This document shows, piece after piece, positions 1 to 64,000 of a stretch of 64,000 bases of DNA; within the stretch, counting starts at the first letter, position 1, and each line of letters starts with the position of its first letter. The notes below the pieces were generated by a model. That model was not told where the DNA came from. It worked only from the letters and a program-made list of their open reading frames with translations, and searched no databases. Both the position numbers and the translations under genes were made by a program. The DNA is from Aquificaceae bacterium (lineage in GTDB: Bacteria; Aquificota; Aquificia; Aquificales; Aquificaceae): the NCBI GenBank assembly GCA_037481935.1, contig JBBFKQ010000001.1, positions 142,741 through 206,740 of the forward strand. The letters run 5' to 3'.

Positions 1-635
1 CATATAAGCACCACCACCCTCCCCTCCCATCCCCTTAGCCTTGCCAGAGGTGGATACTCAAGATGGCTTTTCACAACAGACCTCACCACTCCAAAGTTCT
101 GCCTGTGATAGAGCAGGTTGTAGTCTCCCTCTCCCACCCTCCCTGAACCCGATGGCTCGGCTCCTACCTCAGCTCCACCGCTCCCCACCTTACCATGGGC
201 AACTGCACCCACCTGCGTCTCCTGTCTAGTGCTCTTATGGCCTTCTTCAGAGCTGGCGGATTTCTGTGGGGTCTTCTCATGGGCTTCTGCAGGTGTTGAC
301 TGCTCCTTTGCTTCAGCCTTGCTGAGGAGTTCCTCGGATGTGGGTGTTTTTTGAAGTTTTTCTTCTACCTGCTGTTGAAAACTATCGGCTTTAGCCGGTG
401 TGTGTCCGCCTGTATCTCCCTTCGCCTTCTGACTTTGCCCTCTATGGGTTATGTTTCTTACCTCCTCGCCCAGGTTGTCATATTCAGGATGTTTAATATT
501 GGGTGGAGTGTAATAAAGCTCCAGCTCTACCTGAGTTATCTGTGACGCGTCAAACCTCAGCATGAAGAAGATGAGGACAAAAGCAAGGCTGTTAAAGAAA
601 AGGGAAAGTTGCAGAGCCCTTGTATCCAACCTCAT
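1..635 (-). CDS. tonB: TonB energy-transducing protein (partial, runs off left edge)
   Basis: I translated this gene from the minus strand; the reading frame is open from the ATG at 635 to the window edge (about 211 codons seen). It starts with one membrane segment (about residues 10-26), followed by a long charged linker rich in Lys, Glu, Gln and Ser, and then the beginning of the TonB C-terminal domain with the typical element YPPLARLRGWEGRVVV (about residues 193-208). The start ATG overlaps the exbD stop (ATGA), so it is the last visible gene of the ferritin/TonB-receptor operon. TonB would carry proton-motive energy from ExbB/ExbD to the outer-membrane receptor encoded upstream. The linker is less proline-rich than in enteric TonB. 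Only the last part of the C-terminal domain is missing. Confidence 0.85.
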   Translation of the reverse strand, partial: MRLDTRALQLSLFFNSLAFVLIFFMLRFDASQITQVELELYYTPPNIKHPEYDNLGEEVRNITHRGQSQKAKGDTGGHTPAKADSFQQQVEEKLQKTPTSEELLSKAEAKEQSTPAEAHEKTPQKSASSEEGHKSTRQETQVGAVAHGKVGSGGAEVGAEPSGSGRVGEGDYNLLYHRQNFGVVRSVVKSHLEYPPLARLRGWEGRVVVLI

Positions 636-1009
636 GTCCTTCTCACCTGCAGGGAAACCCTCTGAAAGTTCATGCCCTTTAGAAGGTCAAGAAGGCTCAC
701 AAGAGACTGCACGGAAGCATCCCTGTCCGCCCCCACCACTATGTGCGTGTTCCTGTCGTAGTTTGAGAGCCTGTTCAGGAGAGTTTCTTTACTTATCCTT
801 TCCCCCTTCCAGTATAAGTTTCCGTGCCTGTCCACATAGAGCTCAACGGGGCTCTCCACTGACCGCTTTTGATGCTCTGCAGAGGGCAGGTTCACAGGCA
901 AAGACCCCACCGCCACAAAGCTGGCACCTATGAGGGCAATGGTCAAAAGCACCAGCATCACATCCACCAGAGGAATCACATTCATGTAGTCAATCTCCCT
1001 TTCTTGCAT
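632..1009 (-). CDS. exbD: ExbD/TolR family proton-channel subunit
   Basis: A 125-aa protein with one N-terminal membrane helix and a periplasmic domain, the normal plan for ExbD. The essential membrane aspartate is visible as D16 in IPLVDVMLVLLTI. Its start lies inside the end of exbB (20-nt overlap) and its stop overlaps the start of tonB, so the three are translationally coupled. With ExbB it forms the proton-driven motor that energises TonB. TolR is the main alternative name, but the TonB-dependent receptor immediately upstream favours ExbD. Confidence 0.9.
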   Translation of the reverse strand: MQEREIDYMNVIPLVDVMLVLLTIALIGASFVAVGSLPVNLPSAEHQKRSVESPVELYVDRHGNLYWKGERISKETLLNRLSNYDRNTHIVVGADRDASVQSLVSLLDLLKGMNFQRVSLQVRRT

Positions 1010-1409
1010 GCTTTTCCTCCCACTCGTAAAGCAGTTCCCTTGCCCTTCTTACAAGGTAGTTGTATAAAACCGTTGCCGGCACTGCCACCAGAAGCCCCAG
1101 CGCAGTGGCTTTCAGAGCCAGAGCAAGCCCCGTCATTATCTTGAGCGTGTCTCCCATACCCTCCTTTCCCATTATGTAGAAGGTTTGCATGATGCCCAGC
1201 ACCGTGCCCATAAGCCCCACATAAGGAGCGTTGGATGCTACCGACGCAAGCACATAAAGACCCCTTGTAAGCTCTTTTTCCAGCCTTGCCCTTGTAGAAA
1301 AGTCTGACAGGTTTATCCTTTTGTAGAAAAAGAGCCTCTCAAAAAACACATACAGCCCCACAAGGCTCATAAGCCCCATAATACCCATAAACACATACTC
1401 CAGCCACAT
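990..1409 (-). CDS. exbB: ExbB/TolQ/MotA-family proton channel protein
   Basis: A 139-aa membrane protein with a first helix at about residues 5-25 and two more around the conserved signature VGLMGTVLGIMQTF (about residues 64-77) and the segment after it. ExbB is usually over 200 aa, so this is a short form lacking most of the N-terminal and cytoplasmic loop region; the channel core is kept. The start overlaps the receptor stop by one base (TGATG), implying coupled translation. It should form the inner-membrane pentamer around ExbD and drive TonB. Confidence 0.88.
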   Translation of the reverse strand: MWLEYVFMGIMGLMSLVGLYVFFERLFFYKRINLSDFSTRARLEKELTRGLYVLASVASNAPYVGLMGTVLGIMQTFYIMGKEGMGDTLKIMTGLALALKATALGLLVAVPATVLYNYLVRRARELLYEWEEKHARKGD

Positions 1410-3352
1410 CAGAATGTACCCCTCAGGCCCGCATAGTAGAAACTTCCCAGTATGGGGAGGTCTCTGTCCTTTTTATTCCCCAGGTTATCCACACCACCAT
1501 AAAGCTCAAGACCCTTCCAGAGCTTCTGGCTTGCAGACAGGTGCAGCAGGGTAAAGTCCTTCTCCTGAGTGGGCGTCCAGAGCAGGTCAGAGGTATGCTC
1601 AACGGCGAGGGATATGCGTGTTTTTTCTAATGGCCTGACGCTTACCTCTCCTACAAGCCTGTGTCTTGGTCTCTGAAGAAGCCTCTTGTCCTCTTCTTCA
1701 TCTCTTGCCTCCAGGTAGGTATAGGACAACCTTCCGCCGAGCCAGTTTAAAGGAGCAAAAAAGCCCGAAAGCTCCACTCCCTTGAATTCAGCCTTTCCTA
1801 CGTTCCTGTAAGTAAAGACCTGAGCGTTAGGCGGCGGAGATGGCACGTTCAGGGTTAATGGAGGGCAACCGGGTGTGTTTACAAGGCAAGTTTCTATGAG
1901 GTCCTTGGCCCTTGTGTAGAAGAGGTTTACCTTTAATGTTGCCTGTCTGCCAAAGTCCTTTTCCAGCCCAAGGTCTACACCATCGGTTTTCTCGCTCTTG
2001 AGGTTAGGGTTTCCTACAACCACATAACCCGGCTGGCTAAAGTATATAAAAAGGTCTCTGGGTGTGGGAGACTTAAAGCCGTGGGCATAGTTGGCTTTTA
2101 GCCTCAGGTCTGGAAGAAGGCTGTAGGTCAGTCCAACCCTTGGTGATAGGTCACTCTCAAACTTGTCGCTGTCGTCGTATCTAAGTCCAGCTACTAGGAA
2201 AAGCCTGTCGGATATAAACCATTCATCCTGCACATAGAGGGCATAGTAGTCTATATCTACCTTATACTTTGCCTGAGTTATGCCTTCCCTTGTTACCGTT
2301 CCCTTAAAGGAGCCCGACCTTATCCTGGTGGTTTCAAAGCTCTCTCTCCTGCCCTCACCACCCACCGTAAACCTGTGCCTTTCAAAAAGGTCCTTTGAAA
2401 GATAACCCTCTATCACATAGGTTCTTCTGTCCGCTATGTCAAACTGCAGAAGCCTGTTGTTATCTTCCCTCCTCTGCTCAAAATCCTTGTCATAGATAGA
2501 GGCATAACCCCTCAAAAAGAGCCTCCAGTCCCGTCGGTTGAGGTCAAGCCCCAGAGAAAGGTTCTGCCTTTTGTTATCGTTTATTGACCTTCTGTAGTGC
2601 GTGGTATGAAAGGTTGTGGTTATGTCCCTGTGCGTAAGGTAGTCGTAGTCAAACCTTAGCTTACTCTTTGCGCTCTTGTCAAGGTAGTAAAAGGCGCTTA
2701 TACCAAAGCTCTTGAGGTCTCTGTCATCTGCAAGGGTTGTCCTGTTAGGAAGCCTGTAGGGTTCTGCCTGCGTAAGCCTTCCAAAAACTCCAAGGTTGAA
2801 GTTTCCAAACCTTCCCGTATAGGCATAAAAAGACAGGTTTTTCTCCTCCGGATTTCCGCCGGAGGAATACATGCCATACTTGGTGGAAAAGCTAAACTCT
2901 GGTTTTAGCGGTTCTCTAGTTATTATGTTTATCACACCACCCAGGGCATCCGTTCCGTAGAGAACACTCGCCGGACCCTTTACTATCTCCACCCTCTCAA
3001 CCCTGTCCAGGGTAATCCTGTCTATTTCAAAGTCCCTGTCTACTTCACCGGTAAGCCTTCTACCATCTATCAAAACCAACACCTTGTCTGCGTCAAAACC
3101 CCTTATACTCAAAAAGCTCCTTCCCCTTGACCTGAGAGTAAATAGACTGCTGTCAAAGAGAAAAAGGTCTCTGAGGTTTTCTCTAACGCTGAACCTATGC
3201 AAGTCCTCTCTTTTGAGGGACTCTACTGGCTGGGGTGCCTGCTTCTTCTCAAGCTCCTGCCTTGTGGCGGATATGACAACATCCTCAAGTCTTTCCTCCT
3301 GGGCAAAGGTGGCAGTGCTCAGCACTGCAAGCAGTAAAAGTTTTCTCTTCAT
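1409..3352 (-). CDS. TonB-dependent outer-membrane receptor
   Basis: A 647-aa protein with a signal peptide (about residues 1-17), a TonB-box-like element EDVVISATR, a plug domain (about 35-150, with VLIDGRRL and GPASVLYGTDALGGVINI) and a 22-strand-type barrel ending in the terminal phenylalanine typical of outer-membrane proteins. Family members (FecA/FhuA/BtuB/CirA) import iron chelates, cobalamin or other metals. The substrate cannot be read from the sequence; its operon partners bacterioferritin and exbB-exbD-tonB and the Fur-like operator upstream argue for iron. The start is preceded by a good ribosome-binding site (GGAGG) inside the short gap after the DsrE-like gene. Confidence 0.92.
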   Translation of the reverse strand: MKRKLLLLAVLSTATFAQEERLEDVVISATRQELEKKQAPQPVESLKREDLHRFSVRENLRDLFLFDSSLFTLRSRGRSFLSIRGFDADKVLVLIDGRRLTGEVDRDFEIDRITLDRVERVEIVKGPASVLYGTDALGGVINIITREPLKPEFSFSTKYGMYSSGGNPEEKNLSFYAYTGRFGNFNLGVFGRLTQAEPYRLPNRTTLADDRDLKSFGISAFYYLDKSAKSKLRFDYDYLTHRDITTTFHTTHYRRSINDNKRQNLSLGLDLNRRDWRLFLRGYASIYDKDFEQRREDNNRLLQFDIADRRTYVIEGYLSKDLFERHRFTVGGEGRRESFETTRIRSGSFKGTVTREGITQAKYKVDIDYYALYVQDEWFISDRLFLVAGLRYDDSDKFESDLSPRVGLTYSLLPDLRLKANYAHGFKSPTPRDLFIYFSQPGYVVVGNPNLKSEKTDGVDLGLEKDFGRQATLKVNLFYTRAKDLIETCLVNTPGCPPLTLNVPSPPPNAQVFTYRNVGKAEFKGVELSGFFAPLNWLGGRLSYTYLEARDEEEDKRLLQRPRHRLVGEVSVRPLEKTRISLAVEHTSDLLWTPTQEKDFTLLHLSASQKLWKGLELYGGVDNLGNKKDRDLPILGSFYYAGLRGTF

Positions 3353-3364
3353 GTTCCTACCTCC

Positions 3365-3778
3365 TCACCATACCATGACCTTTGTCCTTGTATCCGCAAG
3401 CTCTGGAAAGATTACCTGAGGGTTTGCCCATTCAATACCCTCTCTAAGGCTTTTTACCCCCAGTTTTCCACCCCAGTAAGGGCACACATAGACCCTTCCA
3501 CCCAACCGGACAATCTCAGAAAGCGTTTTTTCGTAAGGGACCTTACCTTTGTATTCCCTCTGGGCAAGCCTTACCGATGGACCCTCAAGCACTATGAAAA
3601 CCTCATGACCTGAGCTGAGCAAGGACTTCGCCATGGTAAAGGCTGTCTCCGTCCTGTGATGGTTTTCCTCTGAAACAAACATTAAAACCTTCAGCCTTGG
3701 CAAACCCTCTGGTAGTCCTGTCTCATGGGAAAAAGAAACAAGTATGTAAAAAAGCATAAAAAACAAATACTTACTCAT
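3365..3778 (-). CDS. exported DsrE/DsrF-like protein
   Basis: A 137-aa protein with an N-terminal hydrophobic signal (about residues 1-17, likely cut after SFS) followed by a DsrE-like alpha/beta fold: beta strand LKVLMFVSEEN, glycine-poor helix, GHEVFIVLEG, and a cysteine at residue 99 in GRVYVCPYWGG. Family members are small sulfur-carrier or unknown proteins, normally cytoplasmic; this one appears periplasmic. It lies between bacterioferritin and the TonB receptor and is read in the same direction. Its role there is not known. A periplasmic metal or thiol handling function is only a guess. The ending in KVMVW resembles other DsrE proteins in this window that end in VW. Confidence 0.65.
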   Translation of the reverse strand: MSKYLFFMLFYILVSFSHETGLPEGLPRLKVLMFVSEENHHRTETAFTMAKSLLSSGHEVFIVLEGPSVRLAQREYKGKVPYEKTLSEIVRLGGRVYVCPYWGGKLGVKSLREGIEWANPQVIFPELADTRTKVMVW

Positions 3779-3792
3779 AAGACACCTCCTTT

Positions 3793-3825
3793 AAAAAGCG
3801 GGAGGCAAGGCAGAAAAGACCTCCC
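3793..3825 (-). terminator. possible attenuator/terminator after bacterioferritin
   Basis: Read on the minus strand, GGGAGG and CCTCCC can pair (6 bp, 14-nt loop) and are followed by GC and five T. It sits between the bacterioferritin gene and the exported DsrE-like gene, so it could partly terminate transcription and leave the storage protein more abundant than the uptake genes. The stem is short and the T run modest. Confidence 0.45.
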
Positions 3826-3844
3826 ATGAGCAAGAGCCTGCATG

Positions 3845-4288
3845 TCAGTGATAGGCTTCAATCTGACCGGGCTTTCTGAGCATTTTGTTGACCTCGTCGT
3901 AATGCTCCAGCTCCTCTTTGAGCTTGTCTCTGACCCACTCCTCAAGCCTGTGGTCCTTGTCCTTTACCAGCTCCAAGAGGGACCTATACTCCTCAAAAGC
4001 TCTCAGTTCATGTTCAAGAGACTCTTTGAGAATCTCTTCAATCTCATGCCTGTAAGTCTCAAGAAGAGGACCAATACCCAGAGAGGGATGTCCGCCCAGG
4101 TAAGTGATTAGCTCCCCAGCTTCCCTAGCATGCTGTAGGGAGTCTTCCGCCTGCTTCTGAAGCCATTTGACTATAGGTATGCGGTTTACCCCGTAGACCA
4201 TCAGGGCGTAGTGGGTGTATCGCACCACCCCCGCCAGCTCCAGCTCAAGGATGCGGTTGAGCTTCTCAAGGACTGCCTGTTTGTCCAT
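3845..4288 (-). CDS. bfr: bacterioferritin / ferritin-like di-iron protein
   Basis: A 147-aa four-helix ferritin-like protein, close to the usual bacterioferritin length. Likely metal ligands are E17 in the first helix, D49/H53 in the second, E93 in the third and E126/H129 (ExxH in EELEHYDEV) in the fourth; the position equal to the usual Glu of the second-helix ExxH is Ser, so the ferroxidase site may differ. It should oxidise Fe(II) and store iron, or detoxify iron and peroxide. The ribosome-binding site AGGAGG overlaps the stop codon of the upstream 28-aa peptide (TTTAGGAGG), coupling the two. The Fur-like operator at 4406-4422 controls this operon. Confidence 0.85.
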   Translation of the reverse strand: MDKQAVLEKLNRILELELAGVVRYTHYALMVYGVNRIPIVKWLQKQAEDSLQHAREAGELITYLGGHPSLGIGPLLETYRHEIEEILKESLEHELRAFEEYRSLLELVKDKDHRLEEWVRDKLKEELEHYDEVNKMLRKPGQIEAYH

Positions 4289-4299
4289 ATCTATACCTC

Positions 4300-4386
4300 C
4301 TAAAGTAATGTGGACAAAACAAGGAGTAGAAAAACCAGGTCAAAGGCTATAAGCCAGCCAAGTTCAGACCAGCCCATGTTCCCCAT
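4300..4386 (-). CDS. 28-aa single-span membrane peptide ahead of bacterioferritin
   Basis: A very short open frame (28 codons plus TAG) that starts with ATG at 4386 after GAGGTGAGCC, a plausible ribosome-binding site. The peptide begins MGNMGWSELGW and then has a hydrophobic run (about residues 11-28) long enough to cross a membrane once. Its stop codon overlaps the ribosome-binding site of the bacterioferritin gene. It is the first gene after the consensus promoter at 4425-4453 and the operator at 4406-4422. It could be a real small membrane protein or a leader whose translation opens the ferritin start. I do not recognise a family. Confidence 0.55.
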   Translation of the reverse strand: MGNMGWSELGWLIAFDLVFLLLVLSTLL

Positions 4387-4405
4387 GGCTCACCTCATAT
4401 GCAGA

Positions 4406-4422
4406 TTGAGATTTTGTATCAA
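4406..4422. promoter_or_regulatory. Fur-like operator of the ferritin/TonB operon
   Basis: Read on the minus strand the site is TTGATACAAAATCTCAA. It matches 13 of 17 positions of the perfect palindrome at 4757-4775 and lies right after the -10 box of the operon promoter, where a bound repressor would block initiation. A Fur-family regulator is inferred from the iron genes downstream and the 17-19 bp size; no fur gene is in the window. Confidence 0.6.
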
Positions 4423-4424
4423 CT

Positions 4425-4453
4425 ATTATAATGGTATTAAAATCAAGTGTCAA
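4425..4453 (-). promoter_or_regulatory. consensus sigma-70 promoter of the ferritin/TonB operon
   Basis: On the minus strand a perfect -35 TTGACA (4448-4453) is followed after 17 nt by a perfect -10 TATAAT (4425-4430). It overlaps the last bases of the DUF2325 gene and points at the small peptide and bacterioferritin. A promoter this strong would need repression, which fits the operator that follows it. Confidence 0.85.
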
Positions 4454-4742
4454 GATGATTTTTCTCATGTTCCAGAAGCCTTCTGATTTCTTTCTCTAAG
4501 GCACACACTCCATGTGAATGGCAGAATATGCACCTCTCTCCTGCGTAGTCCTTTGCCAGCCTCACCATGTTATGCCCCACTATGCCAGTAAAGACTATGA
4601 CCCAGTCCGCACACGCCAGAGCACTGTCAATGTTCTGTTGGGTTTCTTGGTTGATGAACTTAATCCTGACCCCATACCGTTTTGAGAGCTCCTTTACTCT
4701 GGACTTTAGCCTGTCGTGTCCTCCAAGCACAAGAAGCCTCAT
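4443..4742 (-). CDS. DUF2325 family protein
   Basis: A 99-aa protein that fits the small DUF2325 family: an N-terminal strand and glycine motif (LLVLGGHDRLKSRV), a middle DWVIVFTGIVGHNMVRLAKDY segment, and a cysteine/histidine cluster CIFCHSHGVC at about residues 71-80 that could bind a metal. The family has no established function. The gene has its own promoter with a 19-bp palindrome overlapping it and is followed directly by the promoter of the ferritin operon. The location and the operator suggest a role in metal homeostasis, which is inference. Confidence 0.7.
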   Translation of the reverse strand: MRLLVLGGHDRLKSRVKELSKRYGVRIKFINQETQQNIDSALACADWVIVFTGIVGHNMVRLAKDYAGERCIFCHSHGVCALEKEIRRLLEHEKNHLDT

Positions 4743-4756
4743 GACGCACCTCCTTT

Positions 4757-4775
4757 ATTGATATTAGATATCAAT
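4757..4775. promoter_or_regulatory. 19-bp perfect palindromic operator (Fur-like)
   Basis: ATTGATATTAGATATCAAT has two 8-bp arms around a 3-bp centre. It overlaps the -10 box of the DUF2325 promoter on the minus strand and the -35 box of the Nudix promoter on the plus strand, so one protein could control both genes. The related site at 4406-4422 shares 13 of 17 core positions. Confidence 0.65.
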
Positions 4776-4786
4776 TCTAACATAAT
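4758..4786 (+). promoter_or_regulatory. probable promoter of the Nudix gene
   Basis: TTGATA (4758-4763), 17-nt spacer, CATAAT (4781-4786). The -35 box is the left arm of the palindromic operator. Confidence 0.5.
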
Positions 4787-4802
4787 CTTTCGGCGTATGC
4801 AA
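4774..4802 (-). promoter_or_regulatory. probable promoter of the DUF2325 gene
   Basis: On the minus strand TTGCAT (4797-4802), 17-nt spacer, TAGAAT (4774-4779). The palindromic operator begins within the -10 box. A strong AAGGAGGTG ribosome-binding site follows just before the ATG at 4742. Confidence 0.6.
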
Positions 4803-4832
4803 TATGAGAAAACTCAGGTTAGAATTCTCTGC

Positions 4833-5243
4833 ATGAAAGGAATAAAAACCCCATACCTTGCGGTGGATGCAATCCTGAGGCTCTGGGAAGGTGAGAAGTT
4901 CATGGGTATTGTTCTGATAGAAAGGCTCTACCCGCCTCATGGTCTCGCCCTTCCTGGAGGCTTTGTGGAGGTGGGAGAAAGAGTTGAAGAGGCTGTTCTG
5001 AGGGAGGTAAAAGAGGAGACAGGACTTGAGGCAAGCATAAAGAAGCTTCTTGGCGTATATTCTGACCCCGAGAGGGACCCGAGATTTCATGTGGTCTCTC
5101 TGGTTTTTGTATGCGATGCAGAAGGTGAGCCGAAAGCTGGGGACGATGCAAAGAAAGTGAGAGTTTACAAGCTTGAGGAACTGCCCTTTGACCTGTTGGT
5201 CTTTGACCACAAGAGGATACTGTTGGATTATATGAAAGGTTAA
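4833..5243 (+). CDS. Nudix hydrolase
   Basis: A protein of about 136 aa with a complete Nudix box: GFVEVGE, seven residues, then REVKEETGL, fitting GX5EX7REUXEEXGU, which binds Mg2+ and places the pyrophosphate for hydrolysis. Family members cut nucleoside diphosphates linked to another group, such as ADP-ribose or diadenosine tetraphosphate; the substrate is not evident here. I chose the ATG at 4833 (MKGIKTPYLAVDAIL) because homologues begin near this point and the promoter lies at 4758-4786; an in-frame ATG at 4797 is possible but would leave almost no leader. It faces away from the DUF2325 gene over a shared operator. Confidence 0.8.
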   Translation: MKGIKTPYLAVDAILRLWEGEKFMGIVLIERLYPPHGLALPGGFVEVGERVEEAVLREVKEETGLEASIKKLLGVYSDPERDPRFHVVSLVFVCDAEGEPKAGDDAKKVRVYKLEELPFDLLVFDHKRILLDYMKG

Positions 5244-5284
5244 TGTGCTAAAATTTATAAAACACTTACCCTCGGAGGAGTTTT

Positions 5285-5599
5285 ATGACCAAGGAGTTTG
5301 AGATAGGTATAAACCTGCTTAAAAGGGTTCAGAAGGAGCTGGAGGAGCTTTCTCAGGCTCAGGACAGGCTTGAAGCAAGAAGGATAGTTAACACAATAGT
5401 TAACCCTGTCACCGCTTCAGCATACCAGATTAGAGTGGGTGAGGGCCCCTACAGGGAGGAGCTCCTTGAAAGCCTTCTCAAGCTTGTTAAAGATATGAGG
5501 GAATTATCCGATATGAATGGTATGAAGGAAACCATAAAGAGGTTGCTCCAGCTGGTGAGAGAGGTGGAAGAAGCGACAGCGGAAAAGAAAGAAGGCTAA
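5285..5599 (+). CDS. hypothetical helical protein ahead of panB
   Basis: A 104-aa, highly charged, mostly helical protein with likely coiled-coil segments at about residues 5-35 and 60-100. It has a good ribosome-binding site (GGAGGAG, 8 nt before the ATG) and ends two bases before the panB start, so it is co-transcribed with panB and the PilB-type ATPase. I do not recognise a family and see no catalytic motif. Confidence 0.6.
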   Translation: MTKEFEIGINLLKRVQKELEELSQAQDRLEARRIVNTIVNPVTASAYQIRVGEGPYREELLESLLKLVKDMRELSDMNGMKETIKRLLQLVREVEEATAEKKEG

Positions 5600-5601
5600 A
5601 A

Positions 5602-6402
5602 ATGGAAGGTATAACGGTAAGGAGCCTTTTTAAGAAAAAACAGGATGGTAAAAAGATAGTTATGGTATCCACCTACGACTACATTTCTGCAAGACTCTGC
5701 GAACAGGCTGGTATAGACTGCATACTGGTTGGCGATTCTCTGGGTATGGTTTTTCAGGGACATGAAACCACACTGCCTGTGACCCTTGAAGATATCATAT
5801 ATCACACAAAAGCAGTGAGGAGGGGAACAAAGAAGGCTTTTGTAATAGCGGACATGCCCTTTATGAGCTATCAGGTAAGCCTTGAAGAAGCTATAAAAAA
5901 CTGCGGAAGAGTTATAAAAGAAACTGGTGCAAACGCCGTGAAAATTGAGGGGGGTGAAGAGGTAGCAGAGCTGGTTTACAGGCTTGTCCACATGGGCATA
6001 CCCGTGGTGGGGCACGTTGGCTTTACCCCTCAGAGTGTGCATGCCCTTGGCGGCTACAGGGTTGTGGGTAAAGCAGAGGAGGAGGCACAGAGAGTTAAAA
6101 GAGATTTTAGAGCGCTTGAAGAAGCCGGAGCCTTTATGGTGGTGCTTGAAAGCATACCCAAGGGACTTACGAAGGAGATAACAGAGAAATCAAGAGCTAT
6201 AACCATCGGTATAGGTGCAGGACCTTACTGTGATGGGCAGGTCCTCGTTTTCCATGACCTTGTGGGCTTGGTGGAGGAAATAAAGCCAAAGTTTGTAAAG
6301 AGGTATCTGGAGGGTGCACAGCTCTTCAGAGAAGCTCTCATAAGGTTCAGGAAGGAAGTGGAAGAGGTGCTTTTCCCTTCCGAGGAGGAGAGCTATGGAT
6401 GA
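5602..6402 (+). CDS. panB: 3-methyl-2-oxobutanoate hydroxymethyltransferase
   Basis: A 266-aa protein of normal length for PanB, which transfers a hydroxymethyl group from 5,10-methylene-tetrahydrofolate to 2-oxoisovalerate to make ketopantoate for pantothenate and CoA. The Mg2+ site is visible in VGDSLGMVFQGHETTLPV (Asp and downstream Asp in VIADMPFMSY), with the family signatures AVKIEGG, GHVGFTPQS and IGIGAGPYCDGQVLVFHD. It overlaps the next gene by 8 nt. No other pan genes are in the window. Confidence 0.95.
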   Translation: MEGITVRSLFKKKQDGKKIVMVSTYDYISARLCEQAGIDCILVGDSLGMVFQGHETTLPVTLEDIIYHTKAVRRGTKKAFVIADMPFMSYQVSLEEAIKNCGRVIKETGANAVKIEGGEEVAELVYRLVHMGIPVVGHVGFTPQSVHALGGYRVVGKAEEEAQRVKRDFRALEEAGAFMVVLESIPKGLTKEITEKSRAITIGIGAGPYCDGQVLVFHDLVGLVEEIKPKFVKRYLEGAQLFREALIRFRKEVEEVLFPSEEESYG

Positions 6403-8095
6403 GGCAAAACTCCTTGAACTCCTGGTAAAACTTGGATACATAAGTAGAGATAAGGCGATAGAGGCTCAGAAAGAGAAGGGGAAGGATGAGGATATAATAA
6501 GCACACTCTTGAGACTTGGTTTCATTGATGATGTCCGGCTTATAGATTTTTATCAGAAATACATGCCCCAGAGACTCTGGAGGGGAAGCATTGAAGGCGC
6601 AGAGTTTCCCGAAGGATTAAAGGAAAAACTGCCGGAGAGCTTACTGAGAAAGCATGCCATAGCACCCATAAAGTATGAGGATGGGAAGCTTTACGTTCTG
6701 ACGATAAATCCCTTTAATCAAACCGCCATAAACGAGCTCAGGTTCAAGACAAAAATAAACACCATAGTGCCCTTTGTTTCCACAAAAAAGTCCATAGAAG
6801 ACCTCCTGAACAAGCTTTATCCTGCTGTGGACAGGATTGTGGAAAGCTTTGACATGGGGGAGGAAGTAGAGATAGAGGAGGAGGAAATGGAGCTCTCTCC
6901 TGAGGCACTGGCTGCAGAGGCGGGTGAGGGGCCCATAGTCAGGCTGGCGAACTTTCTGATAGCGGAGGCTGTGAACCTGGGAGCTTCAGACATACACATA
7001 GAACCCCAGGAGAAAAAGCTCGTGGTAAGATACAGGGTTGACGGTGTTCTGAGAATATACCATGAGTTCCCTATAAGGATAAAAGACTCAGTGGTGGCAA
7101 GGTTCAAGATTATGTCAAACCTTGATATAGCAGAAAAGAGAAGGCCTCAGGACGGAAGGATAAGAACGAGATTTAAGGGTAAAAAGATAGACCTGAGATT
7201 TTCCACCGTGCCCACAGTTTATGGAGAGAAGGTCGTCATGAGAATTCAGGAAGCAGAAAGGTACCTGAGCGTAAAACTTGATGAGCTTGGCTTTGAACCA
7301 GATGACCTTGAAAAGTTCAGAAAAGCCATATGGACCCCATGGGGAATGATACTGGTAACAGGACCTACAGGCTCTGGTAAGACAACAACACTTTATGCAG
7401 CACTTATGGAGCGCAATAGCCCTGATGTGAACATAATGACAGTGGAGGACCCTGTGGAGGTTTCCATACCGGGTCTAAACCAGGTTCAGGTGAATGAGAA
7501 GATAGGTGTCAGTTTTGCCGGCGTGCTGAGGGCCTTTCTCAGACAGGACCCGGACATAATACTAATAGGTGAGATAAGGGATATGGAAACTGCAGAAATC
7601 GGTATAAGGGCTGCTCTTACTGGACATCTTGTTTTCTCAACCCTTCATACAAACGATGCCCCCTCCGCAGTGACAAGGCTCGTAGATATGGGCATAGAGC
7701 CCTTCCTTGTAGGCTCTTCACTTATCCTTATAACTGCCCAGAGGCTTGTAAGAAAACTGTGTCCAAGGTGCAGGCTCGTTGACGACACGCCAAGGGAGGC
7801 ACTTCTCAGACTTGGGGTTATAAAGAGTATTGACGAAAACATAACCATATACAGGTCTAATCCAAAGGGCTGTGATTACTGCAATGGCTCTGGTTACAGG
7901 GGGAGGACCGCAGTGCATGAGATTTTAGAGGTAGACGAAGAGATGAGAAAGCTCATCGTAAAGGGAGCCACTGCAGAAGATATAAGAGACCTTGCACGCA
8001 AGAAGGGTATGAGAACCCTTTATGAAGCCGGTCTGATAAAGGTCAGAAAAGGCATAACATCCATCGCAGAAGTGGAAAGGGTTCTTGCAAAATAG
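6395..8095 (+). CDS. pilB: PilB/GspE-type secretion or pilus assembly ATPase
   Basis: A 566-aa ATPase with an N-terminal MshEN-type domain (about residues 1-150), a central domain and a C-terminal ATPase. Walker A is GPTGSGKTTTLYA, the Asp box and Walker B region is in RQDPDIILIGEIRDMETAEI, the His box is FSTLHTNDAPSA, and there is a tetracysteine zinc element (CPRC ... CDYCNGSGYRGR). It should power type IV pilus extension or type II secretion, and may serve DNA uptake together with the ComEC and DprA genes elsewhere in the window. No other pilus genes are adjacent, so the choice between PilB and GspE is by resemblance only. Confidence 0.9.
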   Translation: MDEAKLLELLVKLGYISRDKAIEAQKEKGKDEDIISTLLRLGFIDDVRLIDFYQKYMPQRLWRGSIEGAEFPEGLKEKLPESLLRKHAIAPIKYEDGKLYVLTINPFNQTAINELRFKTKINTIVPFVSTKKSIEDLLNKLYPAVDRIVESFDMGEEVEIEEEEMELSPEALAAEAGEGPIVRLANFLIAEAVNLGASDIHIEPQEKKLVVRYRVDGVLRIYHEFPIRIKDSVVARFKIMSNLDIAEKRRPQDGRIRTRFKGKKIDLRFSTVPTVYGEKVVMRIQEAERYLSVKLDELGFEPDDLEKFRKAIWTPWGMILVTGPTGSGKTTTLYAALMERNSPDVNIMTVEDPVEVSIPGLNQVQVNEKIGVSFAGVLRAFLRQDPDIILIGEIRDMETAEIGIRAALTGHLVFSTLHTNDAPSAVTRLVDMGIEPFLVGSSLILITAQRLVRKLCPRCRLVDDTPREALLRLGVIKSIDENITIYRSNPKGCDYCNGSGYRGRTAVHEILEVDEEMRKLIVKGATAEDIRDLARKKGMRTLYEAGLIKVRKGITSIAEVERVLAK

Positions 8096-8112
8096 GCAGA
8101 AAGTTTTATAAT
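8085..8112 (+). promoter_or_regulatory. promoter of the TusA-like gene, close to its ATG
   Basis: TTGCAA (8085-8090), 16-nt spacer, TATAAT (8107-8112). Only 10 nt separate the -10 box from the ATG and there is no ribosome-binding site, so the mRNA is probably leaderless or nearly so. Confidence 0.65.
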
Positions 8113-8122
8113 TAAAAATTCC

Positions 8123-8371
8123 ATGAAGACTGAGTCCATCAGGCATGACAGGGAACTGGATATAAGGGGAGATGTCTGTCCCTTTACCTTTGTGAAAAGC
8201 AAGCTGGTTCTTGAGCAGATGGAAGCGGGTCAGGTGCTCAGAGTAATAGTGGACTACAAGCCCTCGGCGGAGAGCGTCCCCAAAAGCATGAAAGAGGAAG
8301 GTCAGGAAGTGCTGGGAGTAAACCAGATTTCAGAGAACACCTGGGAGATATTCATAAAAAAGACACGATGA
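8123..8371 (+). CDS. tusA: TusA/SirA-family sulfur carrier protein
   Basis: An 82-aa protein with the TusA fold and active-site cysteine in DVCPFTFVKSKL (C19). The usual CPxP motif reads CPFT. TusA proteins receive persulfide sulfur from a cysteine desulfurase or rhodanese and pass it to DsrE-type partners. Three DsrE/TusBCD-like genes follow without gaps, which supports a relay. It starts the operon with its own promoter and no Shine-Dalgarno sequence. Confidence 0.85.
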   Translation: MKTESIRHDRELDIRGDVCPFTFVKSKLVLEQMEAGQVLRVIVDYKPSAESVPKSMKEEGQEVLGVNQISENTWEIFIKKTR

Positions 8372-8670
8372 AATTCCTCCTTATCGTTACCAGCAATCCC
8401 TTCGCAAAGGACTACAACACTATCATAAATCTCACAAAAGAGCTGACAAAGAGGGGTGAGGTTGCCATATTCTTTTCTGGCAACGGTGCCTATTACACTA
8501 TAAGACCTGAAACCAAAGAACTCAAAGAAATGGGAGTCCGGCTTCTATACTGTGCCCATTCTGCACACCAGAGGGGTATAGAGAAGGCTCTTGATTTTTT
8601 TGAAAGCAGTTCAACCTACAACCTTTCCAGGTTCATAGGTGAATACGATAAGGTGATAAACTTTAACTGA
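8368..8670 (+). CDS. DsrE/TusD-like sulfur relay protein
   Basis: A 100-aa DsrE-like protein that overlaps the TusA-like gene (ATGA). It has the Rossmann-like core (FLLIVTSNPFAKDYNTIINL, AIFFSGNGAYYTI) and a cysteine in RLLYCAHSAHQRG at the position where TusD/DsrE carry the sulfur-accepting cysteine. It probably accepts sulfur from the TusA-like protein and acts together with the next two genes as a TusBCD/DsrEFH-type complex. TusD-like is the best assignment by cysteine position and order. Confidence 0.7.
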   Translation: MKFLLIVTSNPFAKDYNTIINLTKELTKRGEVAIFFSGNGAYYTIRPETKELKEMGVRLLYCAHSAHQRGIEKALDFFESSSTYNLSRFIGEYDKVINFN

Positions 8671-8671
8671 A

Positions 8672-9013
8672 ATGAAAGTAGCCTTAGTGATAAAGGGAGA
8701 CCCCTTTTCTTGGAAGTGTCATGAAGCTTTTAGAATAGCCATGGCTCTGGGTATAAGCTGTGATGTAAACCTTATAATGATAAAGGACGGTGTGTTCGCC
8801 CTGAGCAGGTGGTATCCGGAAGAGTTGGGCATTCAGGGTTTTGACAGGCTTCTGGAAAACATGGGCTACGTGAGGGTGAAACTATACGCAGAGGACGCCT
8901 CTCTTGAGGAGAGAGGGCTAAAGCCAGAGGACCTTATCTGCAAGGTTGAGGTAAAAAGCATAGAAGAGCTAAGGGACATAATCGCAGACTCGGAGGCGGT
9001 GCTGGTATGGTAA
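8672..9013 (+). CDS. DsrF/TusC-like protein
   Basis: A 113-aa protein of the DsrE/DsrF superfamily starting one base after the previous stop. The N-terminal strand MKVALVIKGDPFSWK and the segment MIKDGVFAL are typical; it ends in AVLVW like other family members here. By order (TusA, DsrE, this, DsrH) it corresponds to TusC/DsrF, a structural subunit. It overlaps the next gene by 7 nt. No catalytic residue is evident. Confidence 0.65.
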   Translation: MKVALVIKGDPFSWKCHEAFRIAMALGISCDVNLIMIKDGVFALSRWYPEELGIQGFDRLLENMGYVRVKLYAEDASLEERGLKPEDLICKVEVKSIEELRDIIADSEAVLVW

Positions 9014-9246
9014 AGACCCTGTGGCTTGTAAGAAAGCTTGGAGACTTCAGCTCTGACCTTGTGGGGGAGGAAGATGTGGTCATATTAATACAGGACGGCG
9101 TTTTGAGGTTTCCTACAAAGAAGGGCTGGTATGCGTGCAGAGAGGATGCGCAGGCGAGGGGCATAAAAATCCCTGAAAACCTTACAAAAAGCTATGAAGA
9201 AATAGCGGAGCTAATAGTAAAATCTGAAAGGGTGGTGGTCTGGTAA
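9007..9246 (+). CDS. DsrH/TusB-like protein
   Basis: A 79-aa protein with VVILIQDGVLRFP and a C-terminal VVVW, matching the small DsrH/TusB subunits. It overlaps both neighbours and completes a TusB-C-D-like set with the two preceding genes. The gene directly after it is queD, which makes a wobble-uridine thiolation role (with queuosine at the same tRNA position) more likely than dissimilatory sulfur oxidation, though this remains inference. Confidence 0.6.
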   Translation: MVKTLWLVRKLGDFSSDLVGEEDVVILIQDGVLRFPTKKGWYACREDAQARGIKIPENLTKSYEEIAELIVKSERVVVW

Positions 9247-9740
9247 TGAAATGGCAGATATCAAAAACCTTCAGGTTTGAAGCAGGCCACAGGGTATGGA
9301 AGCAGAACCTCACCTGTGGAAGAGGTGCAGAGCTCACCCTTGGCAAAGAGGTGCCGGTGAACAAGTGCGTAAACCTGCACGGACACAGCTATGTGCTTGA
9401 AGTAACCCTTGGCTCAGACAGGCTTTCGGAGCAGGACATGGTTATGGACTTCTACCACGTAAAGAACGCCCTCAAAGACCTTATAGATACAGTAGACCAC
9501 AGCTTCATCATAGACAGGAACGACCCCATGTATGAAGAGCTGAGGACTGTAGCTGAGAAATACGGAGCGATGAAGATATTCCCCGTCAACTTCTGCCCCA
9601 CTGCAGAGGCTCTTGCTAAATTTTTCTACGACTACCTTGTGGAAAAGCTCTCAGAGGTTGGTCTTCTGGGTGACGTGAAGGTGGTGAAGGTGGTCCTCTG
9701 GGAGACCGCCACCTCAAAAGCAGAATACTGGGGTGAATGA
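9246..9740 (+). CDS. queD: 6-carboxy-5,6,7,8-tetrahydropterin synthase
   Basis: A 164-aa member of the QueD/6-pyruvoyl-tetrahydropterin synthase family. The zinc ligands are H17 (FEAGHRV) and the two histidines of the motif CVNLHGHSY; CxxxHGH is the QueD form with catalytic cysteine, rather than the folate-type ExxHGH. Further family elements are MVMDFYHVK, LDHsF-like VDHSFI and VVLWETATSKAEY. It converts dihydroneopterin triphosphate to carboxytetrahydropterin, an early step to preQ0 and queuosine. It is fused tightly in the operon with the sulfur relay genes upstream and overlaps the PriA-like gene by 4 nt. Confidence 0.9.
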   Translation: MKWQISKTFRFEAGHRVWKQNLTCGRGAELTLGKEVPVNKCVNLHGHSYVLEVTLGSDRLSEQDMVMDFYHVKNALKDLIDTVDHSFIIDRNDPMYEELRTVAEKYGAMKIFPVNFCPTAEALAKFFYDYLVEKLSEVGLLGDVKVVKVVLWETATSKAEYWGE

Positions 9741-11746
9741 ATTTAAAACTTGCCCTGCCAGGCGGAAGGATACTTAGAGTAAAAGCCAACTTTCCCTATG
9801 AAGGTAGCCCCATAGGCTACAGGGTTCTCCTTCAGGGGAAGACTGCCATCATTGTGGGCTTAGCCAGGGAAGGGCAGGAAGTGCCCCTTGAGTTTCCCGA
9901 CAGTGTTCCGATGACCACAGAAAAGCACATAAAGGCAGTGGTAGAAACTGCAGGTCATTATGGTCTTAACCCATGGCTCCTTCTGCATAAACTTCTACCA
10001 TCAGCCCTTGACTGGAGGGAAGAAGAGTATGTGGTTCTCTCCGAAAAGCCTCACAGGTTCCTTGATAGAAAAAGTCTTGAAATCCTTGCATGGGTGGGTA
10101 AAAGGAAGAAGGTAAAGGAAGAAAATCTCAGAAAGCGGTTCGGGGATGGTCCCGTAAGGCATTTGATGGAACTTGGTTTTTTGATAAAAATGAGGGAGTG
10201 GAAGGCTCCAGAGCTCAGTGAGAAAATCTACAGACTTTCTCTTCCCATTGAGGAAGCCATACAGAGGCTCAGGGCGCTGAAGAGAGGAGAGGATGCAATC
10301 AGGCTACTCTATTTTTTGCTTGAAAGAGGGTATGCAAGCGAGGAGGATTTGAAGGACAAGGGATTCAAAACCGGGCAAATCAGGGCTCTAATTAAAAAAG
10401 GCCTGGTGGTGGAAGTGGATGAAGAACTTCCTCAGATAAGCTTTAAACCCACAAAACTCAGACAGGAGATAAAAACTATACTGAAACCACTGGGAAGAAA
10501 GACTTTACTGATGGGTAGCTGGCAGGGCATAAGTGAAAGACTTTTTGAGGAGCTTCAGGCTATTGCAGAAAAAAAGAGCTCTGTTCTCCTTTTCTGCGAC
10601 CATCTTGAGATGCTGAAATGTCTCTACGAGGAGCTGTATCCAGTCTTGGGAGACAGGCTTGTTCTGCTTAGCTCACTGCAGAAGGAGAGGGAATTTGTAA
10701 GAAACTGGTTCAGAGTTGGCGAAGAGGATGGTCTTGTGGTGCTTGGAAGCAGGCTTGCTCTTCTCTCCCCAATAAGGAATCTGAAGCTCCTTGTTCTTCT
10801 TGGAGATAGGGCTTCAAAGCTACAGGACGGGACTAATCTGAGACACCTTCTCTTTGAACTTGCTCGCTACTATGGCGCAGGTTTCTGCATTGCAAGCCCT
10901 CTTCCACCTGTAAGCCTGTGTCTTAGAGAGGGCTGGGAGAGGGAGGTTTTCACTCCCACTGCGGAAGTGCTCGTGGTAAAGAGAAAGCCTGAGGAGGTTC
11001 TGGCTACAGACACTGTAAGGCTTCTGAAAGATTGTGCTGGTGAAGAGAGTCTTATCCTTGTAAATAAGGTGGGCTATGCCTACGCCTATTGCAGGGTGTG
11101 TGGTTACGTGCTGGAGTGCCCGCAGTGCGGAAGCTTTTTAACTCTGAGCAAGGATGGTAATGTGGTTTTCTGCAACTCCTGCGGATACAGAAGCGTTGCC
11201 CTCTGTCCCGAATGTGGTGGGAATCTCTCTGAGCTAGGCTTTGGAATAGAAAAGGCCATGGAGGAGGTAGACAGATGGATTGGGAAATCAGGGCACATGC
11301 ACTTCAACACCCTTCCAGAGCTGGGCAAAATTTACGACAACGTGTTTATACTGCATGCGGACAACATACTCTCCGTCCCATGGTATGACTCCACGGAGCA
11401 GTATTTTTCCTATGTCTGGAAGGCTCTCTGTATAAGCAGGAAAAGGCTTGTGGTGCAGACGGTCATGGAATACAACCCACTTTTAGAGTATCTCAGGGCA
11501 AGGGACTGGGAGGGCTTTTGCAAAGAGGAGCTCCACAGAAGAAAAGAAGAAAACCTTCCGCCCTTCAGCAGGCTCATAAAACTTCAGCTCAGCAGAGAGC
11601 CAGACCTGAGCCATCTTCCAGTGGAAGTGAGCAGAAAAAAACTCCAGAAGGTGACGGAGCTTCTCATAAAGGTCGACAGCAGAAACTTCAGCTCCCTTCT
11701 TAAGTATCTGAGGTCTCTCAGACCCACAAACCTTCAGGTGTTATAA
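9737..11746 (+). CDS. priA: PriA-like primosomal protein with eroded helicase motifs
   Basis: A 669-aa protein recognised as PriA by its overall plan: N-terminal DNA-binding region, helicase-like core, an eight-cysteine zinc module (about residues 452-494: CRVCGY, CPQCG, CNSCGY, CPECGG) and the C-terminal element ENLPPFSRLIKL. The catalytic motifs are lost: where Walker A (GVTGSGKTE) should be it reads GSWQGISERL (about 260-269), where DEEHD should be it reads LGDRAS after a well conserved GSRLALLSPIRNLKLLVL (about 337-354), and where QVAGRAGR should be it reads WKALCISRKR. It may still load replication proteins without unwinding DNA. The open frame is intact, so it is not an obvious pseudogene. 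Confidence 0.8.
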   Translation: MNLKLALPGGRILRVKANFPYEGSPIGYRVLLQGKTAIIVGLAREGQEVPLEFPDSVPMTTEKHIKAVVETAGHYGLNPWLLLHKLLPSALDWREEEYVVLSEKPHRFLDRKSLEILAWVGKRKKVKEENLRKRFGDGPVRHLMELGFLIKMREWKAPELSEKIYRLSLPIEEAIQRLRALKRGEDAIRLLYFLLERGYASEEDLKDKGFKTGQIRALIKKGLVVEVDEELPQISFKPTKLRQEIKTILKPLGRKTLLMGSWQGISERLFEELQAIAEKKSSVLLFCDHLEMLKCLYEELYPVLGDRLVLLSSLQKEREFVRNWFRVGEEDGLVVLGSRLALLSPIRNLKLLVLLGDRASKLQDGTNLRHLLFELARYYGAGFCIASPLPPVSLCLREGWEREVFTPTAEVLVVKRKPEEVLATDTVRLLKDCAGEESLILVNKVGYAYAYCRVCGYVLECPQCGSFLTLSKDGNVVFCNSCGYRSVALCPECGGNLSELGFGIEKAMEEVDRWIGKSGHMHFNTLPELGKIYDNVFILHADNILSVPWYDSTEQYFSYVWKALCISRKRLVVQTVMEYNPLLEYLRARDWEGFCKEELHRRKEENLPPFSRLIKLQLSREPDLSHLPVEVSRKKLQKVTELLIKVDSRNFSSLLKYLRSLRPTNLQVL

Positions 11747-11758
11747 TTTTAGCTCTGA

Positions 11759-11830
11759 GGGGACGTAGCTCAGTGGGAGAGCGCCTGCATCGCAAGCAGG
11801 AGGTCGGGGGTTCAACTCCCCTCGTCTCCA
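11759..11830 (+). tRNA. tRNA-Ala (anticodon CGC)
   Basis: A full cloverleaf of 72 nt including the discriminator: acceptor GGGGACG with CGTCTCC, D arm GCTC-GAGC, anticodon stem CCTGC/GCAGG around ATCGCAA (anticodon CGC), T arm with TTCAACT. The 3' CCA is not encoded. A TATAAT box at 11742-11747 lies 11 nt upstream, overlapping the end of the PriA-like gene. The stop codon of dprA, on the other strand, begins one base after its end. Confidence 0.95.
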
Positions 11831-11831
11831 T

Positions 11832-12842
11832 TTACAAGGCAATGTAGTAAGAACCGCTACGGCTAACTCTGCCCTCCATCTCAAGCTGGAGGAGCCTGAG
11901 GGTGAGCTCGGAAGCCTCCATGCCCGTGGCTTCAATGAGGTCGTCAAAGGTCTTTGGAGTCGTCAGCAGTTCAAGGAGGGGGTCTTTCTTCAGGTCTGAT
12001 GTGGGCAGGTTATCAAAGAGAGCCTCGGCGCTGTATAGTATCTTTGCCTTCCCTTCGTTTACGAGCTTCACACAGCCGAGCCATCTCTGGCTGGATGCAT
12101 TGCCTATGTATGCCCAGAGGGGCTTTTTCTGCCTGAGGGCATACTCTGCGGTTATAAGGGCTCCGCTCCTTTCGCTAGCCTCTACCACCACTACCGATGC
12201 GGAGATACCGCTTATGAGCCTGTTTCTCCTCGGGAAGGTATAATCCTCAGGGACTACCTCTGGGAGAAACTCGGAGAGGAAGAGGACACCTTCCTGCAGT
12301 CTGTGTAGGTAGGAGGGCATTCTGAGTATACCCATTCCCAGTATACATACAGTAAAGCCTGAGTATTTCTGGCTTTCAACATGGGCGGTCATGTCTATGC
12401 CGTATGCTCCGCCAGAGGCTACCGCATAACCCTTCTGTGCTATCTGACGCACCATATGTCTTGTAAAGTTAATGCTCTGAAGGTCTGGCTTTCTTGTTCC
12501 AACCACAGCGATAAGGGGCTTTTTATTCTGTGTGCCCCTCCAGAAGAGGACGGGAGGCGGGTCTTCAATCTCTCTGAGAAGCACAGGATACTCCTCATCC
12601 TCAAGGGTAAGCCATCCTATAGCCTCCCTTTCCACCAGTTTTATCACCTCTTCAGGTCTGAAGGAAAGCCTCTTCTCAATAAGAGCTTTTGCCCTCTCTT
12701 CGCCTATAAGAGAGCTTGCCTCTTCAAGGCTCATGGAGAGTATCCTCTCCACACTACCAGCCCTGAGCCAGAGCCTTTTTATGGACACCTCCCCGAGCCC
12801 CCTTATAGCCTTGAGCAAAAGCCAGTTATAGAGCTTCTCCAT
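11832..12842 (-). CDS. dprA: DNA processing protein DprA
   Basis: A 336-aa protein with an N-terminal helix-hairpin-like region (about 1-60), the Rossmann-like DprA core (VVGTRKPDLQSINFTRHMV, SGGAYGIDMTAHVES, FPRRNRLISGISASVVVVEAS) and a C-terminal winged-helix region (about 275-336). It binds incoming single-stranded DNA and loads RecA during natural transformation. The start overlaps the end of moaC by 17 nt. ComEC and a PilB-type ATPase in the same window suggest a competent organism. Confidence 0.92.
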   Translation of the reverse strand: MEKLYNWLLLKAIRGLGEVSIKRLWLRAGSVERILSMSLEEASSLIGEERAKALIEKRLSFRPEEVIKLVEREAIGWLTLEDEEYPVLLREIEDPPPVLFWRGTQNKKPLIAVVGTRKPDLQSINFTRHMVRQIAQKGYAVASGGAYGIDMTAHVESQKYSGFTVCILGMGILRMPSYLHRLQEGVLFLSEFLPEVVPEDYTFPRRNRLISGISASVVVVEASERSGALITAEYALRQKKPLWAYIGNASSQRWLGCVKLVNEGKAKILYSAEALFDNLPTSDLKKDPLLELLTTPKTFDDLIEATGMEASELTLRLLQLEMEGRVSRSGSYYIAL

Positions 12843-13590
12843 CCACCCAGTTCCCGATTAGACTTCCAAAGTTTTCAAAGAAGGACTGGACTATATCCAT
12901 CTCTTCCTGAATCTCCACGCAGGGCTTTCCCTCAAAAAGCCCCACCCTCACACCCCTCCTGAGCCTGTGGGGGAAAAGGGAAAAGAGCTTCTGGTTTAAG
13001 ACGGCAGATACACCCCAGACTTCAGAAAACTCAAGGGGCAGGGTGCTTATGGTAAGCTGAAAGTCTTCTTCCGAGATTTCTGCACCCAGTGCTGATAGCT
13101 TGCCCTCAATAAGCTCCTTCATACCACATTCAGAAAGAACCCTGACCCTTATACCCTCAAGATTCCTGCCCCACTGGGACTTTCCACCCTCCTTTGAGAT
13201 TAGCCTTATCTCCTCAATGGTCATGCTGTCGTCCATGCCCTTACACATGTCGTATACGGTCAGAAGAGCAACGCTCACGGCGGTAAGAGCCTCCATCTCA
13301 TATCCCGTCCTGCCCACGCCCTTCACATAGGAAAAGACTTCCAGACAGTCTTCTTCAACCCTTACGTCCACCTCCACATGCTCAAAGCTCAGAGGATGAC
13401 AGAAGGGGAGAAGCTCCGGAGTTTTCTTGGCACCCATTATGCCGGCAAGCCTGCAAGCAGAGAGCACATCCCCCTTTGGCACTCTACCCTCTTTTATAGC
13501 CTTAACCGTCTCCGGTTTTAGTCTTATTCTTCCATAAGCACTGGCAGTCCTGAGGGTCTCGGGCTTACCACTTACATCCACCGTTTTCAT
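12826..13590 (-). CDS. moaC: cyclic pyranopterin monophosphate synthase with a C-terminal extra domain
   Basis: A 254-aa protein. Residues 1 to about 150 are a standard MoaC (VDVSGKPETLRTA, GAKKTPELLPFCHPL, GRTGYEMEALTAVSVALLTVYDMCK, DDSMTIEEIRLISKEGGKS), which makes cyclic pyranopterin monophosphate in molybdenum cofactor synthesis. The last 105 residues or so (from GIRVRVLSECG) are an additional domain that I do not recognise; it is too short for the MogA/MoaB partner found in some fusions. The start has no ribosome-binding site and a TATAGT box 7 nt upstream, suggesting a leaderless mRNA. It is divergent from the DUF29 gene with 39 nt between. Confidence 0.88.
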   Translation of the reverse strand: MKTVDVSGKPETLRTASAYGRIRLKPETVKAIKEGRVPKGDVLSACRLAGIMGAKKTPELLPFCHPLSFEHVEVDVRVEEDCLEVFSYVKGVGRTGYEMEALTAVSVALLTVYDMCKGMDDSMTIEEIRLISKEGGKSQWGRNLEGIRVRVLSECGMKELIEGKLSALGAEISEEDFQLTISTLPLEFSEVWGVSAVLNQKLFSLFPHRLRRGVRVGLFEGKPCVEIQEEMDIVQSFFENFGSLIGNWVDGEAL

Positions 13591-13629
13591 AAGAAAAACT
13601 ATAAACCAGATGGGTCTATATTTATACTC

Positions 13630-14124
13630 ATGAGGACAATAAGCAAAGAAAAGCTAAAGGAACTTTACGAAAGAGACTATCCCCTTTGGGCGGAGATAAA
13701 CCATGAGCTGTTGAAAGAGGGGCTCTACGACCTTGTGGACTGGGAGAACCTGCTGGAGGAAATAGAGGATATGGCTCAAAAGCATTTAGATAGTTGTATA
13801 AGCCATCTGGCTGTTATTCTGGAGCATATGTATGAGTGGGACCACTTCAGACAATGGACAAAAGCTGGCAAAGAAAAGGGTGGGCTCAGCTGGATAAGGA
13901 GCATAGACAGAGCCAGAACTGAAATATCCAAGCTGTTTAGAAGATATCCGAGCCTCAGGAATAAGTTACCGGATTATCTGGAGCTTGCATGGCAGGATGC
14001 GGTGGATGAGCTAAAGCTGTGGCTAAAGGATATAAGTAAAGAAAGCCTTATTTCCCAGCTTCCTTCCAGGTGCCCATATACCTACGAAGAAGCCATGACA
14101 AGAGACCTCAGGAGGGAGCTTTGA
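13630..14124 (+). CDS. DUF29 family protein
   Basis: A 164-aa helical protein of the DUF29 family: DYPLWAEINHELLKEG, LVDWENLLEEIEDM, LDSCISHLAVILEHMYEW and the C-terminal LPSRCPYTYEEAM are typical. The function is unknown; members are common in cyanobacteria and thermophiles, often in multiple copies. The ATG has no clear ribosome-binding site and a TATATT box ends 7 nt upstream, as with the divergent moaC. Confidence 0.8.
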   Translation: MRTISKEKLKELYERDYPLWAEINHELLKEGLYDLVDWENLLEEIEDMAQKHLDSCISHLAVILEHMYEWDHFRQWTKAGKEKGGLSWIRSIDRARTEISKLFRRYPSLRNKLPDYLELAWQDAVDELKLWLKDISKESLISQLPSRCPYTYEEAMTRDLRREL

Positions 14125-14128
14125 AATA

Positions 14129-14191
14129 TTGCAAAATTTCAGACCGCTATTTAAAAGCCCTTTGCAAAAGTGCAAAAGTTAAAAAGGGCTT
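14129..14191. repeat. triple TGCAAAA repeat and inverted repeat upstream of the porin promoter
   Basis: TTGCAAAA occurs at 14129-14136 and 14162-14169 and TGCAAAAG again at 14171-14178. AAGCCCTTT (14155-14163) can pair with AAAGGGCTT (14183-14191), the latter running into the -35 box. No T run follows, so this is more likely a regulator binding region than a terminator of the DUF29 gene. Confidence 0.45.
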
Positions 14192-14218
14192 GACAAAGGC
14201 TTTCTTATCTGCTATCAT
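14190..14218 (+). promoter_or_regulatory. strong promoter of the porin gene
   Basis: TTGACA (14190-14195), 17-nt spacer, TATCAT (14213-14218). It is followed by a leader of about 30 nt with the ribosome-binding site AAAGGAGGG before the ATG at 14253. This fits an abundant outer-membrane protein. Confidence 0.85.
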
Positions 14219-14252
14219 ATAGCCATCAAAACCTTTAAAGGAGGGTACCAAC

Positions 14253-15386
14253 ATGAGGAAGAGCCTACTTGCGGTAGCAGCCCTTATGGGTGCGGGAATA
14301 ATTCTGCCTCAAAAGGCAGAAGCAGTTGCCTTTAAGGTAGCCGAAGACGTAAGCGGAAATATGGGCTTTAAGGCTCAAATCTGGGGACAGTATCTGGGTG
14401 AGAGGACCAGCGGAAATAAGAGCGCTCTTGACTTCAGCTTAAACAACGTAAGGTTCTATGCAAATGGAAGGGTAGGCAAGCACATGTACTTTTTCTCCAA
14501 TATGGATTTTGCAGCTGCAAGTGCAAGAGCTACTGACGCTGCTATAGGTCTCAAGTTTATGGATGAACTCAATGTCCAGGCAGGTCTTTACAGAACACCC
14601 TTCTCAAGGGCAGCTCTTACAGACAGCTATACATTTCTTATACCTACAGGCTACTTTTACGGCGGTCTTGCAGTTGATGCTCCTCTGCAGGGTCCAACCA
14701 GATACAGGAACGCAGGTCTTACCGTATGGGGTGATATAGCTGATGCAATGGTTAAATACTATGTAGGTATATTTGATGGTCCTTACAACAATAGCACAGG
14801 CAATCCTGGCAAGGATAATCTCATGTACTCTATAAGGCTTCAATTCACACCTACTATGCTTGGGTTCAAGGGTGAGAAGGGCTATGGTCTAAGGGATACA
14901 TATCTTGGTAGACAAAACGTGCTATCCTTTGGTGTTGGCTACGCAACTCAGAAGTGTGGAAATACAAGTGCTGGAGCATGTAATACAGGAGCTGGTGCCC
15001 TGTCCTTTACAACAAAGGCATGGACAGTTGATGCAAAGCACGAACAAAAGTTTGGAACTCTCATAGCCAACTGGGAAGCTGCCTATTTTGATGTAAAGGA
15101 TATAAACACTGCAAAAGATGACAGGAAGGGCTTTTATCTCCAAGTGGGTGGTATATATGACCAGGTTGTGGGTATAGGAAAACCTGGACTTGCTCTCAAG
15201 TATGACTACTCAGAGGATAAGCCAACTACTGGTGCAAAGACAAAGTTCAAGAGATTCGGTGGAGCCGTTAACTACTTCCTCAAAGGTCAGGATGCTCTCA
15301 TACAGCTTGCAGTGGACAGCGTTGACAGACCAGCAGGTCAGAAAGACTACACCAATGTAACTCTCGCCTTCCAGGTTCAGTTCTAA
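14253..15386 (+). CDS. outer-membrane porin (phosphate-selective porin-like)
   Basis: A 377-aa protein with a signal peptide (about residues 1-24, ending in AEA) and a beta-barrel with alternating aromatic strands ending in FQVQF. The layout (FKAQIWGQYLGERTS, LNNVRFYANGRVGKHMYFFSNMDF, VQAGLYRTPFSRAAL) resembles the OprO/OprP-like porins that are abundant in Aquificales outer membranes. The solute is unknown. It has its own consensus promoter and terminator, so it is transcribed alone and probably at high level. A CNTSAGAC-like loop with two cysteines (around residues 231-240) may form a disulfide. Confidence 0.8.
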   Translation: MRKSLLAVAALMGAGIILPQKAEAVAFKVAEDVSGNMGFKAQIWGQYLGERTSGNKSALDFSLNNVRFYANGRVGKHMYFFSNMDFAAASARATDAAIGLKFMDELNVQAGLYRTPFSRAALTDSYTFLIPTGYFYGGLAVDAPLQGPTRYRNAGLTVWGDIADAMVKYYVGIFDGPYNNSTGNPGKDNLMYSIRLQFTPTMLGFKGEKGYGLRDTYLGRQNVLSFGVGYATQKCGNTSAGACNTGAGALSFTTKAWTVDAKHEQKFGTLIANWEAAYFDVKDINTAKDDRKGFYLQVGGIYDQVVGIGKPGLALKYDYSEDKPTTGAKTKFKRFGGAVNYFLKGQDALIQLAVDSVDRPAGQKDYTNVTLAFQVQF

Positions 15387-15405
15387 AAAGCCTCTGACCT
15401 TTCTC

Positions 15406-15437
15406 AGCCCCGCCCTGTGCGGGGCTTTTTTGTTTTT
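15406..15437 (+). terminator. intrinsic terminator of the porin gene
   Basis: AGCCCCGC (15406-15413) pairs with GCGGGGCT (15419-15426) over a 5-nt loop, followed by TTTTTGTTTTT. A classical strong hairpin. Confidence 0.92.
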
Positions 15438-15508
15438 ATACGCCTGTATGGGACAGAATAAAAAACCTGAGGGGTTCCGCACATCTGAAAGTGAAGAGAA
15501 ACTCTCTA

Positions 15509-16822
15509 TTATGGAAAAGGTGCCTGAGTATCTGAAGTCTGAAACTTCGTGGAAAGCATGTAGAGGACAGAGGCGCCTGCAGTGGCAAGCAGGAAAGCGC
15601 TTTTCACAGACAGCTCAAGTCCAAACTGAAAGTCAAAAGCAGAGAGTAGGCTAACTACCTTAAGGATTAGCTTTCCTATGAGCTCAAGGGGGAAGGTAGG
15701 AAGGCTGAAAAAGGTAAGAAGCTCAAGGACTCCGTAGGCGGTGAAGGGCAGGAAGAGGTATCCCACCACTGGGCTAAAGAGCACGCTTCCAAGGCTTGTA
15801 TGGGTAAAGGACAGCAGAAGGGGAGAAACTCCCATAAAGGCAAAGAAAGAAACCGCAAAGGGCAGGACTAAATGCCGGTAAGTCTGCGAGCCTTCTGCTG
15901 GCAGGAGCCTGAGACCGAGAACTATGTATAGAGTGGCAAAAAAGGAGAGCCAGAAGGAAAAGGAATGGGAAAACTCGGGCTCAAACAGGAGCAGAAGAGA
16001 GCCGGAAAAAAGAAGTATACCCAGAGAGTTGGGTCTTCCTTCGTAGATTCTGACCAGCACCCAGAGAAGGAGCATAAGCCATGCCCTGAGAACGGGAGGC
16101 TCTGCAGGGACAAGAAAAAGCACATACAGGCTCACTCCGGCTATGCCGAGTAGCATGCCGTAGGGATAGGGCAAGAGGTATTTCAGGGTCAGAAAGACCA
16201 TTCCCACATGAAAGCCAGATATGACAAGGAGATGAACAAGGCCGGTCTTTAGAAAGTAATACTGAAGGTCCTGAGGCAGTGTGTCCCTTGCCTCACCAAA
16301 AAGGTAGGTGAGCACCAGAGCCCTCACCTGTGGGTCTTCTATTTCCCTTTCCGCCTTCTTTATAAACCTGTCTCTTACCGCCGGCTGGAGAAAATACACT
16401 TCCTCTATGTCTCTGTAGCTTCCAGATATGTGTATGTAGTCGCCCTCTGCCCTGACTCTAGCGTAGAGCAGAAAGGTCTTTGAGGGGATGTCTAGGCTAC
16501 CGTAGAGGGTCAAATACGCCTCCCTTCCCCTTAGGTCGTGGAGCTCTCCCTCAAGCACCTTCACCTTCAGCCTGAGCCTCTCCGGGAGTGCCACTGGCAC
16601 GCTCACAGCCTTTATTAGAAGATGTCCCTCCTCCTCAAACCACAGGTATCTCCGATCCTCCTGAACCCTCCAGAGGGCTACGAAAAGAACTACAAGGAAA
16701 AGAGCTATCTGAAGAAGCTCACCTCTTTCTGGCAAGGAGAAGGTAAACAAGCCCGAAAAGCCTTCTCTGGACTTCAACCACCTCAAAGCCTCCCTCCTCA
16801 AGCTCTTTTTCCACCTCCTCAA
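15509..16822 (-). CDS. comEC: ComEC/Rec2-type competence membrane protein (channel domain only)
   Basis: A 437-aa multi-span membrane protein with a soluble region (about residues 60-180) and the competence domain signature TGLVHLLVISGFHVGMVFL (about 190-208), followed by eight or so hydrophobic helices. ComEC transports single-stranded DNA into the cytoplasm. Typical ComEC is 700 aa or longer with a C-terminal metallo-beta-lactamase-like domain; this one ends after the membrane part. The 5' end overlaps the methyltransferase gene by 104 nt, so the true start may be downstream, for example a TTG near 16735. Confidence 0.75.
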   Translation of the reverse strand: MRRWKKSLRREALRWLKSREGFSGLFTFSLPERGELLQIALFLVVLFVALWRVQEDRRYLWFEEEGHLLIKAVSVPVALPERLRLKVKVLEGELHDLRGREAYLTLYGSLDIPSKTFLLYARVRAEGDYIHISGSYRDIEEVYFLQPAVRDRFIKKAEREIEDPQVRALVLTYLFGEARDTLPQDLQYYFLKTGLVHLLVISGFHVGMVFLTLKYLLPYPYGMLLGIAGVSLYVLFLVPAEPPVLRAWLMLLLWVLVRIYEGRPNSLGILLFSGSLLLLFEPEFSHSFSFWLSFFATLYIVLGLRLLPAEGSQTYRHLVLPFAVSFFAFMGVSPLLLSFTHTSLGSVLFSPVVGYLFLPFTAYGVLELLTFFSLPTFPLELIGKLILKVVSLLSAFDFQFGLELSVKSAFLLATAGASVLYMLSTKFQTSDTQAPFP

Positions 16823-17372
16823 CTCTCAGAGAGTTTTCAAGAGAGTGTATAAAAAAGTCCCACTTTTCCCTTCCAAAGAGCACAAGCCCGAGTGGCTTTA
16901 GAGGATATTTCATCACAAGGATAAGAAGCGGAGTGAGAGAGAACCTGTTTATGTCAAGAAGTGCAAGCTGTCCCCCCTCCTTCAGCACCCTCTTTGCCTC
17001 CTGCAGGAAGGCTTTTCTGCTGAGCAGATGTCTGTAGACAAGAGACAGGGTCATAGAGCCAAAGACTTCATTTCTGTAGGGCATGTTCTCCGCATCACCC
17101 ACCACGAACCTGCATGCTCTGCACTTTGTTTTTGCAACCTTTAGCATTTCCAATGAAAGGTCCATGCCCACCCTGAGCCCTCTGTTCTGAGACTTGAGGA
17201 GCACCTCACCCGTGCCCGTGCCCACATCAAGCCTGTGTCCCTCAGGGGAAAGCATACTAAGAAGCTCTCTCTGCCACTGGTCAATCCTTTTGAATGTAAT
17301 CAGGTTCAGAAAAAAGTCGTATTTTCTGCTTACAGAGGAAAATACATCCTCAACCGTCTTCTTAGTTATCAT
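16719..17372 (-). CDS. ubiE: UbiE/MenG-type quinone methyltransferase
   Basis: An S-adenosylmethionine-dependent methyltransferase of about 217 aa. The SAM site is LDVGTGTGEVLL with VGMDLSLEMLKVA and VVGDAENMPYRNEVFGSMTLS, and the N-terminal part VEDVFSSVSRKYDFFLNLITF is characteristic of the UbiE/MenG family, which carries out C-methylation of demethylmenaquinone or ubiquinone precursors. I placed the start at 17372 (MITKKTVEDVF), overlapping the stop of the upstream gene. Aquificales use menaquinone derivatives, so the quinone substrate is plausible but not shown. Confidence 0.82.
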   Translation of the reverse strand: MITKKTVEDVFSSVSRKYDFFLNLITFKRIDQWQRELLSMLSPEGHRLDVGTGTGEVLLKSQNRGLRVGMDLSLEMLKVAKTKCRACRFVVGDAENMPYRNEVFGSMTLSLVYRHLLSRKAFLQEAKRVLKEGGQLALLDINRFSLTPLLILVMKYPLKPLGLVLFGREKWDFFIHSLENSLRVEEVEKELEEGGFEVVEVQRRLFGLVYLLLARKR

Positions 17373-18039
17373 ATCCTGCCTGAACCACAAGCACCCTGGG
17401 ATGCCTTTCCTGAAGCACCTCTGGAATGTTTACACCCACCACAGGGATGGTTTCCATATTGTAGACTTTTGAGATGACCTTAGCTCTTTTGAGGGCTCTT
17501 TCTGCATCCTTGTCCTCAAGGGTGTAAGAGACTTCCACCGCAAGCATGACGTCTCTACCATCTTCTATCTTTGCCCTTATGAGAACATAAAGGCTAATCG
17601 CGTCCTTTCTTTCTTCTTCGGTTATCAGCCCACCATCTACCGCATCCTCCAGCCTCTCAGACCACTCTTCCACAGGCACAGCTCTGACCCTCCTGAAATA
17701 CCTTCCAAAGTATGCCGGTGCCCTTTCTCTTACCTTCCTTTCTAAGTTATCTCCCTCAAGGCTTACCACATCCACCTCCAGTTTGCTCACCTTATTTTTA
17801 AGTATAGCGACATCACGCTCAAGCCTCTTCTGACCTTCTTCCAGCCTTTCAACCCTTCTGGCAAGAGGTCTGAAACCCTCCTCCACAAACCTGTCAAACT
17901 TTTGAGGTAGCCTCAGAAGCTCGTAGGTGAGAATAAGGGAGGTGAGCTGATGAGCCCAGTCGGGGTTTTCTCTGAGTGCCTGCAGTATGTCGTAAAAATT
18001 CCTTATTATGTATTCTTTGTGCTTTTCTTCAACAGCCAT
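17362..18039 (-). CDS. coiled-coil protein with possible PD-(D/E)XK nuclease-like C-terminus
   Basis: A 225-aa protein: N-terminal helical part (about 1-60), a coiled coil (about 65-100, FVEEGFRPLARRVERLEEG) and a C-terminal alpha/beta domain with EDGRDVMLAVEVSYTLEDKD (about 165-184), in which an acidic residue before a hydrophobic strand and E-V-S could form a divergent nuclease-like site. Such proteins are widespread in thermophiles and cyanobacteria as hypothetical DUF3782-type proteins. The function is unknown and the nuclease assignment is weak. It precedes ubiE and overlaps its start. Confidence 0.55.
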   Translation of the reverse strand: MAVEEKHKEYIIRNFYDILQALRENPDWAHQLTSLILTYELLRLPQKFDRFVEEGFRPLARRVERLEEGQKRLERDVAILKNKVSKLEVDVVSLEGDNLERKVRERAPAYFGRYFRRVRAVPVEEWSERLEDAVDGGLITEEERKDAISLYVLIRAKIEDGRDVMLAVEVSYTLEDKDAERALKRAKVISKVYNMETIPVVGVNIPEVLQERHPRVLVVQAGYDN

Positions 18040-18069
18040 AGCATAGAATATTCTATGCTTTTTCTGAGC

Positions 18070-18687
18070 TTACACAAGTAGTTCTACAAAGGTGAGTATT
18101 CTATCTCGGGTCTTGTCCCTTCTGTAAGATGGCAGGCTATCGTGGCATATGGTGCATACACCGTGCTGAAAAAACTTTCTTATACCCCCTCTTTTCAGCC
18201 TCAGGATGGCTTCTGACTGCGTATCCATGTAGTGCCCGCCGTTTCTGATTTGAAGACTTAAAAAGTATCCTTTAAACTCCTCACCCACCTCGTAGCAGCA
18301 CGCCCTCGCAGAGGGACCTATAAAGGCAAGGTAGTTCTCAGGTGGCTCAAGCGGTCTCAACCTTTCAAGGACCTTCTCAATTATACCATCCCTCAGCCCT
18401 CTCCAGCCTGCGTGAACAACCGCCACCGCCTTTTTCCCTAAAAGGGCAACCGGCACGCAGTCCGCAGTCCTCACACCTATCTTAAGTCCCCTCCTCTGTG
18501 TTATGAGGGCATCCCCCTCAAGCCCCTGCACAAAATCCTCAACCAGAAAAACCTTTGAAGAGTGAACCTGTCTGAGCGTGACTACATCAGTGTCCTCCTC
18601 CCACCACTTGAGGACAACCCTTGCGGTGGGAGTCTGGAGTGAAAATATCAGAGCCTCTTTGCCTTTTCTGAGGTTCTGCGTATGCAT
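18070..18687 (-). CDS. pgeF: peptidoglycan editing factor / YfiH-type multicopper-like protein
   Basis: A 205-aa protein of the YfiH/PgeF (DUF152, laccase-domain) family. The conserved metal and catalytic segments are GVRTADCVPVALL, AVVHAGWRGLRDG and the C-terminal CHDSLPSYRRDKTRDR. Family members have polyphenol oxidase, adenosine deaminase or peptidoglycan editing activity reported for different homologues. The first 40 nt overlap proC, so the two are coupled. Confidence 0.88.
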   Translation of the reverse strand: MHTQNLRKGKEALIFSLQTPTARVVLKWWEEDTDVVTLRQVHSSKVFLVEDFVQGLEGDALITQRRGLKIGVRTADCVPVALLGKKAVAVVHAGWRGLRDGIIEKVLERLRPLEPPENYLAFIGPSARACCYEVGEEFKGYFLSLQIRNGGHYMDTQSEAILRLKRGGIRKFFQHGVCTICHDSLPSYRRDKTRDRILTFVELLV

Positions 18688-19415
18688 TCCATTATTATGC
18701 CCTTAAAACCCCTTTCTTCAAGCACCTTTATGCCCTCTATGGTGGTCCCGCCGGGAGAGGCGACCTTTGTAAGCCACTCCTCCGGGTTGCCACCAAGCCT
18801 TTTGAGAAGTTCACAGGAGCCAAGCACCATGTCTATGGCCATGGACTTTGCCTTCTCGTAAGAAAAGCCCTCCATCACGCCCGCAAGGGCAAGGGCATGC
18901 ACGAAGCTGAAGACAAAGGCCGGACCTGAGCCTGCAAGGGCCGTGAAAGCATCAAACAAACTTTCCTCAAGTTCGTAGAGATTTCCGCAGTGAGAAAAGA
19001 GCCTTATAAACTCTTCCTTTTCCTCTTCGCTTATCTCAGCACAAGCAAAGGCTATGGTTGCCTTACCCACAAGAGCGTTTATGTTGGGCATGAGCCTTAT
19101 GAGCTTTTCCGCCCCGCTCAGCTCCTTTAGCCTCTCAAGGCTCAGACCAGCCACCACGCTTATGAGCATCTTCCCCTCAAGCCTACCGCTGAGCCTTTTC
19201 ATAACACTCTCCACATCCTTTGGCTTTACAGCCAGCAGGAGCCACTGAGAACCTCTGAGAAGAAAGTCAAGGTCTGATGCCACGCCAAAACCCTCAGAGA
19301 GTGCCTCTGACCTTTTCTCTTCGCTTATGTCGTATACAAGAACCTCCGCATGTTCTCTCAAAGACCTTGCAAAGCTTTCCCCCATGTTTCCATATCCTAT
19401 TATTCCAAGCGTCAT
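18648..19415 (-). CDS. proC: pyrroline-5-carboxylate reductase
   Basis: A 255-aa protein with an NADPH-binding Rossmann start (LGIIGYGNMGESFARSL), AVKPKDVESVM, LIRLMPNINALVGKATIAF and the family signature ALAGSGPAFVFSFVHAL followed by VASPGGTTIEGIKVLEERGF. It catalyses the last step of proline synthesis. It follows flhG by two bases, so it is probably in the flhA-flhF-flhG transcript. Confidence 0.93.
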   Translation of the reverse strand: MTLGIIGYGNMGESFARSLREHAEVLVYDISEEKRSEALSEGFGVASDLDFLLRGSQWLLLAVKPKDVESVMKRLSGRLEGKMLISVVAGLSLERLKELSGAEKLIRLMPNINALVGKATIAFACAEISEEEKEEFIRLFSHCGNLYELEESLFDAFTALAGSGPAFVFSFVHALALAGVMEGFSYEKAKSMAIDMVLGSCELLKRLGGNPEEWLTKVASPGGTTIEGIKVLEERGFKGIIMECIRRTSEKAKRL

Positions 19416-19417
19416 TT

Positions 19418-20245
19418 CTATCTCCTGAGCTTTGATATCAATCTCTCCCAGAAGCTGGGAGCATAGGGCTTTATATCCAGAGGAAGTCCTGAAAGAGCCC
19501 TTGTGAGGTCCCTTGTGAGGTCCTCGTTAAATGGGTTCTGATTTACTATGTTCCTTATTATCTTCGGATTGTATCTTATACCACCCAGATATTTTGTCTC
19601 CGCAGAGGTAAACTTTTCACACACCACTCTTATGCTTTCGTAAACCTTGAGGCTCTCTTCATAGCTGCTTACCTTGTTTATAAGCACATAAAACTCTTTT
19701 ACCCTCTCCTCCTGATTTAAAACCTTTATGAGCCCATAGGCATCTGCTATTGCTGTAGGTTCGGGTGTGGTCACTATTACAGGTATGTGGGAGGAGGAGA
19801 CCAGGGCTGTTGTGTCTGAGTGTATGCCCGGAGGCGTGTCAAATATTACCCAGTCGTAGTTTCTCTCCGCATATTCCTGAAGTTTGAAAATGAGGTTTCT
19901 GAGCTGTGCAGGCGGCAGGTTTACCAGTTCTCTCACTCCGCTACCGCTGGATATGAAGGCAAGGTTTTCCTCTATGGGAACAACAACCTCTTCAAGAGGG
20001 GCTTCGCCCATAAAGAAATGGTATAGGTTCTTTGCTGGCGTTATCCCCAGCATTATGTGCACGTTGCTAAGTCCAAGGTCTCCATCCACTATGAGGACCT
20101 TTTTGCTGTTCCTCCCTATTATTCTTCCCATGTTTATGGTTATGAGGGTCTTGCCCACTCCTCCCTTTCCGCTTGCCACCGCTATGTATCCCGTTTTCTT
20201 TTCCTTTCCTTCCACGCTCATGAGATGAAGAGCCTGAGCCTCCAT
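19418..20245 (-). CDS. flhG: MinD-like ATPase FlhG (FleN)
   Basis: A 275-aa P-loop ATPase with the deviant Walker A ASGKGGVGKTLITINM (about 24-39), DGDLGLSNVHIMLG and FDTPPGIHSDT. It sits directly after flhF (start and stop share one base, TGATG), and in this position it is FlhG, which controls flagellar number with FlhF. A short N-terminal stretch before the P loop may be the activation helix for FlhF. Confidence 0.9.
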   Translation of the reverse strand: MEAQALHLMSVEGKEKKTGYIAVASGKGGVGKTLITINMGRIIGRNSKKVLIVDGDLGLSNVHIMLGITPAKNLYHFFMGEAPLEEVVVPIEENLAFISSGSGVRELVNLPPAQLRNLIFKLQEYAERNYDWVIFDTPPGIHSDTTALVSSSHIPVIVTTPEPTAIADAYGLIKVLNQEERVKEFYVLINKVSSYEESLKVYESIRVVCEKFTSAETKYLGGIRYNPKIIRNIVNQNPFNEDLTRDLTRALSGLPLDIKPYAPSFWERLISKLRR

Positions 20246-21351
20246 CAGTGCACCTCTAAGAATATCTTAGCCATGTAGTCGTAACTAGCCATCACCATGT
20301 CCTCAGGAACCCTCTGACCGGTCGTAAAACAGAGTATAGGCATCTGAGTTCTGTAGGCAACGTTTATGGCAGTGCCAAAGTAGCCAGTTTCATCCAGCTT
20401 GGTAAATATGAGACCTGACGGTTCCACCACGCTGAAGCTCTCTATTATCTCATACTGAACTCTCTCTTCCGTGTTTGCACTCAGAGTTATGTATGCCTTC
20501 AGAGCTGGCAGTTTTGCAAAAAAGGGCACAAGCTCCCTTATCTTTATTTCATTATATTGGCTTCTTCCGCCTGTATCTACAAGGACCACATCAAGGGAAG
20601 AGAGCTCTCCTATACACTCCCTGAGCCTGTAGGGCGTATCCGCAACCCTGAAGGGGAGTTCCATTATGTTGGCGTAGGTCTGGAGTTGCTGGACAGCGCC
20701 CACCCTGTAGCTGTCTATGGTTATAAGCCCCACACCCTTACCCCTTTGCCTGAGCATGTGCGCCAGTTTCGCTATGGTGGTTGTCTTGCCAACACCTGTG
20801 GGACCAAGAAGGACCACAACGCTGAAGCCCTCTTCGGGGAAGTTCTCCACAAGCCTTATGTTCTTGCTAAAAGCCTCCACAAGAGATTCCATGTTTTCAC
20901 CCTTCAGGTCAAGCCTTTTGAGTTCAAAATCATACCCGCAGGCGGATTCCACTATCTTCTCTGCTATATCCCTTGAAACACCCCTGTTTATGAGTTTGTT
21001 CATCAGATATAGCGCCCTGATGGAATACTCTCCCTCAAGGTCGTCCCTTTTTACTTCCTCCTTCTCCGTTTTCTGCCTTTTGACAAGCTCCATAACTTCT
21101 CTGAGGTTCTCTTTGAGTCTGTTTATCTCCTGATATAGGGTCTCCTCCTTCTTTAGCTCTACAGAAAAGTCTTCTCTGTCTGGTATACCAACAGTTATCT
21201 CAAGCTTTGACCTTCGGGGAAAAGGTAGAAAGGGGAGGAGTTTCTGCTTTATCACCCTTGTGGAGAGTATTACCGCCTCTGAGCCATACAGAGCCCTAAC
21301 TTCCTCCACCGCCTCCTGAAGAGAATCCACCACCAGTTTTTTAATCTTCAT
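20245..21351 (-). CDS. flhF: flagellar SRP-like GTPase FlhF
   Basis: A 368-aa protein with an N-terminal B-like domain (about 1-80), a helical N domain and an SRP-type NG GTPase with [15 protein letters not shown] (about 182-196), [25 protein letters not shown] and [11 protein letters not shown]. It positions flagella at the pole. It overlaps the end of flhA by 11 nt. Confidence 0.93.
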
Positions 21352-23380
21352 CTATAACACCTATGACCTTGAGGTTCAGCTGTCTGTCAAGTTCATTATA
21401 AGACAGCACGGTGAGGTTTGGCATGTAATTTTCAAGAACCTTTCTTACATGCCTCCTTATGGAGCTTGAGGTTATGAGAAGGGGCAGAGCCTGATACTGG
21501 GTGAACTTTGAGATTTCTCCTGAGAGCTTTGGATATACTGTGTTTATGAGAAGGTCAAGAAACTCGTCCTCCCTTCCCTCCTGCACAAAGGCGGTTAGCT
21601 TCGCCTCAATCTTTGGCGATATTATCATAGCATACAGGGTTCCGTTGGTGGAGTATAGCCTTGTAATTCTTTTGGCAAGTCTCTGACGGACATACTCGGT
21701 TAGAAGGTCCGGGTCTCTTGTCTGTTCTATGTAATCTGCAAAGGTCTCCAGTATAGTAAGGAGGTCGTTTATGGGAATGCCCTCCCTGAGAAGGTTCTGG
21801 AGCACTCTGTGTAGCACTGAGACTGGCACCACATCCGGCACAAGACCCTGAACTGCCTTTGGGTATTTCCTTGAAAGGTTCTCCACAAGCTCAAGCACCT
21901 CAGCCCTCCCCAGTATTTCGTGAAGGTTCCTCTTTATGGTCTCGCTTATGTGAGTTATCATGACGGTAGATATATCCACCACCATATAGCCCAGCTTCTG
22001 AGCTCTGTCTTTTAGCTCTTCCCTTATCCAGTAGGCTTTCAGCTTGAAGGAGGGGTCCTTTGTCTCTATGCCCTGAAGTGGCTCTCTTGCATTTCCTAGG
22101 TCTATGGCAAGCCAGTGCCCGGGGACTATCTCAAAGGAGTCCACCTCTATACCCCTTATGAGTATGCGATACTGGTGAGGTCTTAGCTTAAGGTTGTCCC
22201 TTATGTGAACGAGAGGTATGACCACCCCATACTCACTGGCAAGCTGTCTTCTTACGGTTTTTATCCTGTCGGGCACATCTCCACCCTGAGATTCATCCAC
22301 GTAGGGTATTAGTCCATAGCCTATCTCAAGGGCTATGGTTTCCGGCTGGGTGGGTATCTCTTCTTCCCTTTTCTCCGCTGGAGGTTTTTTCTGCTCTTTA
22401 AGCATCTCCTCAAGTTTTCTCAGTTCCTCCTGTTTGAGGGCTCTGCTCAGGGCGTAATAGAGCCCTCCCAGCAAGCCTGCCATGAAGAAAAAGGGTAGCT
22501 TTGGAAAGCCTGGTATGAGACCTATAAACACAAGAAGTGCGGAGGAAAAGAGAAACACCCTCGGCTCTTTTGAAAACTCTTTGAAAAGTGCTTTCCCCAG
22601 CTCTTCCTTTGAAGAGGACTTGGTAACCACTATTCCTGCAGAGGTGGAGAGCATGAGGGCAGGTATCTGGCTGGCAAGCCCCTCACCCACAGTAAGCAGT
22701 GAATAAGTCTTTATGGCATCGGAAAAGCCCATCCCTTTGAAGACAAGCCCCACAAGGAGACCCCCCACAAGGCTCAGGAAGAGTATGATGAGTGCCGCTA
22801 TGGCATCTCCCCTTATGAACTTACTGGCACCATCCATGGAACCAAAAAAGCTCGCCTCCTGCTCAAGTTGAGCCCTTCTCCTTCTGGCTTCTTCTTCGGT
22901 GATTAGCCCTGCGTTGAGGTCTGCGTCAATGCTCATCTGCTTTCCTGGCATGGCGTCAAGAGTAAAGCGCGCAGCCACCTCAGAGACCCTCTCCGCACCC
23001 CTTGTTATGACGATGAAGTTTATGACTATAAATATGAGGAAAACGATAAGCCCCACCACCACATCACCACCCACAACAAAGGTCCCAAAGCCTTCTATGA
23101 TATGCCCGGCAGCTGATGTGCCTTCATGACCGTAGAGGAGTATTCTCCTTGCCGCCGCTATGTTGAGAGACAGCCTCAAAAGCGTCCCGAGGAGCAGTAT
23201 ACTGGGGAAGGCTGAAAGCTCAAGGGGTTCCTTTATAAATGTGGTAAGCACCAGCACCGTCATGGAAAAGGTTATGCTAAGGGCAAGAAGAAGGTCAAGG
23301 AGAAGGGCTGGAACGGGTAAGATTATGGCACCCAGTATGACCACAAAGGCCAGAATTACCCACCCTTCCCTCAGGTTCAT
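21341..23380 (-). CDS. flhA: flagellar export component FlhA
   Basis: A protein of about 679 aa with eight membrane spans in the first 330 residues and a large cytoplasmic domain. The FHIPEP-family signature is present ([36 protein letters not shown]-like segment, [19 protein letters not shown]). It forms the export gate of the flagellar type III apparatus. I take the ATG at 23380 ([12 protein letters not shown]), as the longer frame would run through the promoter region and into proS, which starts at 23401 on the other strand. Confidence 0.94.
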
Positions 23381-23400
23381 GAAGTATAATTTTAAGCCCC

Positions 23401-25113
23401 ATGCGCTGGAGCAAATACTTCTGGTATACATCAAAGGAAGAGCCTGCGGATGCAGAAGCCCCCTCTCACCGACTTCTTCTCAAAGCTGGCTTTATAAAAC
23501 AGGTCTCTGCTGGCATATACGAGTTTACACCTCCGGGCGTGAGAGTCCTCAGGAAGATAGAAGACCTTGTCCGCAAGGAAATGGACAGGAGCGGAGCTCA
23601 GGAGGTGCTTCTGACGGTCCTTAACCCTTCAGAGCTCTGGAGAGAGACTGGCAGGTGGGAGCTATACGGCAGGGAGCTCTTTACTCTCAAAGACAGGAAC
23701 GGCAGGGAATACTGCCTTGGACCAACCCATGAGGAGGAGATAACGGACCTTGTGAGGTCCTTTGTAAACTCTTACAGACAGCTTCCGGTGGTGCTCTACC
23801 AGATACAGGTCAAGTTCAGGGACGAAAAAAGACCACGCTTTGGTCTCATAAGGGGAAGGGAGTTTATCATGAAGGACGCCTACTCCTTTGACCCTGATGA
23901 GTTTTCTGCCATGATGTCCTACGAGAGCATGAAGTTTGCCTACGACAGGATATTTAAAAAGCTCAGGCTCAAAACTTTGCTGGTGGAGGCTAGCGTGGGA
24001 ACCATTGGCGGTAAGAGCTCTCACGAGTTTGTGGCTCTTACACCCTACGGAGAGGCGAGGGTAGCCTATTGTGAGAGCTGTGGCTACGGAGCAAACGCAG
24101 AAATAGTCAAGCTTCCAAAGCCTCAGGAGGAGATAGAAGAGGAGCTTCCCCTCAGGGAGACGGAGACGCCGGGCACGGACAGCATAGAAAAGCTCTCTTC
24201 TTTCCTTGGAATTCCCGCAAAGAAAATAATAAAGGCAGTGCTCTATATGGTCAATGGCTCAGAGCCTGTAATGTTTCTCATAAGGGGGGACAGGAATGTG
24301 GATGAAAACAAGGTGGAGGCAGTGCTGGGCACGGAGAACTTCAGGCTTGCGGAAGACCACGAGGTCTGGGAGCTTCTCAAAACCAGAAAGGGCTTTATAG
24401 GACCCTTTAACCTTCCACCTCAGGTAAAAGTATATTGGGACAACTCCACCTACGGTCTGAAGAATGTGGTGATAGCCTTCAACAAGCCCGATTATCACTA
24501 TGTGAACGCAAACCCCGGGAGGGACTTTCAGTATGGGGAGTTTGTGGATGTGTGTCAGGTAGAGGAGGCAGACCCATGTCCCAAGTGTGGCTCAGCCCTT
24601 AAGGTAAGTAGAGGGCTTGAGCTGGGGCACATATTTCTCCTTGGAACAAGATACTCTGAGCCCATGAGGGCATACTACACGGACCCTCAGGGTCAGGAAA
24701 AGCCCATCATCATGGGCTGCTATGGCATAGGTATATCAAGGTGTATATCGGCCCTCGTGGAGCAGTATAATGATGAAAAGGGCATAAAATGGCCCACCAC
24801 AGTGGCACCCTTTGAGCTGGACATCATATGCGTAAACCCCTCAGACCCCCAGCAGAAGGAAGTGGCAGAAAGGCTCTACATGCTGGCAGAGGAGCACGGC
24901 ATAGAGACAATATACGACGACAGGGACGAAAGCCCTGGCTTTAAGTTTGCAGATGCAGACCTGTGCGGTTTCCCCTACAGGCTTGTGGTGGGCAAAAAGG
25001 TAAAGGAAGGAAAAGTGGAGCTCCAGAGCAGACACACGGGCGAGCGGTGGGATGTGGAGATAGAGAAGGCTGTAGAGAGCGTAAAGGAGCTCGTGCAGAG
25101 GGACAAGATTTAA
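23401..25113 (+). CDS. proS: prolyl-tRNA synthetase (bacterial type with editing domain)
   Basis: A 570-aa class II synthetase of full bacterial length. Motif 1 to 3 regions ([60 protein letters not shown]) are clear and the INS editing domain lies at about 225-400. Unusually it starts only 20 nt from the divergent flhA start; a TATAAT box at 23385-23390 ends 10 nt before the ATG and no ribosome-binding site is present, so translation is likely from a leaderless mRNA. Confidence 0.95.
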
Positions 25114-25118
25114 AGGCG

Positions 25119-25778
25119 TTACGAAACTTCAAACCTTTTTACTCTTTCATCCTTTGTAAGCTTTTCTAAGCTCTTGTTCAGTTCATTTCTGCTCATGTCA
25201 GTTTCAAAGCTCACCTTTAAGAGATTACTTTCTCTCTCAACGCTCCGAATCCTCACATTACCAAAAGTTTCTTTGAGATAGTCCAGAGGTTCTTCTATGC
25301 CCTCAAGGGTGAGGCTTATCGTCTGACCAGCGGGCACGCCCATGAATTCCTTTTCTATCCTGCTCATCAAGGAAAGGGTAAAGAGAAGAAGTGCTGTTGA
25401 GAAGAGAGAAAGAATGTACATGCCAGCACCAACCGAAAGACCTATCCCTGCAGTGGTCCAGAGGCTCGCAGCTGTCGTAAGGCCCTTTATGGACACGCCT
25501 ATCCTTATGATAGCACCTGCCCCGAGAAAACCTACGCCTGTAATAACCTGTGAGGCTATCCTTGAAGGGTCCGCACCCTGTCCATACTCTTGGGTTATGT
25601 ATATGGAGAGAAGGCTCATGAGAGAAGAGCCGAGGGCAAGCACAGAGTGAGTCCTGAAGCCTGCCGGCTGCCTTCTCCTTTCCCTCTCGTATCCAATAAG
25701 AGAGCCAAGAAGGAAGGCAATGACAAGTCTCAGTATCCCCTCCCATAAGGGAAATGGGAGAGTTTCTACCAGCTTCAT
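25119..25778 (-). CDS. mgtC: MgtC/SapB family membrane protein
   Basis: A 219-aa protein with four to five membrane helices in the first 145 residues, including the family signatures LGSLIGYERERRRQPAGFRTHSLV-like segment, GVGFLGAGAIIR and TTAASLWTTAGIGLSVG, and a small C-terminal ACT-like domain (about 150-219). MgtC-type proteins modulate F-ATPase or magnesium homeostasis; the exact function here is unknown. It is convergent with proS and divergent from the hydrogenase genes. Confidence 0.88.
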   Translation of the reverse strand: MKLVETLPFPLWEGILRLVIAFLLGSLIGYERERRRQPAGFRTHSVLALGSSLMSLLSIYITQEYGQGADPSRIASQVITGVGFLGAGAIIRIGVSIKGLTTAASLWTTAGIGLSVGAGMYILSLFSTALLLFTLSLMSRIEKEFMGVPAGQTISLTLEGIEEPLDYLKETFGNVRIRSVERESNLLKVSFETDMSRNELNKSLEKLTKDERVKRFEVS

Positions 25779-25797
25779 CAGACTATTTTAACCCTGA

Positions 25798-25825
25798 TTG
25801 ACTAAGCTCATCGGAGGGCTATATT
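25798..25825 (+). promoter_or_regulatory. promoter of the hypB operon
   Basis: TTGACT (25798-25803), 16-nt spacer, TATATT (25820-25825). The same -10 sequence and nearly the same -35 occur before hyaA and hypC. Confidence 0.75.
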
Positions 25826-25828
25826 TAA

Positions 25829-25842
25829 TGAATAAACATTCA
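25829..25842. promoter_or_regulatory. TGAAT-N4-ATTCA operator at hypB
   Basis: TGAATAAACATTCA begins 3 nt after the -10 box and overlaps the expected start of transcription; the ribosome-binding site AGGAGG follows directly. It is one of four such sites found in the window at hydrogenase or nickel promoters. Confidence 0.7.
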
Positions 25843-25852
25843 GGAGGTCATC

Positions 25853-26569
25853 ATGTGTCAGGAGTGCGGATGCTCCGTAAACCACGGCCACGAACATAAC
25901 CAGAGGGAAGAGGTTAGCCTCTTCAGGAAGGTTCTGGAGAAAAATGACCTTCAGGCAGAGGAAAACAGGGAACACTTCCATGAGCACGGCGTCTTTGCCA
26001 TAAACCTCATGTCCTCGCCGGGTGCTGGCAAAACATCACTACTTGAAAGGACTATAGAGCTTCTTCAAGATTTCAGGATTGGGGTCATAGAGGGGGACCT
26101 GGAAACGGACAGGGATGCCCAGAGGATAAAGGCAAAGGGTGCACCTGCGGTGCAGATTACCACGGGCTCTGCCTGCCATCTGGATGCCTTTATGGTTCAT
26201 GAGGGACTGCATCAGCTACCCCTTGAGGAGCTTGACATAGTCTTTATAGAAAATGTGGGAAACCTCGTGTGTCCCGCAAGCTACGATGTGGGAGCACATA
26301 TGAACGTGGTTCTCCTCTCTGTGGTGGAGGGTGATGACAAGCCAGAGAAGTATCCCGTCATGTTCAGAAATGCCCAGCTCATGGTAATAACAAAGACAGA
26401 CCTCCTGCCCTACACGGACTTCAGCATGGAAAGGGCAACAAGGTCTGCAAGAAAGGTAAACCCCTCCATAGATGTGATAAGGCTTTCTGTAAGGACGGGA
26501 GAAGGCATGGATGAGTGGCTTGAATATCTTCGCTTCAAGGTGAGAGCCTTCAGGAGAAGTATGGTATGA
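25853..26569 (+). CDS. hypB: hydrogenase maturation nickel GTPase HypB
   Basis: A 238-aa GTPase. The N-terminal CQECGC (residues 2-7) is the high-affinity nickel site; a short His-rich patch (HGHEH) follows. P-loop MSSPGAGKTSLLERT, GDLETDRDAQRI, and NVGNLVCPASYDVGAH containing the GTPase-domain metal ligands are visible. HypB with HypA inserts Ni into the large subunit precursor. First gene of a five-gene transcript with overlapping ends; controlled by the promoter and operator above. Confidence 0.96.
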   Translation: MCQECGCSVNHGHEHNQREEVSLFRKVLEKNDLQAEENREHFHEHGVFAINLMSSPGAGKTSLLERTIELLQDFRIGVIEGDLETDRDAQRIKAKGAPAVQITTGSACHLDAFMVHEGLHQLPLEELDIVFIENVGNLVCPASYDVGAHMNVVLLSVVEGDDKPEKYPVMFRNAQLMVITKTDLLPYTDFSMERATRSARKVNPSIDVIRLSVRTGEGMDEWLEYLRFKVRAFRRSMV

Positions 26570-27423
26570 AGGTCTTCTGGCTTCAGAGGCTCACCTGCTG
26601 TGGAAACACCCACTCCTTTCTGAACTACGAGAGCCTGAATACACTTCTGAAGAGAGTTGAGCTAATCTACCATCCCAGCCTTTCCCAAAAGCCTCAGGAA
26701 GAGGCGGTTGAGGAATTGCTCAGAAGAGGTGAGGAGTTTGACATACTTCTGGTGGAAGGTGCGGTAAGAAGGGATGACAGGGAAACTCTGGAGCTCTGCA
26801 GACTTGCAGGCTATGTGGTGGCGGTGGGCAACTGTGCTGTCTACGGAAACATCCCCGCCCTTGCGAACGCCAATGTGTGCGGTCTTGGCTACAGGTTTAA
26901 GGAAAAGGGAGGGCTTCTGGGTGAGGGTTTCAGGTCAAAAGGGGGTCTGCCCGTGATAAACCTTTCTGGCTGTCCTGCTCACCCCGAGTGGATTGCCGGC
27001 ACACTGCTCATGCTTTCAGAAGGCATAAAGCCGAGGCTTGACCAGTGGGGTAGACCTGAAGAGTTTTACTCCTCCCTTACCCACTGGGGATGCACCAGAA
27101 ACGAATACTTTGAGTGGAAGGTGGAGGCTCAGGAGCTTGGCTCAAAAAGGGGATGCCTCTTTTACCACTTTGGCTGTAGAGGTCCGCTCAGCTACAGCTC
27201 CTGCAACACCATACTCTGGAACGGGGTGAACTCAAAGACGAGGGCTGGGACTTCCTGCTTTGGTTGCACCGAATACGACTTCCCACGCACAGGACTCTGG
27301 GAGACAAAGCAGTATGCGGGTATACCCGCAGAGCTTCCCATAGGAGTTTCCAAAAGGGGATACATAATGCTCTCGGGCGTTGCCAAGATGTTCACACCGG
27401 AGAGGCTAAAAGGTGAGGCTTGA
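26566..27423 (+). CDS. soluble group-2-type [NiFe] hydrogenase small subunit
   Basis: A 285-aa small subunit without Tat signal, therefore cytoplasmic. FeS ligand regions are visible: GNCAVYGNIP, SGCPAHPEW, HWGCTRNEYFEWK, CLFYHFGCRG, YSSCNTILWNG and TSCFGCTEYDF. At the proximal cluster (residues 11-14) it reads CCGN, so Asn replaces the second Cys of the CxxC found in most families. This resembles the group 2d enzymes of Aquificae (Aquifex hydrogenase III), soluble and of unsettled role, possibly feeding low-potential electrons to carbon fixation. Regulatory (HoxB-like) function is the alternative, but no sensor kinase is nearby. Confidence 0.88.
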   Translation: MKVFWLQRLTCCGNTHSFLNYESLNTLLKRVELIYHPSLSQKPQEEAVEELLRRGEEFDILLVEGAVRRDDRETLELCRLAGYVVAVGNCAVYGNIPALANANVCGLGYRFKEKGGLLGEGFRSKGGLPVINLSGCPAHPEWIAGTLLMLSEGIKPRLDQWGRPEEFYSSLTHWGCTRNEYFEWKVEAQELGSKRGCLFYHFGCRGPLSYSSCNTILWNGVNSKTRAGTSCFGCTEYDFPRTGLWETKQYAGIPAELPIGVSKRGYIMLSGVAKMFTPERLKGEA

Positions 27424-28720
27424 AAACTTAGAGCTTCCAAGGGTTGAGGGGGAGGCAAGGCTTGAGCTCCTCTGGAAGGATGGTGTTGTGGAGGATGCGA
27501 GGGTCTGCATCACCTCCATAAGAGGCGTAGAGAAGGTGCTTATGGGCAGGCATTACATGGATGCCCTGGTGATAACGCCAAGGGTGTGTGGCATATGCGG
27601 GCACGCCCATCTTATGGCTTCTGTCACGGCTATAGAAAAGGCTCTCGGCGTAGAGCCAGCACAGAAAGGTCAGTTGGTGAGGAGAATAACCCAGAGCCTT
27701 GAGATTCTGCAGAACCACATAAAGTGGTTCTACCTTTTCCTGATGCCCGATTTTGTCCTTTTAGAGAAAAGCGTGAGGGAGTTCTATGAGCCCTTCAGGG
27801 GCAGGAGGTGGCAGGATGCCATAAAGGTGGCTTCAAAGATAGCAAAGGGCATAGCCCTCTTTTCAGGTCAGTGGCCCCACTCTTCCTATGCAGTGCCGGG
27901 GGGCATAACCTCAGAGCCCTCGGCGAAAGAAGTTACCACCCTCAGGCAGATACTCTCCGAGCTCAGGGACTTCTTTCTGAAATATACGGTGGGCATGGAA
28001 GAGGGTGAGTTTATCAGCTGTCTGAGGGAAGGGAGCTGGAGAAGGCTCGGGGGCGATGCGGGGCTTTTCCTTGAACTCTCCCACAGGGAGGGGCTTCTGG
28101 AGGCTGGCAGGTCTTACGACAGGTTCATAAGCGGTGGCTCTCTTTACTTTCCCTGTGGTTATTTCATGAAAAGGGTTGTGCATGGAAAGCTAAGAGTTGA
28201 ACAGCTTCAGGAGCTTGAGAGCAGTTCCTACAGCGGGGCAAAGCCCGTAAGATACAGGGGCATGCCCTTTGAAACTGGACCCCTTTCAAGACAGCTCATA
28301 GCCGGAAACCCCATCACAAAGAGCATGCACAGGGAGCTCAGAGATTCCTTTGCGGTGCGTGTGATGGCGAGAGTTCTGGAGGTATGGAGCTTAACAGAAG
28401 CCATAGAGGAGTGGACGCAGAGGCTGAAGGAGGTTCTGCATGAGAGGTCCACGAGCCTTGGAAGATTTCCTTCAAAGTTCAGTGGTAGGGGATACGGCGT
28501 GGTAGAGGCTGCGAGGGGCACCCTCATACACAGTGTAAGCGTAAAGGAGGGCACGGTGCAGGAATACTCCATCATCACACCCTCCCAGTGGAACCTCGGT
28601 CCAAGATGTGAGAACTTTCTGGGGGTTGCGGAGAGGGCAATCCTTGGTCTGAAAAGTCCACTTCATGCTCAGATGGTGCTCAGGAGCTTTGACCTGTGCT
28701 CCGTATGCACAACACATTGA
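27413..28720 (+). CDS. soluble group-2-type [NiFe] hydrogenase large subunit
   Basis: A 435-aa large subunit with a GTG start that overlaps the small-subunit stop. The nickel-binding motifs are L1 RVCGICGHAH (about residues 58-67) and L2 DLCSVCTTH at the very C-terminus. The protein ends exactly at the histidine after which other large subunits are cut, so no maturation protease is needed. The common DPC is DLC here. It pairs with the small subunit above; a separate maturation path from the membrane enzyme, which keeps its C-terminal extension, is implied. Confidence 0.9.
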   Translation: MRLENLELPRVEGEARLELLWKDGVVEDARVCITSIRGVEKVLMGRHYMDALVITPRVCGICGHAHLMASVTAIEKALGVEPAQKGQLVRRITQSLEILQNHIKWFYLFLMPDFVLLEKSVREFYEPFRGRRWQDAIKVASKIAKGIALFSGQWPHSSYAVPGGITSEPSAKEVTTLRQILSELRDFFLKYTVGMEEGEFISCLREGSWRRLGGDAGLFLELSHREGLLEAGRSYDRFISGGSLYFPCGYFMKRVVHGKLRVEQLQELESSSYSGAKPVRYRGMPFETGPLSRQLIAGNPITKSMHRELRDSFAVRVMARVLEVWSLTEAIEEWTQRLKEVLHERSTSLGRFPSKFSGRGYGVVEAARGTLIHSVSVKEGTVQEYSIITPSQWNLGPRCENFLGVAERAILGLKSPLHAQMVLRSFDLCSVCTTH

Positions 28721-28729
28721 GGTAGAGCT

Positions 28730-29731
28730 ATGAAGAGAATAAGGCTTTCTGAAGGTGGTGGTGGAGAAGAGAGCTGGAGGCTCATAAGGGAGCTCTTTCT
28801 CAGATACTTTGAAAACCCAGTGCTCTCAGCCCTTGAGGATTCAGCCCTTCTCCAGCTCAGTTCAAAGGTTGCCTTTACCACGGATGCCTTTACCGTAAAG
28901 CCCCTATTCTTCAGGGGCGGGGACATAGGAAAGCTGGCGGTGGCGGGCACTGTAAACGACCTTGCGGTGATGGGTGCAAAGCCCCTCTACCTCTCTGCCA
29001 GCTTTATCATAGAGGAGGGCTTTCCCTACGAAGACCTCCAGAGGATAGTGGAGAGCATGGCACAGACTGCAAAGGAGGCGGGTGTGCTCATAGTCGCAGG
29101 GGATACAAAGGTGGTCCCCTCTGGTCAGGCTGACGGACTTTTTATAACCACCTCGGGCATAGGCAGGGTGGTATACGATGGACTCTCCTGCAGGAGTGTG
29201 AAAGAAGGCGACGCCATAATCCTTTCCGGACCCATAGGAGACCACGGTGCCTGCGTGCTGGCACAGAGGGAAGGCTTTGACTTTGGAGAAAACTTCGGAA
29301 GCGACTGCCAGCCCCTGTGGGACCTTGTGGAGCACCTTCTCAGAAGTGGTGTCGAAGTTCATGCCATGAGAGACCCCACGAGGGGCGGGCTATCCGCAGT
29401 GCTTCACGAGTGGGCTAATGCTTCGGGCGTATCCTTTCTGGTGCAGGAGGACAGCATCCCCGTAAGACAGGAGGTTCTGGGTATATGCGAATTTCTTGGA
29501 CTTGAGCCCTACCACCTTGCATGCGAGGGAAGGATTGTGGTGGCAGTAAGGGGTGAGGATGCGGAAAGGGCTCTTGAGGTTCTCAGAGAACACCCGAAGG
29601 GTAGGGAGGCAAGTCTTATAGGCTATGCGGTAAGACCCGAGGGCAGACCTTCAGTTTTTCTCAGGACTTCCTACGGAACCAGGAGGTTTCTTGAGCCACC
29701 CGCCGGCGAGCTCCTGCCAAGGATTTGCTGA
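28730..29731 (+). CDS. hypE: hydrogenase maturation protein HypE
   Basis: A 333-aa PurM-like protein ending in the conserved LPRIC, whose cysteine carries the thiocyanate made from HypF carbamoyl. FTTDAFTVKPLFFRGGDIGKLAV, MGAKPLYLSASFIIEEG and AMRDPTRGGLSAVLHEWA are typical. It donates cyanide ligands to iron on HypC-HypD. The stop overlaps the hypA start (TGATG). Confidence 0.95.
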   Translation: MKRIRLSEGGGGEESWRLIRELFLRYFENPVLSALEDSALLQLSSKVAFTTDAFTVKPLFFRGGDIGKLAVAGTVNDLAVMGAKPLYLSASFIIEEGFPYEDLQRIVESMAQTAKEAGVLIVAGDTKVVPSGQADGLFITTSGIGRVVYDGLSCRSVKEGDAIILSGPIGDHGACVLAQREGFDFGENFGSDCQPLWDLVEHLLRSGVEVHAMRDPTRGGLSAVLHEWANASGVSFLVQEDSIPVRQEVLGICEFLGLEPYHLACEGRIVVAVRGEDAERALEVLREHPKGREASLIGYAVRPEGRPSVFLRTSYGTRRFLEPPAGELLPRIC

Positions 29732-30087
29732 TGCACGAGTTTTCTATAGTGCAGAGCCTTCTGGAGCTTATTCATGAGCAGGTGAGAATGCACTCCGCAA
29801 AGAGGGTTGTGAAGGTTGAGATAGTTGCCGGCGTGCTCTCGGGAGTGGAGCCCCATCTTCTGCAGATTGCCTTTGAGACCTTCAGGCAGGGGACACCCGC
29901 AGAGGACGCAGAGCTCCTTATAGAGGTTGAAAAGCTGAAAATCTACTGTAGGGACTGCGAAGGGGAGTTTGAAAAGGACGAGCTCAATGCCCTGTGCCCC
30001 CGCTGTGGAGGACTGAACACGGAAATAAGGGGTGGAAGGGAGCTACTGCTCAAGAGCCTTGAGCTGGAGGTAGATTCAAACCCATGA
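29731..30087 (+). CDS. hypA: hydrogenase maturation nickel chaperone HypA
   Basis: A 118-aa protein starting MHEFSIVQSL, in which H2 is the nickel ligand. A zinc site is formed by CRDC and CPRC (about residues 71-90). It delivers nickel with HypB. An upstream in-frame TTG is less likely than the ATG at 29731, which gives the essential N-terminal Met-His. The stop overlaps the hypF start by 4 nt. Confidence 0.95.
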   Translation: MHEFSIVQSLLELIHEQVRMHSAKRVVKVEIVAGVLSGVEPHLLQIAFETFRQGTPAEDAELLIEVEKLKIYCRDCEGEFEKDELNALCPRCGGLNTEIRGGRELLLKSLELEVDSNP

Positions 30088-32336
30088 CCCGGAGGCTCTC
30101 CGTGAGGATAAAAGGTGCAGTGCAGGGTGTGGGCTTCAGACCCTTTGTCTACAGATTGGCTAAGGAGCTTGGGCTTTGTGGTTTTGTGATAAACGATTCA
30201 AGAGGCGTGAGCGCAGAACTGGAGGGTCCAAAGGAAAAGCTTGAAGAGTTTCTGCTCAGACTCAGCAGGGAAAAGCCTCCCCTTGCACGCATACACTCGG
30301 TGGACCTTCAGTTCACAGAACCCGTGGGATACAGGGACTTTGAAATAAGGGAGAGTTCAGAGGAGGGTCAGAAAGAGGTCTTCCTTCTTCCCGACATGGC
30401 AACCTGCGAAGACTGCCTCAGGGAGCTCTTTGATCCCTCAGACAGAAGATACCTCTATCCCTTCATAAACTGCACCAACTGCGGACCGAGGTTCACCATA
30501 GTAGAAAAGCTTCCCTACGATAGGCCCAACACCACCATGAAGGTCTTCCAGATGTGTCCTCAGTGTAGCAGAGAATACCACGACCCCTCAGACAGACGCT
30601 TTCACGCCCAGCCAAACGCATGCCCCCTTTGTGGTCCGTGGCTGAGCCTTTACTCTTCAGAGGGCGAGCTCCTGGCGGAGAGGGAAGAGGCACTCAGGCT
30701 GAGCCTTGAACTCCTTAGGGAGGGTAGAATACTTGCGGTCAAGGGTATAGGGGGCTTTCATCTTATGTGCGATGCTACAAAAGAAGAAACGGTGAGCCTT
30801 CTGAGGGAGAGAAAAAGAAGAAGGGAAAAGCCCTTTGCGGTAATGTTCAGAGACCTGGAGCAGGTTCTCCAGTATGCAGAGCCTTCTGAGCTTGAGCTTG
30901 CCCTTCTTATGCTTCCAGAGAGGCCCATAGTGCTCATAAACTGCAGAGGTGGGCTTGCCCCCTCCGTGGCACCGGGTCTCAGGAGGGTTGGAGCCTTTCT
31001 ACCATACACGCCCCTTCATTACCTGATACTCAGAGGGCTTGACTTTCCGGTAGTTGCCACCTCGGGCAACCTTTCGGACGAACCCATAGTCAAGGAGAAC
31101 CAGGAAGCCCTTGAGAGGCTGTCCAGCCTTGCGGACTTTCTGCTTCTTCACAACAGGGACATAAGGAGAAGGTGTGACGATTCGGTGGTAAAGGTCATAG
31201 GTGGACTGCCCACACCCATAAGGCGTTCACGTGGCTATGCACCCATGCCCATAACACTGCCCGCTGAGCTCAAAAGAAGAGTCCTCGCAGTAGGTGGAAT
31301 GCTGAAAAACACCTTTGCTCTGGGCTTTGCAGACAGGGTAATTCTGAGTCAGCACGTGGGAGACGTGGAAAACCTTGAGACCCTTATGTCCTTTGAGGAG
31401 ATGGTCTATGATATGATGGGGCTCTACGACTTTGAGCCAGAGGTGGTTGTGTGCGACCTCCACCCGAGGTATGAGACCACAAGATGGGCGGAGGATTTTG
31501 CCAGGGGCAGGGGCATACCCCTTCTGAAGCTACAGCATCACTTTGCCCACATTCTTTCCTGTATGGCGGAGAACGCTCTGGAAGGAGAAGTGCTTGGCAT
31601 AGCATGGGATGGCACAGGATACGGAGAGGATGGAACCCTCTGGGGTGGTGAGTTTCTGCACTGCAATTACAGCTCCTACAGGAGACTCTTTCACTTCAGA
31701 CCCTTCAGGCTAATCGGTGGAGAAAAGGCTATAAAAGAGCCAAGAAGGGTTGCCCTTTCAATCCTTTTTGAGCTCTTTGGAGAGAAAGCCTTTGAGTTTG
31801 ACCTGCCCACGCTGAAAGCTTTTGAAGAAAGAGAGCTGAAAAACCTTTACACTGCATGGAGGTCCGGCGTGAACTCACCCCTGACGAGCTCCGCAGGAAG
31901 GCTCTTTGACGGGGTTGCGTCCCTTCTTGGACTGAGGCATAAAGTATCCTACGAGGGGCAGGCAAGTATGATGTTAGAAGACCTCTTCAGACCTGAAGTG
32001 GAAGACTTTTACCCCTTTGAAATTCTGGAAAACTCCGTTGATTGGAGACCCACAATCACGGCACTTCTTGAAGACAGGGAGAAGGAAAAGGCTCCTTCAA
32101 GGTTCATAAACACCCTTGCCAGAATCTGTCTTGAAGTTGCCCGCAGGGCTCAAAGGGATAAGGTCTGCCTCTCTGGGGGTGTGATGCAGAACGACCCGCT
32201 GGTAAGCAGGATAAAGGAGCTTTTGGGGAAGGAAGGCTTTAAGGTTTACACTCATCAGAAAGTGCCACCCAACGACGGGGGACTGAGCCTCGGTCAGGCG
32301 GTTTATGGGGGTTTGATTAACTTGAAGTTGGCTTGA
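30084..32336 (+). CDS. hypF: carbamoyltransferase HypF
   Basis: A 750-aa protein with an acylphosphatase domain (about 1-90, GAVQGVGFRPFVYRLA), two zinc fingers (CEDCLRELF ... CTNCGPRF, CPQCSREY ... CPLCGPW), a YrdC-like domain (about 200-380) and a Kae1-like carbamoyltransferase (about 390-750) with DLHPRYETTRWA, LQHHFAHILSCMAEN and LSGGVMQNDPL. It makes carbamoyl-AMP and passes the carbamoyl to the HypE cysteine. Last gene of the plus-strand operon; its 3' end overlaps that of the convergent HupH gene by 20 nt. Confidence 0.96.
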   Translation: MTRRLSVRIKGAVQGVGFRPFVYRLAKELGLCGFVINDSRGVSAELEGPKEKLEEFLLRLSREKPPLARIHSVDLQFTEPVGYRDFEIRESSEEGQKEVFLLPDMATCEDCLRELFDPSDRRYLYPFINCTNCGPRFTIVEKLPYDRPNTTMKVFQMCPQCSREYHDPSDRRFHAQPNACPLCGPWLSLYSSEGELLAEREEALRLSLELLREGRILAVKGIGGFHLMCDATKEETVSLLRERKRRREKPFAVMFRDLEQVLQYAEPSELELALLMLPERPIVLINCRGGLAPSVAPGLRRVGAFLPYTPLHYLILRGLDFPVVATSGNLSDEPIVKENQEALERLSSLADFLLLHNRDIRRRCDDSVVKVIGGLPTPIRRSRGYAPMPITLPAELKRRVLAVGGMLKNTFALGFADRVILSQHVGDVENLETLMSFEEMVYDMMGLYDFEPEVVVCDLHPRYETTRWAEDFARGRGIPLLKLQHHFAHILSCMAENALEGEVLGIAWDGTGYGEDGTLWGGEFLHCNYSSYRRLFHFRPFRLIGGEKAIKEPRRVALSILFELFGEKAFEFDLPTLKAFEERELKNLYTAWRSGVNSPLTSSAGRLFDGVASLLGLRHKVSYEGQASMMLEDLFRPEVEDFYPFEILENSVDWRPTITALLEDREKEKAPSRFINTLARICLEVARRAQRDKVCLSGGVMQNDPLVSRIKELLGKEGFKVYTHQKVPPNDGGLSLGQAVYGGLINLKLA

Positions 32337-32697
32337 TAAAACTCTCAACCCGCCCCCTGAGCACCTGTATTGATTCCTCCACATCCTCCCTCTGAGCCTT
32401 CGCAAGGGACGGAAAGTAGCACACCTCTATGGTCTCCAGTATGGGCTTGTTGTCCCTGTCGTAGAAGACCCCTATCCACACACCGCTTATGCCCGTCTCC
32501 CTCCACTCTACGGGCTGTGTATTTGAGGACAGACTTATCTTTACCTGACCTTCGCCAAGCACATCAAGCAGAACCTCCCTGTCCTCTTCCGACAGGGGCA
32601 GCTTGTTTATGTATATGATGTGCTCTTCACCCTTTTCGTAAAGGTCTTTGAGTGCTTGAAGCAGCTCGTTGAGTATGGCAGGGGCGTTCATAAGCAT
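32317..32697 (-). CDS. hupH: HupH/HyaF-like hydrogenase maturation protein (single domain)
   Basis: About 126 aa from the ATG at 32697, which has a GGAGG site 7 nt upstream; a longer frame from 32724 is possible. It matches the HupH/HyaF family, thought to help assemble iron-sulfur clusters or protect oxygen-tolerant hydrogenases. Enteric HyaF is about twice as long, so this is a one-domain form (C-terminal type: SGVWIGVFYDRDNKPILETIEVCYFP). It is the last gene of the hya operon and overlaps the HyaE-like gene. Confidence 0.75.
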   Translation of the reverse strand: MLMNAPAILNELLQALKDLYEKGEEHIIYINKLPLSEEDREVLLDVLGEGQVKISLSSNTQPVEWRETGISGVWIGVFYDRDNKPILETIEVCYFPSLAKAQREDVEESIQVLRGRVESFIKPTSS

Positions 32698-32996
32698 GAT
32701 AGAGCCTCCATATATTCGTTCCACGACTTTATGCCCTCAAGGACCCGCACCTCTTTGCCACCAGAAAAGAGCACAAGAGAGGGTAGTCTATATTTCCTTA
32801 GAATTTCTATGTTTTCATCGGCGTTTATGGAATAAAAGTCCTTCTCGGAGAAGACCTTCTGGAGCTCCGGCACCACCACATCCGTGTCAAATATTTCTCT
32901 GATGGTGTTCTTTTTAGCTTCAGACCTTATGTAGAGCACGAAGGTTTTTCCGGCTCTTATTAGTTCCTCAAACTCCTGCAGGTTCAACTCTCTCAT
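32688..32996 (-). CDS. hyaE: HyaE/HupG-like thioredoxin-fold chaperone
   Basis: A 102-aa thioredoxin-fold protein (FVLYIRSEAKKNTIREIF, DFYSINADENIEILRKYRLPSLVLFSGGKEVRVLEGI) without a CxxC active site, matching HyaE/HupG, proposed to bind the Tat signal of the hydrogenase small subunit before export. It lies between the protease and HupH genes, overlapping each, exactly the order of hya/hup operons. Confidence 0.8.
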   Translation of the reverse strand: MRELNLQEFEELIRAGKTFVLYIRSEAKKNTIREIFDTDVVVPELQKVFSEKDFYSINADENIEILRKYRLPSLVLFSGGKEVRVLEGIKSWNEYMEALSCL

Positions 32997-33459
32997 AGCT
33001 TACACCCCACTTCTCCAGCTCTTTAAGCACTCCAGAAACAAGCTCATCGAGCCTTGACTTTACAGTTTCTGAGAGCTCAAGGGATATGTCCAGGCTCTCA
33101 GGCTCCATGCCAAGGAGGACAATCTCCCTTGGTGCTCTTCCCAGCATCTGGGCAAGAGCGAGCACTTCCTGAACGCCAAGCTCGTGGGCAGAGACCTTTT
33201 TTCTGAAATAAGCCTTTACCTCCTCACCCTCAAACCTGTAAAGAGTGCCGGGGGCACAGCCCCCAAGGACAGCATCCACCAGCAAAAGCCTTTCAAAGCC
33301 TTCCATAAAGTAAAGAAGGTCCATGCCAAGTGTCCCACCATCCATAAGCTCCACCTCTGGGAAAAACCTGTAGTTTTTTCTGAGCTCTTCCACAACCCTC
33401 ACACCGAGCCCTTCGTCGGAAAGCAGTATGTTGCCAACGCCAAGCACGAGAGTTTTCAT
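32968..33459 (-). CDS. hyaD: hydrogenase maturation protease HyaD/HupD
   Basis: A 163-aa endopeptidase with the nickel-sensing residues of the family: E16 in LLSDEGLGVRVVEEL, an Asp in LLLVDAVLGG and His in SAHELGV. It cuts the C-terminal extension of the hydrogenase large subunit after the His of DPCxxCxxH once nickel is in place. Substrate is the large subunit at 34168-36072, the only one in the window with an extension. Confidence 0.95.
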   Translation of the reverse strand: MKTLVLGVGNILLSDEGLGVRVVEELRKNYRFFPEVELMDGGTLGMDLLYFMEGFERLLLVDAVLGGCAPGTLYRFEGEEVKAYFRKKVSAHELGVQEVLALAQMLGRAPREIVLLGMEPESLDISLELSETVKSRLDELVSGVLKELEKWGVSYERVEPAGV

Positions 33460-34157
33460 GTCACATCCTCCACATCCACAGGTGTCTCCTTGAAGTTTTT
33501 CATGCCGTTGAACATTGACGACACTTCGCCCTCCTTCTCTATCACATCAAACCTGACCACCATGTAAACATGAACTATCACAAAGAAAACTATAAGCCAT
33601 GCCACCCAGTGGTGCCACATGTGAACCATAAACTCACCGCCAAGGAGGGGAACAACCCATCCAAAGAGCCTCCCCCAGAAGCCATCGGGGTCAGATAGCC
33701 CATACATGGCAAAGCCTGTGATTATCATAAAGGCTATGGCTATGTAGAGGAGAAAATAGGCAAGCCTTGCAAGGGGATTTCTCACATAGGTTCTGTGCCA
33801 TGGCTTTATAAAGAGGTAATGAAGGAGCATCTCTACAACACCTTTCCAGAAATCAGACCTCCAGACTCTTGGTATAAAGAGCCTGTCTCCCTTATAGAAA
33901 AAGGCTATAAAAAGGCGGAAAAGGAAGGAAAAGAGAAGCACATAGCCTGCGGAAAAGTGGACAAATCTCACAAGGTCCATGGTCAGGTTGTGAGCGTAGG
34001 CGTAGGTTGCTTCATGTCCCACAGAGCCTATGAAGAAGGGATTTCCTATGTAGAGACCTGTGAGGAAGAGGACGGTTATTGACAGGAAGTTTACCCAGTG
34101 CCATATCCTCAGCGAGGGGCTGAAGATGTAAATCCTCTTTACCGTTTCCTCTTTCAT
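33456..34157 (-). CDS. hyaC: Ni/Fe-hydrogenase cytochrome b subunit
   Basis: A 233-aa membrane protein with four helices and heme-binding histidines in the first (SLRIWHWVNFLSITVLFLTG) and last (HMWHHWVAWLIVFFVIVHVYMVVRF) helix regions. It anchors the hydrogenase and passes electrons to the quinone pool. Follows the large subunit by 10 nt and overlaps the protease start (ATGA). Confidence 0.94.
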   Translation of the reverse strand: MKEETVKRIYIFSPSLRIWHWVNFLSITVLFLTGLYIGNPFFIGSVGHEATYAYAHNLTMDLVRFVHFSAGYVLLFSFLFRLFIAFFYKGDRLFIPRVWRSDFWKGVVEMLLHYLFIKPWHRTYVRNPLARLAYFLLYIAIAFMIITGFAMYGLSDPDGFWGRLFGWVVPLLGGEFMVHMWHHWVAWLIVFFVIVHVYMVVRFDVIEKEGEVSSMFNGMKNFKETPVDVEDVT

Positions 34158-34167
34158 GGCTTACCTC

Positions 34168-36072
34168 CTAAAAACACACTGGCTGTGAGCCCTGAACCCT
34201 TATCTCCACTATCTCCCTTCCTTCTGCGTCATACAGGTGCGTGGAGCAGGCAAGACAGGGGTCAAAGGAATGGATTCCTCTGAGGACTTCAAGGGGCTTG
34301 TTGACCACCTGCAGGGGTGTGTCCTTCATACACTCTTCAAAGGCACCCTGACCTCCCATGGGGTCCCTTGCTCCACCGTTCCATGTGGTGGGCACAACGC
34401 ACTGGTAGTTGGCTATCTTTCCGTCCTTTATGACAACCCAGTGTCCAAGGGCACCCCTTGGAGCGTCGGTAAGACCTATACCCTTTGCCTCTCTGGGCCA
34501 TGTGGAGGGGTCCCACTTTTCGGTGTTTGCCACGGAGGTATCCCCGGCCTTTATGTTGTCGTAGAGCTTTTTCATAAAGTAAAGGTTTGCGGCCACACCT
34601 ACCTGAGCCTCAAGACCCCTCGCCGCGGTTCTTCCCACCGTAGTGGGTAGCCACACATGGGGAGGCAAGTCAAGCACCTTTGAGACAAAGTCTATCTGTT
34701 TGACTATCATTTCATCCATCCAGCTGGGCTTTATATGCCCCTGTTTTACGCCCGTGTAGACCACTATATACCGGGCGAGAGGTCCCACCTCGCAAGGCTT
34801 TCCTCTCCACCTTGGAGACTTTATCCAGGAGTATTTGCCCTTCTCGTCAAGATACTTCCAGTGGGTCTTTGTGCCTTCCTTGGGTCCCGTGTAGTTGGGC
34901 TCCGTTATACCATCCCACGGGTGAAGCCCCTTCTTTTCGTCAGGATACTTATACCAGGAGTGTGCCACGTATTCCTGAATGACCTCTGGGTCTGCAAAGT
35001 CCTTACCTGCAAGTGGATAGAACTTGGCCCTTTCCACACCTTCAGCAAAGTCTTCCACCACGCCGTTGCAGTGGTAGATAACCTGCCTGTGATAGTCTCC
35101 GTTCTTTATTCCGCCGTAGGGCTCATCGGGAAACTCACCGTAGCCTATAACCCTCCTCTTGGCAAGACCACCCCCATAGGTCTGCCCCTTCTGAACGTAT
35201 ATATGTCCTATTGCCAGAAGGTCCACGAGATAGAAGAGGTTTACGGCCTCTGCCTGCGTGTAAATAGCATCCTCCACAACCGCAAGCCTTTCAGTGTTCA
35301 CGGGTGCATTCATATCGTTCAGAGATATGGAGCAGCTCATACCTCCCACTATGTAATGTGGGTGTGGGTTCTTTCCACCGAAGACCACCTGAGGGATAAA
35401 TATCTCCCTCTGCACATCCAGCATGTTCAGATAGTGAGCAACCGCCATCAGATGAACCTCTGGAGGAAGGAGTTTGTAGTCGGGGTGGTCCCACCAGTGG
35501 GCGGCGAATATGCCAAGCTGTCCGCTCTCCACTACCTTCTTTATCTTCTCCTGAAAGGCTCTGAAGTAGCCGGGCGTTGCCTTTGGAAACTTCCTCGGGT
35601 ATGCCCTCCTTCCAATAGGGTCAGGCATGAGCTCCGCCACGGCTCCATACTTTTCAAGAAGCTGGTTCTGCAAGACCGCAGTCTGCACGGGGTCTGCCTT
35701 GAGAGCCTCTATGGGTGAGACCCAGTCAAGGGCATGGAGATGATAAAAGTGCACCACATGGTCATGCACCTGAAGTGTTCCATACATGATGTTTCTTATG
35801 TAGTTGGCGTTCTTCGGTATCTTTATTTCAAGGGCATCTTCCACGGCCCTTACTGATGCGTGAGCATGTATGGAAGTGCATACACCGCATATTCTCTGGG
35901 CAAAAGCCCACGCGTCTCTCGGGTCTCTTCCTCTGAGGATGAGCTCAATGCCCCTCCACATGGTGCCGGAGGAAACTGCATCAACAACTTTGCCAGATTT
36001 TTCATCCACGATAAGCTCAATCCTCAGGTGTCCTTCAATCCTTGTTACTGGGTCTACAACTACCCTTGCCAT
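34168..36072 (-). CDS. hyaB: membrane-bound [NiFe] hydrogenase large subunit
   Basis: A 634-aa group 1 large subunit. L1 is RICGVCTSIHAHASVRA (about residues 61-77) and L2 DPCLACSTH (604-612), followed by a 22-residue extension to be removed after His612. Starts three bases after the small-subunit stop with AGGAGGTG. Together with hyaA it forms the H2-oxidising module facing the periplasm. Confidence 0.97.
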   Translation of the reverse strand: MARVVVDPVTRIEGHLRIELIVDEKSGKVVDAVSSGTMWRGIELILRGRDPRDAWAFAQRICGVCTSIHAHASVRAVEDALEIKIPKNANYIRNIMYGTLQVHDHVVHFYHLHALDWVSPIEALKADPVQTAVLQNQLLEKYGAVAELMPDPIGRRAYPRKFPKATPGYFRAFQEKIKKVVESGQLGIFAAHWWDHPDYKLLPPEVHLMAVAHYLNMLDVQREIFIPQVVFGGKNPHPHYIVGGMSCSISLNDMNAPVNTERLAVVEDAIYTQAEAVNLFYLVDLLAIGHIYVQKGQTYGGGLAKRRVIGYGEFPDEPYGGIKNGDYHRQVIYHCNGVVEDFAEGVERAKFYPLAGKDFADPEVIQEYVAHSWYKYPDEKKGLHPWDGITEPNYTGPKEGTKTHWKYLDEKGKYSWIKSPRWRGKPCEVGPLARYIVVYTGVKQGHIKPSWMDEMIVKQIDFVSKVLDLPPHVWLPTTVGRTAARGLEAQVGVAANLYFMKKLYDNIKAGDTSVANTEKWDPSTWPREAKGIGLTDAPRGALGHWVVIKDGKIANYQCVVPTTWNGGARDPMGGQGAFEECMKDTPLQVVNKPLEVLRGIHSFDPCLACSTHLYDAEGREIVEIRVQGSQPVCF

Positions 36073-36074
36073 GG

Positions 36075-37139
36075 TTATTCACCTCCTCTGTTAGGTTTTG
36101 ACCTTAGTTTTGATATGACTCCGTGGACAACTGCACCGGCCGCCGCAGCCGCCGCAACGGCCATACCCACCTTGTCGGCGTTGGCTTCTACGCTGGGGAC
36201 TGGTATGGTGGTGAGCCTATGGTAGAAGGGTCCGTTGTCCCAGAAGTTATCCTCAGAACAACCTATGCAACCGTGTCCTGCCTGTATGGGATAGGAAAGC
36301 CCATTATACCAGCGTATGTTTCCGCAGGAGTTGTAGGTGGTAGGTCCCCTGCATCCCACCTTGTAAAGACACCAGCCCTTTTTCGCCCCTTCGTCGTCAA
36401 ACCTTTCCACAAACTGCCCTGCGTTGAAGAAGGCTCTTCTATAGCAGGTATCGTGAATCCTGTTGCCGTAAAACTGTTTGGGTCTTCCCTGAGAGTCAAG
36501 GGGCGGAATAGAGTCAAAGAGCACAAGGTGCATGATGACCCCTGTCATCACCTCTGCGATAGGTGGACAGCCGGGCACCTTTATTATTGGCTTGCCTGTT
36601 ATAACCTTGTGTATGGGGACTGCGGTGGTTGGGTTGGGCTTTGCCGCCTGCACACAGCCCCAGCTGGCACAGGAGCCCCAGGCTATCACGGCCTTTGCAC
36701 CCTCTGCGGACTCCTTCAGATGCTTCAGGAAAGGCTCACCGTTCACGATACAGTACATGCCGTCTTCACCCAGGGGTGGGTTGCCCTCCACGGCCAGTAT
36801 GTAGTTGCCCCAGTATTTCTTGATTATCTCCTTCCTGTGTCTCTCAAGGTCTTCTCCTGCGGCTGCCGAAAGTGTGTCATCGTATTCAAGGGATATCATG
36901 CTCAGAACCACATCAGAAGCCAGAGGGGTGGCGGACCTAATAAAGGACTCAGAGCAACAGGTGCACTCAAGCCCATGTATCCATATGACGGGGACTCTCG
37001 GCTTTGTCTCCAAAGCTCTGACTACTTCCGGAATCATGGAAGGCGATAATCCCATAAGTCCCGTTATGGTGGTGGCAAATTTGAAAAAGTCCCTTCTGTT
37101 TACGCCGTGCCTTTTAAAGGTTTCCCAGAAGGTTTCCAT
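36075..37139 (-). CDS. hyaA: oxygen-tolerant membrane [NiFe] hydrogenase small subunit
   Basis: A 354-aa small subunit with a twin-arginine signal (NRRDFFKF, residues 14-21). The proximal cluster region has six cysteines in the pattern of oxygen-tolerant group 1d enzymes: C59, C61, C62 (ECTCCSES) and C157, C162 (GSCASWGC) plus the later GCPP cysteine. The two supernumerary ones (C61 and C162) let the [4Fe-3S] cluster give two electrons and repair oxidised active sites. A C-terminal hydrophobic helix (about 325-343) anchors it. I start at 37139, after GGAGGTG; a longer frame would run back through the promoter. Confidence 0.96.
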
Positions 37140-37154
37140 GCTACACCTCCTAAC

Positions 37155-37168
37155 TGAATATTCATTCA
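37155..37168. promoter_or_regulatory. TGAAT-N4-ATTCA operator at hyaA
   Basis: TGAATATTCATTCA, 2 nt downstream of the -10 box of the hyaA promoter on the minus strand. Perfect half-sites. Confidence 0.72.
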
Positions 37169-37170
37169 AA

Positions 37171-37199
37171 AATATAACCTGTATCACATAAACAGTCAA
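37171..37199 (-). promoter_or_regulatory. promoter of the hyaA operon
   Basis: On the minus strand TTGACT (37194-37199), 17-nt spacer, TATATT (37171-37176). The -10 is identical to the hypB and hypC promoters. Confidence 0.78.
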
Positions 37200-37269
37200 G
37201 GAAAAAATACTTATAGGGTCTATAAGCGCTTCTAATCTTTATTACTTTTGATAAAAATGTAATAAAAAG

Positions 37270-37297
37270 TTGCCTGCAGGGTGAGTATGGCTATATT
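37270..37297 (+). promoter_or_regulatory. promoter of the hypC-hypD-hypX operon
   Basis: TTGCCT (37270-37275), 16-nt spacer, TATATT (37292-37297). Same layout as at hypB. Confidence 0.7.
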
Positions 37298-37302
37298 AAG
37301 GA

Positions 37303-37316
37303 TGAACGAGCATTCA
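37303..37316. promoter_or_regulatory. TGAAY-N4-ATTCA operator at hypC
   Basis: TGAACGAGCATTCA, 5 nt after the -10 box and next to AGGAGG. One mismatch in the left arm compared with the other three sites. Confidence 0.65.
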
Positions 37317-37326
37317 GGAGGCGAAC

Positions 37327-37581
37327 ATGTGCCTTTCTATCCCCTCAAAGGTGGTGGAGCTGAAAGAAGACAACACCGCGGTGGTTGAAACCTTTGGAGC
37401 AAGAAGGGTGGTATCCCTTGACCTTCTCCAGGAAGGGGTTTCCGTGGGCGACTGGGTTCTTGTGCATGTGGGCTTTGCCATACAGAAGCTGGATGAGGAA
37501 TACGCCCTTGAGAGCCTGAAGCTCTTTGAGCAGTTGCTGGAGGAGGAAGATGAAGCTCTTGGCGAACTTCAGGGAAGCTGA
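37327..37581 (+). CDS. hypC: hydrogenase maturation chaperone HypC
   Basis: An 84-aa protein beginning MCLSIPSKVV; C2 is the conserved cysteine that binds the iron precursor and the large subunit. RRVVSLDLL and GDWVLVHVGFAIQKLDEEYA are family signatures. It carries the Fe(CN)2CO group with HypD. It overlaps hypD by 32 nt. Confidence 0.95.
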   Translation: MCLSIPSKVVELKEDNTAVVETFGARRVVSLDLLQEGVSVGDWVLVHVGFAIQKLDEEYALESLKLFEQLLEEEDEALGELQGS

Positions 37582-38671
37582 GGCGGTAAGGAAGCTTGAA
37601 AAGAGCATAAAGAGTGCGGTGGAAAGGCTTGGAAAGACTGTAAGAATCATGGAGTTTTGCGGGGGGCACACGCATACCATAGTAAAGCATGGTATAGACC
37701 AGCTTCTGGAAGGCTACGTAAAGTTCATCCACGGTCCGGGCTGTCCTGTGTGCGTTCTGCCCATGCAGAGGGTGGACCTCGCCCTTGAGTTGGCACGCAG
37801 AGAGAACCTCATACTCTGCACTTATGGAGATGTGCTCAGGGTCCCGGGCTCCAAGAGAAAAAGCCTCCTTGACCTGAGGGCGGAGGGGAAAGATGTGAGG
37901 ATGGTCTATTCCTGTCTTGATGCTCTCAGGATAGCACAAGAAAATCCCCAGAAGGAGGTCGTCTTCTTTGCCATAGGCTTTGAAACCACCACCCCCCAGA
38001 CCGCAGTGCTCATAAAAAAGGCTAAGGAGCTGGGACTGAGGAACCTTTCCGTGGTCTCAAACCACGTGATAACACCGGCTGCAATACAGCACATTCTGAA
38101 TGCACCTGAGGTGAGAGAATACGGGAAGGTGGAATTAGACGGCTTTGTGGGACCAGGTCATGTAAGCGTCATAATTGGAACAAAGCCCTACGAATACTTT
38201 GCAGAGGAATTTTTAAAGCCTGTGGTCATATCGGGCTTTGAGCCCCTTGACCTTATGCAGGCGGTTTACATGCTGGTAAGGCAGATGGGGGAAAGAAGGG
38301 CTCAGGTGGAAAACCAGTATACCAGAGCGGTAAGCAGGGAAGGAAACCTGAAGGCTCAGTTGCTCGTGGCTGAGGTTTTTGAATTGAGAAAGGAGTTTGA
38401 GTGGAGAGGTCTTGGAAAGGTTCCCTACAGCGCCCTGAGGATAAACTCCCGATACGAGGATTTTGATGCGGAAAAAAGGTTTGAGGTTGAGCTTCCAGAG
38501 CCCAGGGAACATCCCGCCTGTATATGCGGAAAGGTTATAAGAGGCGTAGCAGAGCCTACAGATTGCAAGCTCTTTGGAAGTGTATGCACTCCCTCAAACC
38601 CTCTCGGCTCCTGTATGGTATCCTCAGAAGGTGCATGCAACGCCTACTATAGATATAGAGGAATAGTATGA
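37550..38671 (+). CDS. hypD: hydrogenase maturation protein HypD
   Basis: About 373 aa from the ATG at 37550 (GAGGAGGAAG precedes it). Signatures are FCGGHTHTIVKHG, GPGCPVCVLP, GFETTTPQTA, SNHVITPAAIQ and the FeS-cluster cysteines near the C-terminus (CICGKV, CKLFGSVCTPSNPLGSC). It is the scaffold on which the Fe(CN)2CO unit is built. The stop overlaps the hypX start (ATGA). Confidence 0.95.
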   Translation: MKLLANFREAEAVRKLEKSIKSAVERLGKTVRIMEFCGGHTHTIVKHGIDQLLEGYVKFIHGPGCPVCVLPMQRVDLALELARRENLILCTYGDVLRVPGSKRKSLLDLRAEGKDVRMVYSCLDALRIAQENPQKEVVFFAIGFETTTPQTAVLIKKAKELGLRNLSVVSNHVITPAAIQHILNAPEVREYGKVELDGFVGPGHVSVIIGTKPYEYFAEEFLKPVVISGFEPLDLMQAVYMLVRQMGERRAQVENQYTRAVSREGNLKAQLLVAEVFELRKEFEWRGLGKVPYSALRINSRYEDFDAEKRFEVELPEPREHPACICGKVIRGVAEPTDCKLFGSVCTPSNPLGSCMVSSEGACNAYYRYRGIV

Positions 38672-40374
38672 GGGTATTACTTCTGTGTCATCGCTTTAAC
38701 TCCCTTTCTCAGCGGTTCTACTGCGAGCTTTCCGAGGCAGGACATGAGGTATCTGTGGAGCTTGATGTGCATCCAGAGCTCATGATAGAAGCGGTTGAGC
38801 TCTTTAGGCCAGACCTTATAATTGCCCCCTTTCTGAAGAGGAAAATACCGGAAGAAATCTGGCAGAATTACACCACTCTAATAGTTCACCCCGGACCCCC
38901 GGGAGACAGGGGACCCAGTGCCCTTGACTGGGCAATCCTAACGGGAGAGAAAGAATGGGGCGTATGTATGCTTTCGGCGGTTGAGGAATACGATGCGGGA
39001 GACCTGTGGGCTTTCAGAAGCTTTCCCATGAGGATGGCAAGGAAGTCAAGCCTGTATAGGAGGGAAGTAACGGAGGGTGCCGTAGAATGTCTGTGGGAGG
39101 TGGTGGAAAGCCTTGAGAGTGGAATGGTAAGAAGGAAACCACAGGGAGGTGGGCATTTCAGACCTGCCCCTGAGAGAAGCCTCAGGATGGTGGACTGGAA
39201 TAGGGATAGCACGGCGGAAGTTCTTAAAAAGGTTTACTCGGGAGATGGTCAGCCCGGTGCCAAAGCCCTTATAGAGGGAGAGGAATACTACCTCTTTGAC
39301 GCACATCCTGAAGGCTATCTCAAAGGAAAGCCTGGCGAGCTTATAGCAAGGAGGGATGAGGCAGTATGTATAGGGACTCTGGATGGGGCAGTATGGGTTG
39401 GCTATCTGAGAAGAAGGGAAAGGCAGAGTATAAAACTGCCGGCGACAAGGGTTCTTCCAGAGAACACCCTTGAGAGACTGAGGGAGGAGGAGATAAGACC
39501 TTGGGAGGAGGTGGATTTTCCCACATACAGGGAAATAACCTATAGAGAGGAAGAGGGTATAGCTTGCGTTGAATTCAATTTTTACAACGGTGCCATGTCT
39601 ACAGAACAGTGCAACAGGCTTCTGGAGGTGGTAAGATACGCAAAAATAAGGCCCGTAAAGGCTGTTGTGCTTCTGGGTGGTGAGGACTTTTTCTCCAACG
39701 GCATGAACCTCAACACCATAGAAGCCTCAGAGAGCCCTGCAGAGGAATCCTGGAGGAACATAAACGCCATGGATGACCTGTGCGAGGAGATACTCACAAC
39801 GCTTGACAGGTTGACAGTGGCGGGCATAAGGGGCAATGCTGGAGCGGGTGGTGTGTTTCTTGCTCTCACCTGCGACCTTGTGTTTGCAAGAAAGGGAGTT
39901 GTGCTCAACCCTCACTACAAGAACATAGGTAATCTTTACGGCTCTGAGTTCTGGACCTATACGCTTCCAAAGAGAGTTGGCTGGGAAAGGGGAAGGGAGA
40001 TAATGGAAAACCGCATGCCCATAAGCTCTGAAAGGGCTATGGGGATAGGTCTCATTGATGGCGTGTTCGGAAGGACGCCTGAGGACTTTACCCAGGGGCT
40101 GAAGGGCTTTTTAAAGAGCTTTGTGAACTCTAAAGACTTTGACAGGTTTCTAAAGGAGAAAAGAGAAAAGAGACTTTCAGATTGGAGCAAAAAGCCACTC
40201 AAGACATACAGGGAAGAGGAGCTGGAAAGGATGAGGCTCAACTTCTACGGTTTTGACACAAGCTACCACATAGCACGGTATTACTTTGTCAGAAGGTTTC
40301 TGCCCTTCAGAACGCCTCCCTACCTTGCGGTGCACAGAAGACTAAGCTTTCAGAGCCCTCCACAGGTTTTCTGA
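38668..40374 (+). CDS. hypX: HypX, carbon monoxide-forming hydrogenase maturation factor
   Basis: A 568-aa protein: N-terminal formyl-transferase-like part (about 1-280, with TLIVHPGPPGDRGPSALDWA) and a C-terminal enoyl-CoA hydratase-like part (about 290-568, with GNAGAGGVFLALTCDLVFA). HypX makes CO from formyl-tetrahydrofolate by way of formyl-CoA for the active-site iron; the Aquifex protein has been studied structurally. It is found in organisms that mature hydrogenase under oxygen, in accord with the oxygen-tolerant enzyme next door. Confidence 0.92.
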   Translation: MRVLLLCHRFNSLSQRFYCELSEAGHEVSVELDVHPELMIEAVELFRPDLIIAPFLKRKIPEEIWQNYTTLIVHPGPPGDRGPSALDWAILTGEKEWGVCMLSAVEEYDAGDLWAFRSFPMRMARKSSLYRREVTEGAVECLWEVVESLESGMVRRKPQGGGHFRPAPERSLRMVDWNRDSTAEVLKKVYSGDGQPGAKALIEGEEYYLFDAHPEGYLKGKPGELIARRDEAVCIGTLDGAVWVGYLRRRERQSIKLPATRVLPENTLERLREEEIRPWEEVDFPTYREITYREEEGIACVEFNFYNGAMSTEQCNRLLEVVRYAKIRPVKAVVLLGGEDFFSNGMNLNTIEASESPAEESWRNINAMDDLCEEILTTLDRLTVAGIRGNAGAGGVFLALTCDLVFARKGVVLNPHYKNIGNLYGSEFWTYTLPKRVGWERGREIMENRMPISSERAMGIGLIDGVFGRTPEDFTQGLKGFLKSFVNSKDFDRFLKEKREKRLSDWSKKPLKTYREEELERMRLNFYGFDTSYHIARYYFVRRFLPFRTPPYLAVHRRLSFQSPPQVF

Positions 40375-40935
40375 AACCTCATCCACATAGTCCATAAGCG
40401 GTCTGTTAAGAAGTCCCTCCGTATGTAGGAAGACCATGCCCCCGAGGGGTCCCATTATGGTGGTAAAGGCAGGATAGAAGCTCTGGTTTCTGAGTTCCCC
40501 CCTCTCCACGCCATCGCTCAGAAAGACCATTATCTCCGTAATGACGCTTGCCACACAGGCAAAGCCCTCACATCCCCCGCTGAAAACCTCCCTGTTTACA
40601 AGGAAGACCCTGAGAAAGTAGTTTATGAGCTCGGGCTCCTCAAGGGCTATTTCAAAAAAACTTCTCACAAGAAGCTCCAGCTTTTCCCGAAAGCTTACCT
40701 CCGCCTCGTTTACCCTCCTGAGTCTTTCCCCCACCCAGTCGGATACCGTCATCATAATTTCCTTTGCAAGCTCTTCCTTTGATTCAAAGTAGTTATACAG
40801 GTTTCCAACGCTCATACCCACCGCCTGGGCTATGTCTGGCATGGTGGTGTTGTAATATCCCTTTTCAGAAAACAGCCTGCAGGCAGTCCTTATTATCTCA
40901 AGCCTTTTCTGCTCCTTCAGGCTCTGCCTTTTCAT
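40342..40935 (-). CDS. TetR/AcrR family transcriptional regulator
   Basis: About 197 aa with an N-terminal helix-turn-helix (about residues 10-55: ACRLFSEKGYYNTTMPDIA, VGMSVGNLYNYFESKEELA) and a ligand-binding C-terminal domain with cysteines in SGGCEGFACVASV. I start at 40935 (MKRQSLKEQKRLEII), the usual TetR beginning; a longer frame to 41058 runs into the HEPN gene. It converges on hypX (33-nt 3' overlap). TetR dimers bind short palindromes like TGAAT-N4-ATTCA, so it is my candidate regulator of the hydrogenase and nickel promoters. Confidence 0.88.
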   Translation of the reverse strand: MKRQSLKEQKRLEIIRTACRLFSEKGYYNTTMPDIAQAVGMSVGNLYNYFESKEELAKEIMMTVSDWVGERLRRVNEAEVSFREKLELLVRSFFEIALEEPELINYFLRVFLVNREVFSGGCEGFACVASVITEIMVFLSDGVERGELRNQSFYPAFTTIMGPLGGMVFLHTEGLLNRPLMDYVDEVSENLWRALKA

Positions 40936-40951
40936 TGTTCTAAAAATTAAA

Positions 40952-41359
40952 TCATAACAGTTTATGGTATAGCTGTATATATCTAGAAGCCAACTGGTAG
41001 GCTTCCCTGGCGTCTTCCTCCGTGTAATCTTCCGTTGGTATAAAGTCTGGTTGTCCATAGAAGGCGATTTCCCTCTGACTTCTCAGCCATTTTGTAAGTG
41101 CTCTTAACTCCCTAAGGGTCTTTATGAGGTCTTCTGGAAACCTGTGGCTGTTTTCAAGAATAATGTCTATTACATCATGCCACTTTGGGGGTGTTATACC
41201 AGACCTGATTAGCATGGCTTTCTGAACAAGCTCAACTATTTCCTGAGCCTCCCTTATAACGTCCGCATAATCTTTTTCTTTCATAAAAAGGTCCAGGGTT
41301 TTCAGTCTTATTTCTGCTCGTCTGATATAATCTTCCGCAAGCTCAGGATTTACCATCAC
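40952..41359 (-). CDS. HEPN domain protein (toxin-type partner)
   Basis: A 135-aa helical HEPN protein: AEDYIRRAEIRLKTLDLFM, DYADVIREAQEIVELVQKAML and the C-terminal REIAFYGQPDFIPTEDYTEEDA. It overlaps the MNT gene (ATGA), forming a HEPN/MNT two-gene module. In studied cases HEPN is an RNase toxin neutralised by adenylylation by the MNT partner. The canonical RX4-6H is not obvious; the R-rich segment RSQREIAFYG takes its place, so toxicity is doubtful. Confidence 0.75.
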   Translation of the reverse strand: MMVNPELAEDYIRRAEIRLKTLDLFMKEKDYADVIREAQEIVELVQKAMLIRSGITPPKWHDVIDIILENSHRFPEDLIKTLRELRALTKWLRSQREIAFYGQPDFIPTEDYTEEDAREAYQLASRYIQLYHKLL

Positions 41360-41766
41360 AAAACCTCATAGTATGGCATTTTCCCCTTTCTCCTTATAAC
41401 CCTGCTTTCCATAACCTTCCTCAATCCTTCTGCAAATTTTTCAAAAAATCCTTCCCTGTCATACAGAACTATAAATTCACAATCCCAGAGAAACCACAGA
41501 GATTCTCTTAGCTGAGTCCTTTTTATGATTACAGGATTTATCTCCACTGCCTCATCCACACATTCAAAAAACCTCACATACTCCCTTCTACTGCTTTCGT
41601 AGTCCTCAACTATAACAAGGATGTCTATATCGGATTCTGGAGAGAAGGTTCCCCTTGCCACAGAGCCGAACACTACAAGGGAAAGGAGGTTTTCCCCAAA
41701 GCATCTGATTAATCTTTCCTTTATCCTTTTCAGGATTGCGTAGTATTTTCCTCTGTATCCCCGCAT
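41356..41766 (-). CDS. MNT-type nucleotidyltransferase (antitoxin-type partner)
   Basis: A 136-aa minimal nucleotidyltransferase with the motif GSVARGTFSPESDIDILVIV (about 33-52), in which the two Asp of SDID bind metal, and a third acidic residue in EINPVII. It precedes the HEPN gene. Known MNT partners add AMP to HEPN toxins. The pair lies between the TetR gene and arsC. Confidence 0.82.
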   Translation of the reverse strand: MRGYRGKYYAILKRIKERLIRCFGENLLSLVVFGSVARGTFSPESDIDILVIVEDYESSRREYVRFFECVDEAVEINPVIIKRTQLRESLWFLWDCEFIVLYDREGFFEKFAEGLRKVMESRVIRRKGKMPYYEVL

Positions 41767-41797
41767 CTTAATAAAATCTTAACACCTGAGGTATAGA

Positions 41798-42253
41798 ATG
41801 GAAAACATGAGGATAGCCTTCGTATGCACGGGCAATTCCGCAAGGAGCCAGATGGCGGAGGGCTTTGCCAGAAGGCTGGTAGAAACTCTTGGAATGAACT
41901 TTCAGGTATACTCCGCAGGTTCAGACCCGGCAGAGGAAATAAACCCCTTTGCTGTTCAGGTAATGAAGGAGAAGGGCATAGACATATCCTCCCAAAGACC
42001 CAAGGGGCTTGAAGCCATACCCTATCAGGAGCTGGACCTTGTTATAACCCTCTGCAACAGTGCAAGACAGACCTGTCCAGTCGTTCCTGGAGCCCAGATG
42101 ATTCACTGGGACCTTCCTGACCCTGCCGCATACAGAGGCTCTGAAGAGGAAAAGCTGGAGTTTTTCAGAAAAGTCAGGGATGAGATAGAGGAAAGGGTGT
42201 GGGACTGCCTTCAGAGCCTACAGCTCAGGCAGGGCAATTCTGCTAAGCTTTGA
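41798..42253 (+). CDS. arsC: arsenate reductase / low-molecular-weight phosphatase family protein
   Basis: A 151-aa protein with the CX5R loop CTGNSAR (about residues 10-16), an N-terminal [19 protein letters not shown] and [16 protein letters not shown] with the extra redox cysteines of thioredoxin-coupled arsenate reductases. The pattern [10 protein letters not shown] is typical for ArsC of this class. It converges on nikR with a 36-nt overlap. Confidence 0.85.
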
Positions 42254-42628
42254 GAGCTTTACACCTCTTAGACCTCCTATTTTTGTAGCCAGAAGCTCAA
42301 GCTCTCCCGCCCTTCCTCTGAGGATGATAACCTCAAGGCAGTTGTAGTGGTCTATGTGAACATGGGTGGAGCACAGCACATTTACATGATGCTCGTGCTG
42401 AAGCTCCAGAAGTCTGTGGGTCAGCTCCCTGTCGTGATGGTCGTAGACAAGGCTGAGAACACCTATGACCTCTTCGTTCTCTTCCCATTTTTCCTGAGAC
42501 AAAAGGTCTCTTATGAGGTCTCTGACCAGCTCAGACCTTGAAGCGTAGCCCTTCCTTATGACTCTTCTGTCCAGCTCCTCAAGAAGCCCCTCAGGAAGAG
42601 ATACGCAGAAGCGGGTTGTCTTTTCCAT
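42218..42628 (-). CDS. nikR: nickel-responsive regulator NikR
   Basis: A 136-aa regulator: ribbon-helix-helix N-terminus ([34 protein letters not shown]) and ACT-type nickel-binding domain with [26 protein letters not shown], containing the His3-Cys nickel site. Last gene of the nickel-import operon, so it is probably autoregulated with it. It represses nickel uptake when nickel is plentiful. Confidence 0.95.
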
Positions 42629-42643
42629 CTTCAGAAGATTTTA

Positions 42644-43408
42644 TCAGAAGCTGTGAAGATGCCAGTCGCCTTTACCCCTGTGTCTGTGCAAAAGCCCAGC
42701 CCTTAAAAGCCTTTCCCTGTCCCTGAGGAATTCTTCTACGCCCCCGTCGTATACAATTCCGTGGTCTTCACCGAGCACCACAAGCCTGCTACCCAGCTCG
42801 CCGGCAAGGCTGAGGTTGTGAGTGGAGGTTACAGTGGTGCAGGGAAGCTCCCACAGCAGGTCCACAAACCAGCCAGTGGTCTTTGGGTCAAGGTGAGCGG
42901 TTGGCTCATCAAGAAGAAGAACCTCTGGCTCAAGCACAAGAAGACAGGCAAGGCATAGCTTCTGCTTCTGCCCCGTGCTCAGCTCAAAGGGTGGTCTTTT
43001 CAAATGGGGTGTGAGCTCAAACCTGTCAGCCCAGTAAAGGACCCTCTCTCTGACAAGTCCCTCCTCCATCCCCAGCTGTCTAAGAGAAAAGGCAAGCTCA
43101 TCGTAAACTGTGGGATTAAAGAGCATGACATCGGGGTTCTGAAAGAGGAGAACCACCTCCCTTCTGAACTTCCTCCTGAATTCCCTGTCCTTAAAGACTT
43201 TTTCCTCAATTTTACTTCCCATGTAAAGATACTCTCCTCTCTGTGGAAATATGAGGGCATTCAGTAGCTTCAGAAGTGTGCTCTTGCCAGAGCCGTTTAT
43301 GCCCAGAAGGACCACCCTTTCTCCCTCCCCTACTCTGAAGTTTATGTCCTTCAGGGCGAGTCTGTCTTCGTAGCTAAAAGAGACATTTCTGAGCTCAATC
43401 AAGATCAA
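42644..43408 (-). CDS. nikO: nickel ECF transporter ATPase
   Basis: A 254-aa ABC ATPase: Walker A GINGSGKSTLLKLL, Q loop VLLFQNPDVMLF, signature LSTGQKQKLCLACLLVLEP, Walker B VLLLDEPTAHLDP, H loop VTSTHNLSLA. It belongs to the CbiO/NikO type and overlaps nikQ by 14 nt. Nickel rather than cobalt is indicated by nikR and the exported partners. Confidence 0.92.
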   Translation of the reverse strand: MILIELRNVSFSYEDRLALKDINFRVGEGERVVLLGINGSGKSTLLKLLNALIFPQRGEYLYMGSKIEEKVFKDREFRRKFRREVVLLFQNPDVMLFNPTVYDELAFSLRQLGMEEGLVRERVLYWADRFELTPHLKRPPFELSTGQKQKLCLACLLVLEPEVLLLDEPTAHLDPKTTGWFVDLLWELPCTTVTSTHNLSLAGELGSRLVVLGEDHGIVYDGGVEEFLRDRERLLRAGLLHRHRGKGDWHLHSF

Positions 43409-43943
43409 GCCCCCTTGACTTCATAGCCTCTGCCACCTCCTCTGAGTCTCTCAGAAACCTCTCAAAAAAGTATCCTCCAACACCCTCAGAAAACCTCACA
43501 AACTCTTTCCCCTTTATGCCCTCTGGACTTCTGCTTTTCAGAGCCTGCAGAAAGTCCAGAAAAAGCCTCCTGTAGAGAAGTATATAGCTGGATGAGAGCA
43601 CGAGGAGCTGTGAGAGGCTTCTTGAAAAGCTCAGTGCAGAATACAGGTTTATGCGGGAAAGAGCCAGAAGCGTAAGGAGCATTATGTCAAGCGCCCTCAG
43701 GGCAAGAAGGGAAAGGTAAGAGTAATGACCAGTCCACAGGGCGTATGGGACGGATATGAAAAGGGTGGTAAGCAGGGCAAGGGATATAGGCTTTACCCTC
43801 CTTCTGAGCCTCCTGCGTGAGGCTGAAGGCATGTGGGCAAGAAGGAGAAGGAAAAAGATAAAAAGCAGGTGCCCGGGGGAGCTGAGGGAAGAAACAAAGA
43901 CAACACCTGCCATATACAGGAATAGAAGCACTTTATCCTTCAA
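43395..43943 (-). CDS. nikQ: nickel ECF transporter membrane subunit (CbiQ/NikQ type)
   Basis: A 182-aa membrane protein with about five helices and the coupling motif ARG-like AEAMKSRGLDLD at its C-terminus, which contacts the ATPase. Shorter than usual CbiQ (about 230 aa). It overlaps nikM by 11 nt. Confidence 0.85.
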   Translation of the reverse strand: MKDKVLLFLYMAGVVFVSSLSSPGHLLFIFFLLLLAHMPSASRRRLRRRVKPISLALLTTLFISVPYALWTGHYSYLSLLALRALDIMLLTLLALSRINLYSALSFSRSLSQLLVLSSSYILLYRRLFLDFLQALKSRSPEGIKGKEFVRFSEGVGGYFFERFLRDSEEVAEAMKSRGLDLD

Positions 43944-44568
43944 GGTTTCTCCTCCTGAGAAGACCTACAACCGCCTGAGTTATAAGCCCCTCTACCACTG
44001 CAACTGGCAGGTGAGAAAGGGTTATGGCTGGAAGGGTTATTCCGAGAGGATAGGGGAAATAGAGGGCTCTGCCTGATGGGTCTGTGAAGAGGTAGGGGTG
44101 CACGCCCAGCAGAAGGGCTACAGAGAGGGCAGAAAGGAGGGTGGAGAAAAAGCCCGCAAGGAAGGGGGCATTGCTCTTTTTTGCAAAAAGTCTGTGGACT
44201 GCATAAGAGCTGAAGGCCCCCACAAAACCCATGGCAAGGGCGTTCACCGGGTATGTGGTTATGCCCCCATGGCCGAGCAAGACGGCCTGAAGCAGTAAAA
44301 CCAGACACATGCAGAGGTATGCAGTCCAGGGACCATACAGAAGGGCAAGGGGTGCAACGCCCACTCCGTGCACCGATGTTCCACCGGGAAGGGGAAAGGA
44401 GAGGGAGCTCAGGATAAAGGCAAAAGCAGAAAGAAGTGCAAGCCGTGGTATGCTCCTCTCGCTGAGCCTTTCCTTAAACTTTCTGAAGCCATACAGGGCA
44501 AGCCCCATTGACACGGCATAGGCTGGCACATAAACCTGTGGTGCAACAAAACCCTCCGGAATGTGCAT
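43933..44568 (-). CDS. nikM: nickel ECF transporter substrate-binding subunit (NikM)
   Basis: About 211 aa starting MHIPEGFVAPQVYV, where His2 is the key metal ligand and the usual MHIPDG is MHIPEG. PGGTSVHGVGVAPLALLYGPW and HGGITTYPVNALAMGFVGA are typical CbiM/NikM. I chose the ATG at 44568 because the N-terminal Met-His is essential; a longer frame exists but crosses the end of the outer-membrane gene. Two bases after that gene's stop. Confidence 0.9.
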   Translation of the reverse strand: MHIPEGFVAPQVYVPAYAVSMGLALYGFRKFKERLSERSIPRLALLSAFAFILSSLSFPLPGGTSVHGVGVAPLALLYGPWTAYLCMCLVLLLQAVLLGHGGITTYPVNALAMGFVGAFSSYAVHRLFAKKSNAPFLAGFFSTLLSALSVALLLGVHPYLFTDPSGRALYFPYPLGITLPAITLSHLPVAVVEGLITQAVVGLLRRRNLEG

Positions 44569-44570
44569 GG

Positions 44571-45575
44571 CTAAAAGATGAGGGAAAGGGTGATTATCAG
44601 CCTGTATTTTTCCTTTCCTTCCGCACCCTGTTGCTGGCTCTGCTGGTTGAGGTCCTTCCATAGGGGTAGCTTTACACCCGCTCCGAGGGAAGCCCTCCTG
44701 TAGTATAGCCTTCCGCCAAAGACCCCGTATACCACATCCCCTCCAGAGTCTTCCACACTGATCCCATTTTCCCTGTCCTTCTGAAGGTGAAGGTAGTTGA
44801 GCTCCGTAAGAAGGTCAAGCCTGAGGGACTTCTCCTGGCTTCTGAAAACCCTGTATACGAGCGCCGTGTTTGCCCTGAATTCGTCCCCGAACCTGTATCT
44901 GTCTCCCGTGTTGTATCGGTGCTCAAAGAACTTCAGGTAGCTTGCGTCAAAGACAAAGGTAAGCTCGGGTAGGTTGACCATCTGCTTCGTAGCGGTAAAT
45001 CCTGCGGTTATGGTGGGCTTTCCAAAGCCGGAAGCCATGTCAGGAGCAAACTCGCCCATATATCCCTTCCTGTTGGCATCACCCGTGGGCAGGCTGACGC
45101 CTCCGTAGAGGGTAAAATGCCAGTCCATCATGTCCTCAAGGCTCTCCCTCCTAGGTATAAGCCTCAAACCCCCATCGTATTTAAAGCCCAGCACCGCCAT
45201 TATGGATGGGTCTGCAAAGCCCCTGCTTGTAAAGCTCCTCTCGCCCCCATCTCTGAGCTCTTTCTTTACGTTGTATGGGGCAAAGACATACAGGGAAAGC
45301 CAGGACCTCAGACCGTAGCCTATACCCAGCATCCAGAAATCGGACCTGTCCTTCTGGTCTGGAAAGTCAGAAAAGCTGTATTTCCTCCACCTTACGCTGT
45401 CCAGCTTCGTGTAGAGTAGCCAGGAGCCCTCTGGCAGTGTGGCGGAGCTTGAACTCTCAAGGGGTGCACCGGGACCCTCGAGACCCACCGCACCAAGGGA
45501 CGCAACCCCGTGGTGGGCAAGGGAAAAACCTGCAAAGGATAGCAGTGCGATGAAAACTCTTTTCATCTTTTCCAC
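44571..45575 (-). CDS. outer-membrane beta-barrel protein of the nickel operon
   Basis: A 334-aa protein with signal peptide (about 1-20) and a mature N-terminus near HHGVASLGAVGLEGPG, then a barrel of the transporter (MetA-pathway-like) family. Proteins with this N-terminal block occur beside nickel/cobalt importers. It probably carries nickel across the outer membrane. The last strand ends LIITLSLIF. Confidence 0.75.
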   Translation of the reverse strand: MEKMKRVFIALLSFAGFSLAHHGVASLGAVGLEGPGAPLESSSSATLPEGSWLLYTKLDSVRWRKYSFSDFPDQKDRSDFWMLGIGYGLRSWLSLYVFAPYNVKKELRDGGERSFTSRGFADPSIMAVLGFKYDGGLRLIPRRESLEDMMDWHFTLYGGVSLPTGDANRKGYMGEFAPDMASGFGKPTITAGFTATKQMVNLPELTFVFDASYLKFFEHRYNTGDRYRFGDEFRANTALVYRVFRSQEKSLRLDLLTELNYLHLQKDRENGISVEDSGGDVVYGVFGGRLYYRRASLGAGVKLPLWKDLNQQSQQQGAEGKEKYRLIITLSLIF

Positions 45576-45976
45576 CTCCCAAAAATCAGACTTATGAGAC
45601 CAAAAATTCCCAGAAGGTATCCAAGTCCTGAAAGAACCCTTTTATAGCTCTCCGCTGGGCTGTGTCTCTGCTCTGGTCTGCCTGCCCTCAGGCTTAGTTC
45701 AAGCTCGGCACCGTGCCCGTCCTGAGAGCTTATTTTCAAAAGCCACAGCCCGTCCCTGTCTGGACAGAAAACCACCCTGCCGAGGGCATCGCTCCTGCCC
45801 CTCTGAAAGGGGACTCTGTCTCCCTTTCTGTAGACCTCATACTCTTCGTAGGAAAAGGCGGTTCCGTCCTGAAAGTAAAAGCGCACAAGGATGCAGTTGC
45901 CCTCGCTCCTAACTTCCTTTAAAAGCTCGTGAGAAAGGGACACAGAAAGCAGGACAAAGAGCAGTAAAAGGCTCAT
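45563..45976 (-). CDS. exported nickel-uptake auxiliary protein (NikL-like)
   Basis: A 137-aa protein with a signal peptide (about 1-15), a beta-sandwich domain (SYEEYEVYRKGDRVPFQRGRSD, GRVVFCPDRDGLWLLKI) and a C-terminal membrane helix (about 113-131). It resembles the NikL/NikN-type accessory subunits of ECF nickel transporters. Mature N-terminus begins HELLKE. It overlaps the DUF4198 gene by 4 nt and the outer-membrane gene by 13 nt. Confidence 0.65.
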   Translation of the reverse strand: MSLLLLFVLLSVSLSHELLKEVRSEGNCILVRFYFQDGTAFSYEEYEVYRKGDRVPFQRGRSDALGRVVFCPDRDGLWLLKISSQDGHGAELELSLRAGRPEQRHSPAESYKRVLSGLGYLLGIFGLISLIFGRWKR

Positions 45977-46650
45977 CTTCCCACCTCAAAGAGAAGGTAG
46001 AAGGTTCTGAGCGTGTAATCCGCCCTGCCCTTCTGGTCCTTTTCCCTCACAGAAACCCCTATCAACTGCATGCCCTTCTCTCTCACCCTGAGGTTTATCC
46101 TCCCGTCATCGCCAGTGGTGCCCACCACCCTGCCGTTGTGGTATACTGGCACGTCTCTGAGAGCCTTCCCCCCGTAGTAGACCGCCACGGTGAACTTCTG
46201 ACCAGTTCTCAGACTGGAGGGGTCTTCCAGAAGGGTTATTTCCAGACCGTCGGTGAGGGGTGTTTTTGCCAGAATCCTCCCTTCAATTCTCCTGACCGTC
46301 TCCACCGAATACCAGCTCTCTATGGGGTTTTTCACCTCTTCTCTTGGCAGGTTCTTTAAACCCTCGGGAGTCTTTGTCCAGTAGCCACTGGAGAGGTTAG
46401 CCTGAACCATCTGGCACTTGCCCCTTAGCCTCACTGGATATTCTGAGACGATTTGAGATGGAAGCCTTCTGCCCTCTGAGTCAAAACATTCAAAGCTGTG
46501 AACTCTGCTGGGGTCGTATCTCACCTGTGCCTCCTCACCACTACCCGGTCTGAGATGCCCGTAAAGAAGCACATACTCCCCTCCCCTCTTCTCTATCCAT
46601 AGCTCGTGAGACCAGCAAAGGCTTAGCAAAAGGAAAAGTATCCAGAGCAT
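45973..46650 (-). CDS. DUF4198-type periplasmic nickel-uptake protein (NikK-like)
   Basis: A 225-aa exported protein; signal peptide about 1-14 and mature start HELWIEKRGG. It has a DUF4198 (NikK/GH25-like) layout: ESWYSVETVRR, LEITLLEDPSSLRTGQKFTVAVYYGGKAL and a C-terminal carboxypeptidase-regulatory-like strand set. First gene of the nickel operon. Likely binds Ni in the periplasm and hands it to NikM. Regulated by the operator at 46691-46704. Confidence 0.72.
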   Translation of the reverse strand: MLWILFLLLSLCWSHELWIEKRGGEYVLLYGHLRPGSGEEAQVRYDPSRVHSFECFDSEGRRLPSQIVSEYPVRLRGKCQMVQANLSSGYWTKTPEGLKNLPREEVKNPIESWYSVETVRRIEGRILAKTPLTDGLEITLLEDPSSLRTGQKFTVAVYYGGKALRDVPVYHNGRVVGTTGDDGRINLRVREKGMQLIGVSVREKDQKGRADYTLRTFYLLFEVGR

Positions 46651-46690
46651 TCAGAGCTCCTTATTACAATTTTATCAAAAGTAATATTAA

Positions 46691-46704
46691 TGAATTTTCA
46701 TTCA
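46691..46704. promoter_or_regulatory. TGAAT-N4-ATTCA operator of the nickel operon
   Basis: TGAATTTTCATTCA, inside an imperfect 26-bp palindrome (AATAT and ATATT arms outside). It is between the nickel operon (minus) and the SRPBCC gene (plus); on the minus strand it lies between a TTGAAA -35-like and a TAATAT -10-like box. Confidence 0.65.
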
Positions 46705-46713
46705 TATTTCAAG

Positions 46714-46727
46714 ATGATTTATATCAT
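46714..46727. promoter_or_regulatory. second palindrome in the nickel/SRPBCC spacer
   Basis: ATGATTTATATCAT, with TGAT-N4-ATCA, which is the half-site form of FNR/CRP-type boxes. It is next to the preceding operator and could serve either gene. Alone it is weak evidence. Confidence 0.35.
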
Positions 46728-46762
46728 ATTTCTCCGAGCTCCACCGCATAATCTCATAGGGA

Positions 46763-47173
46763 ATGATATTCACACACCACTGTCAGATAAAAGCACCACT
46801 GGAAAGGGTGCGTGCCTTCTTTAACAGTCCTGTGAACCTTCTCAAGATAACTCCCTTAGGTTTCCTGATGGACTTAAACCCAAAGGAGGAGCTAAGAGAT
46901 GGTCTGAAAATAGAGCTCAAGTTTATGGGTATAGGGCTTATGGAAAGCCTAATCCGAGACGTGGGTCCCTACGGTTTTACAGACTTTGCTCTCAAAAAGC
47001 CTGCTCTCATAAAATACTGGGAACACAGACACCTTCTGATTCCAAAGGGCGATTCAACGGTAATAGAAGACCATCTAACGGTAGAAGCCTACCTGCCTGA
47101 GCCCTTGATTGGGGCTTTTTTGAGGCTTATGTTTATACACAGATGCAGGACAATAAGAAAACTGCTGGAATAG
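46763..47173 (+). CDS. SRPBCC-fold ligand-binding protein
   Basis: A 136-aa protein matching the SRPBCC/START-like family (polyketide cyclase/SulA-like): HHCQIKAPLERVRAFFNSPVNLLKITP, LKIELKFMGIGLMESLIRD, WEHRHLLIPKGDSTVIEDHLTV. These bind hydrophobic ligands; function unknown. It begins a plus-strand group with a membrane protein and a peroxiredoxin. Ribosome-binding site AGGGA. Confidence 0.75.
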   Translation: MIFTHHCQIKAPLERVRAFFNSPVNLLKITPLGFLMDLNPKEELRDGLKIELKFMGIGLMESLIRDVGPYGFTDFALKKPALIKYWEHRHLLIPKGDSTVIEDHLTVEAYLPEPLIGAFLRLMFIHRCRTIRKLLE

Positions 47174-47610
47174 AGCCCCAGACTTACGCCCTTGCAGGAA
47201 CACTTCTGCTTCCCCTTGGGGGTATAAGCTGGTTTTTTGTTCTGCCAGGAGGACTCGCCCTGATGTATGGTATGGCCGGACTTCTGGAGAGGGCTTCTCT
47301 TGGAGAGCTAAAAAGGACCTTCGGTGTGGGTCTTCTGCTTGCCATACTGGGGGGCATGTGGGCAAGGCATGTGCTTGACAACTATGGCTTTGAGGTCAAA
47401 AGGCTTCTTCTGACCGCTCTGATTTCTGGCGTCGGTATCTACATGCAGTCAAGGTGCTACAGTGCTCTGGCAAGGGTAGAGAAAAAAGACCTCCTTGAAA
47501 TGGGTGGTGTGCTCCTTGTGGTGGGTTCTGCCACCTTCTGGTTTTACCTTGGCTTTTTGCCCCTTACCCTTGGTGTAATTCTTATAGCTTACTCCTTCTG
47601 GAGGTGGTAA
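47143..47610 (+). CDS. hypothetical membrane protein
   Basis: A 155-aa protein with four to five hydrophobic segments (about 15-45, 62-75, 87-102, 119-135, 136-152). No family recognised. It overlaps the SRPBCC gene by 31 nt, so the start may lie a little downstream, and ends one base before the peroxiredoxin gene. Confidence 0.6.
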   Translation: MQDNKKTAGIEPQTYALAGTLLLPLGGISWFFVLPGGLALMYGMAGLLERASLGELKRTFGVGLLLAILGGMWARHVLDNYGFEVKRLLLTALISGVGIYMQSRCYSALARVEKKDLLEMGGVLLVVGSATFWFYLGFLPLTLGVILIAYSFWRW

Positions 47611-47611
47611 G

Positions 47612-48115
47612 ATGAAGGAGCTTCTTATAAAAGTGCTTGCCCTTCTTGGAATAGCTCAGGCGGGCGCTCCCCTTCAGGAAGGTCAGCAGGCATACCTATT
47701 TAGCCTGAAAAACCACGAGGGAAAGACTGTAAACCTCTCAGACTACAGGGGCAAGTGGGTGGTGCTCTACTTCTACCCTAAGGCGGACACCCCCGGCTGC
47801 ACCGCTCAAGCAAAGGAATACACAAGGCTCATGCCGGAGTTTGAGAGGCTGAGAGTAAAGGTCTTTGGGGTGAGCACGGATAGCGTGGAGAGCATAAGGA
47901 GGTTCAGGGACAAATACAACCTCTCAGTGGAGTTTCTCTCCGACCCCAAAGGTAGCGTGGCAAAAGCCTATGGCGTGACAGTTATAGCGGGCTTCTGCTC
48001 TCGTGATACGGTGCTGATAAACCCAGAGCTGAAGGTTGAAAAGATATACAGGGGCGTTGACCCCTCTGCAGACCCACAGAGGGTTTTAGATTATCTAAAA
48101 AACAAAGTAAAATAA
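47612..48115 (+). CDS. exported peroxiredoxin (Bcp/PrxQ type)
   Basis: A 167-aa peroxiredoxin. After a possible signal (about 1-17, AQAGAPL) comes the fold with VVLYFYPKADTPGCTAQAKEYTRL; C in PGCT is the peroxidatic cysteine. A second cysteine at GFCSRDT may be resolving. It reduces peroxides. A signal peptide is unusual for Bcp and may place it outside the cytoplasm, near the copper ATPase that follows. Confidence 0.85.
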   Translation: MKELLIKVLALLGIAQAGAPLQEGQQAYLFSLKNHEGKTVNLSDYRGKWVVLYFYPKADTPGCTAQAKEYTRLMPEFERLRVKVFGVSTDSVESIRRFRDKYNLSVEFLSDPKGSVAKAYGVTVIAGFCSRDTVLINPELKVEKIYRGVDPSADPQRVLDYLKNKVK

Positions 48116-48156
48116 ACTTCTTGAAATTAACAGCTTTTTGATAGCATATTCAGTGT

Positions 48157-50163
48157 ATGCGTGCATCTCTTAAAGTCTCTGGAATGACCTGCGTAAACTG
48201 TGCGAGGGCAATAGAGATAAGCCTTAAAAAGCTCAGGGGGGTGGAACATGTTCAGGTGTCCTTTGAACTGGGAAGGGTGGTTGTGGAGTTTAACGAGGAG
48301 CTCTTGGGAATTGAGCAGATAAAAAGTGTTATAGAGTCCCTTGGATACAGAGTTGAAGGGGTGACTGGCAGAAGCAGATCTCTGGAACTTTTACTTTTCT
48401 GCTGGCTTTCAAGCCTTCTGATAATGGCCCTAATGCTCTGGCATAGTCCCCCAAGTCTTTACCTTCAGGCTTTCCTTTCCGCTGGAGTTCAGGCTCTGGG
48501 TGGATACAGCTTCTATAGGGGGGCAATAAGCTCATTGAAGGCAAGGGTGGGAAACATGGACCTTCTTGTCGCCCTTGGTAGTACTTCCGCACTTTTTTAC
48601 AGCCTCTTGGCTATGATGGGAACTCTTCACGGTGAGCCTTTCTTTGAAACTTCTGCCTTTCTTATAACCTTCGTAAAGACGGGTAAGTTCCTAGAAGAAT
48701 GGGTAAGGGCGAGGGCTCTAAAGAGTTTGAGAGAGTTATTTGGAATCCAGACAATGAAGGTAAAGGTAATGAGGAAGGATAGGGAAGAAGAAAGGTCACT
48801 GCAGGAGGTTTTTGTGGGAGATACGCTTATTCTCAGGACTGGGGAGATGGTGCCTGTGGACTGCAGGGTGCTCGAGGGCTCTCTTGAAGTAGACGAATCT
48901 CTTATAACAGGTGAGAGCGTGCCAGTTCTGAAGAGGCAGGACGAAAAGCTCATATCTGGTAGCTTAGTGGTTTCTGGCTATGCAAAGGCAAGGGTTGAAA
49001 GGACCTTTGCCAGCAGCTATACAAACCTCCTTGTCAGAATGGTGGAAGAGACCCTCAGCAAAAAACCAAGGATACAGAGGCTTGCAGACAGGTTTTCCCA
49101 CTATTTTGTTCAGTTTGTGGTTGTGCTGGCAGTTGTAGTTTTCTTACTGTGGTTTTTAAAAACTGGAGACCTTCAGAGGGCTGTAAGCTTTTCTCTGGCA
49201 GTGCTCGTGGTCTCCTGTCCCTGTGCCTTTGGCATTGCTGTCCCCCTCGCCCTTACTGTGGGTCTCTTCAGGGCATACAGGCAGGGTGTCCTGATAAAGG
49301 ACCCATCAGCCCTTGAAAAGCACCCAGACCTTGTAGTCATGGACAAGACGGGAACTCTCACAGAGGGTAAGCCCAGGCTTTTGAATTTCAGGCTGTATAG
49401 AGAAGATGCCCTCAGTCTCGCCTGCGGACTTGCACAGGCTTCAAACCATCCGTACTCCCTTGCTCTGAGAGACTACTGCCTCCAGAAGGGCATAACTGCG
49501 GTGATAGTCGGCAACTGCAGAGAGGAGGCTGGAGTGGGTGTGCTATGTGAGGATTATCTTCTTGGAAGGTCCGAGGAGGGTGTAGCCCTCTACAGAAACG
49601 GCACAAAGCTTGCAGAGTTTTACTTTGAGGACAGCATAAGACCGGAGGCAAAAGAAATCCTCTCCTTTCTGAGGTCAAAGGGCGTTGATGTCTTTATGCT
49701 AACAGGTGATAACGAAGAAAAGGCAAGGCTCGTTGCTCAGGAACTCGGGATTGAAAACTTCATGGCTGGTGCAAAGCCAGAGGACAAGCTAAGGGTAGTG
49801 GAGAATTTCCAGCAGAAGGGTCTGAAGGTTGCTGTGGTGGGAGATGGCATAAACGATGCGCCTGCCATGGCAAGAGCAGACCTTTCCTTTGCAATAGGCT
49901 CAGGAACTGACATGGCAAAGAGAGCAGGCGATGTGGTGCTTCTGAAGGGCATAGAGGGTATAAAGACCTTCTTTGATTATAGAGACAGGACAATAAGAAG
50001 AATAAGGCAAAACCTCTTCTGGGCATTTGTGTATAACCTTCTTGGCATACCTATAGCTGGCGGGCTTCTTTACAATGAAGGCGTATACCTCAAGCCTGAG
50101 CTTGCGGGGCTTATGATGGCTCTTTCTTCCCTGAGCGTGGTGTTGAATTCTGTGAGGAAATAG
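48157..50163 (+). CDS. copA: copper-translocating P1B-type ATPase
   Basis: A 668-aa P-type ATPase: N-terminal heavy-metal domain (GMTCVNCARAIEI, residues 9-21), membrane region, actuator loop with ITGESVP, CPC metal motif in SCPCAFGIAVPLAL, phosphorylation DKTGTLTEG, and GDGINDAPAMARADLSFAI. CPC plus CxxC points to Cu(I) export. The ATG has no ribosome-binding site and a CATATT box 6 nt upstream with TTGAAA 18 nt further. Confidence 0.92.
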   Translation: MRASLKVSGMTCVNCARAIEISLKKLRGVEHVQVSFELGRVVVEFNEELLGIEQIKSVIESLGYRVEGVTGRSRSLELLLFCWLSSLLIMALMLWHSPPSLYLQAFLSAGVQALGGYSFYRGAISSLKARVGNMDLLVALGSTSALFYSLLAMMGTLHGEPFFETSAFLITFVKTGKFLEEWVRARALKSLRELFGIQTMKVKVMRKDREEERSLQEVFVGDTLILRTGEMVPVDCRVLEGSLEVDESLITGESVPVLKRQDEKLISGSLVVSGYAKARVERTFASSYTNLLVRMVEETLSKKPRIQRLADRFSHYFVQFVVVLAVVVFLLWFLKTGDLQRAVSFSLAVLVVSCPCAFGIAVPLALTVGLFRAYRQGVLIKDPSALEKHPDLVVMDKTGTLTEGKPRLLNFRLYREDALSLACGLAQASNHPYSLALRDYCLQKGITAVIVGNCREEAGVGVLCEDYLLGRSEEGVALYRNGTKLAEFYFEDSIRPEAKEILSFLRSKGVDVFMLTGDNEEKARLVAQELGIENFMAGAKPEDKLRVVENFQQKGLKVAVVGDGINDAPAMARADLSFAIGSGTDMAKRAGDVVLLKGIEGIKTFFDYRDRTIRRIRQNLFWAFVYNLLGIPIAGGLLYNEGVYLKPELAGLMMALSSLSVVLNSVRK

Positions 50164-50171
50164 TGTATAAT
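50143..50171 (+). promoter_or_regulatory. promoter of rpsP
   Basis: TTGAAT (50143-50148), 17-nt spacer, TATAAT (50166-50171), overlapping the end of the copper ATPase gene. A GAGGAGG ribosome-binding site precedes the ATG. Confidence 0.75.
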
Positions 50172-50197
50172 AAACAGACTGTGTTGAGGAGGCAGAG

Positions 50198-50437
50198 ATG
50201 GCTCTGAGGATAAGAGTATCAAGATACGGAAGAAGGCATCACCCCATATACAGGCTTGTGGTGGCTGACGCGAAGGCTCCCAGAGATGGCAAGGTGGTGG
50301 ATGTCATAGCCACCTACGACCCTGTAAACAAGAGGCTCATAGAGGTAAAGGAAGAAAAGCTCAAAGAATGGCTCCAGAAGGGAGCAGAAATCACAGACAG
50401 GGCAAAAGCCATACTCAAGAACGCAAAAATACTCTGA
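50198..50437 (+). CDS. rpsP: 30S ribosomal protein S16
   Basis: A 79-aa protein starting MALRIRVSRYGRRHHPIYRLVVADAKAPRDGK, a complete S16 and the usual length. Followed by the KH-domain gene, as in many bacteria, but trmD and rimM are not present here. Confidence 0.96.
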   Translation: MALRIRVSRYGRRHHPIYRLVVADAKAPRDGKVVDVIATYDPVNKRLIEVKEEKLKEWLQKGAEITDRAKAILKNAKIL

Positions 50438-50450
50438 CAGGAGGTAAACC

Positions 50451-50690
50451 ATGAGCCAGCTAAGGGACATAGTTGAGATTACTGCCAAATCCCTCGTGGA
50501 CAACCCTGAGAGGGTAAACGTTCAGGAGATTGAAGGAGAAAAGACAGTGGTTATTGAGCTCAGGGTTGACAAGAACGACCTGGGTAAGGTAATAGGCAGG
50601 GGCGGGCGTATAGCCAGGTCTCTCAGGACCATCCTCTCCTCTATGGGAAGGAAAATAAATAAGAGGGTGGTTCTTGAAATACTGGAGTAG
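50451..50690 (+). CDS. khpA: KH-domain RNA-binding protein
   Basis: A 79-aa KhpA/YlqC-type KH protein with GKVIGRGGRIARSLRTILSS. Small single KH proteins bind RNA as part of the KhpA/KhpB pair. Starts 13 nt after rpsP with a clear AGGAGG. Confidence 0.92.
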   Translation: MSQLRDIVEITAKSLVDNPERVNVQEIEGEKTVVIELRVDKNDLGKVIGRGGRIARSLRTILSSMGRKINKRVVLEILE

Positions 50691-50706
50691 TTTATAATAG
50701 ACCTCC

Positions 50707-51837
50707 ATGGGAAGGACCATAAAGATGGCAGAGTCCCCCATGGAGGGACATCCAGACAAGCTGGCAGACCTCATAGCGGATGCCCTTCTTGATGAGTTCA
50801 TAAGAAAAGACCCCTACAGCAGAGTATCCCTTGAAATACTCCTCCTTTCTGGCATGACCTTTGTGGCCGGACATGTTTCCACGGAGAGCTATGTGGACAT
50901 ACCCGGTGTGGTCAGAAAAACCGTAAAAGAGGTGGGATATAACAGACCTGAGCATGGCTTTGATGCAGATTCCTCTGCGGTCATAACCTCCATAGAAGAA
51001 CAGAGCCCTGAGATAGTCCTTGGAATATCCTCAGAGGGTGCAGGGGACACGGCCACAGTGGTGGGCTATGCCTGCAGTGAGACAGATAACCTGATGCCAG
51101 TGCCTATAAGCCTTGCTCACAGCCTTTCTCAGCGTATATCGGATTTGAGAAAGTCAGGCAAAGCCCCTTTTCTGAGACCTGACGGTAAAGTTCTCATTAC
51201 TGTGCTTTACGAGGATAATAAGCCCCTTTTTGTCAAGGACATCATAGTCTTCTGTCAGCATGACCCTGAGACCCAGCTTGAAAAGTTGAGGGACTTTATG
51301 GTGGAAGAGGCAATAAAGAAGGTGGTGCCCCAGAACCTGATAAGCAGAGACACACGCATGCTTGTGAACCCCTCCGGAAGGTTTGTGCTGGGAGGTCCCG
51401 CGGCAGATGCAGGGCAGACGGGAAGAAAGATAGTCTCTGACGCCTACGGAGATGTGGCATACTCTGGAGGAAGTGCCTTCTCGGGCAAAGACCCCACCAA
51501 AACGGACAGAACCGCCTCCTACATGGCACGTATGATGGCAAAGCATGTGGTGGCAAGCGGTCTTGCAGACAGGTGCATGGTGCAGATGGCTTACGCCTTT
51601 GGCATGAGCGAGGTAATAGCCTTTGATATAGAGACTTACGGAACGGAAAAGGTAGACAGAGAAAGGATAAGGGAAAGGCTCCTTGAAGTTTTCCCCACAA
51701 GCCCCAAAAGGATGATAGACTTTCTTGACCTGAGAAAGCCCATATACAGGCAGACCGCCTGCTACGGACACTTTGGAAAGGAAAACCTTCCCTGGGAGAG
51801 GCTCACGAGGCTGGAAGAGTTTTCAGAGCTCAAGTAG
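50707..51837 (+). CDS. metK: S-adenosylmethionine synthetase
   Basis: A 376-aa MetK: MEGHPDKLADLIADALLDEF, GLTFVAGH-like FVAGHVSTESYVDIP, FVLGGPAADAGQTGRKIVSDAYGDVAYSGG and GGSAFSGKDPTKTDRTASYM are clear. It makes SAM from ATP and methionine. TATAAT at 50693-50698 ends 8 nt before the ATG and the leader CCTCC is the opposite of a ribosome-binding site, so the mRNA is probably leaderless. Converges on hisZ (15-nt overlap). Confidence 0.96.
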   Translation: MGRTIKMAESPMEGHPDKLADLIADALLDEFIRKDPYSRVSLEILLLSGMTFVAGHVSTESYVDIPGVVRKTVKEVGYNRPEHGFDADSSAVITSIEEQSPEIVLGISSEGAGDTATVVGYACSETDNLMPVPISLAHSLSQRISDLRKSGKAPFLRPDGKVLITVLYEDNKPLFVKDIIVFCQHDPETQLEKLRDFMVEEAIKKVVPQNLISRDTRMLVNPSGRFVLGGPAADAGQTGRKIVSDAYGDVAYSGGSAFSGKDPTKTDRTASYMARMMAKHVVASGLADRCMVQMAYAFGMSEVIAFDIETYGTEKVDRERIRERLLEVFPTSPKRMIDFLDLRKPIYRQTACYGHFGKENLPWERLTRLEEFSELK

Positions 51838-52671
51838 CCTGTCAAGGTAGACCGCCCCGCCCACCGCACACAGGTCCCTCCCCAGAGTGCTGTAAAGACC
51901 ATCATACCTTCCACCCCCCGCCACCGGGTAGCCCAGAGAAGGATGGAAGAACTCAAAGACTATACCCGTGTAATAGCTCTGAGGTCGTAGCTCTGAGAGG
52001 TCAAAGAGCACTTCCAGCCCTCTTAGCCTGCTGTATACCTCCAGAAGCCTGTCGCACTCTGAGGAAAACTCAGGATGTTTTCTTCTGAAGTCCTCCAGCA
52101 CCTCAGGCCCACCCTGTGTAAGAAGTAGCTCTCTGAGCTCTTCCGCCTCAGATAGCTCGCTAAAGTTTTTCTCAAGAAGGGCCTTTCTGTGTCTTTCACC
52201 ATGCTTTCTGAGAAGCCCCTCCGCAATGGCCACGTGTCCAAGGCTCACCTGAAGCCCAGATAGTCCGCAGGCTTTCAGGTAGTCTCCAATCTTCTGAATT
52301 ACATCCACCTCCGCATCAGAGGAAGGTTCACCCAGCACCTCAATGCCCACCTGAAAGCTCTCCAGCTCAGAGCCGGTGGAGAAGGTGTTTCCAAAGTAGA
52401 AAACTTTCAGGGGAAGCTCAAGCTCTCTTTGGAGGCTCAGAAACCTCGCAAGGCTCACCGTCCAGTCCTTTCTGAGGCACAGAAGGCTTCCATCCTGAAG
52501 ACTTCCCACCACAAAAGCCCCTTCTCCATAAAGACCAGGGCTGTATACTTCCAAGGATGGGAGCATTATGAAGCTGTATTCTGGAAAGGTTTCACAGGCT
52601 CTGAGAAAAAAGGTCTTGAGCCTTTTTGACTCTTCAAAGTTGAAAAAGCGTTCCTGCGGTGGAAACCTCAC
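51823..52671 (-). CDS. hisZ: ATP phosphoribosyltransferase regulatory subunit
   Basis: A 282-aa histidyl-tRNA-synthetase-like protein without anticodon-binding domain and with a reduced class II core (AFVVGSLQDGSLLCLRKDWTVSLARFL, YTGIVFEFFHPSLGYPVAGGGRYDGLY). This layout is HisZ, which activates short-form HisG. It starts 9 nt after the pabB stop. Confidence 0.85.
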   Translation of the reverse strand: MRFPPQERFFNFEESKRLKTFFLRACETFPEYSFIMLPSLEVYSPGLYGEGAFVVGSLQDGSLLCLRKDWTVSLARFLSLQRELELPLKVFYFGNTFSTGSELESFQVGIEVLGEPSSDAEVDVIQKIGDYLKACGLSGLQVSLGHVAIAEGLLRKHGERHRKALLEKNFSELSEAEELRELLLTQGGPEVLEDFRRKHPEFSSECDRLLEVYSRLRGLEVLFDLSELRPQSYYTGIVFEFFHPSLGYPVAGGGRYDGLYSTLGRDLCAVGGAVYLDRLLEL

Positions 52672-52680
52672 GGAGAGTTA

Positions 52681-53700
52681 TTATAACGAAGAAAAGGCTC
52701 TGGTCTTGAGAAGAACCTCTTCCCACTCCCTCTCTTGCTCTGAGTCCCATACTATGCCCGCACCCGCATAGTAGGACAGTCTCTCACCAGAGCCAACCGC
52801 AGTCCTTATGAGAACGCTAAGGGTAAAATCCTCTCCCATCACAAGACCCCCCGCACCGCAGTAGTAGTCTCTGCTGTGAGGCTCAAGCTGGTTTATGACC
52901 TCCACCGCCTTTTTCTTGGGTGCACCTACCACGGAGGCAGGTGGAAAGGTTTCATACAGTATCTCTGGCAGGCTCCTTCTTGTTCTTGCCCTCACGGTGG
53001 AGTACATCTGAAAAAGGGTTCTGAACTCCTCAACCCTGAAGAGCTCGGACACCTCCACGCTTCCCGGCATGGCAATCCTTGAAAGGTCGTTCCTGACCAT
53101 ATCCGTTATCATAAGGTTCTCAGCCCTGTCCTTCTCGCTACCGAGCAACTCCTCCCTCCTTTCTGCGGTGCCCTTTATAGGCCTGCTCTCAATGATCTCT
53201 CCCTTCTTTTTTAGAAAGAGTTCCATAGAGCCGCTCATAAGGTAAAAGTCCTCAAGCTCAAGAAAAAAGGCGTAGGGCACGGGTTGATTTCTGTAGTATT
53301 GGAGAAAAAGGTCAAGGGGGCTTCCCTCCAGAAGGAAGTCAAACCTGCAGGTAAGGTTAAGCTGGTATACCACACCGTCCGCTATGAAATCCTTTGTTCT
53401 TCTTACCGCATGCATGTAGCCCTCAGGGCTGAAAGAAGAGGAGGCTTTCGTGAGTCTTACCTGTTCGGGCTCTCTGGAAAGAGGATAAAATCCCTCAAGC
53501 TCAAGGTAGATGACTGCCGGAAGCCCAGAGGCTTTTACCGGCACGCGTAGCGTCTGCGAGCTAAGGGCGTAAGAAAGCACCACAAAACCAGAAGACGAAC
53601 CAGATAGCTCCTCATGGGAGTGGAGGAAACGGACTCTCTTTATCTTAGCCTCATATATCCCCTCCCTGCCGAGCCATCCTCCAGAGAGCACAAGACGCAT
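52681..53700 (-). CDS. pabB: aminodeoxychorismate synthase component I
   Basis: A 339-aa chorismate-binding enzyme: PIKGTAERREELL, DMVRNDLSRIA, TFPPASVVGAPKKKAVEVINQLEPHSRDYYCGAGG and IRTAVGSGERLSYYAGAGIVWDSEQEREWEE. Shorter than typical PabB (about 450), lacking part of the N-terminus. It makes 4-amino-4-deoxychorismate for folate; the glutamine amidotransferase partner is not nearby. A TrpE-like role is unlikely by the short N-terminus. Confidence 0.88.
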   Translation of the reverse strand: MRLVLSGGWLGREGIYEAKIKRVRFLHSHEELSGSSSGFVVLSYALSSQTLRVPVKASGLPAVIYLELEGFYPLSREPEQVRLTKASSSFSPEGYMHAVRRTKDFIADGVVYQLNLTCRFDFLLEGSPLDLFLQYYRNQPVPYAFFLELEDFYLMSGSMELFLKKKGEIIESRPIKGTAERREELLGSEKDRAENLMITDMVRNDLSRIAMPGSVEVSELFRVEEFRTLFQMYSTVRARTRRSLPEILYETFPPASVVGAPKKKAVEVINQLEPHSRDYYCGAGGLVMGEDFTLSVLIRTAVGSGERLSYYAGAGIVWDSEQEREWEEVLLKTRAFSSL

Positions 53701-53715
53701 TCACAGAAGCCTTCT

Positions 53716-54192
53716 CTACTCCTCCACCATCTGCCAGTCAAGGTCAACAAGAAGAATCCTCTTGAGGTTCTTTGCCTGAACATTCCTTATCTCATCTATC
53801 ATAGCCCTTGCGGAGACATCCTTGGGAAGCTTTCCTACACCTGTTCCCATGCCAGGCATGGCAATACTTTTAAAGCCCATGTTATCTGCGAGTTCAAGGG
53901 CTGCCCTGACAGCCTTTCTGACCTTTTCCTCAGTAGTTTCCATTGCAGGTTCCTCCATGGTAGGCGCATGTATCACACCTTTAAATTTTAACCTTCCAGC
54001 GGATGTAAACACCGCAGATCCCACACTTATGGGCGCTTTCAGAATGGCTTCCTTTTCTATAATACTACCGCCTGCTTTTTTTATAATACCTGCCACACCA
54101 CCACCCATATAGCCCAGAGAGTTAGAAGGGTTCACAATAGCATCAGCCTCAATCTCAAGTAGGCTTCCCTGAAGCACCTCTATCTGTAGCAT
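53716..54192 (-). CDS. macro domain protein
   Basis: A 158-aa macro domain (ADP-ribose-binding) protein: ADAIVNPSNSLGYMGGGVAGIIKKAGG, AGRLKFKGVIHAPTM and MPGMGTGVGKLPKDVSARAMIDEI. It may hydrolyse O-acetyl-ADP-ribose or ADP-ribosylated targets. Five nt after the end of the broken ClC gene. Confidence 0.88.
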   Translation of the reverse strand: MLQIEVLQGSLLEIEADAIVNPSNSLGYMGGGVAGIIKKAGGSIIEKEAILKAPISVGSAVFTSAGRLKFKGVIHAPTMEEPAMETTEEKVRKAVRAALELADNMGFKSIAMPGMGTGVGKLPKDVSARAMIDEIRNVQAKNLKRILLVDLDWQMVEE

Positions 54193-54196
54193 ACTT

Positions 54197-55789
54197 TTAT
54201 TTTAACTCCCTTACCGCCCTTGCTATATGCTCGCGAGTTATGATACCTAAGAGCCTGCCTTCTTCAACAACAGGAAGGTGTCCTATACCCTTTGTGAGCA
54301 TAAGCCTTAGGGCATCCGCTAAGTTATCCTCCAGCTTTACTGTTATAACATCAACACTCATAAGGTCCCTAACAGTTTCTCCCTCTTTACTTAGGTCGCT
54401 CTTTGTAAGGATTCCAACAACCCTACCCCCTCTAAAACCACTAGACCACTTATTAGATGCTCTCCCATTAGCCTTTTAGCCTCTTCTATAGGCTGGTGGG
54501 CTTGCAGGGTTATAGCTTCCTCCATATAGTCCTTCACCTTGAGCCTTTCAAGGTTCAAAATCCCCCATTCTTCTCTGTATGCTAAGGAATCAAGCCTTGT
54601 ATTAACTTGACTTGGAAAGGGGTGCTTTTGCGGCAGCTCCAAAGAAGGCTACCATTCCTACCACGGTAAAGGAGGGCACGTGGAGGTCAAGCCCAAGGTG
54701 TTTATTCAAAAGCAAGCTATAGAAAGCTCCCAAGAGACCACCCATCATAACAGAAGGTCCAAAGATACCGCCAGACATACCAGAACCAAGAGTAAAGGAA
54801 ACACCTAAGGCAACTCCAACAGCTCCAGTAAGTATAAGTAAGGGGTCTATAAGCTTTAAATCAAGTATAAGCTGCAGATATCCATACCCATTTCCTATGG
54901 CAAAGGGTGAAAGTATTCCCACAATGCCTGCCATAAATCCGCCGATAACAGGCTTTAAATAGTGCTTTATCTTTAATTCTTCAAAAAGAGCTTTTACCCT
55001 GAAGAATAGTAAAATAAAGAGCCTCACAAAGATGGCACAGAACAAACCGAAGAAAAAGTAGGCAAAGAGTGCAGAAGCCTTTAGATTTACACCCTCCGGA
55101 ATATGCACCGAAAATATTGGCTCAAAGCCAAGGAAAAAACCCACCGTTATATAGGAGCTTATACAAGCCAAAAAGGCCGGTATCAAGTTCTCTATGTCAA
55201 AGTCCTTTTTAAAAAACACCTCCGCGCTTATTAAGGCACCAGCCAGAGGAGCTTTGAATATGGCAGAAATACCGGCTCCGAGCCCTACCCCCAGCATAAC
55301 TCTTCCTTCTTCCTTGGGAAGCTGTAAAAGGCTTGACAGGGTAGAACCTATACCTGCACCTATCAGAGCTATGGGTCCCTCCCTTCCGGAGGTGCCACCC
55401 ATGCCTATGGTGAAAGAAGAGGTTATCAACTTGACCACGGAGGACAAAAAGGAGAGCCTTTTTTCTTCATGGTAGGCTTTTATTGCCGAGTCGGTGCCTA
55501 CGCCCGCAGATTCCGGAGATAAAAAGGTTGTTAAAATTCCGGAAATCAGTCCAGCAAGAGCGGTAAGAAGGGGCAGGAGGTAAAAACGTTCAGGATAAAA
55601 GGTAAAGGCTTCTCTGTAGCCTTCTCCGGCAGGTTTAGGAGGGTAGTAGTGAGCAATGAGGTTCAAAGTGTAGCTTTCCACTAAATCTATTGCATACACA
55701 AAGATTACCGCCACAAAACCACAGAGGACGCCCAACAATACATACATAAGGTGTTTTTTGAAGGTTTTATTTAAGACCTTTTCAAACAT
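54197..55789 (-). pseudogene. ClC chloride channel/antiporter with CBS domains, disrupted
   Basis: A ClC-type protein broken in two places. The membrane part (from 55789) keeps the motifs GREGP and GGIFGPSVMMGG and reads to FFGAAAKAPLS, where it runs out of frame to a stop at 54602. The frame for the C-terminal region begins at PSQVNTRLDSLAYREEWG (about 54610), so roughly 40 codons (helix R, the ion-binding Tyr area and the following segment) appear deleted with a frame change. In the CBS region a run of GGGGG at 54426-54430 breaks the frame again; beyond it GRLLGIITREHIARAVREL continues to a stop at 54197. The gene overlaps treT by 19 nt. Sequencing error could explain the second lesion but not the first. 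Confidence 0.82.
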
Positions 55790-56985
55790 AGGCTCCTTAT
55801 GAGTGCTACGTAGTCTTTAAGATGTCTTATTATCAGAAAGCGATGCTTTACTCTTTCTTTTGCGTAAAGGCCCATTTTTATTCTTAGCTCTTTGTCCGCA
55901 AGTAGCTGTCTTGCCCTATAGGCGGCTCCTTCAACGGTGCTCACCAGAAACCCGGTCAAACCATCTACGATTTGCCTTCTTATACCGCCCACATTACCGC
56001 CTATGACGGGCTTTTCCTTCCACATAGCTTCCGAAACTACAAGCCCAAAACCCTCTCTTATGGACTTTTGAAATACCACAGTGGCAGACCTCTGAAGAGC
56101 GTTTATCTCCAAGTGGCTGTTGGGTGGCAAATTTAGAACAAAGACATCTTTCTCTCCAGCGGTAAGGTTTATAAGCTCTGTGTATACCTCCTGTCCTTCC
56201 GGGTCATCGCCGGCGTAAGAGCCGGCAAATATTAGCTGGCAGTCATACCTTTCCTTTACCATTCTGTAAGCCTTATATACACCAAAGGGGTCTTTTAGCC
56301 TGTCAAAGCGAGAAACCTGCAGGAGTATAGGCCTTTCCGGGTCTATGCCGTATTTGGTAAGGGTATTTATTCTGAAATCTTCCTCAATTTCCGCATTCTT
56401 AGGATGTAGAGGGTCTATAGAGGGTGGTATGATGTAGGAAGGGATGCTGAGCTTCTCGTAGACAAACTCCGGTATATGGAAAATGGCAACATCGTAAGCA
56501 TTCACAAAGAGCTCTATAAAGTCCCAGGCTTTAGGGTCCGGGGTGGAGGTATCTATGTGGCATCTCCAGACCCATTTTTGATGCTTCTCTTTGTTTATAA
56601 CCATGCCCATAGGCTGTGGGTCGTGCACAAACACCACATCGTAATCCTGCGTCCTTATCCTTTCCAGGTTTGTGTAGGTAGTCTTCAAATACAGGGCTAC
56701 TTCAGAGCTTTCTATGGTGCCAGAGCCCGGCAGATGGAGCATGTTGTGTAGCTTTTTTGTAAACCTGAAGAATTCTTCCGGACCTATAAAAACTTCCCAG
56801 TGGGTTTGAATGCCTAAGGCTTGCATAAGGGGCACTAAGCGCGAAAGTATCTCCGCAACACCACCGCCTTCTCTTGTGGTGTTTATATGAAGCACTTTAA
56901 GACCCTTTAAATCTTCGGCTATTTTCTGCAGTTCTTCAATAGCTTCACCGTTTGTATATTTTGCGTAATCCTCAAGTCTTATCAT
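55771..56985 (-). CDS. treT: trehalose glycosyltransferring synthase (TreT-like)
   Basis: A 404-aa GT4 glycosyltransferase. The N-terminus HINTTREGGGVAEILSRLVPLMQALGI and FRFTKKLHNMLHLPG and C-terminal REGFGLVVSEAMWKEKPVIGGNVGG match TreT, which joins NDP-glucose and glucose to trehalose, or runs backward to use trehalose. It overlaps the DUF5752 gene by 14 nt. A mannosylglycerate- or sucrose-type transferase is a lesser alternative. Confidence 0.85.
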   Translation of the reverse strand: MIRLEDYAKYTNGEAIEELQKIAEDLKGLKVLHINTTREGGGVAEILSRLVPLMQALGIQTHWEVFIGPEEFFRFTKKLHNMLHLPGSGTIESSEVALYLKTTYTNLERIRTQDYDVVFVHDPQPMGMVINKEKHQKWVWRCHIDTSTPDPKAWDFIELFVNAYDVAIFHIPEFVYEKLSIPSYIIPPSIDPLHPKNAEIEEDFRINTLTKYGIDPERPILLQVSRFDRLKDPFGVYKAYRMVKERYDCQLIFAGSYAGDDPEGQEVYTELINLTAGEKDVFVLNLPPNSHLEINALQRSATVVFQKSIREGFGLVVSEAMWKEKPVIGGNVGGIRRQIVDGLTGFLVSTVEGAAYRARQLLADKELRIKMGLYAKERVKHRFLIIRHLKDYVALIRSLCLKRS

Positions 56986-57598
56986 CTTTTAGAATCTCCA
57001 GTATAAGACTTTTCACCTCATACAGGTTAAGCGCGTATAAATCTAAAGCTTCTATGAGCTCCGCCTTCTTCGGATAGCCCATACTCATGAGCCATTGGGA
57101 GTAGTCGTTTATCACCCTTTTATTGTCAATCTTTGAGGTTATAAGGTGGTGAAAAAGAGAATATATGCTGGATTTTTCTATGCCTTTTATGAGTTCTTCC
57201 AGGCTGGTGGCATGCTCTCCCATGTCAATTACCTCTCTGTATATATCCATAAAATAAAAGGGGCTTGCCTGTCTTTTGGCGCAGTCCTCTTTGTGTTCTG
57301 AAAGTATTTCTATCAGCCTTTCCCTGAGGGCTTCCAGGTCATGATAACGGGTTGGGTCTATGGAGCTTATTTTTTCCGCCAGAGCATCGCAGCCTATGTG
57401 TTGAAACCAGTAAGCAAAACTGTTGGTGTACATGGTTGGCAGGTTATGATAGTTAAAAAGGTTTATGTACAGGTGGTAGAGGAGGCTACCGTTTGGCACA
57501 CTGAGAAGAGCCTCATAAAACTCCTGAAGGCTTTCTGCTTTAACTCCCGTGTAGAGAGGCACCCATATCTCCGTTTTAAAGTAAAATACATCAGTCAT
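56972..57598 (-). CDS. DUF5752-like protein between otsAB and treT
   Basis: A 208-aa helical protein (VFYFKTEIWVPLYTGVKAESLQEF, FNYHNLPTMYTNSFAYWF, RYHDLEALRERLIEIL). It appears to match the DUF5752 family, unknown in function. It overlaps otsAB by 8 nt and treT by 14 nt, so it is coupled with trehalose synthesis; a regulatory or structural role is inferred from that. Confidence 0.65.
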   Translation of the reverse strand: MTDVFYFKTEIWVPLYTGVKAESLQEFYEALLSVPNGSLLYHLYINLFNYHNLPTMYTNSFAYWFQHIGCDALAEKISSIDPTRYHDLEALRERLIEILSEHKEDCAKRQASPFYFMDIYREVIDMGEHATSLEELIKGIEKSSIYSLFHHLITSKIDNKRVINDYSQWLMSMGYPKKAELIEALDLYALNLYEVKSLILEILKDDKT

Positions 57599-59771
57599 CG
57601 CTCATCAGGTATTTTAATAAATTCAGAGCTTCCTGCTGGGAAGTTACATGATACCTTGCAAAGGATGAGCCTGTGCCCACTTTGATGCTTACTGCATTGG
57701 AAGGTAATACTTTAAACATGTTTTCATCCGTTACGTCATCGCCTATAGCTAGCACAAAATCGTAATCCTCTTCTTGCAAGAAGGACAGAGCTACCGTGCC
57801 TTTGTTTATACCGGACTTTCTTACTTCCACCACCTTATTACCTAAGAGAAGGGACATGTCCGTGTTTGACAGGAGGGCTGTAAGCTCATCCACTAAGCTG
57901 GATACTAAAATAGAAGCCATCTCCTGGTCTGCATTCCTGTAATGAAAGGCTAAGGTAGAGTTCTTTTCTTCCAGAAAGGACTGGGGCAGTCTATCCACAT
58001 ACACCTCCATTATTGTCTTTACCCTTTCTCTCAGCTCATTGTCCATACTACAAGTGGCTTCCCAATCGCTTCCCTGTCTTCTGACCCAGCATCCGTGTTC
58101 GGCTACAATGACTATAGGCAGGTCTCCGAACCAGTTTTCAAGCTCTTCCTTTCTCCTGCCGGATATCAAAACCACCCTTGTGTTTTCTACACCGCTTAGC
58201 CTTCTTAACAGTTCTTTTACCTCTTGGGTAGGCACTGCAAAACTGGGGCGTTTAGCTATGGGCACAAGCGTGCCGTCATAATCTATAAAGAGGATCTTTT
58301 TCTTTGCGCCTTTATACATGTCCTTTAACTTCTTCAGGAGTCTGCTGTTTAGCTCCCTTGTTTTTAGCATATTCCTCTTGGAGACGGCTCCTTTAAGACT
58401 TTCTATAAAATCCATGCCCCATTTTAGCACATCGTATCTTCTTAGTCTTTCCTGCATTATGCGAAGCCTGTTTTCTTGCTCCTCTTCTGGCATCTCAAGG
58501 GCGTTTTCTATAGCTTTTGAAAGCTCCTCTACAGAGTTTGGATTCACCAGAAGGGCTTCACCGAGTTCCTTACCACTTCCTGCAAATTCAGAAAGCACTA
58601 AAACGCCCCTCAAATCCCTTCTTGAGGCAACAAACTCCTTAGCCACCAAGTTCATGCCGTCTTTTATGGGGGTTACTAAAATAACATCACAAGCTCTGTA
58701 GTAGGCTATAAGCTCTTCGGTGGGCAAAGATTTGTAGTGGTATAGTATGGGTACCCATTCTATGTGTCCAAAAGCGCCGTTTATCTGCGCTACCTTTTCC
58801 TCTATCTGTCTTTTCATCCTTTGGTAGTGCTCTACCCCTTCCCTTGAAGGCACAAGGTTTAGTATCATCACCACCCTTCCGTGCCAGTCTTTTCTTCTGT
58901 TTAAAAAATCTTCAAAGGCAAGCAGTCTATTGTATATTCCTTTCGTGTAGTCCAGTCTATCCACTGAAAAGACTATGCGTTTGTTGCCTAAGGTTTCCCT
59001 TATAGCCTTTACCTTTTCCTCATCCCCTTTAAACTCGTTAAAGAGTTGAAAGTCAATACCCATAGGGAAGGTACCCACTTTTACAACTCTGTCCTTATAA
59101 ATGAGTTCCCCCATAGTATGTTCAATGCCTAAGACGTTCATTAGACTGCGGAGGAAGTTGGTGGTGTATTCGTAGGTGTGAAAGCCTATCAGGTCTGCAC
59201 CCAAAAGACCCTCCAATACTTCCCTCCTCCACGGAAGTTGGGCGAATATCTCCGGCGGTGGAAAAGGAATATGAAGGAAAAAGCCTATGTTTGCATAAGG
59301 CATAGCCTTTCTCACGAGGGCAGGCAGTAGCATAAGATGGTAGTCGTGTATCCAGAGGAAAGTATCCGAGTCTAACTGGGTATGTTCAAGAAGCGTCTTT
59401 AAGAATAGCCTGTTTACCTCTAAGTAGCTTTCCCAGGCATTTCTTTCATAGGATGATAGGGTGGGCATGCTATGAAAGAGGGGCCAGAGGGTTTTGTTGC
59501 AAAAACCGTTATAAAATCTATCCATAAGCCTTTCAGGTATATACACGGGAAGCACATTATACTTTTCTCGTGGCATATTCCTTATTTTCTCTATGCTGCT
59601 TTTACTCAAACTAGAACCTGCCCATCCCACCCATAGCCAGTTTCCTACAGAAGCCCTCTTTAAAAAGGTATGCACCCCAGAAGCTAAACCACCCGGACTT
59701 TTTTGAAGTTCTAAGGGTTCAACGCTTTTAACAATATAAGGGAGTCTGTTTGCTACTATTACTAATTTCAT
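57591..59771 (-). CDS. otsAB: bifunctional trehalose-6-phosphate synthase/phosphatase
   Basis: A 726-aa fusion. Residues 1 to about 470 are a GT20 synthase (SPGGLASGVHTFLKRA, WIHDYHLMLLPALVRK, GADLIGFHTYEYTTNF, VDRLDYTKGIYNRL); residues about 485-726 a HAD phosphatase (FIDYDGTLVPIAKRPS, VLISGRRKEELENWFG, VAEHGCWVR, GDDVTDENMFK). It makes trehalose-6-phosphate and dephosphorylates it. The ATG lies 12 nt after the 3' end of tRNA-Arg and no separate promoter is visible. The whole operon to 54.2 kb looks more AT-rich than its surroundings (not counted). Confidence 0.93.
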   Translation of the reverse strand: MKLVIVANRLPYIVKSVEPLELQKSPGGLASGVHTFLKRASVGNWLWVGWAGSSLSKSSIEKIRNMPREKYNVLPVYIPERLMDRFYNGFCNKTLWPLFHSMPTLSSYERNAWESYLEVNRLFLKTLLEHTQLDSDTFLWIHDYHLMLLPALVRKAMPYANIGFFLHIPFPPPEIFAQLPWRREVLEGLLGADLIGFHTYEYTTNFLRSLMNVLGIEHTMGELIYKDRVVKVGTFPMGIDFQLFNEFKGDEEKVKAIRETLGNKRIVFSVDRLDYTKGIYNRLLAFEDFLNRRKDWHGRVVMILNLVPSREGVEHYQRMKRQIEEKVAQINGAFGHIEWVPILYHYKSLPTEELIAYYRACDVILVTPIKDGMNLVAKEFVASRRDLRGVLVLSEFAGSGKELGEALLVNPNSVEELSKAIENALEMPEEEQENRLRIMQERLRRYDVLKWGMDFIESLKGAVSKRNMLKTRELNSRLLKKLKDMYKGAKKKILFIDYDGTLVPIAKRPSFAVPTQEVKELLRRLSGVENTRVVLISGRRKEELENWFGDLPIVIVAEHGCWVRRQGSDWEATCSMDNELRERVKTIMEVYVDRLPQSFLEEKNSTLAFHYRNADQEMASILVSSLVDELTALLSNTDMSLLLGNKVVEVRKSGINKGTVALSFLQEEDYDFVLAIGDDVTDENMFKVLPSNAVSIKVGTGSSFARYHVTSQQEALNLLKYLMSDD

Positions 59772-59783
59772 AACTTATACAAG

Positions 59784-59857
59784 CGTCCCCGGGCGGAGTC
59801 GAACCGCCGACCTCGAGATTAGGAATCTCGCGCTCTATCCTTCTGAGCTACGGGGAC
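59784..59857 (-). tRNA. tRNA-Arg (anticodon CCT)
   Basis: 74 nt with discriminator G. Acceptor GTCCCCG with CGGGGAC, D arm GCTC...GAGC, anticodon stem CGAGA/TCTCG with loop TTCCTAA (anticodon CCT), T loop TTCGACT. CCA is not encoded. Upstream of otsAB on the same strand. Confidence 0.95.
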
Positions 59858-59864
59858 TCAGATA

Positions 59865-60539
59865 TTATTTTAACACCTTTCCCGTCTTATGGTAAAAAAT
59901 GTAAAGGTCAAGCTCTGCCTGAGACATGCCAAGTATCTTGCATATCTCCTCCAGCCTTTTTTCTGCCTCAAGGTAAACCTTTCTCGTCATAGTTCTGTAG
60001 TCGGGAATGAGGGACTTTTCCTTCAGATACCTGAATATGTGCCTGTCCACTATGGCCACATCCTCAAAGCCTATGTTTCTCAGAAAGTGGGATGCCTCTT
60101 TGAGACCGAAGCCCTCCACTTTATACTTGGAGCATGTGTCGCTGAGAAGCTCCCTCACAGTCTTTCCATCACAGGCATCAACTATGACCTCCATAACCCT
60201 CTCAAACCTTTCCCTTGCCCTGACTATCCTTTCAGCCCTCTGACGGGCAAAGCGATGACCCGCAGAGGCTATTAACTTCTCCAGCTCTTCAAGGCTGAGC
60301 TCTCTGAAACCCTCTGTGCCTATGGTGCTCTGCAGCTTTATTCCAATAAGAGCAGAGGAATTGGCGGTCAGAAGGCAAAAGCACAGCTCAGAAAATATAT
60401 CTGCGCCGTATACATAGTCCGCAAAGGGTCTGAAGTCAAAGGTGGTTTTTCCCGTCTTTCCAAGCTCTCTGAATTCAGAGAGCCTCCTGTCCACATAGGT
60501 CTTTATCTTATCTCTGAGTGCCACAAGCTCCTCAAACAC
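59865..60539 (-). CDS. ogg: 8-oxoguanine DNA glycosylase (Ogg2-type, N-glycosylase/DNA lyase)
   Basis: A 224-aa HhH-GPD protein. The hairpin VEGFGLKEASHFLRNIGFEDVAIVDRHIFRYL contains the catalytic Lys (GLKEAS) and Asp (VDRH). It is of the short archaeal-type Ogg2, which removes 8-oxoguanine and nicks the strand. Overlaps recN by 8 nt. Confidence 0.88.
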   Translation of the reverse strand: MFEELVALRDKIKTYVDRRLSEFRELGKTGKTTFDFRPFADYVYGADIFSELCFCLLTANSSALIGIKLQSTIGTEGFRELSLEELEKLIASAGHRFARQRAERIVRARERFERVMEVIVDACDGKTVRELLSDTCSKYKVEGFGLKEASHFLRNIGFEDVAIVDRHIFRYLKEKSLIPDYRTMTRKVYLEAEKRLEEICKILGMSQAELDLYIFYHKTGKVLK

Positions 60540-62082
60540 CGCAGACCTCCCTTATGAGCTCCCTTGCACCCTCCAGAGTGCTACTGTTTACCGTTCCCAT
60601 CAGCCTTGCTATTTCCTCAAGTCTTTCCTTTTCTGAAAGTTCCACCACCCTTATCAAGGGTATGTCTCCGATAAGTTCTCTTCTTGTGGTAAGGTGTTTT
60701 TCTGCGGCGCTGGCTATGGCTGGTGAGTGGGTTATAACAATTAGCTGTGTCTTTGTTGAAAGCTCCCTGAGAAGCTTTGCAAGCTTTATAGAGGTTCTTC
60801 CGCTTACGCCTGCGTCCACCTCATCCAGCACATAGGTCTGGGCAGGTGGTGATAGCATAAAGAGAGCCAGAGAAAGCCTTGATATTTCACCTCCCGAGGC
60901 CACATCAGATATATCCATTTCATTCCTGCCGTAAGAAGAAAAGAGAAACTTCGGCTGTTCTCTGCCGTATCTACCCGGCTTCTCCTCAAAAGAAACCTTA
61001 AAACTTGCACCTTCAAGCCCCATGCTCCTGAGATATTCAATAACCCGGGTTTCAAAGCCCTCCCTTGCCAGAAGCCTCCTTTTGCTCAGCTCCTCGTAGA
61101 GCATGTGGAGCTCTTCTCTCCTCATTGCCAGCTCCCTTTCAATATCCTCTGGATTTTCTTCCTCTTGAAGTTTGAGCAATTCTTCCTTAAGAAGAAGCAT
61201 GTGCCTGTATATTTCCCCGTAGTCCATCCTGTATCTCCTCTCAAGCCTCTGAATTCTGTAGACTTTCTCATTGAGGCCGTCAAGCTCCTCCTGACTGTAG
61301 GATATGAACCTTCCTCTCAGGCCTCTTTCAAGCTCTGTCAGGCTGTCTTCAAAAACCTCAGGCACATGAGAATCCTGTTTCCAGCCTCCAAGGGAGGTCA
61401 GGTCTTTCAGGGCTTTTCGGAGAAGCTTGAGACCTTCCATGCATGTTTCAAGTCCAGAGAGAGCCTGGAGGATAAGGCTGTTTATCCTCTCTGCCAGATT
61501 TATCTCCTCAAGCCTTTTCTTTACCTGCAGGTATTCCTCGGGCGTCAGCCCCACCTCTTCAATATCCCTTATTTCCTCAGATATAAGCCTCTTTCTCACC
61601 TCCATCTCAATCCTTCGCTGGTTTGAGTTTTTGAGTCTCTCCTCAAGCTCCACCACTCGCTGGTATGCCTTTTCTACCAGTTTTCTGAGCTCCATACAAC
61701 CTGCAAAGCTATCATACACATCCCTCTGAAAGTCAGCCCTGAGGATTTTTGTCCTGTCGTTCTGTCCCTGAAGGAGGAGGGTTGAGGAAAGAACTTCCTC
61801 CACCACCCTTTTTGTGCTCCCCCTGCCGTTGAGATAATACCTGCTCCTACCCTTTATGAGCTCTCTTCTCACTATGAGTGGCTCATCCTCAAGCAGAAAC
61901 TCAGCCTCAACGCAGGTGCCCTCAGGATAATCACCATCCTGCCCCAGAAGGAAAGAGAGGGATGCTACTGTAAGGGACTTTCCCATGCCCGTTTCACCTG
62001 TTATTACATTAAGCCCTTTTTCAAAGTATACCTCTTCACCCTTTATGAAGAAAAAGCTCTCAAGGCTCAGTCTTGTGAGCAT
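60532..62082 (-). CDS. recN: DNA repair protein RecN
   Basis: A 516-aa SMC-like ATPase: Walker A VITGETGMGKSLTVASLSFLL, coiled coils (about 150-360), signature SGGEISRLSLALFML-like segment and Walker B TYVLDEVDAGVSGRT. It aids double-strand break repair. Slightly shorter than usual (about 550). Downstream of dnaA. Confidence 0.93.
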   Translation of the reverse strand: MLTRLSLESFFFIKGEEVYFEKGLNVITGETGMGKSLTVASLSFLLGQDGDYPEGTCVEAEFLLEDEPLIVRRELIKGRSRYYLNGRGSTKRVVEEVLSSTLLLQGQNDRTKILRADFQRDVYDSFAGCMELRKLVEKAYQRVVELEERLKNSNQRRIEMEVRKRLISEEIRDIEEVGLTPEEYLQVKKRLEEINLAERINSLILQALSGLETCMEGLKLLRKALKDLTSLGGWKQDSHVPEVFEDSLTELERGLRGRFISYSQEELDGLNEKVYRIQRLERRYRMDYGEIYRHMLLLKEELLKLQEEENPEDIERELAMRREELHMLYEELSKRRLLAREGFETRVIEYLRSMGLEGASFKVSFEEKPGRYGREQPKFLFSSYGRNEMDISDVASGGEISRLSLALFMLSPPAQTYVLDEVDAGVSGRTSIKLAKLLRELSTKTQLIVITHSPAIASAAEKHLTTRRELIGDIPLIRVVELSEKERLEEIARLMGTVNSSTLEGARELIREVCGV

Positions 62083-62096
62083 GATTAATTTAAAAT

Positions 62097-63287
62097 TTAT
62101 CCCAGAGATTTTCTGAGGCTTTTTTCCAACATTTCAAGCATGTAGGCGAACTTTCTGTCCTGCTGTTTTTTCTCCTCCAATTTCCTTATTGAATAGAGGG
62201 CGGATGTGTGGTCTGGCTTTCCAAAGAGCCTTGCTATCTCTGAATAAGACATGTGAAGGAGAGTCTTGCAGAAATACATAGCGGTTTGTCTCGCCTTTAT
62301 AACCTTCCTTTCCTTTGTTTCCCTCCTCAGGTCTTCTGGCTTCAGGTTGAAATACTTTGCCACATGTCTTATGAGTTCTTCCTCCCTGCTCCTGGTCTGT
62401 CCCGATGGTTTTTCCCTTATACCGGTTAGTTTAAGGGTTTTTATAAAACCTTCTATTTCCCTGACACTGTAGCCGGTGTTTTCCATAACGTAGTCCACAT
62501 GCTTCCTGTCGGTGGGTAGCCCATACAGCAGTAGCTTGTGTCTGACAATAGAGAGCTTTGTTTCATCGTCAAGACCTATCTCAAGAATCAGACCACTGGC
62601 AAACCTGCTGAGAAGCCTTTCAGAAACATCCCTTATGTCCTTGGGGTGCCTGTCGCTCACCAGCACTATCTGCTTTTCCGCCATCTGAAGAATCTCAAAA
62701 ACCCTAAAGAGCTCCACCTGAGTTCTCTCCTTTCCAGAAAGAAACTGCACATCATCCAACAGAAGAAGGTCCACACCCGAATAGGCTTTTCTAAAAGCTT
62801 CTATCTTTCCCTCCTTCAGGCTTTTTATCATCTCATCGGAAAACTCGGTTGCCTGCCTGTAAACAACCCTAAAGTGGGAGGACTTTGCTCTATTGCCAAC
62901 AGCATGCAGAAGGTGGGTTTTCCCGAGGCCCACACCCCCATATATGAAAAGAGGACTGTAAATGCCCGGGCTAGCAGATACTTCAAGGCAGACTCTGTGG
63001 GCAAGCTGGTTTGACCTTCCCACCACAAAGTTATCAAAGCTATACCTTGGCGAGAGTCCGTCACCAAGGGTTGTCTCTGCCTTTTTCTCCTCTTCCTGAG
63101 ACCTTACCAGTATCTCCTTTCCATAGTCGGAAAGCCTTGCCCTTATGTATTCAAGCACCCACTTTTTGTATTCTAGGGTGGGAGTGATTATGAGCACCCT
63201 GCTTGGGGTTTCCTCAATTCTGAACTGCCTGAAGAGCCCCACCGCAAACCTGTCTCTGTTTTCTACAAACAGCAAAAAATCCCTCAT
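62097..63287 (-). CDS. dnaA: chromosomal replication initiator DnaA (short form)
   Basis: A 396-aa DnaA with reduced N-terminal domain (about 1-75), AAA+ core (about 85-290: FIYGGVGLGKTHLLHAVGN, LLLDDVQFLSGKERTQ) and domain IV with HTSALYSIRKLEEK for DnaA-box binding. The length is close to Aquifex DnaA. I see no cluster of DnaA boxes in the 156-nt spacer upstream, so the origin is probably elsewhere. Confidence 0.95.
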   Translation of the reverse strand: MRDFLLFVENRDRFAVGLFRQFRIEETPSRVLIITPTLEYKKWVLEYIRARLSDYGKEILVRSQEEEKKAETTLGDGLSPRYSFDNFVVGRSNQLAHRVCLEVSASPGIYSPLFIYGGVGLGKTHLLHAVGNRAKSSHFRVVYRQATEFSDEMIKSLKEGKIEAFRKAYSGVDLLLLDDVQFLSGKERTQVELFRVFEILQMAEKQIVLVSDRHPKDIRDVSERLLSRFASGLILEIGLDDETKLSIVRHKLLLYGLPTDRKHVDYVMENTGYSVREIEGFIKTLKLTGIREKPSGQTRSREEELIRHVAKYFNLKPEDLRRETKERKVIKARQTAMYFCKTLLHMSYSEIARLFGKPDHTSALYSIRKLEEKKQQDRKFAYMLEMLEKSLRKSLG

Positions 63288-63443
63288 GGCTCATAGTTGC
63301 CGCTTATACCCGTAAGGCTTTTTTTGTTGCCCCTCAACTGATGGTTAAAATCATAATGCCTGAAACACAGCATCCTCAAGCGAGGAAAAGCTTATGTGGT
63401 AAACCTCTGGAATGGATGAGCCTAAATCTGGGATAGTCTGAAG

Positions 63444-64000
63444 CTATTTAAATAAACCTGAAAACTCTGTGGGACCAAGTCTTGGTATGCGAAGAATCTG
63501 AAGGTTTTCCTCCAGATGTTCTAGCCTGCTCATTCCCACAAGTGCTGTTCCCACACCCGGTGTGCTCAACACAAACTGCAGGCTTGCATGCACATCTCTG
63601 TCTACTCTTAGCTTTTCTTTCAGCTCCTGTGGCACTCTTCCTACAACCCTTCCCTGATATATGCTGGCGCTGGTGTAGGTGTATATGCCCAGCCTCTCAC
63701 AGGCTTCAAGAGTTGAAAGCCTCTCACCCGCAACTTCCTGATTTTTTAGCGTATAGGCTTCGGGCATGCCAAGGTTGTAGGGAAGCTGAATGAACCGGAA
63801 GTGATGGTCCTCTCCCCCTATTTCCTGAGCAAGGCTCAGGAGTTCTGCAAGGTTCAGATACTGCCTGCTTGAAGAAGATACTCTGAAGCCTCCCCAGGTG
63901 GCAAGGCCGTAATATTTCACCCTTCCTCTCCTCACCTCAGACTCAAGGTATTCAAAGCACTCTTTTATCTTCTTGTTGAACAGGCTTTTTTCAAAGAAGT
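63444..64000 (-). CDS. aldo/keto reductase (partial, runs off right edge)
   Basis: The C-terminal half of an aldo/keto reductase; the open frame continues from the right edge with no start in the window (visible start-like codons such as GTG in EVRRGRVKYYGLATWG are internal). RFIQLPYNLGMPEA, SASIYQGRVVGRVPQEL, QFVLSTPGVGTALVGMSRLEHLEENL are typical of this family. Substrate unknown. Confidence 0.85.
   Translation of the reverse strand, partial: FFEKSLFNKKIKECFEYLESEVRRGRVKYYGLATWGGFRVSSSSRQYLNLAELLSLAQEIGGEDHHFRFIQLPYNLGMPEAYTLKNQEVAGERLSTLEACERLGIYTYTSASIYQGRVVGRVPQELKEKLRVDRDVHASLQFVLSTPGVGTALVGMSRLEHLEENLQILRIPRLGPTEFSGLFK

Follow-up and report, generated by a model that had tools for sequence, protein, structure and literature searches.

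The helicase motifs of PriA have been described as well conserved among bacteria, and the substitution K230R alone was reported to abolish both the ATPase and the helicase activity of the E. coli protein (PMC4504706). That study found that the PriA of Deinococcus radiodurans lacks measurable ATPase activity, unwinds DNA to a negligible extent, binds single-stranded DNA and forks, with DNA binding that differs from that of E. coli PriA by no more than about twofold, and shows evidence of DnaB binding; a role in replisome reloading was proposed for it (Lopper et al. 2015, PMC4504706). Part of a later paper describes the use of ATPase-dead E. coli PriA K230A in DnaB-loading assays and reports that helicase activity is unnecessary for PriA-PriB restart (Duckworth et al. 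2023, PMC10175261). Part of an earlier survey lists both Aquifex aeolicus and D. radiodurans as without PriA, and calls the actinobacterial PriA 'smaller and very divergent' (Rocha et al. 2005, PMC1193525). The pseudohelicase kind of PriA is already known from Deinococcus-Thermus; what is new here is that Aquificota form a second such group, that they hold a graded series of states, and that a PriA homologue occurs where PriA had been reported absent (PMC1193525). The text of PMC4504706 contains no 'Aquif-' words, and among the open-licence papers listed in our searches no title or abstract shown dealt with an Aquificota PriA without helicase motifs.

The window (the whole stretch of 64,000 nucleotides analysed, from an Aquificaceae genome) encodes such a protein in a frame that runs from an ATG at 9737 to a stop codon at 11744-11746, with zero internal stops. 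The initial annotation had described this frame as intact over 669 codons, and its coordinates, strand, frame and length all proved exact. It had also proposed that Walker A, DEEH and GRAGR are replaced while the eight zinc cysteines and the PPFSRL element are retained; the replacements are borne out by alignment and by a pattern search of the whole protein, and both retained elements were located (residues 452-493 and residue 608). The features are as follows:

9246..9740, + strand: queD/PTPS-family gene, with a 4-base overlap with the priA start
9737..11746, + strand: priA pseudohelicase gene, 669 aa, intact (reading frame, homology, fold)
9737..10036, + strand: N-terminal 3'-end-binding-like domain, diverged, about residues 1-100 (conserved columns, profile match to PDB 2d7e)
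10505..10543, + strand: motif I (Walker A) remnant, LLMGSWQGISERL where the canonical sequence is GVTGSGKTEVY
10787..10816, + strand: motif II (DEEH) remnant, LLVLLGDRAS (alignment)
10886..10918, + strand: motif III (SATPS) remnant, CIASPLPPVSL (alignment)
11051..11083, + strand: NKxGY element, retained (canonical NRRGY/F), before the zinc domain
11090..11215, + strand: cysteine-rich region with eight zinc-ligand cysteines, residues 452-493, all kept
11300..11329, + strand: motif V region remnant, HFNTLPELGK, canonical GTQMxxKGHxFP (alignment)
11420..11449, + strand: motif VI (QxxGRAGR) remnant, KALCISRKRL (alignment)
11558..11575, + strand: PPFSRL element, kept, starting at residue 608

At the aligned motif places the protein reads GSWQGISERL (I), LGD (II), SPLPP (III), NTLPELGK (V) and CISRK (VI), and the patterns [AG]xxxxGK[ST], DEx[HDQ], SAT and GRxGR had zero matches anywhere in the 669 residues; a bare GKT at 34 and a bare GKS at 516 both lie outside any P-loop context. 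Intact motifs at displaced positions were ruled out by this search, and because the motifs are absent protein-wide we regard them as lost, not merely displaced. That is, none of the SF2 motifs I, II, III, V and VI by which a PriA helicase is recognised is present in the window protein. The zinc region that marks the PriA family is there with its eight cysteines, held in four CxxC pairs (452/455, 461/464, 479/482, 490/493). The N-terminal domain is a more diverged matter: PF17764, the 3'-end-binding domain family, has no match in the host genome or in any of the 14 genomes of genus g1, to which the host belongs, yet G27, R29, D55, Y75 and P88 are retained despite the divergence, a profile (A2, below) matches PDB 2d7e at E 6.5e-5, and the structural alignment begins at residue 1. 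Since this domain falls below Pfam detection in g1, and G37 of the canonical domain is lost in both families f1 and f2 (defined below), fork recognition may differ from that of canonical PriA.

The window protein scored 102.7 bits against TIGR00595 (E 1.8e-29), short of the curated cutoff of 230.35 bits; being below the equivalog cutoff and without SF2 motifs, it is a PriA homologue and is not classed as a PriA helicase. No Pfam family rose above its cutoff for this protein (PF18319, the PriA zinc ribbon, reached 15.3 bits vs. 26). The PDB PriA entry 6dcr was matched at E 8.9e-13 by the single sequence, and PDB PriA at E 3.7e-38 by profile A1, an alignment of 14 family f1 proteins, and at E 2.6e-62 by profile A2, in which one row is a canonical Bacillota protein. 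An AlphaFold2 model built with 33 sequences had a mean pLDDT of 87.4 and a pTM of 0.79, with one listed stretch below 50 (residues 231-248). Its nine best Foldseek matches were all PriA, led by 4nl4 (E 1.1e-27), which we take to be the Klebsiella PriA structure; VIA-align placed it on 8fak_H at Z 24.0 (4.1 Å, 514 residues) and on 4nl4 at Z 23.5 (4.3 Å, 536 residues, model 1-669 on chain 2-727), with Z of 22.9-25.2 for five PriA entries vs. 17.1 for the next protein, Mfd. With homology over its full length and a PriA fold that includes both lobes, the window protein is a genuine PriA homologue with PriA architecture in the predicted structure: the modelled fold is kept, and none of the SF2 ATP-site sequence motifs is. 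In the model, the former motif I strand (255-260) gives way almost directly to a helix that begins at 262, within what was the P-loop, so that the P-loop place reads as helix in this prediction, which would close the nucleotide site.

Compared with canonical PriA (E. coli; PDB 8fak, 6dcr), the full-length architecture and fold, the eight-cysteine zinc region and the PPF/PPW element are the same, whereas motifs I, II, III, V and VI are missing, the length is 669 aa vs. 732, and the 3'-end-binding domain has diverged. With D. radiodurans PriA it has in common a PriA homologue in which Walker A and B are ruined; it differs in belonging to another phylum, in that all motifs are replaced in its own family (f1), and in that its inactivity is predicted from sequence. 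Actinobacterial PriA is likewise a divergent PriA, a likeness that goes by description: the PRK14873 models, presumably the actinobacterial PriA series, match the window protein weakly (40.1 bits at best). The actinobacterial proteins are not known to retain the helicase motifs.

We searched 136 Aquificota genomes, sorted into families that bear the search tool's numbers (f1-f3 are of the same order as the host, f4 of the same class and f5 of the same phylum). The window protein as query matched 128 of them, including all 88 with a completeness of 90% or more and a contamination of 5% or less; seven of the eight genomes with no match are less than 90% complete and one (G066) is more than 5% contaminated. 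Motifs were read in 90 loci from 90 of these 128 genomes, the host's included and the other 38 being unread: 46 from f1, 24 from f2, four from f3, two from f4 and 14 from f5 (L071-L084). No two of the 76 f1-f4 proteins are identical. SATP and GRxGR were present in 14 of 14 f5 proteins and in 0 of 76 from f1-f4 (L088 is masked at the GRxGR place, leaving 75 judgeable there). No P-loop stood at the motif I place in any of the 76 f1-f4 sequences read; the Walker A pattern occurs in 13 of the 14 f5 proteins, the fourteenth reading GVTCSGKM, and in three of the 76, each time away from the motif I place. Walker-like matches were judged by position to look like chance (L008 at 278 and L050 at 131, both f1; L088 at 81, f2; L125 at 273), L093 and L116 being named copies of L008 and L050 with the same matches, and DExH/Q-like stretches in L005 at 48 and L046 at 523 were set aside as away from the motif II place. 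At or near that place we did find DEPQ in L008 (at 360) and DEGH in L038 and L040 (at 375), three of the 76, so motif II was not erased without trace everywhere; acidic residues remain there in f2 and f3.

The cysteine pairs and the open frame are widely kept. At least four CxxC pairs are found in 43 of 46 f1 proteins, 23 of 24 f2 proteins (L088 is the miss) and all those of f3, f4 and f5, and 75 of the 76 f1-f4 proteins have open frames between 612 and 761 aa long, the other, L088, having 527 aa with a masked stretch. An assembly or sequencing fault, or chance, is an unlikely source of the pattern in the window, because the same losses recur in 75 other proteins, all different, of four families. 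The TIGR00595 cutoff was passed in 26 of the 136 genomes, namely 21 of the 22 f5 genomes (the exception, G128, is 83% complete and without a full PriA) and five f2 genomes over the cutoff without motifs (G076, G082, G088, G091, G092; the motifs of G091 were unread). A Bacillota locus, L129, has all motifs. Among 37 Aquificota-type loci that carry a name, six of them partial, SATP or GRxGR was present in none, with the proviso that 26 duplicate the protein of an unnamed locus and the set is largely not new. Family f1 includes MAGs labelled Thermocrinis, Hydrogenobacter, Hydrogenobaculum and Aquifex, and two loci deposited as A. aeolicus MAGs (L105, L112) carry the PriA homologue, with three CxxC pairs each, not four. 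Perhaps the homologue was too diverged to be detected in the earlier survey of A. aeolicus.

The initial annotation had taken this for a lineage-specific conversion and advised alignment with PriA of order relatives. That alignment gave the same motif loss throughout f1-f3. The loss itself is well supported, but it is wider than one lineage's gene: it takes in every sequence examined from f1-f3 and both of f4, while f5 keeps most motifs. The f5 proteins share the zinc region and the PPF/PPY/PPW element with the window protein and differ in retaining the Walker lysine, DE, SATP and GRxGR (14 of 14). They are themselves altered, with T231 replaced by M in 14 of 14 (GKM for GKT) and DEEQ for DEEH in 13 of 14. 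At the position of E. coli K230, a 65-row alignment has K in all 14 f5 rows, R in 23 of 23 f2 and 4 of 4 f3 rows, and never K in 20 f1 and two f4 rows; the f2/f3 arginine is the residue reported for Deinococcus-Thermus (compared by published description). The states are thus graded, from GKM in f5 through R at the K230 position in f2/f3 to all motifs gone in f1.

A tree was drawn from rows for 20 of 46 f1, 23 of 24 f2 (L088 dropped), 4 of 4 f3, 2 of 2 f4 and 14 of 14 f5 proteins, together with E. coli and L129. Each family formed one clade, and f5 stood apart with the two outgroup rows at a support of 100, so that one loss before the f1-f4 split is possible; several losses are also possible, since the method was a quick one and the tree suffers from composition bias, long branches and one weakly supported fork (76). 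Given the graded pattern, motor loss looks stepwise, in an order suggested by the present-day states. The Aquificota loss was probably independent of that in Deinococcus.

With f5, E. coli and L129 as the reference, 148 columns hardly vary. Of these, 24 reach at least 80% conservation in f1 and f2 alike, among them the eight zinc cysteines, P631, P632, E621 and R625, and 32 stay below 10% in both, among them G227, K230, D320, G538, H546, G583, R584 and G586. By region, the zinc region keeps 12 of 23 columns in f1 and 12 of 23 in f2, lobe 1 keeps 4 of 66 and 14 of 66, and lobe 2 keeps 6 of 32 and 5 of 32. The pattern is one of a motor lost, with the zinc region and the PPF element kept. Within f1 the least conserved parts are the C-terminal domain and lobe 1, at 26% mean identity each. 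The pseudohelicase genes are under purifying selection: dN/dS (NG86) was 0.073-0.154 in 20 close pseudohelicase pairs and 0.040-0.062 in two f5 pairs, the 22 pairs sharing members and so not being independent. For the 20 pseudohelicase pairs, values were 0.04-0.26 for the dead lobe 1 alone and 0-0.26 for the zinc region; the latter was not always the lowest, reaching 0.25 in g8 pairs.

This homologue is the sole PriA found in the host genome, which is 99.99% complete. With the window protein as query, the single match at E ≤ 10 was the protein itself, and the best TIGR00595 stretch in the genome scored 63.6 bits vs. 441.8-535.3 in the 21 f5 genomes that carry a full PriA. The second, intact priA for which a search had been advised was found neither by protein nor by TIGR00595 profile searches of the genome. 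Three further TIGR00595 matches are probably other helicases, given their low scores and the presence of RecG. The protein has the sequence traits of a pseudohelicase of the D. radiodurans kind: the Walker A lysine and motif II are gone, it is otherwise PriA-like, and no second active PriA was found beside it.

As to partners, the host genome has DnaB, a UvrD-type helicase and RecG (718 bits). A search for dnaC and dnaT, also advised, returned a DnaC of 223 aa, matched best among PDB entries by 3ecc and 3ec2, both A. aeolicus DnaC (E 7.8e-54; species from PMC4129139), and no DnaT in this genome. A DnaC of Aquificae is described in part of PMC3290774. None of the 136 Aquificota genomes gave a DciA match, whereas both Deinococcus-Thermus controls, Deinobacterium chartae and Thermus composti, did; the host has a DnaC loader. 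PF01695 matches 136 of 136 genomes, f5 included, but DnaA and many control genomes are matched by this family as well, and a match alone is no proof of DnaC in a given genome. DnaC proper was identified in the host genome and, near priA, in f5 alone (59-64 bases downstream of priA on the same strand in three of 14 f5 loci); priA-dnaC adjacency was seen in no f1-f4 locus examined, many of which have short flanks. DnaC-type matches do not set the pseudohelicase lineages apart from f5.

A side observation concerns RuvB, which was matched (E < 1e-60) in 33 of 41 f2 and 22 of 22 f5 genomes and in 0 of 64 f1, 0 of 7 f3 and 0 of 2 f4 genomes; six of the eight f2 genomes with no match are less than 90% complete. 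Because f2 is motorless and yet mostly RuvB-positive, RuvB loss does not follow motor loss as such, and its absence may reflect one or two shared events, a lead only. The absence of RuvAB from A. aeolicus was already reported in part of PMC1193525.

Our best reading, to which we give a probability of about three in four, is that the sole PriA found here is a pseudohelicase that persists as a loading platform for DnaB/DnaC. The initial annotation had suggested a non-unwinding loading scaffold, or another role, and had not named the D. radiodurans precedent. A scaffold agrees with the fold that is kept, with purifying selection on the gene and with a genome that has both DnaC and DnaB, as well as with what is published on D. 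radiodurans PriA and on E. coli K230A, and on these analogies the mechanism would be as follows. The protein would recognise abandoned or repaired forks and hold the single-stranded DNA of the lagging strand between the cysteine-rich region, lobe 2 and the C-terminal domain; DnaB would be recruited through the Aquifex-type DnaC loader, without translocation along DNA. Unwinding would be left to other helicases, e.g. RecG or the UvrD-like protein, or else the only forks used would be those whose lagging arm is single-stranded already. Fork binding, use of the pore, contact with DnaC or DnaB and the restart role itself are thus predicted functions, as is the absence of ATPase activity.

A PriA-derived protein might instead have left restart for another DNA or RNA role, such as recombination or natural transformation, with its lobes serving as a nucleic-acid-binding fold. 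The 3'-end-binding domain fades in f1, PF17764 being unmatched in g1, the C-terminal domain is poorly conserved in f1, and the gene overlaps queD in 13 of 13 g1 loci examined (by four bases in 11 and ten in two) and adjoins dprA in g1. We nevertheless think this improbable, as dprA is convergent with priA and lies beside it in g1 loci alone (many other loci have short flanks), the zinc and PPF elements match canonical PriA, and the homologue is present in 88 of 88 good genomes; with no other PriA found in the host, such a change of role would mean restart without any PriA. ATP binding and hydrolysis at a non-canonical site could draw on the SF2-like fold that both lobes keep in the model, and on the acidic motif II residues of f2/f3 and the DEGH and DEPQ of L038, L040 and L008. 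With no Walker A in the window protein, no motif I P-loop in the f1-f4 sequences read, GRxGR in 0 of 76 (one masked there), and K230R alone sufficient to inactivate the E. coli enzyme (PMC4504706), it is very improbable. The high divergence and the unreached cutoffs of curated families are what one would also expect of a decaying relic, or of an assembly or frame error, an explanation already disfavoured; frames that stay open over 612-761 aa, in all but one of the 76 f1-f4 sequences, dN/dS of 0.07-0.15 and a confidently predicted fold (pLDDT 87.4) leave it a negligible chance.

Beyond the loading-platform reading itself, we tentatively suggest, as a reading less likely than not, that the steps by which PriA was dismantled can still be seen in Aquificota: a Walker A possibly weakened in f5 (GKM, DEEQ), an arginine in f2/f3, and an erased site in f1, ending in an ATP-free fork platform that works with DnaC, with forks restarted without PriA unwinding or RuvAB branch migration. 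If this is true, bacteria such as the host restart their forks with neither activity. The apparent discarding of the motor, with the rest of the protein under selection, would separate in nature two jobs of PriA, and the graded states make the order of loss testable, in proteins that are likely heat-stable. The finding also bears on the listing of A. aeolicus as a species without PriA in the part of PMC1193525 cited above: a diverged homologue is present in its relatives, among them MAGs that bear its name.

The zinc-ligand cysteines of PriA vary in number among sequences of the f1 type (f1 being the family of the window genome): three CxxC pairs, not four, were counted in the f1 loci L029, L037 and L043 and in L105, L108, L109, L112 and L120, and several of the f1-type sequences with three pairs carry an Aquifex label. 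At the position of E. coli C466, cysteine is absent from 3 of the 20 aligned f1 rows.

A priA locus of the type found in the genus of the window genome also occurs at L098, on a contig labelled Acidobacteria. Its gene order (queD, dprA, moaC) is that of the genus, and its PriA protein is identical to that of L013; L098 is probably from a mislabelled MAG. The moaC gene of the window encodes an extended protein:

12826-13590, (-) strand: MoaC with a C-terminal extension of ~118 residues

At E 0.01, no Pfam family matched this extension. Within the genus of the window genome, one genome (that of L006) has, in addition to a full priA, another stretch that partially matches the N-terminus of PriA (G039:C1:1338908-1339264; 48% over residues 2-120, in an open frame of 197 aa).

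In family f5, PriA (L071-L084) is canonical apart from two substitutions, GKM for GKT in motif I (14 of 14) and DEEQ for DEEH (13 of 14); its ATPase may already be impaired. At three f5 loci (L072, L073 and L074) priA is followed on the same strand by dnaC, 59-64 bases downstream.

RuvB was scored across the 136 Aquificota genomes (G000-G135) at E below 1e-60. At this threshold it was undetected in f1 (0 of 64 genomes), f3 (0/7) and f4 (0/2), and was found in all 22 f5 genomes and 33 of the 41 from f2. Because f2 PriA also lacks the motor residues, yet most f2 genomes retain RuvB, loss of RuvB and loss of the PriA motor are not simply coupled.

Follow-up and report, generated by a model that had tools for sequence, protein, structure and literature searches.

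The window analysed here, a stretch of 64,000 nucleotides from the genome of an Aquificaceae bacterium, holds hydrogenase, hydrogenase maturation and nickel uptake genes in four operons, as well as genes for two transcriptional regulators, a TetR-family protein and the nickel-responsive regulator NikR. Promoters were read from the sequence, and operators 1-4 are copies of a shared 14-bp palindrome. In order of position, the features are the following.

25798..25825, + strand: hypB promoter, TTGACT (25798-25803), 16 bp, TATATT (25820-25825)
25829..25842, + strand: operator 1, TGAATAAACATTCA, 10 nt 5' of the hypB start and 3 nt past the -10 box; matrix score 21.8
25853..32336, + strand: operon 1, hypB, [NiFe] hydrogenase small and large subunits, hypE, hypA, hypF (ORFs, NCBIfam, Pfam)
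32317..37139, - strand: operon 2, hyaA (small subunit), hyaB (large subunit), hyaC (cytochrome b), a hyaD-like maturation protease and two accessory ORFs (ORFs, NCBIfam, Pfam)
37155..37168, - strand: operator 2, TGAATGAATATTCA, 15 nt 5' of the hyaA start and 2 nt past the -10 box
37171..37199, - strand: hyaA promoter, TTGACT (37199-37194), 17 bp, TATATT (37176-37171)
37240..37264, no strand assigned: proposed NikR operator TATTAC-N13-GTAATA, between hyaA and hypC, upstream of both -35 boxes
37270..37297, + strand: hypC promoter, TTGCCT (37270-37275), 16 bp, TATATT (37292-37297)
37303..37316, + strand: operator 3, TGAACGAGCATTCA, 5' of hypC and 5 nt past the -10 box
37327..40374, + strand: operon 3, hypC, hypD, hypX (ORFs, NCBIfam)
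40342..40935, - strand: TetR-family regulator, proposed reader of operators 1-4 (Pfam TetR_N, 2.3e-18; co-occurrence with the operator)
42218..42628, - strand: NikR, nickel-responsive regulator (Pfam NikR_C, 1.2e-28; NCBIfam)
42218..46650, - strand: operon 4, NikK-like and NikL-like periplasmic proteins, outer-membrane-type protein, CbiM/NikM-type permease, NikQ-like protein, ATP-binding NikO, NikR (ORFs, Pfam, NCBIfam)
46662..46686, no strand assigned: proposed NikR operator TATTAC-N13-GTAATA, overlapping the nickel -10 box and extending just downstream
46684..46712, - strand: nickel operon promoter, TTGAAA (46712-46707), 17 bp, TAATAT (46689-46684)
46691..46704, - strand: operator 4, TGAATGAAAATTCA, within the -35/-10 spacer of the nickel operon promoter

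HypX was assigned by its formyltransferase and enoyl-CoA hydratase domains (NCBIfam), and the NikK, NikL and NikQ assignments are based on position and resemblance alone. The outer-membrane-type protein of the nickel operon (44571-45575, - strand) has a weak Phenol_MetA_deg match and is possibly an outer-membrane nickel channel. Elsewhere in the genome, a second hyaA-like gene (G000:C1:114247-115257, L074), 49% identical to the first, is not preceded by any operator and apparently lies outside the regulon.

An earlier note on this DNA had placed the palindrome at 25829-25842, 37155-37168, 37303-37316 and 46691-46704, and at hypB, hypC and hyaA had described TTGACT/TTGCCT and TATATT boxes 16-17 bp apart, with the palindrome 2-5 nt past the -10 box; all of this was reproduced here. 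The note had also named random occurrence over the genome as the outcome that would speak against a regulon, and a genome-wide pattern search located the strict form TGAAY-N4-ATTCA at only four sites in 1.69 Mb, every one inside the window and at a hydrogen or nickel promoter. Counted by strand, the window holds seven matches against 0.28 expected, a number reached by none of 100 shuffles. The symmetric form TGAAYNNNNRTTCA has five genomic sites, the fifth within a 348-aa open reading frame, and a letter-reversed control pattern has four. The motif count is thus ordinary given the genome size, and it is the placement that is unusual: hypB, hyaA, hypC and the nickel operon each have one motif site 10-41 nt 5' of the start codon, and the chance of at least four of five random sites landing in four 100-bp promoters is ~2e-14. 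In a position-matrix scan, the four operators score 17-22 bits and nothing else in the window exceeds 5; these four sites contributed to the matrix, and a matrix made without the genus of the window still detects the sites in that genus. The refined consensus, aaTGAAT-N4-ATTCAtt, was derived from ~125 upstream matches, including some few that are coding or common to neighbouring genes.

At hypB, hypC and hyaA the palindrome covers the expected transcription start. The nickel operon differs from these three in that its palindrome occupies the 17 bp that separate TTGAAA from TAATAT rather than lying past the -10 box, and in relatives belonging to a second family the nickel site often likewise lies between TTGACA and TATAAT-like boxes. 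Since a protein bound at the start site or in the -35/-10 spacer would obstruct the polymerase, these positions imply repression.

Orthologues of the TetR protein are encoded in 60 of the 112 genomes of the order Aquificales (54-85% identical), and matches elsewhere in the phylum are only ~30% identical and look like paralogues. When the regions upstream of hya, hypB, hypD and the nickel permease gene were compared across genomes, exact sites at hya, hypB, hypCD or nik were present in 55 of the 58 genomes that have both TetR and such genes, versus 1 of 26 genomes lacking TetR (Fisher p = 5e-17, a value inflated by relatedness). Safer evidence is provided by contrasts within a genus, where sites were found in TetR-encoding versus TetR-free genomes as follows: g1, 9/9 versus 0/1; g2, 3/3 versus 0/4; g5, 4/4 versus 0/1; g12, 4/4 versus 0/1; g16, 1/1 versus 0/1; and g18, 9/9 versus 0/4. 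The main claim uses these genome-level counts, per-gene counts being inflated by shared matches, e.g., the hyaA/hypC intergenic region is counted twice. Five unrelated control palindromes were almost never present in the same upstream regions. The earlier expectation that the motif would be conserved among related Aquificales is thus borne out, with recurrence at the promoters of hya, hypB, hypC and nik in two families, and the choice of the TetR gene at 40342-40935 as the likeliest regulator is supported, since the motif tracks the TetR orthologue even within single genera. This gene very probably encodes the regulator of the motif-bearing genes.

The exceptions to this pattern are few. The single match in a TetR-free genome (G055) lies ~310 nt 5' of the permease gene, in what looks like coding sequence. 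A leave-genus-out matrix gave near-sites in three TetR-free genomes, i.e., G002, in which a tetR fragment is cut off at a contig end (90% identity across 29 residues), and G003 and G055, the assemblies of which are 82-87% complete. Conversely, two genomes with tetR (G071, G075) showed no recognisable site in the upstream regions examined, and a third without an exact match (G074) has a strong near-site 5' of its nickel gene.

The neighbourhood of tetR provides a further association with hydrogen metabolism. In 26 genomes the gene comes immediately after hypB in the same orientation, so that the hypB operator would there control tetR too; in 46 genomes its distance from hya, hypB or hypD is no more than 6 kb. 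An exact search and a matrix search of the genome of the window found no operator upstream of tetR itself, so autoregulation is not general. Only two TetR-encoding genomes (G057, G051) have no detectable hya, hypB or hypD, and in both tetR is interrupted by stops or truncated (decayed genes at L173 901-1479 and L167 901-1176, respectively). In the window, a HEPN and nucleotidyltransferase pair resembling a toxin-antitoxin system (40952-41766, - strand) lies directly upstream of tetR and is possibly cotranscribed with it.

Beyond these promoters, 12 well-assembled TetR-encoding genomes contain 62 sites, of which 34 fall inside target promoters, at ~660 times the density elsewhere. Among the other 28, intergenic sites occur before hypX (G009), hypF (G079) and a nikK-like gene (G092), before hypC at a greater distance from hypD (G079, G082, G092), and before a further small-subunit gene of a [NiFe] hydrogenase (G029, G039, G046); many of the remaining non-target sites lie inside coding genes and appear chance-like. 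The extra small subunit (L264 480-1466 in G029, L273, L034) is accompanied by a conserved operator, TGAATGTCCATTCA, and a nearby palindrome, CGAACGATTGTTCG. G009 also has two operator-like sites 58 bp apart (L270 1363-1434), 5' of a 221-aa ferredoxin-type iron-sulphur protein that, judged by its sequence alone, resembles the beta subunit of molybdopterin reductases and may belong to a sulphur or polysulphide reductase. The sites at hypX, hypF and other hydrogenases elsewhere in the order, the tetR-hypB operon, and the presence of nikR with its own operator in the nickel operon had all been missed by the earlier note.

The sequence TATTAC-N13-GTAATA occurs exactly twice in the genome, at 37240-37264 and 46662-46686. 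It was found in 16 of 23 nik regions from genomes with NikR versus 1 of 19 from genomes without, as expected of a NikR-type repeat, and it has the same shape as the delta-proteobacterial NikR site, published as GTGTTAC-N13/14-GTAACAC (PMC545781). We therefore propose that this repeat is the putative operator of a NikR regulon that is separate from, and overlaps with, that of the TGAAT motif. The hyaA/hypC copy is present in five genomes of the genus of the window and, outside it, only in a genome without NikR (G021). Its position suggests that NikR may also control hydrogenase in this genus. NikR regulons are known to cover NikMQO-type nickel uptake and, in one of the species described, a hydrogenase (PMC545781). 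The window contains a NikR box of the same shape, whereas the TGAAT motif is shorter, does not depend on NikR and reaches both the structural and the maturation genes of hydrogenase.

Given that the TGAAT motif is common to nickel uptake and nickel enzyme genes, and that nikR lies inside the nickel operon, NikR itself might be thought to bind it, which would make this a plain nickel regulon. The distribution makes that reading extremely improbable: NikR is encoded in 32 of the 112 genomes, and the motif is found in 28 of 31 genomes that have TetR and no NikR but in none of the four with NikR and no TetR, while NikR has its distinct box, which tracks it at nik. Hardly better placed is a CRP/FNR-type protein, which the earlier note had offered as an alternative and which would turn the gene set into an anaerobic or energy-status regulon. 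The classical FNR box matches the 14-bp motif in length and in its 4-bp central spacing, and the genome encodes CRP/FNR proteins (2 matches), but HTH_Crp_2 proteins occur in 109 of the 112 genomes whether or not these carry the motif, whereas TetR does track the sites, and a motif over the start site fits a repressor rather than a class I or II activator; this reading was therefore rejected as very unlikely.

The direction of control and the identity of the reader may also be questioned with TetR itself in view. A minority of TetR-family members activate transcription, and at some genes the motif stands at a greater distance from the start, as in G063, where it is 103 nt 5' of hya, so that TetR might act as an activator, or as activator or repressor depending on the promoter. 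We consider this unlikely, as the majority of the sites cover part of the start region or of the -35/-10 spacer, and a protein sitting there would hinder the polymerase. Formally, another regulator that is inherited together with tetR could also read the motif. Repression by the TetR protein is the reading that we prefer, and it is highly likely that the product of 40342-40935 is a shared repressor of hydrogen-oxidation genes in Aquificales that binds TGAAY-N4-RTTCA.

The TetR protein comprises 197 aa and carries an N-terminal helix-turn-helix domain (Pfam PF00440, TetR_N, residues 14-60, E 2.3e-18, 66 bits versus a cut-off of 24), which places it in the TetR/AcrR family. It scores below every NCBIfam subfamily equivalog cut-off, the best being SACE_7040 (56.7 versus 250 bits), with FadR at 40 versus 200 bits, and no solved orthologue was found in the PDB, in which the best sequence match has an E value of 2e-13. 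Its AlphaFold model (pLDDT 86) is all-helical with a separate C-terminal ligand domain, i.e., a normal TetR fold, and its best PDB matches are TetR-family structures, nearest being BCE_2991 (4me9), PfmR and FadR, with a TM score of about 0.74-0.78. The recognition-helix region (41-50) hardly varies among 53 full-length orthologues, as would be expected for a fixed operator. All 53 also conserve two cysteines of the ligand domain, C122 and C127, which suggest that the protein may sense redox state or a metal; the loop that holds them is poorly placed by the model (114-122 <50). A CoA-ester ligand is a weaker alternative, considered because the nearest folds include acyl-CoA sensors.

The TetR/AcrR repressors FadR, PfmR, KstR2 and RutR share the TetR_N domain and the all-helical fold with the protein of the window, and a short palindromic operator over the promoter, as proposed here. 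They differ from it in that sequence identity is only about 20-24%, in the invariant cysteine pair of the Aquificales protein, and in the genes controlled, which belong to lipid or drug functions rather than to hydrogenase and nickel. B. subtilis FadR is an acyl-CoA sensor of fatty-acid genes, and its 18-bp operator has a wider half-site spacing than the motif described here. We take that operator to be TGAATGANTANTCATTCA, with a TGAAT half-site like that of the window, and regard the likeness as a lead only. HoxA/HupR, which work with a sensor hydrogenase, and FNR/ArcA are known to regulate the structural and the maturation genes of hydrogenase together; these are NtrC-type response regulators or global regulators, whereas a dedicated TetR-type protein is proposed here. 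In the open-licence literature, no published description of the TGAAT regulon and no named transcriptional regulator of hydrogenase in Aquificales were found.

In the proposed mechanism, a TetR dimer would bind TGAAY-N4-RTTCA over the transcription start or in the -35/-10 spacer, and would thereby block RNA polymerase at the promoters of hydrogenase, maturation (hypB-F, hypX) and nickel-uptake genes. A signal received at the ligand domain would lift repression, with redox state or a metal as the leading guess because C122 and C127 are invariant. NikR, acting via its own operator, may subject nik and the hyaA/hypC intergenic region to an additional control by nickel. A bolder version, which we hold only tentatively and consider rather less likely to be right than wrong, is that a dedicated TetR-type hydrogen repressor ancestral to most Aquificales senses redox state, oxygen or a metal via its Cys-X4-Cys pair and switches the whole hydrogen-oxidation programme, gated by NikR according to nickel.

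The heat-loving Aquificales form a deep-branching lineage, sustained for the most part by hydrogen. The analysis resolves the control of the same genes into two overlapping parts, one by TetR and one by NikR. It names the gene, defines the operator exactly and lists targets across dozens of genomes, so that the switching on and off of hydrogen use in this order becomes directly testable.
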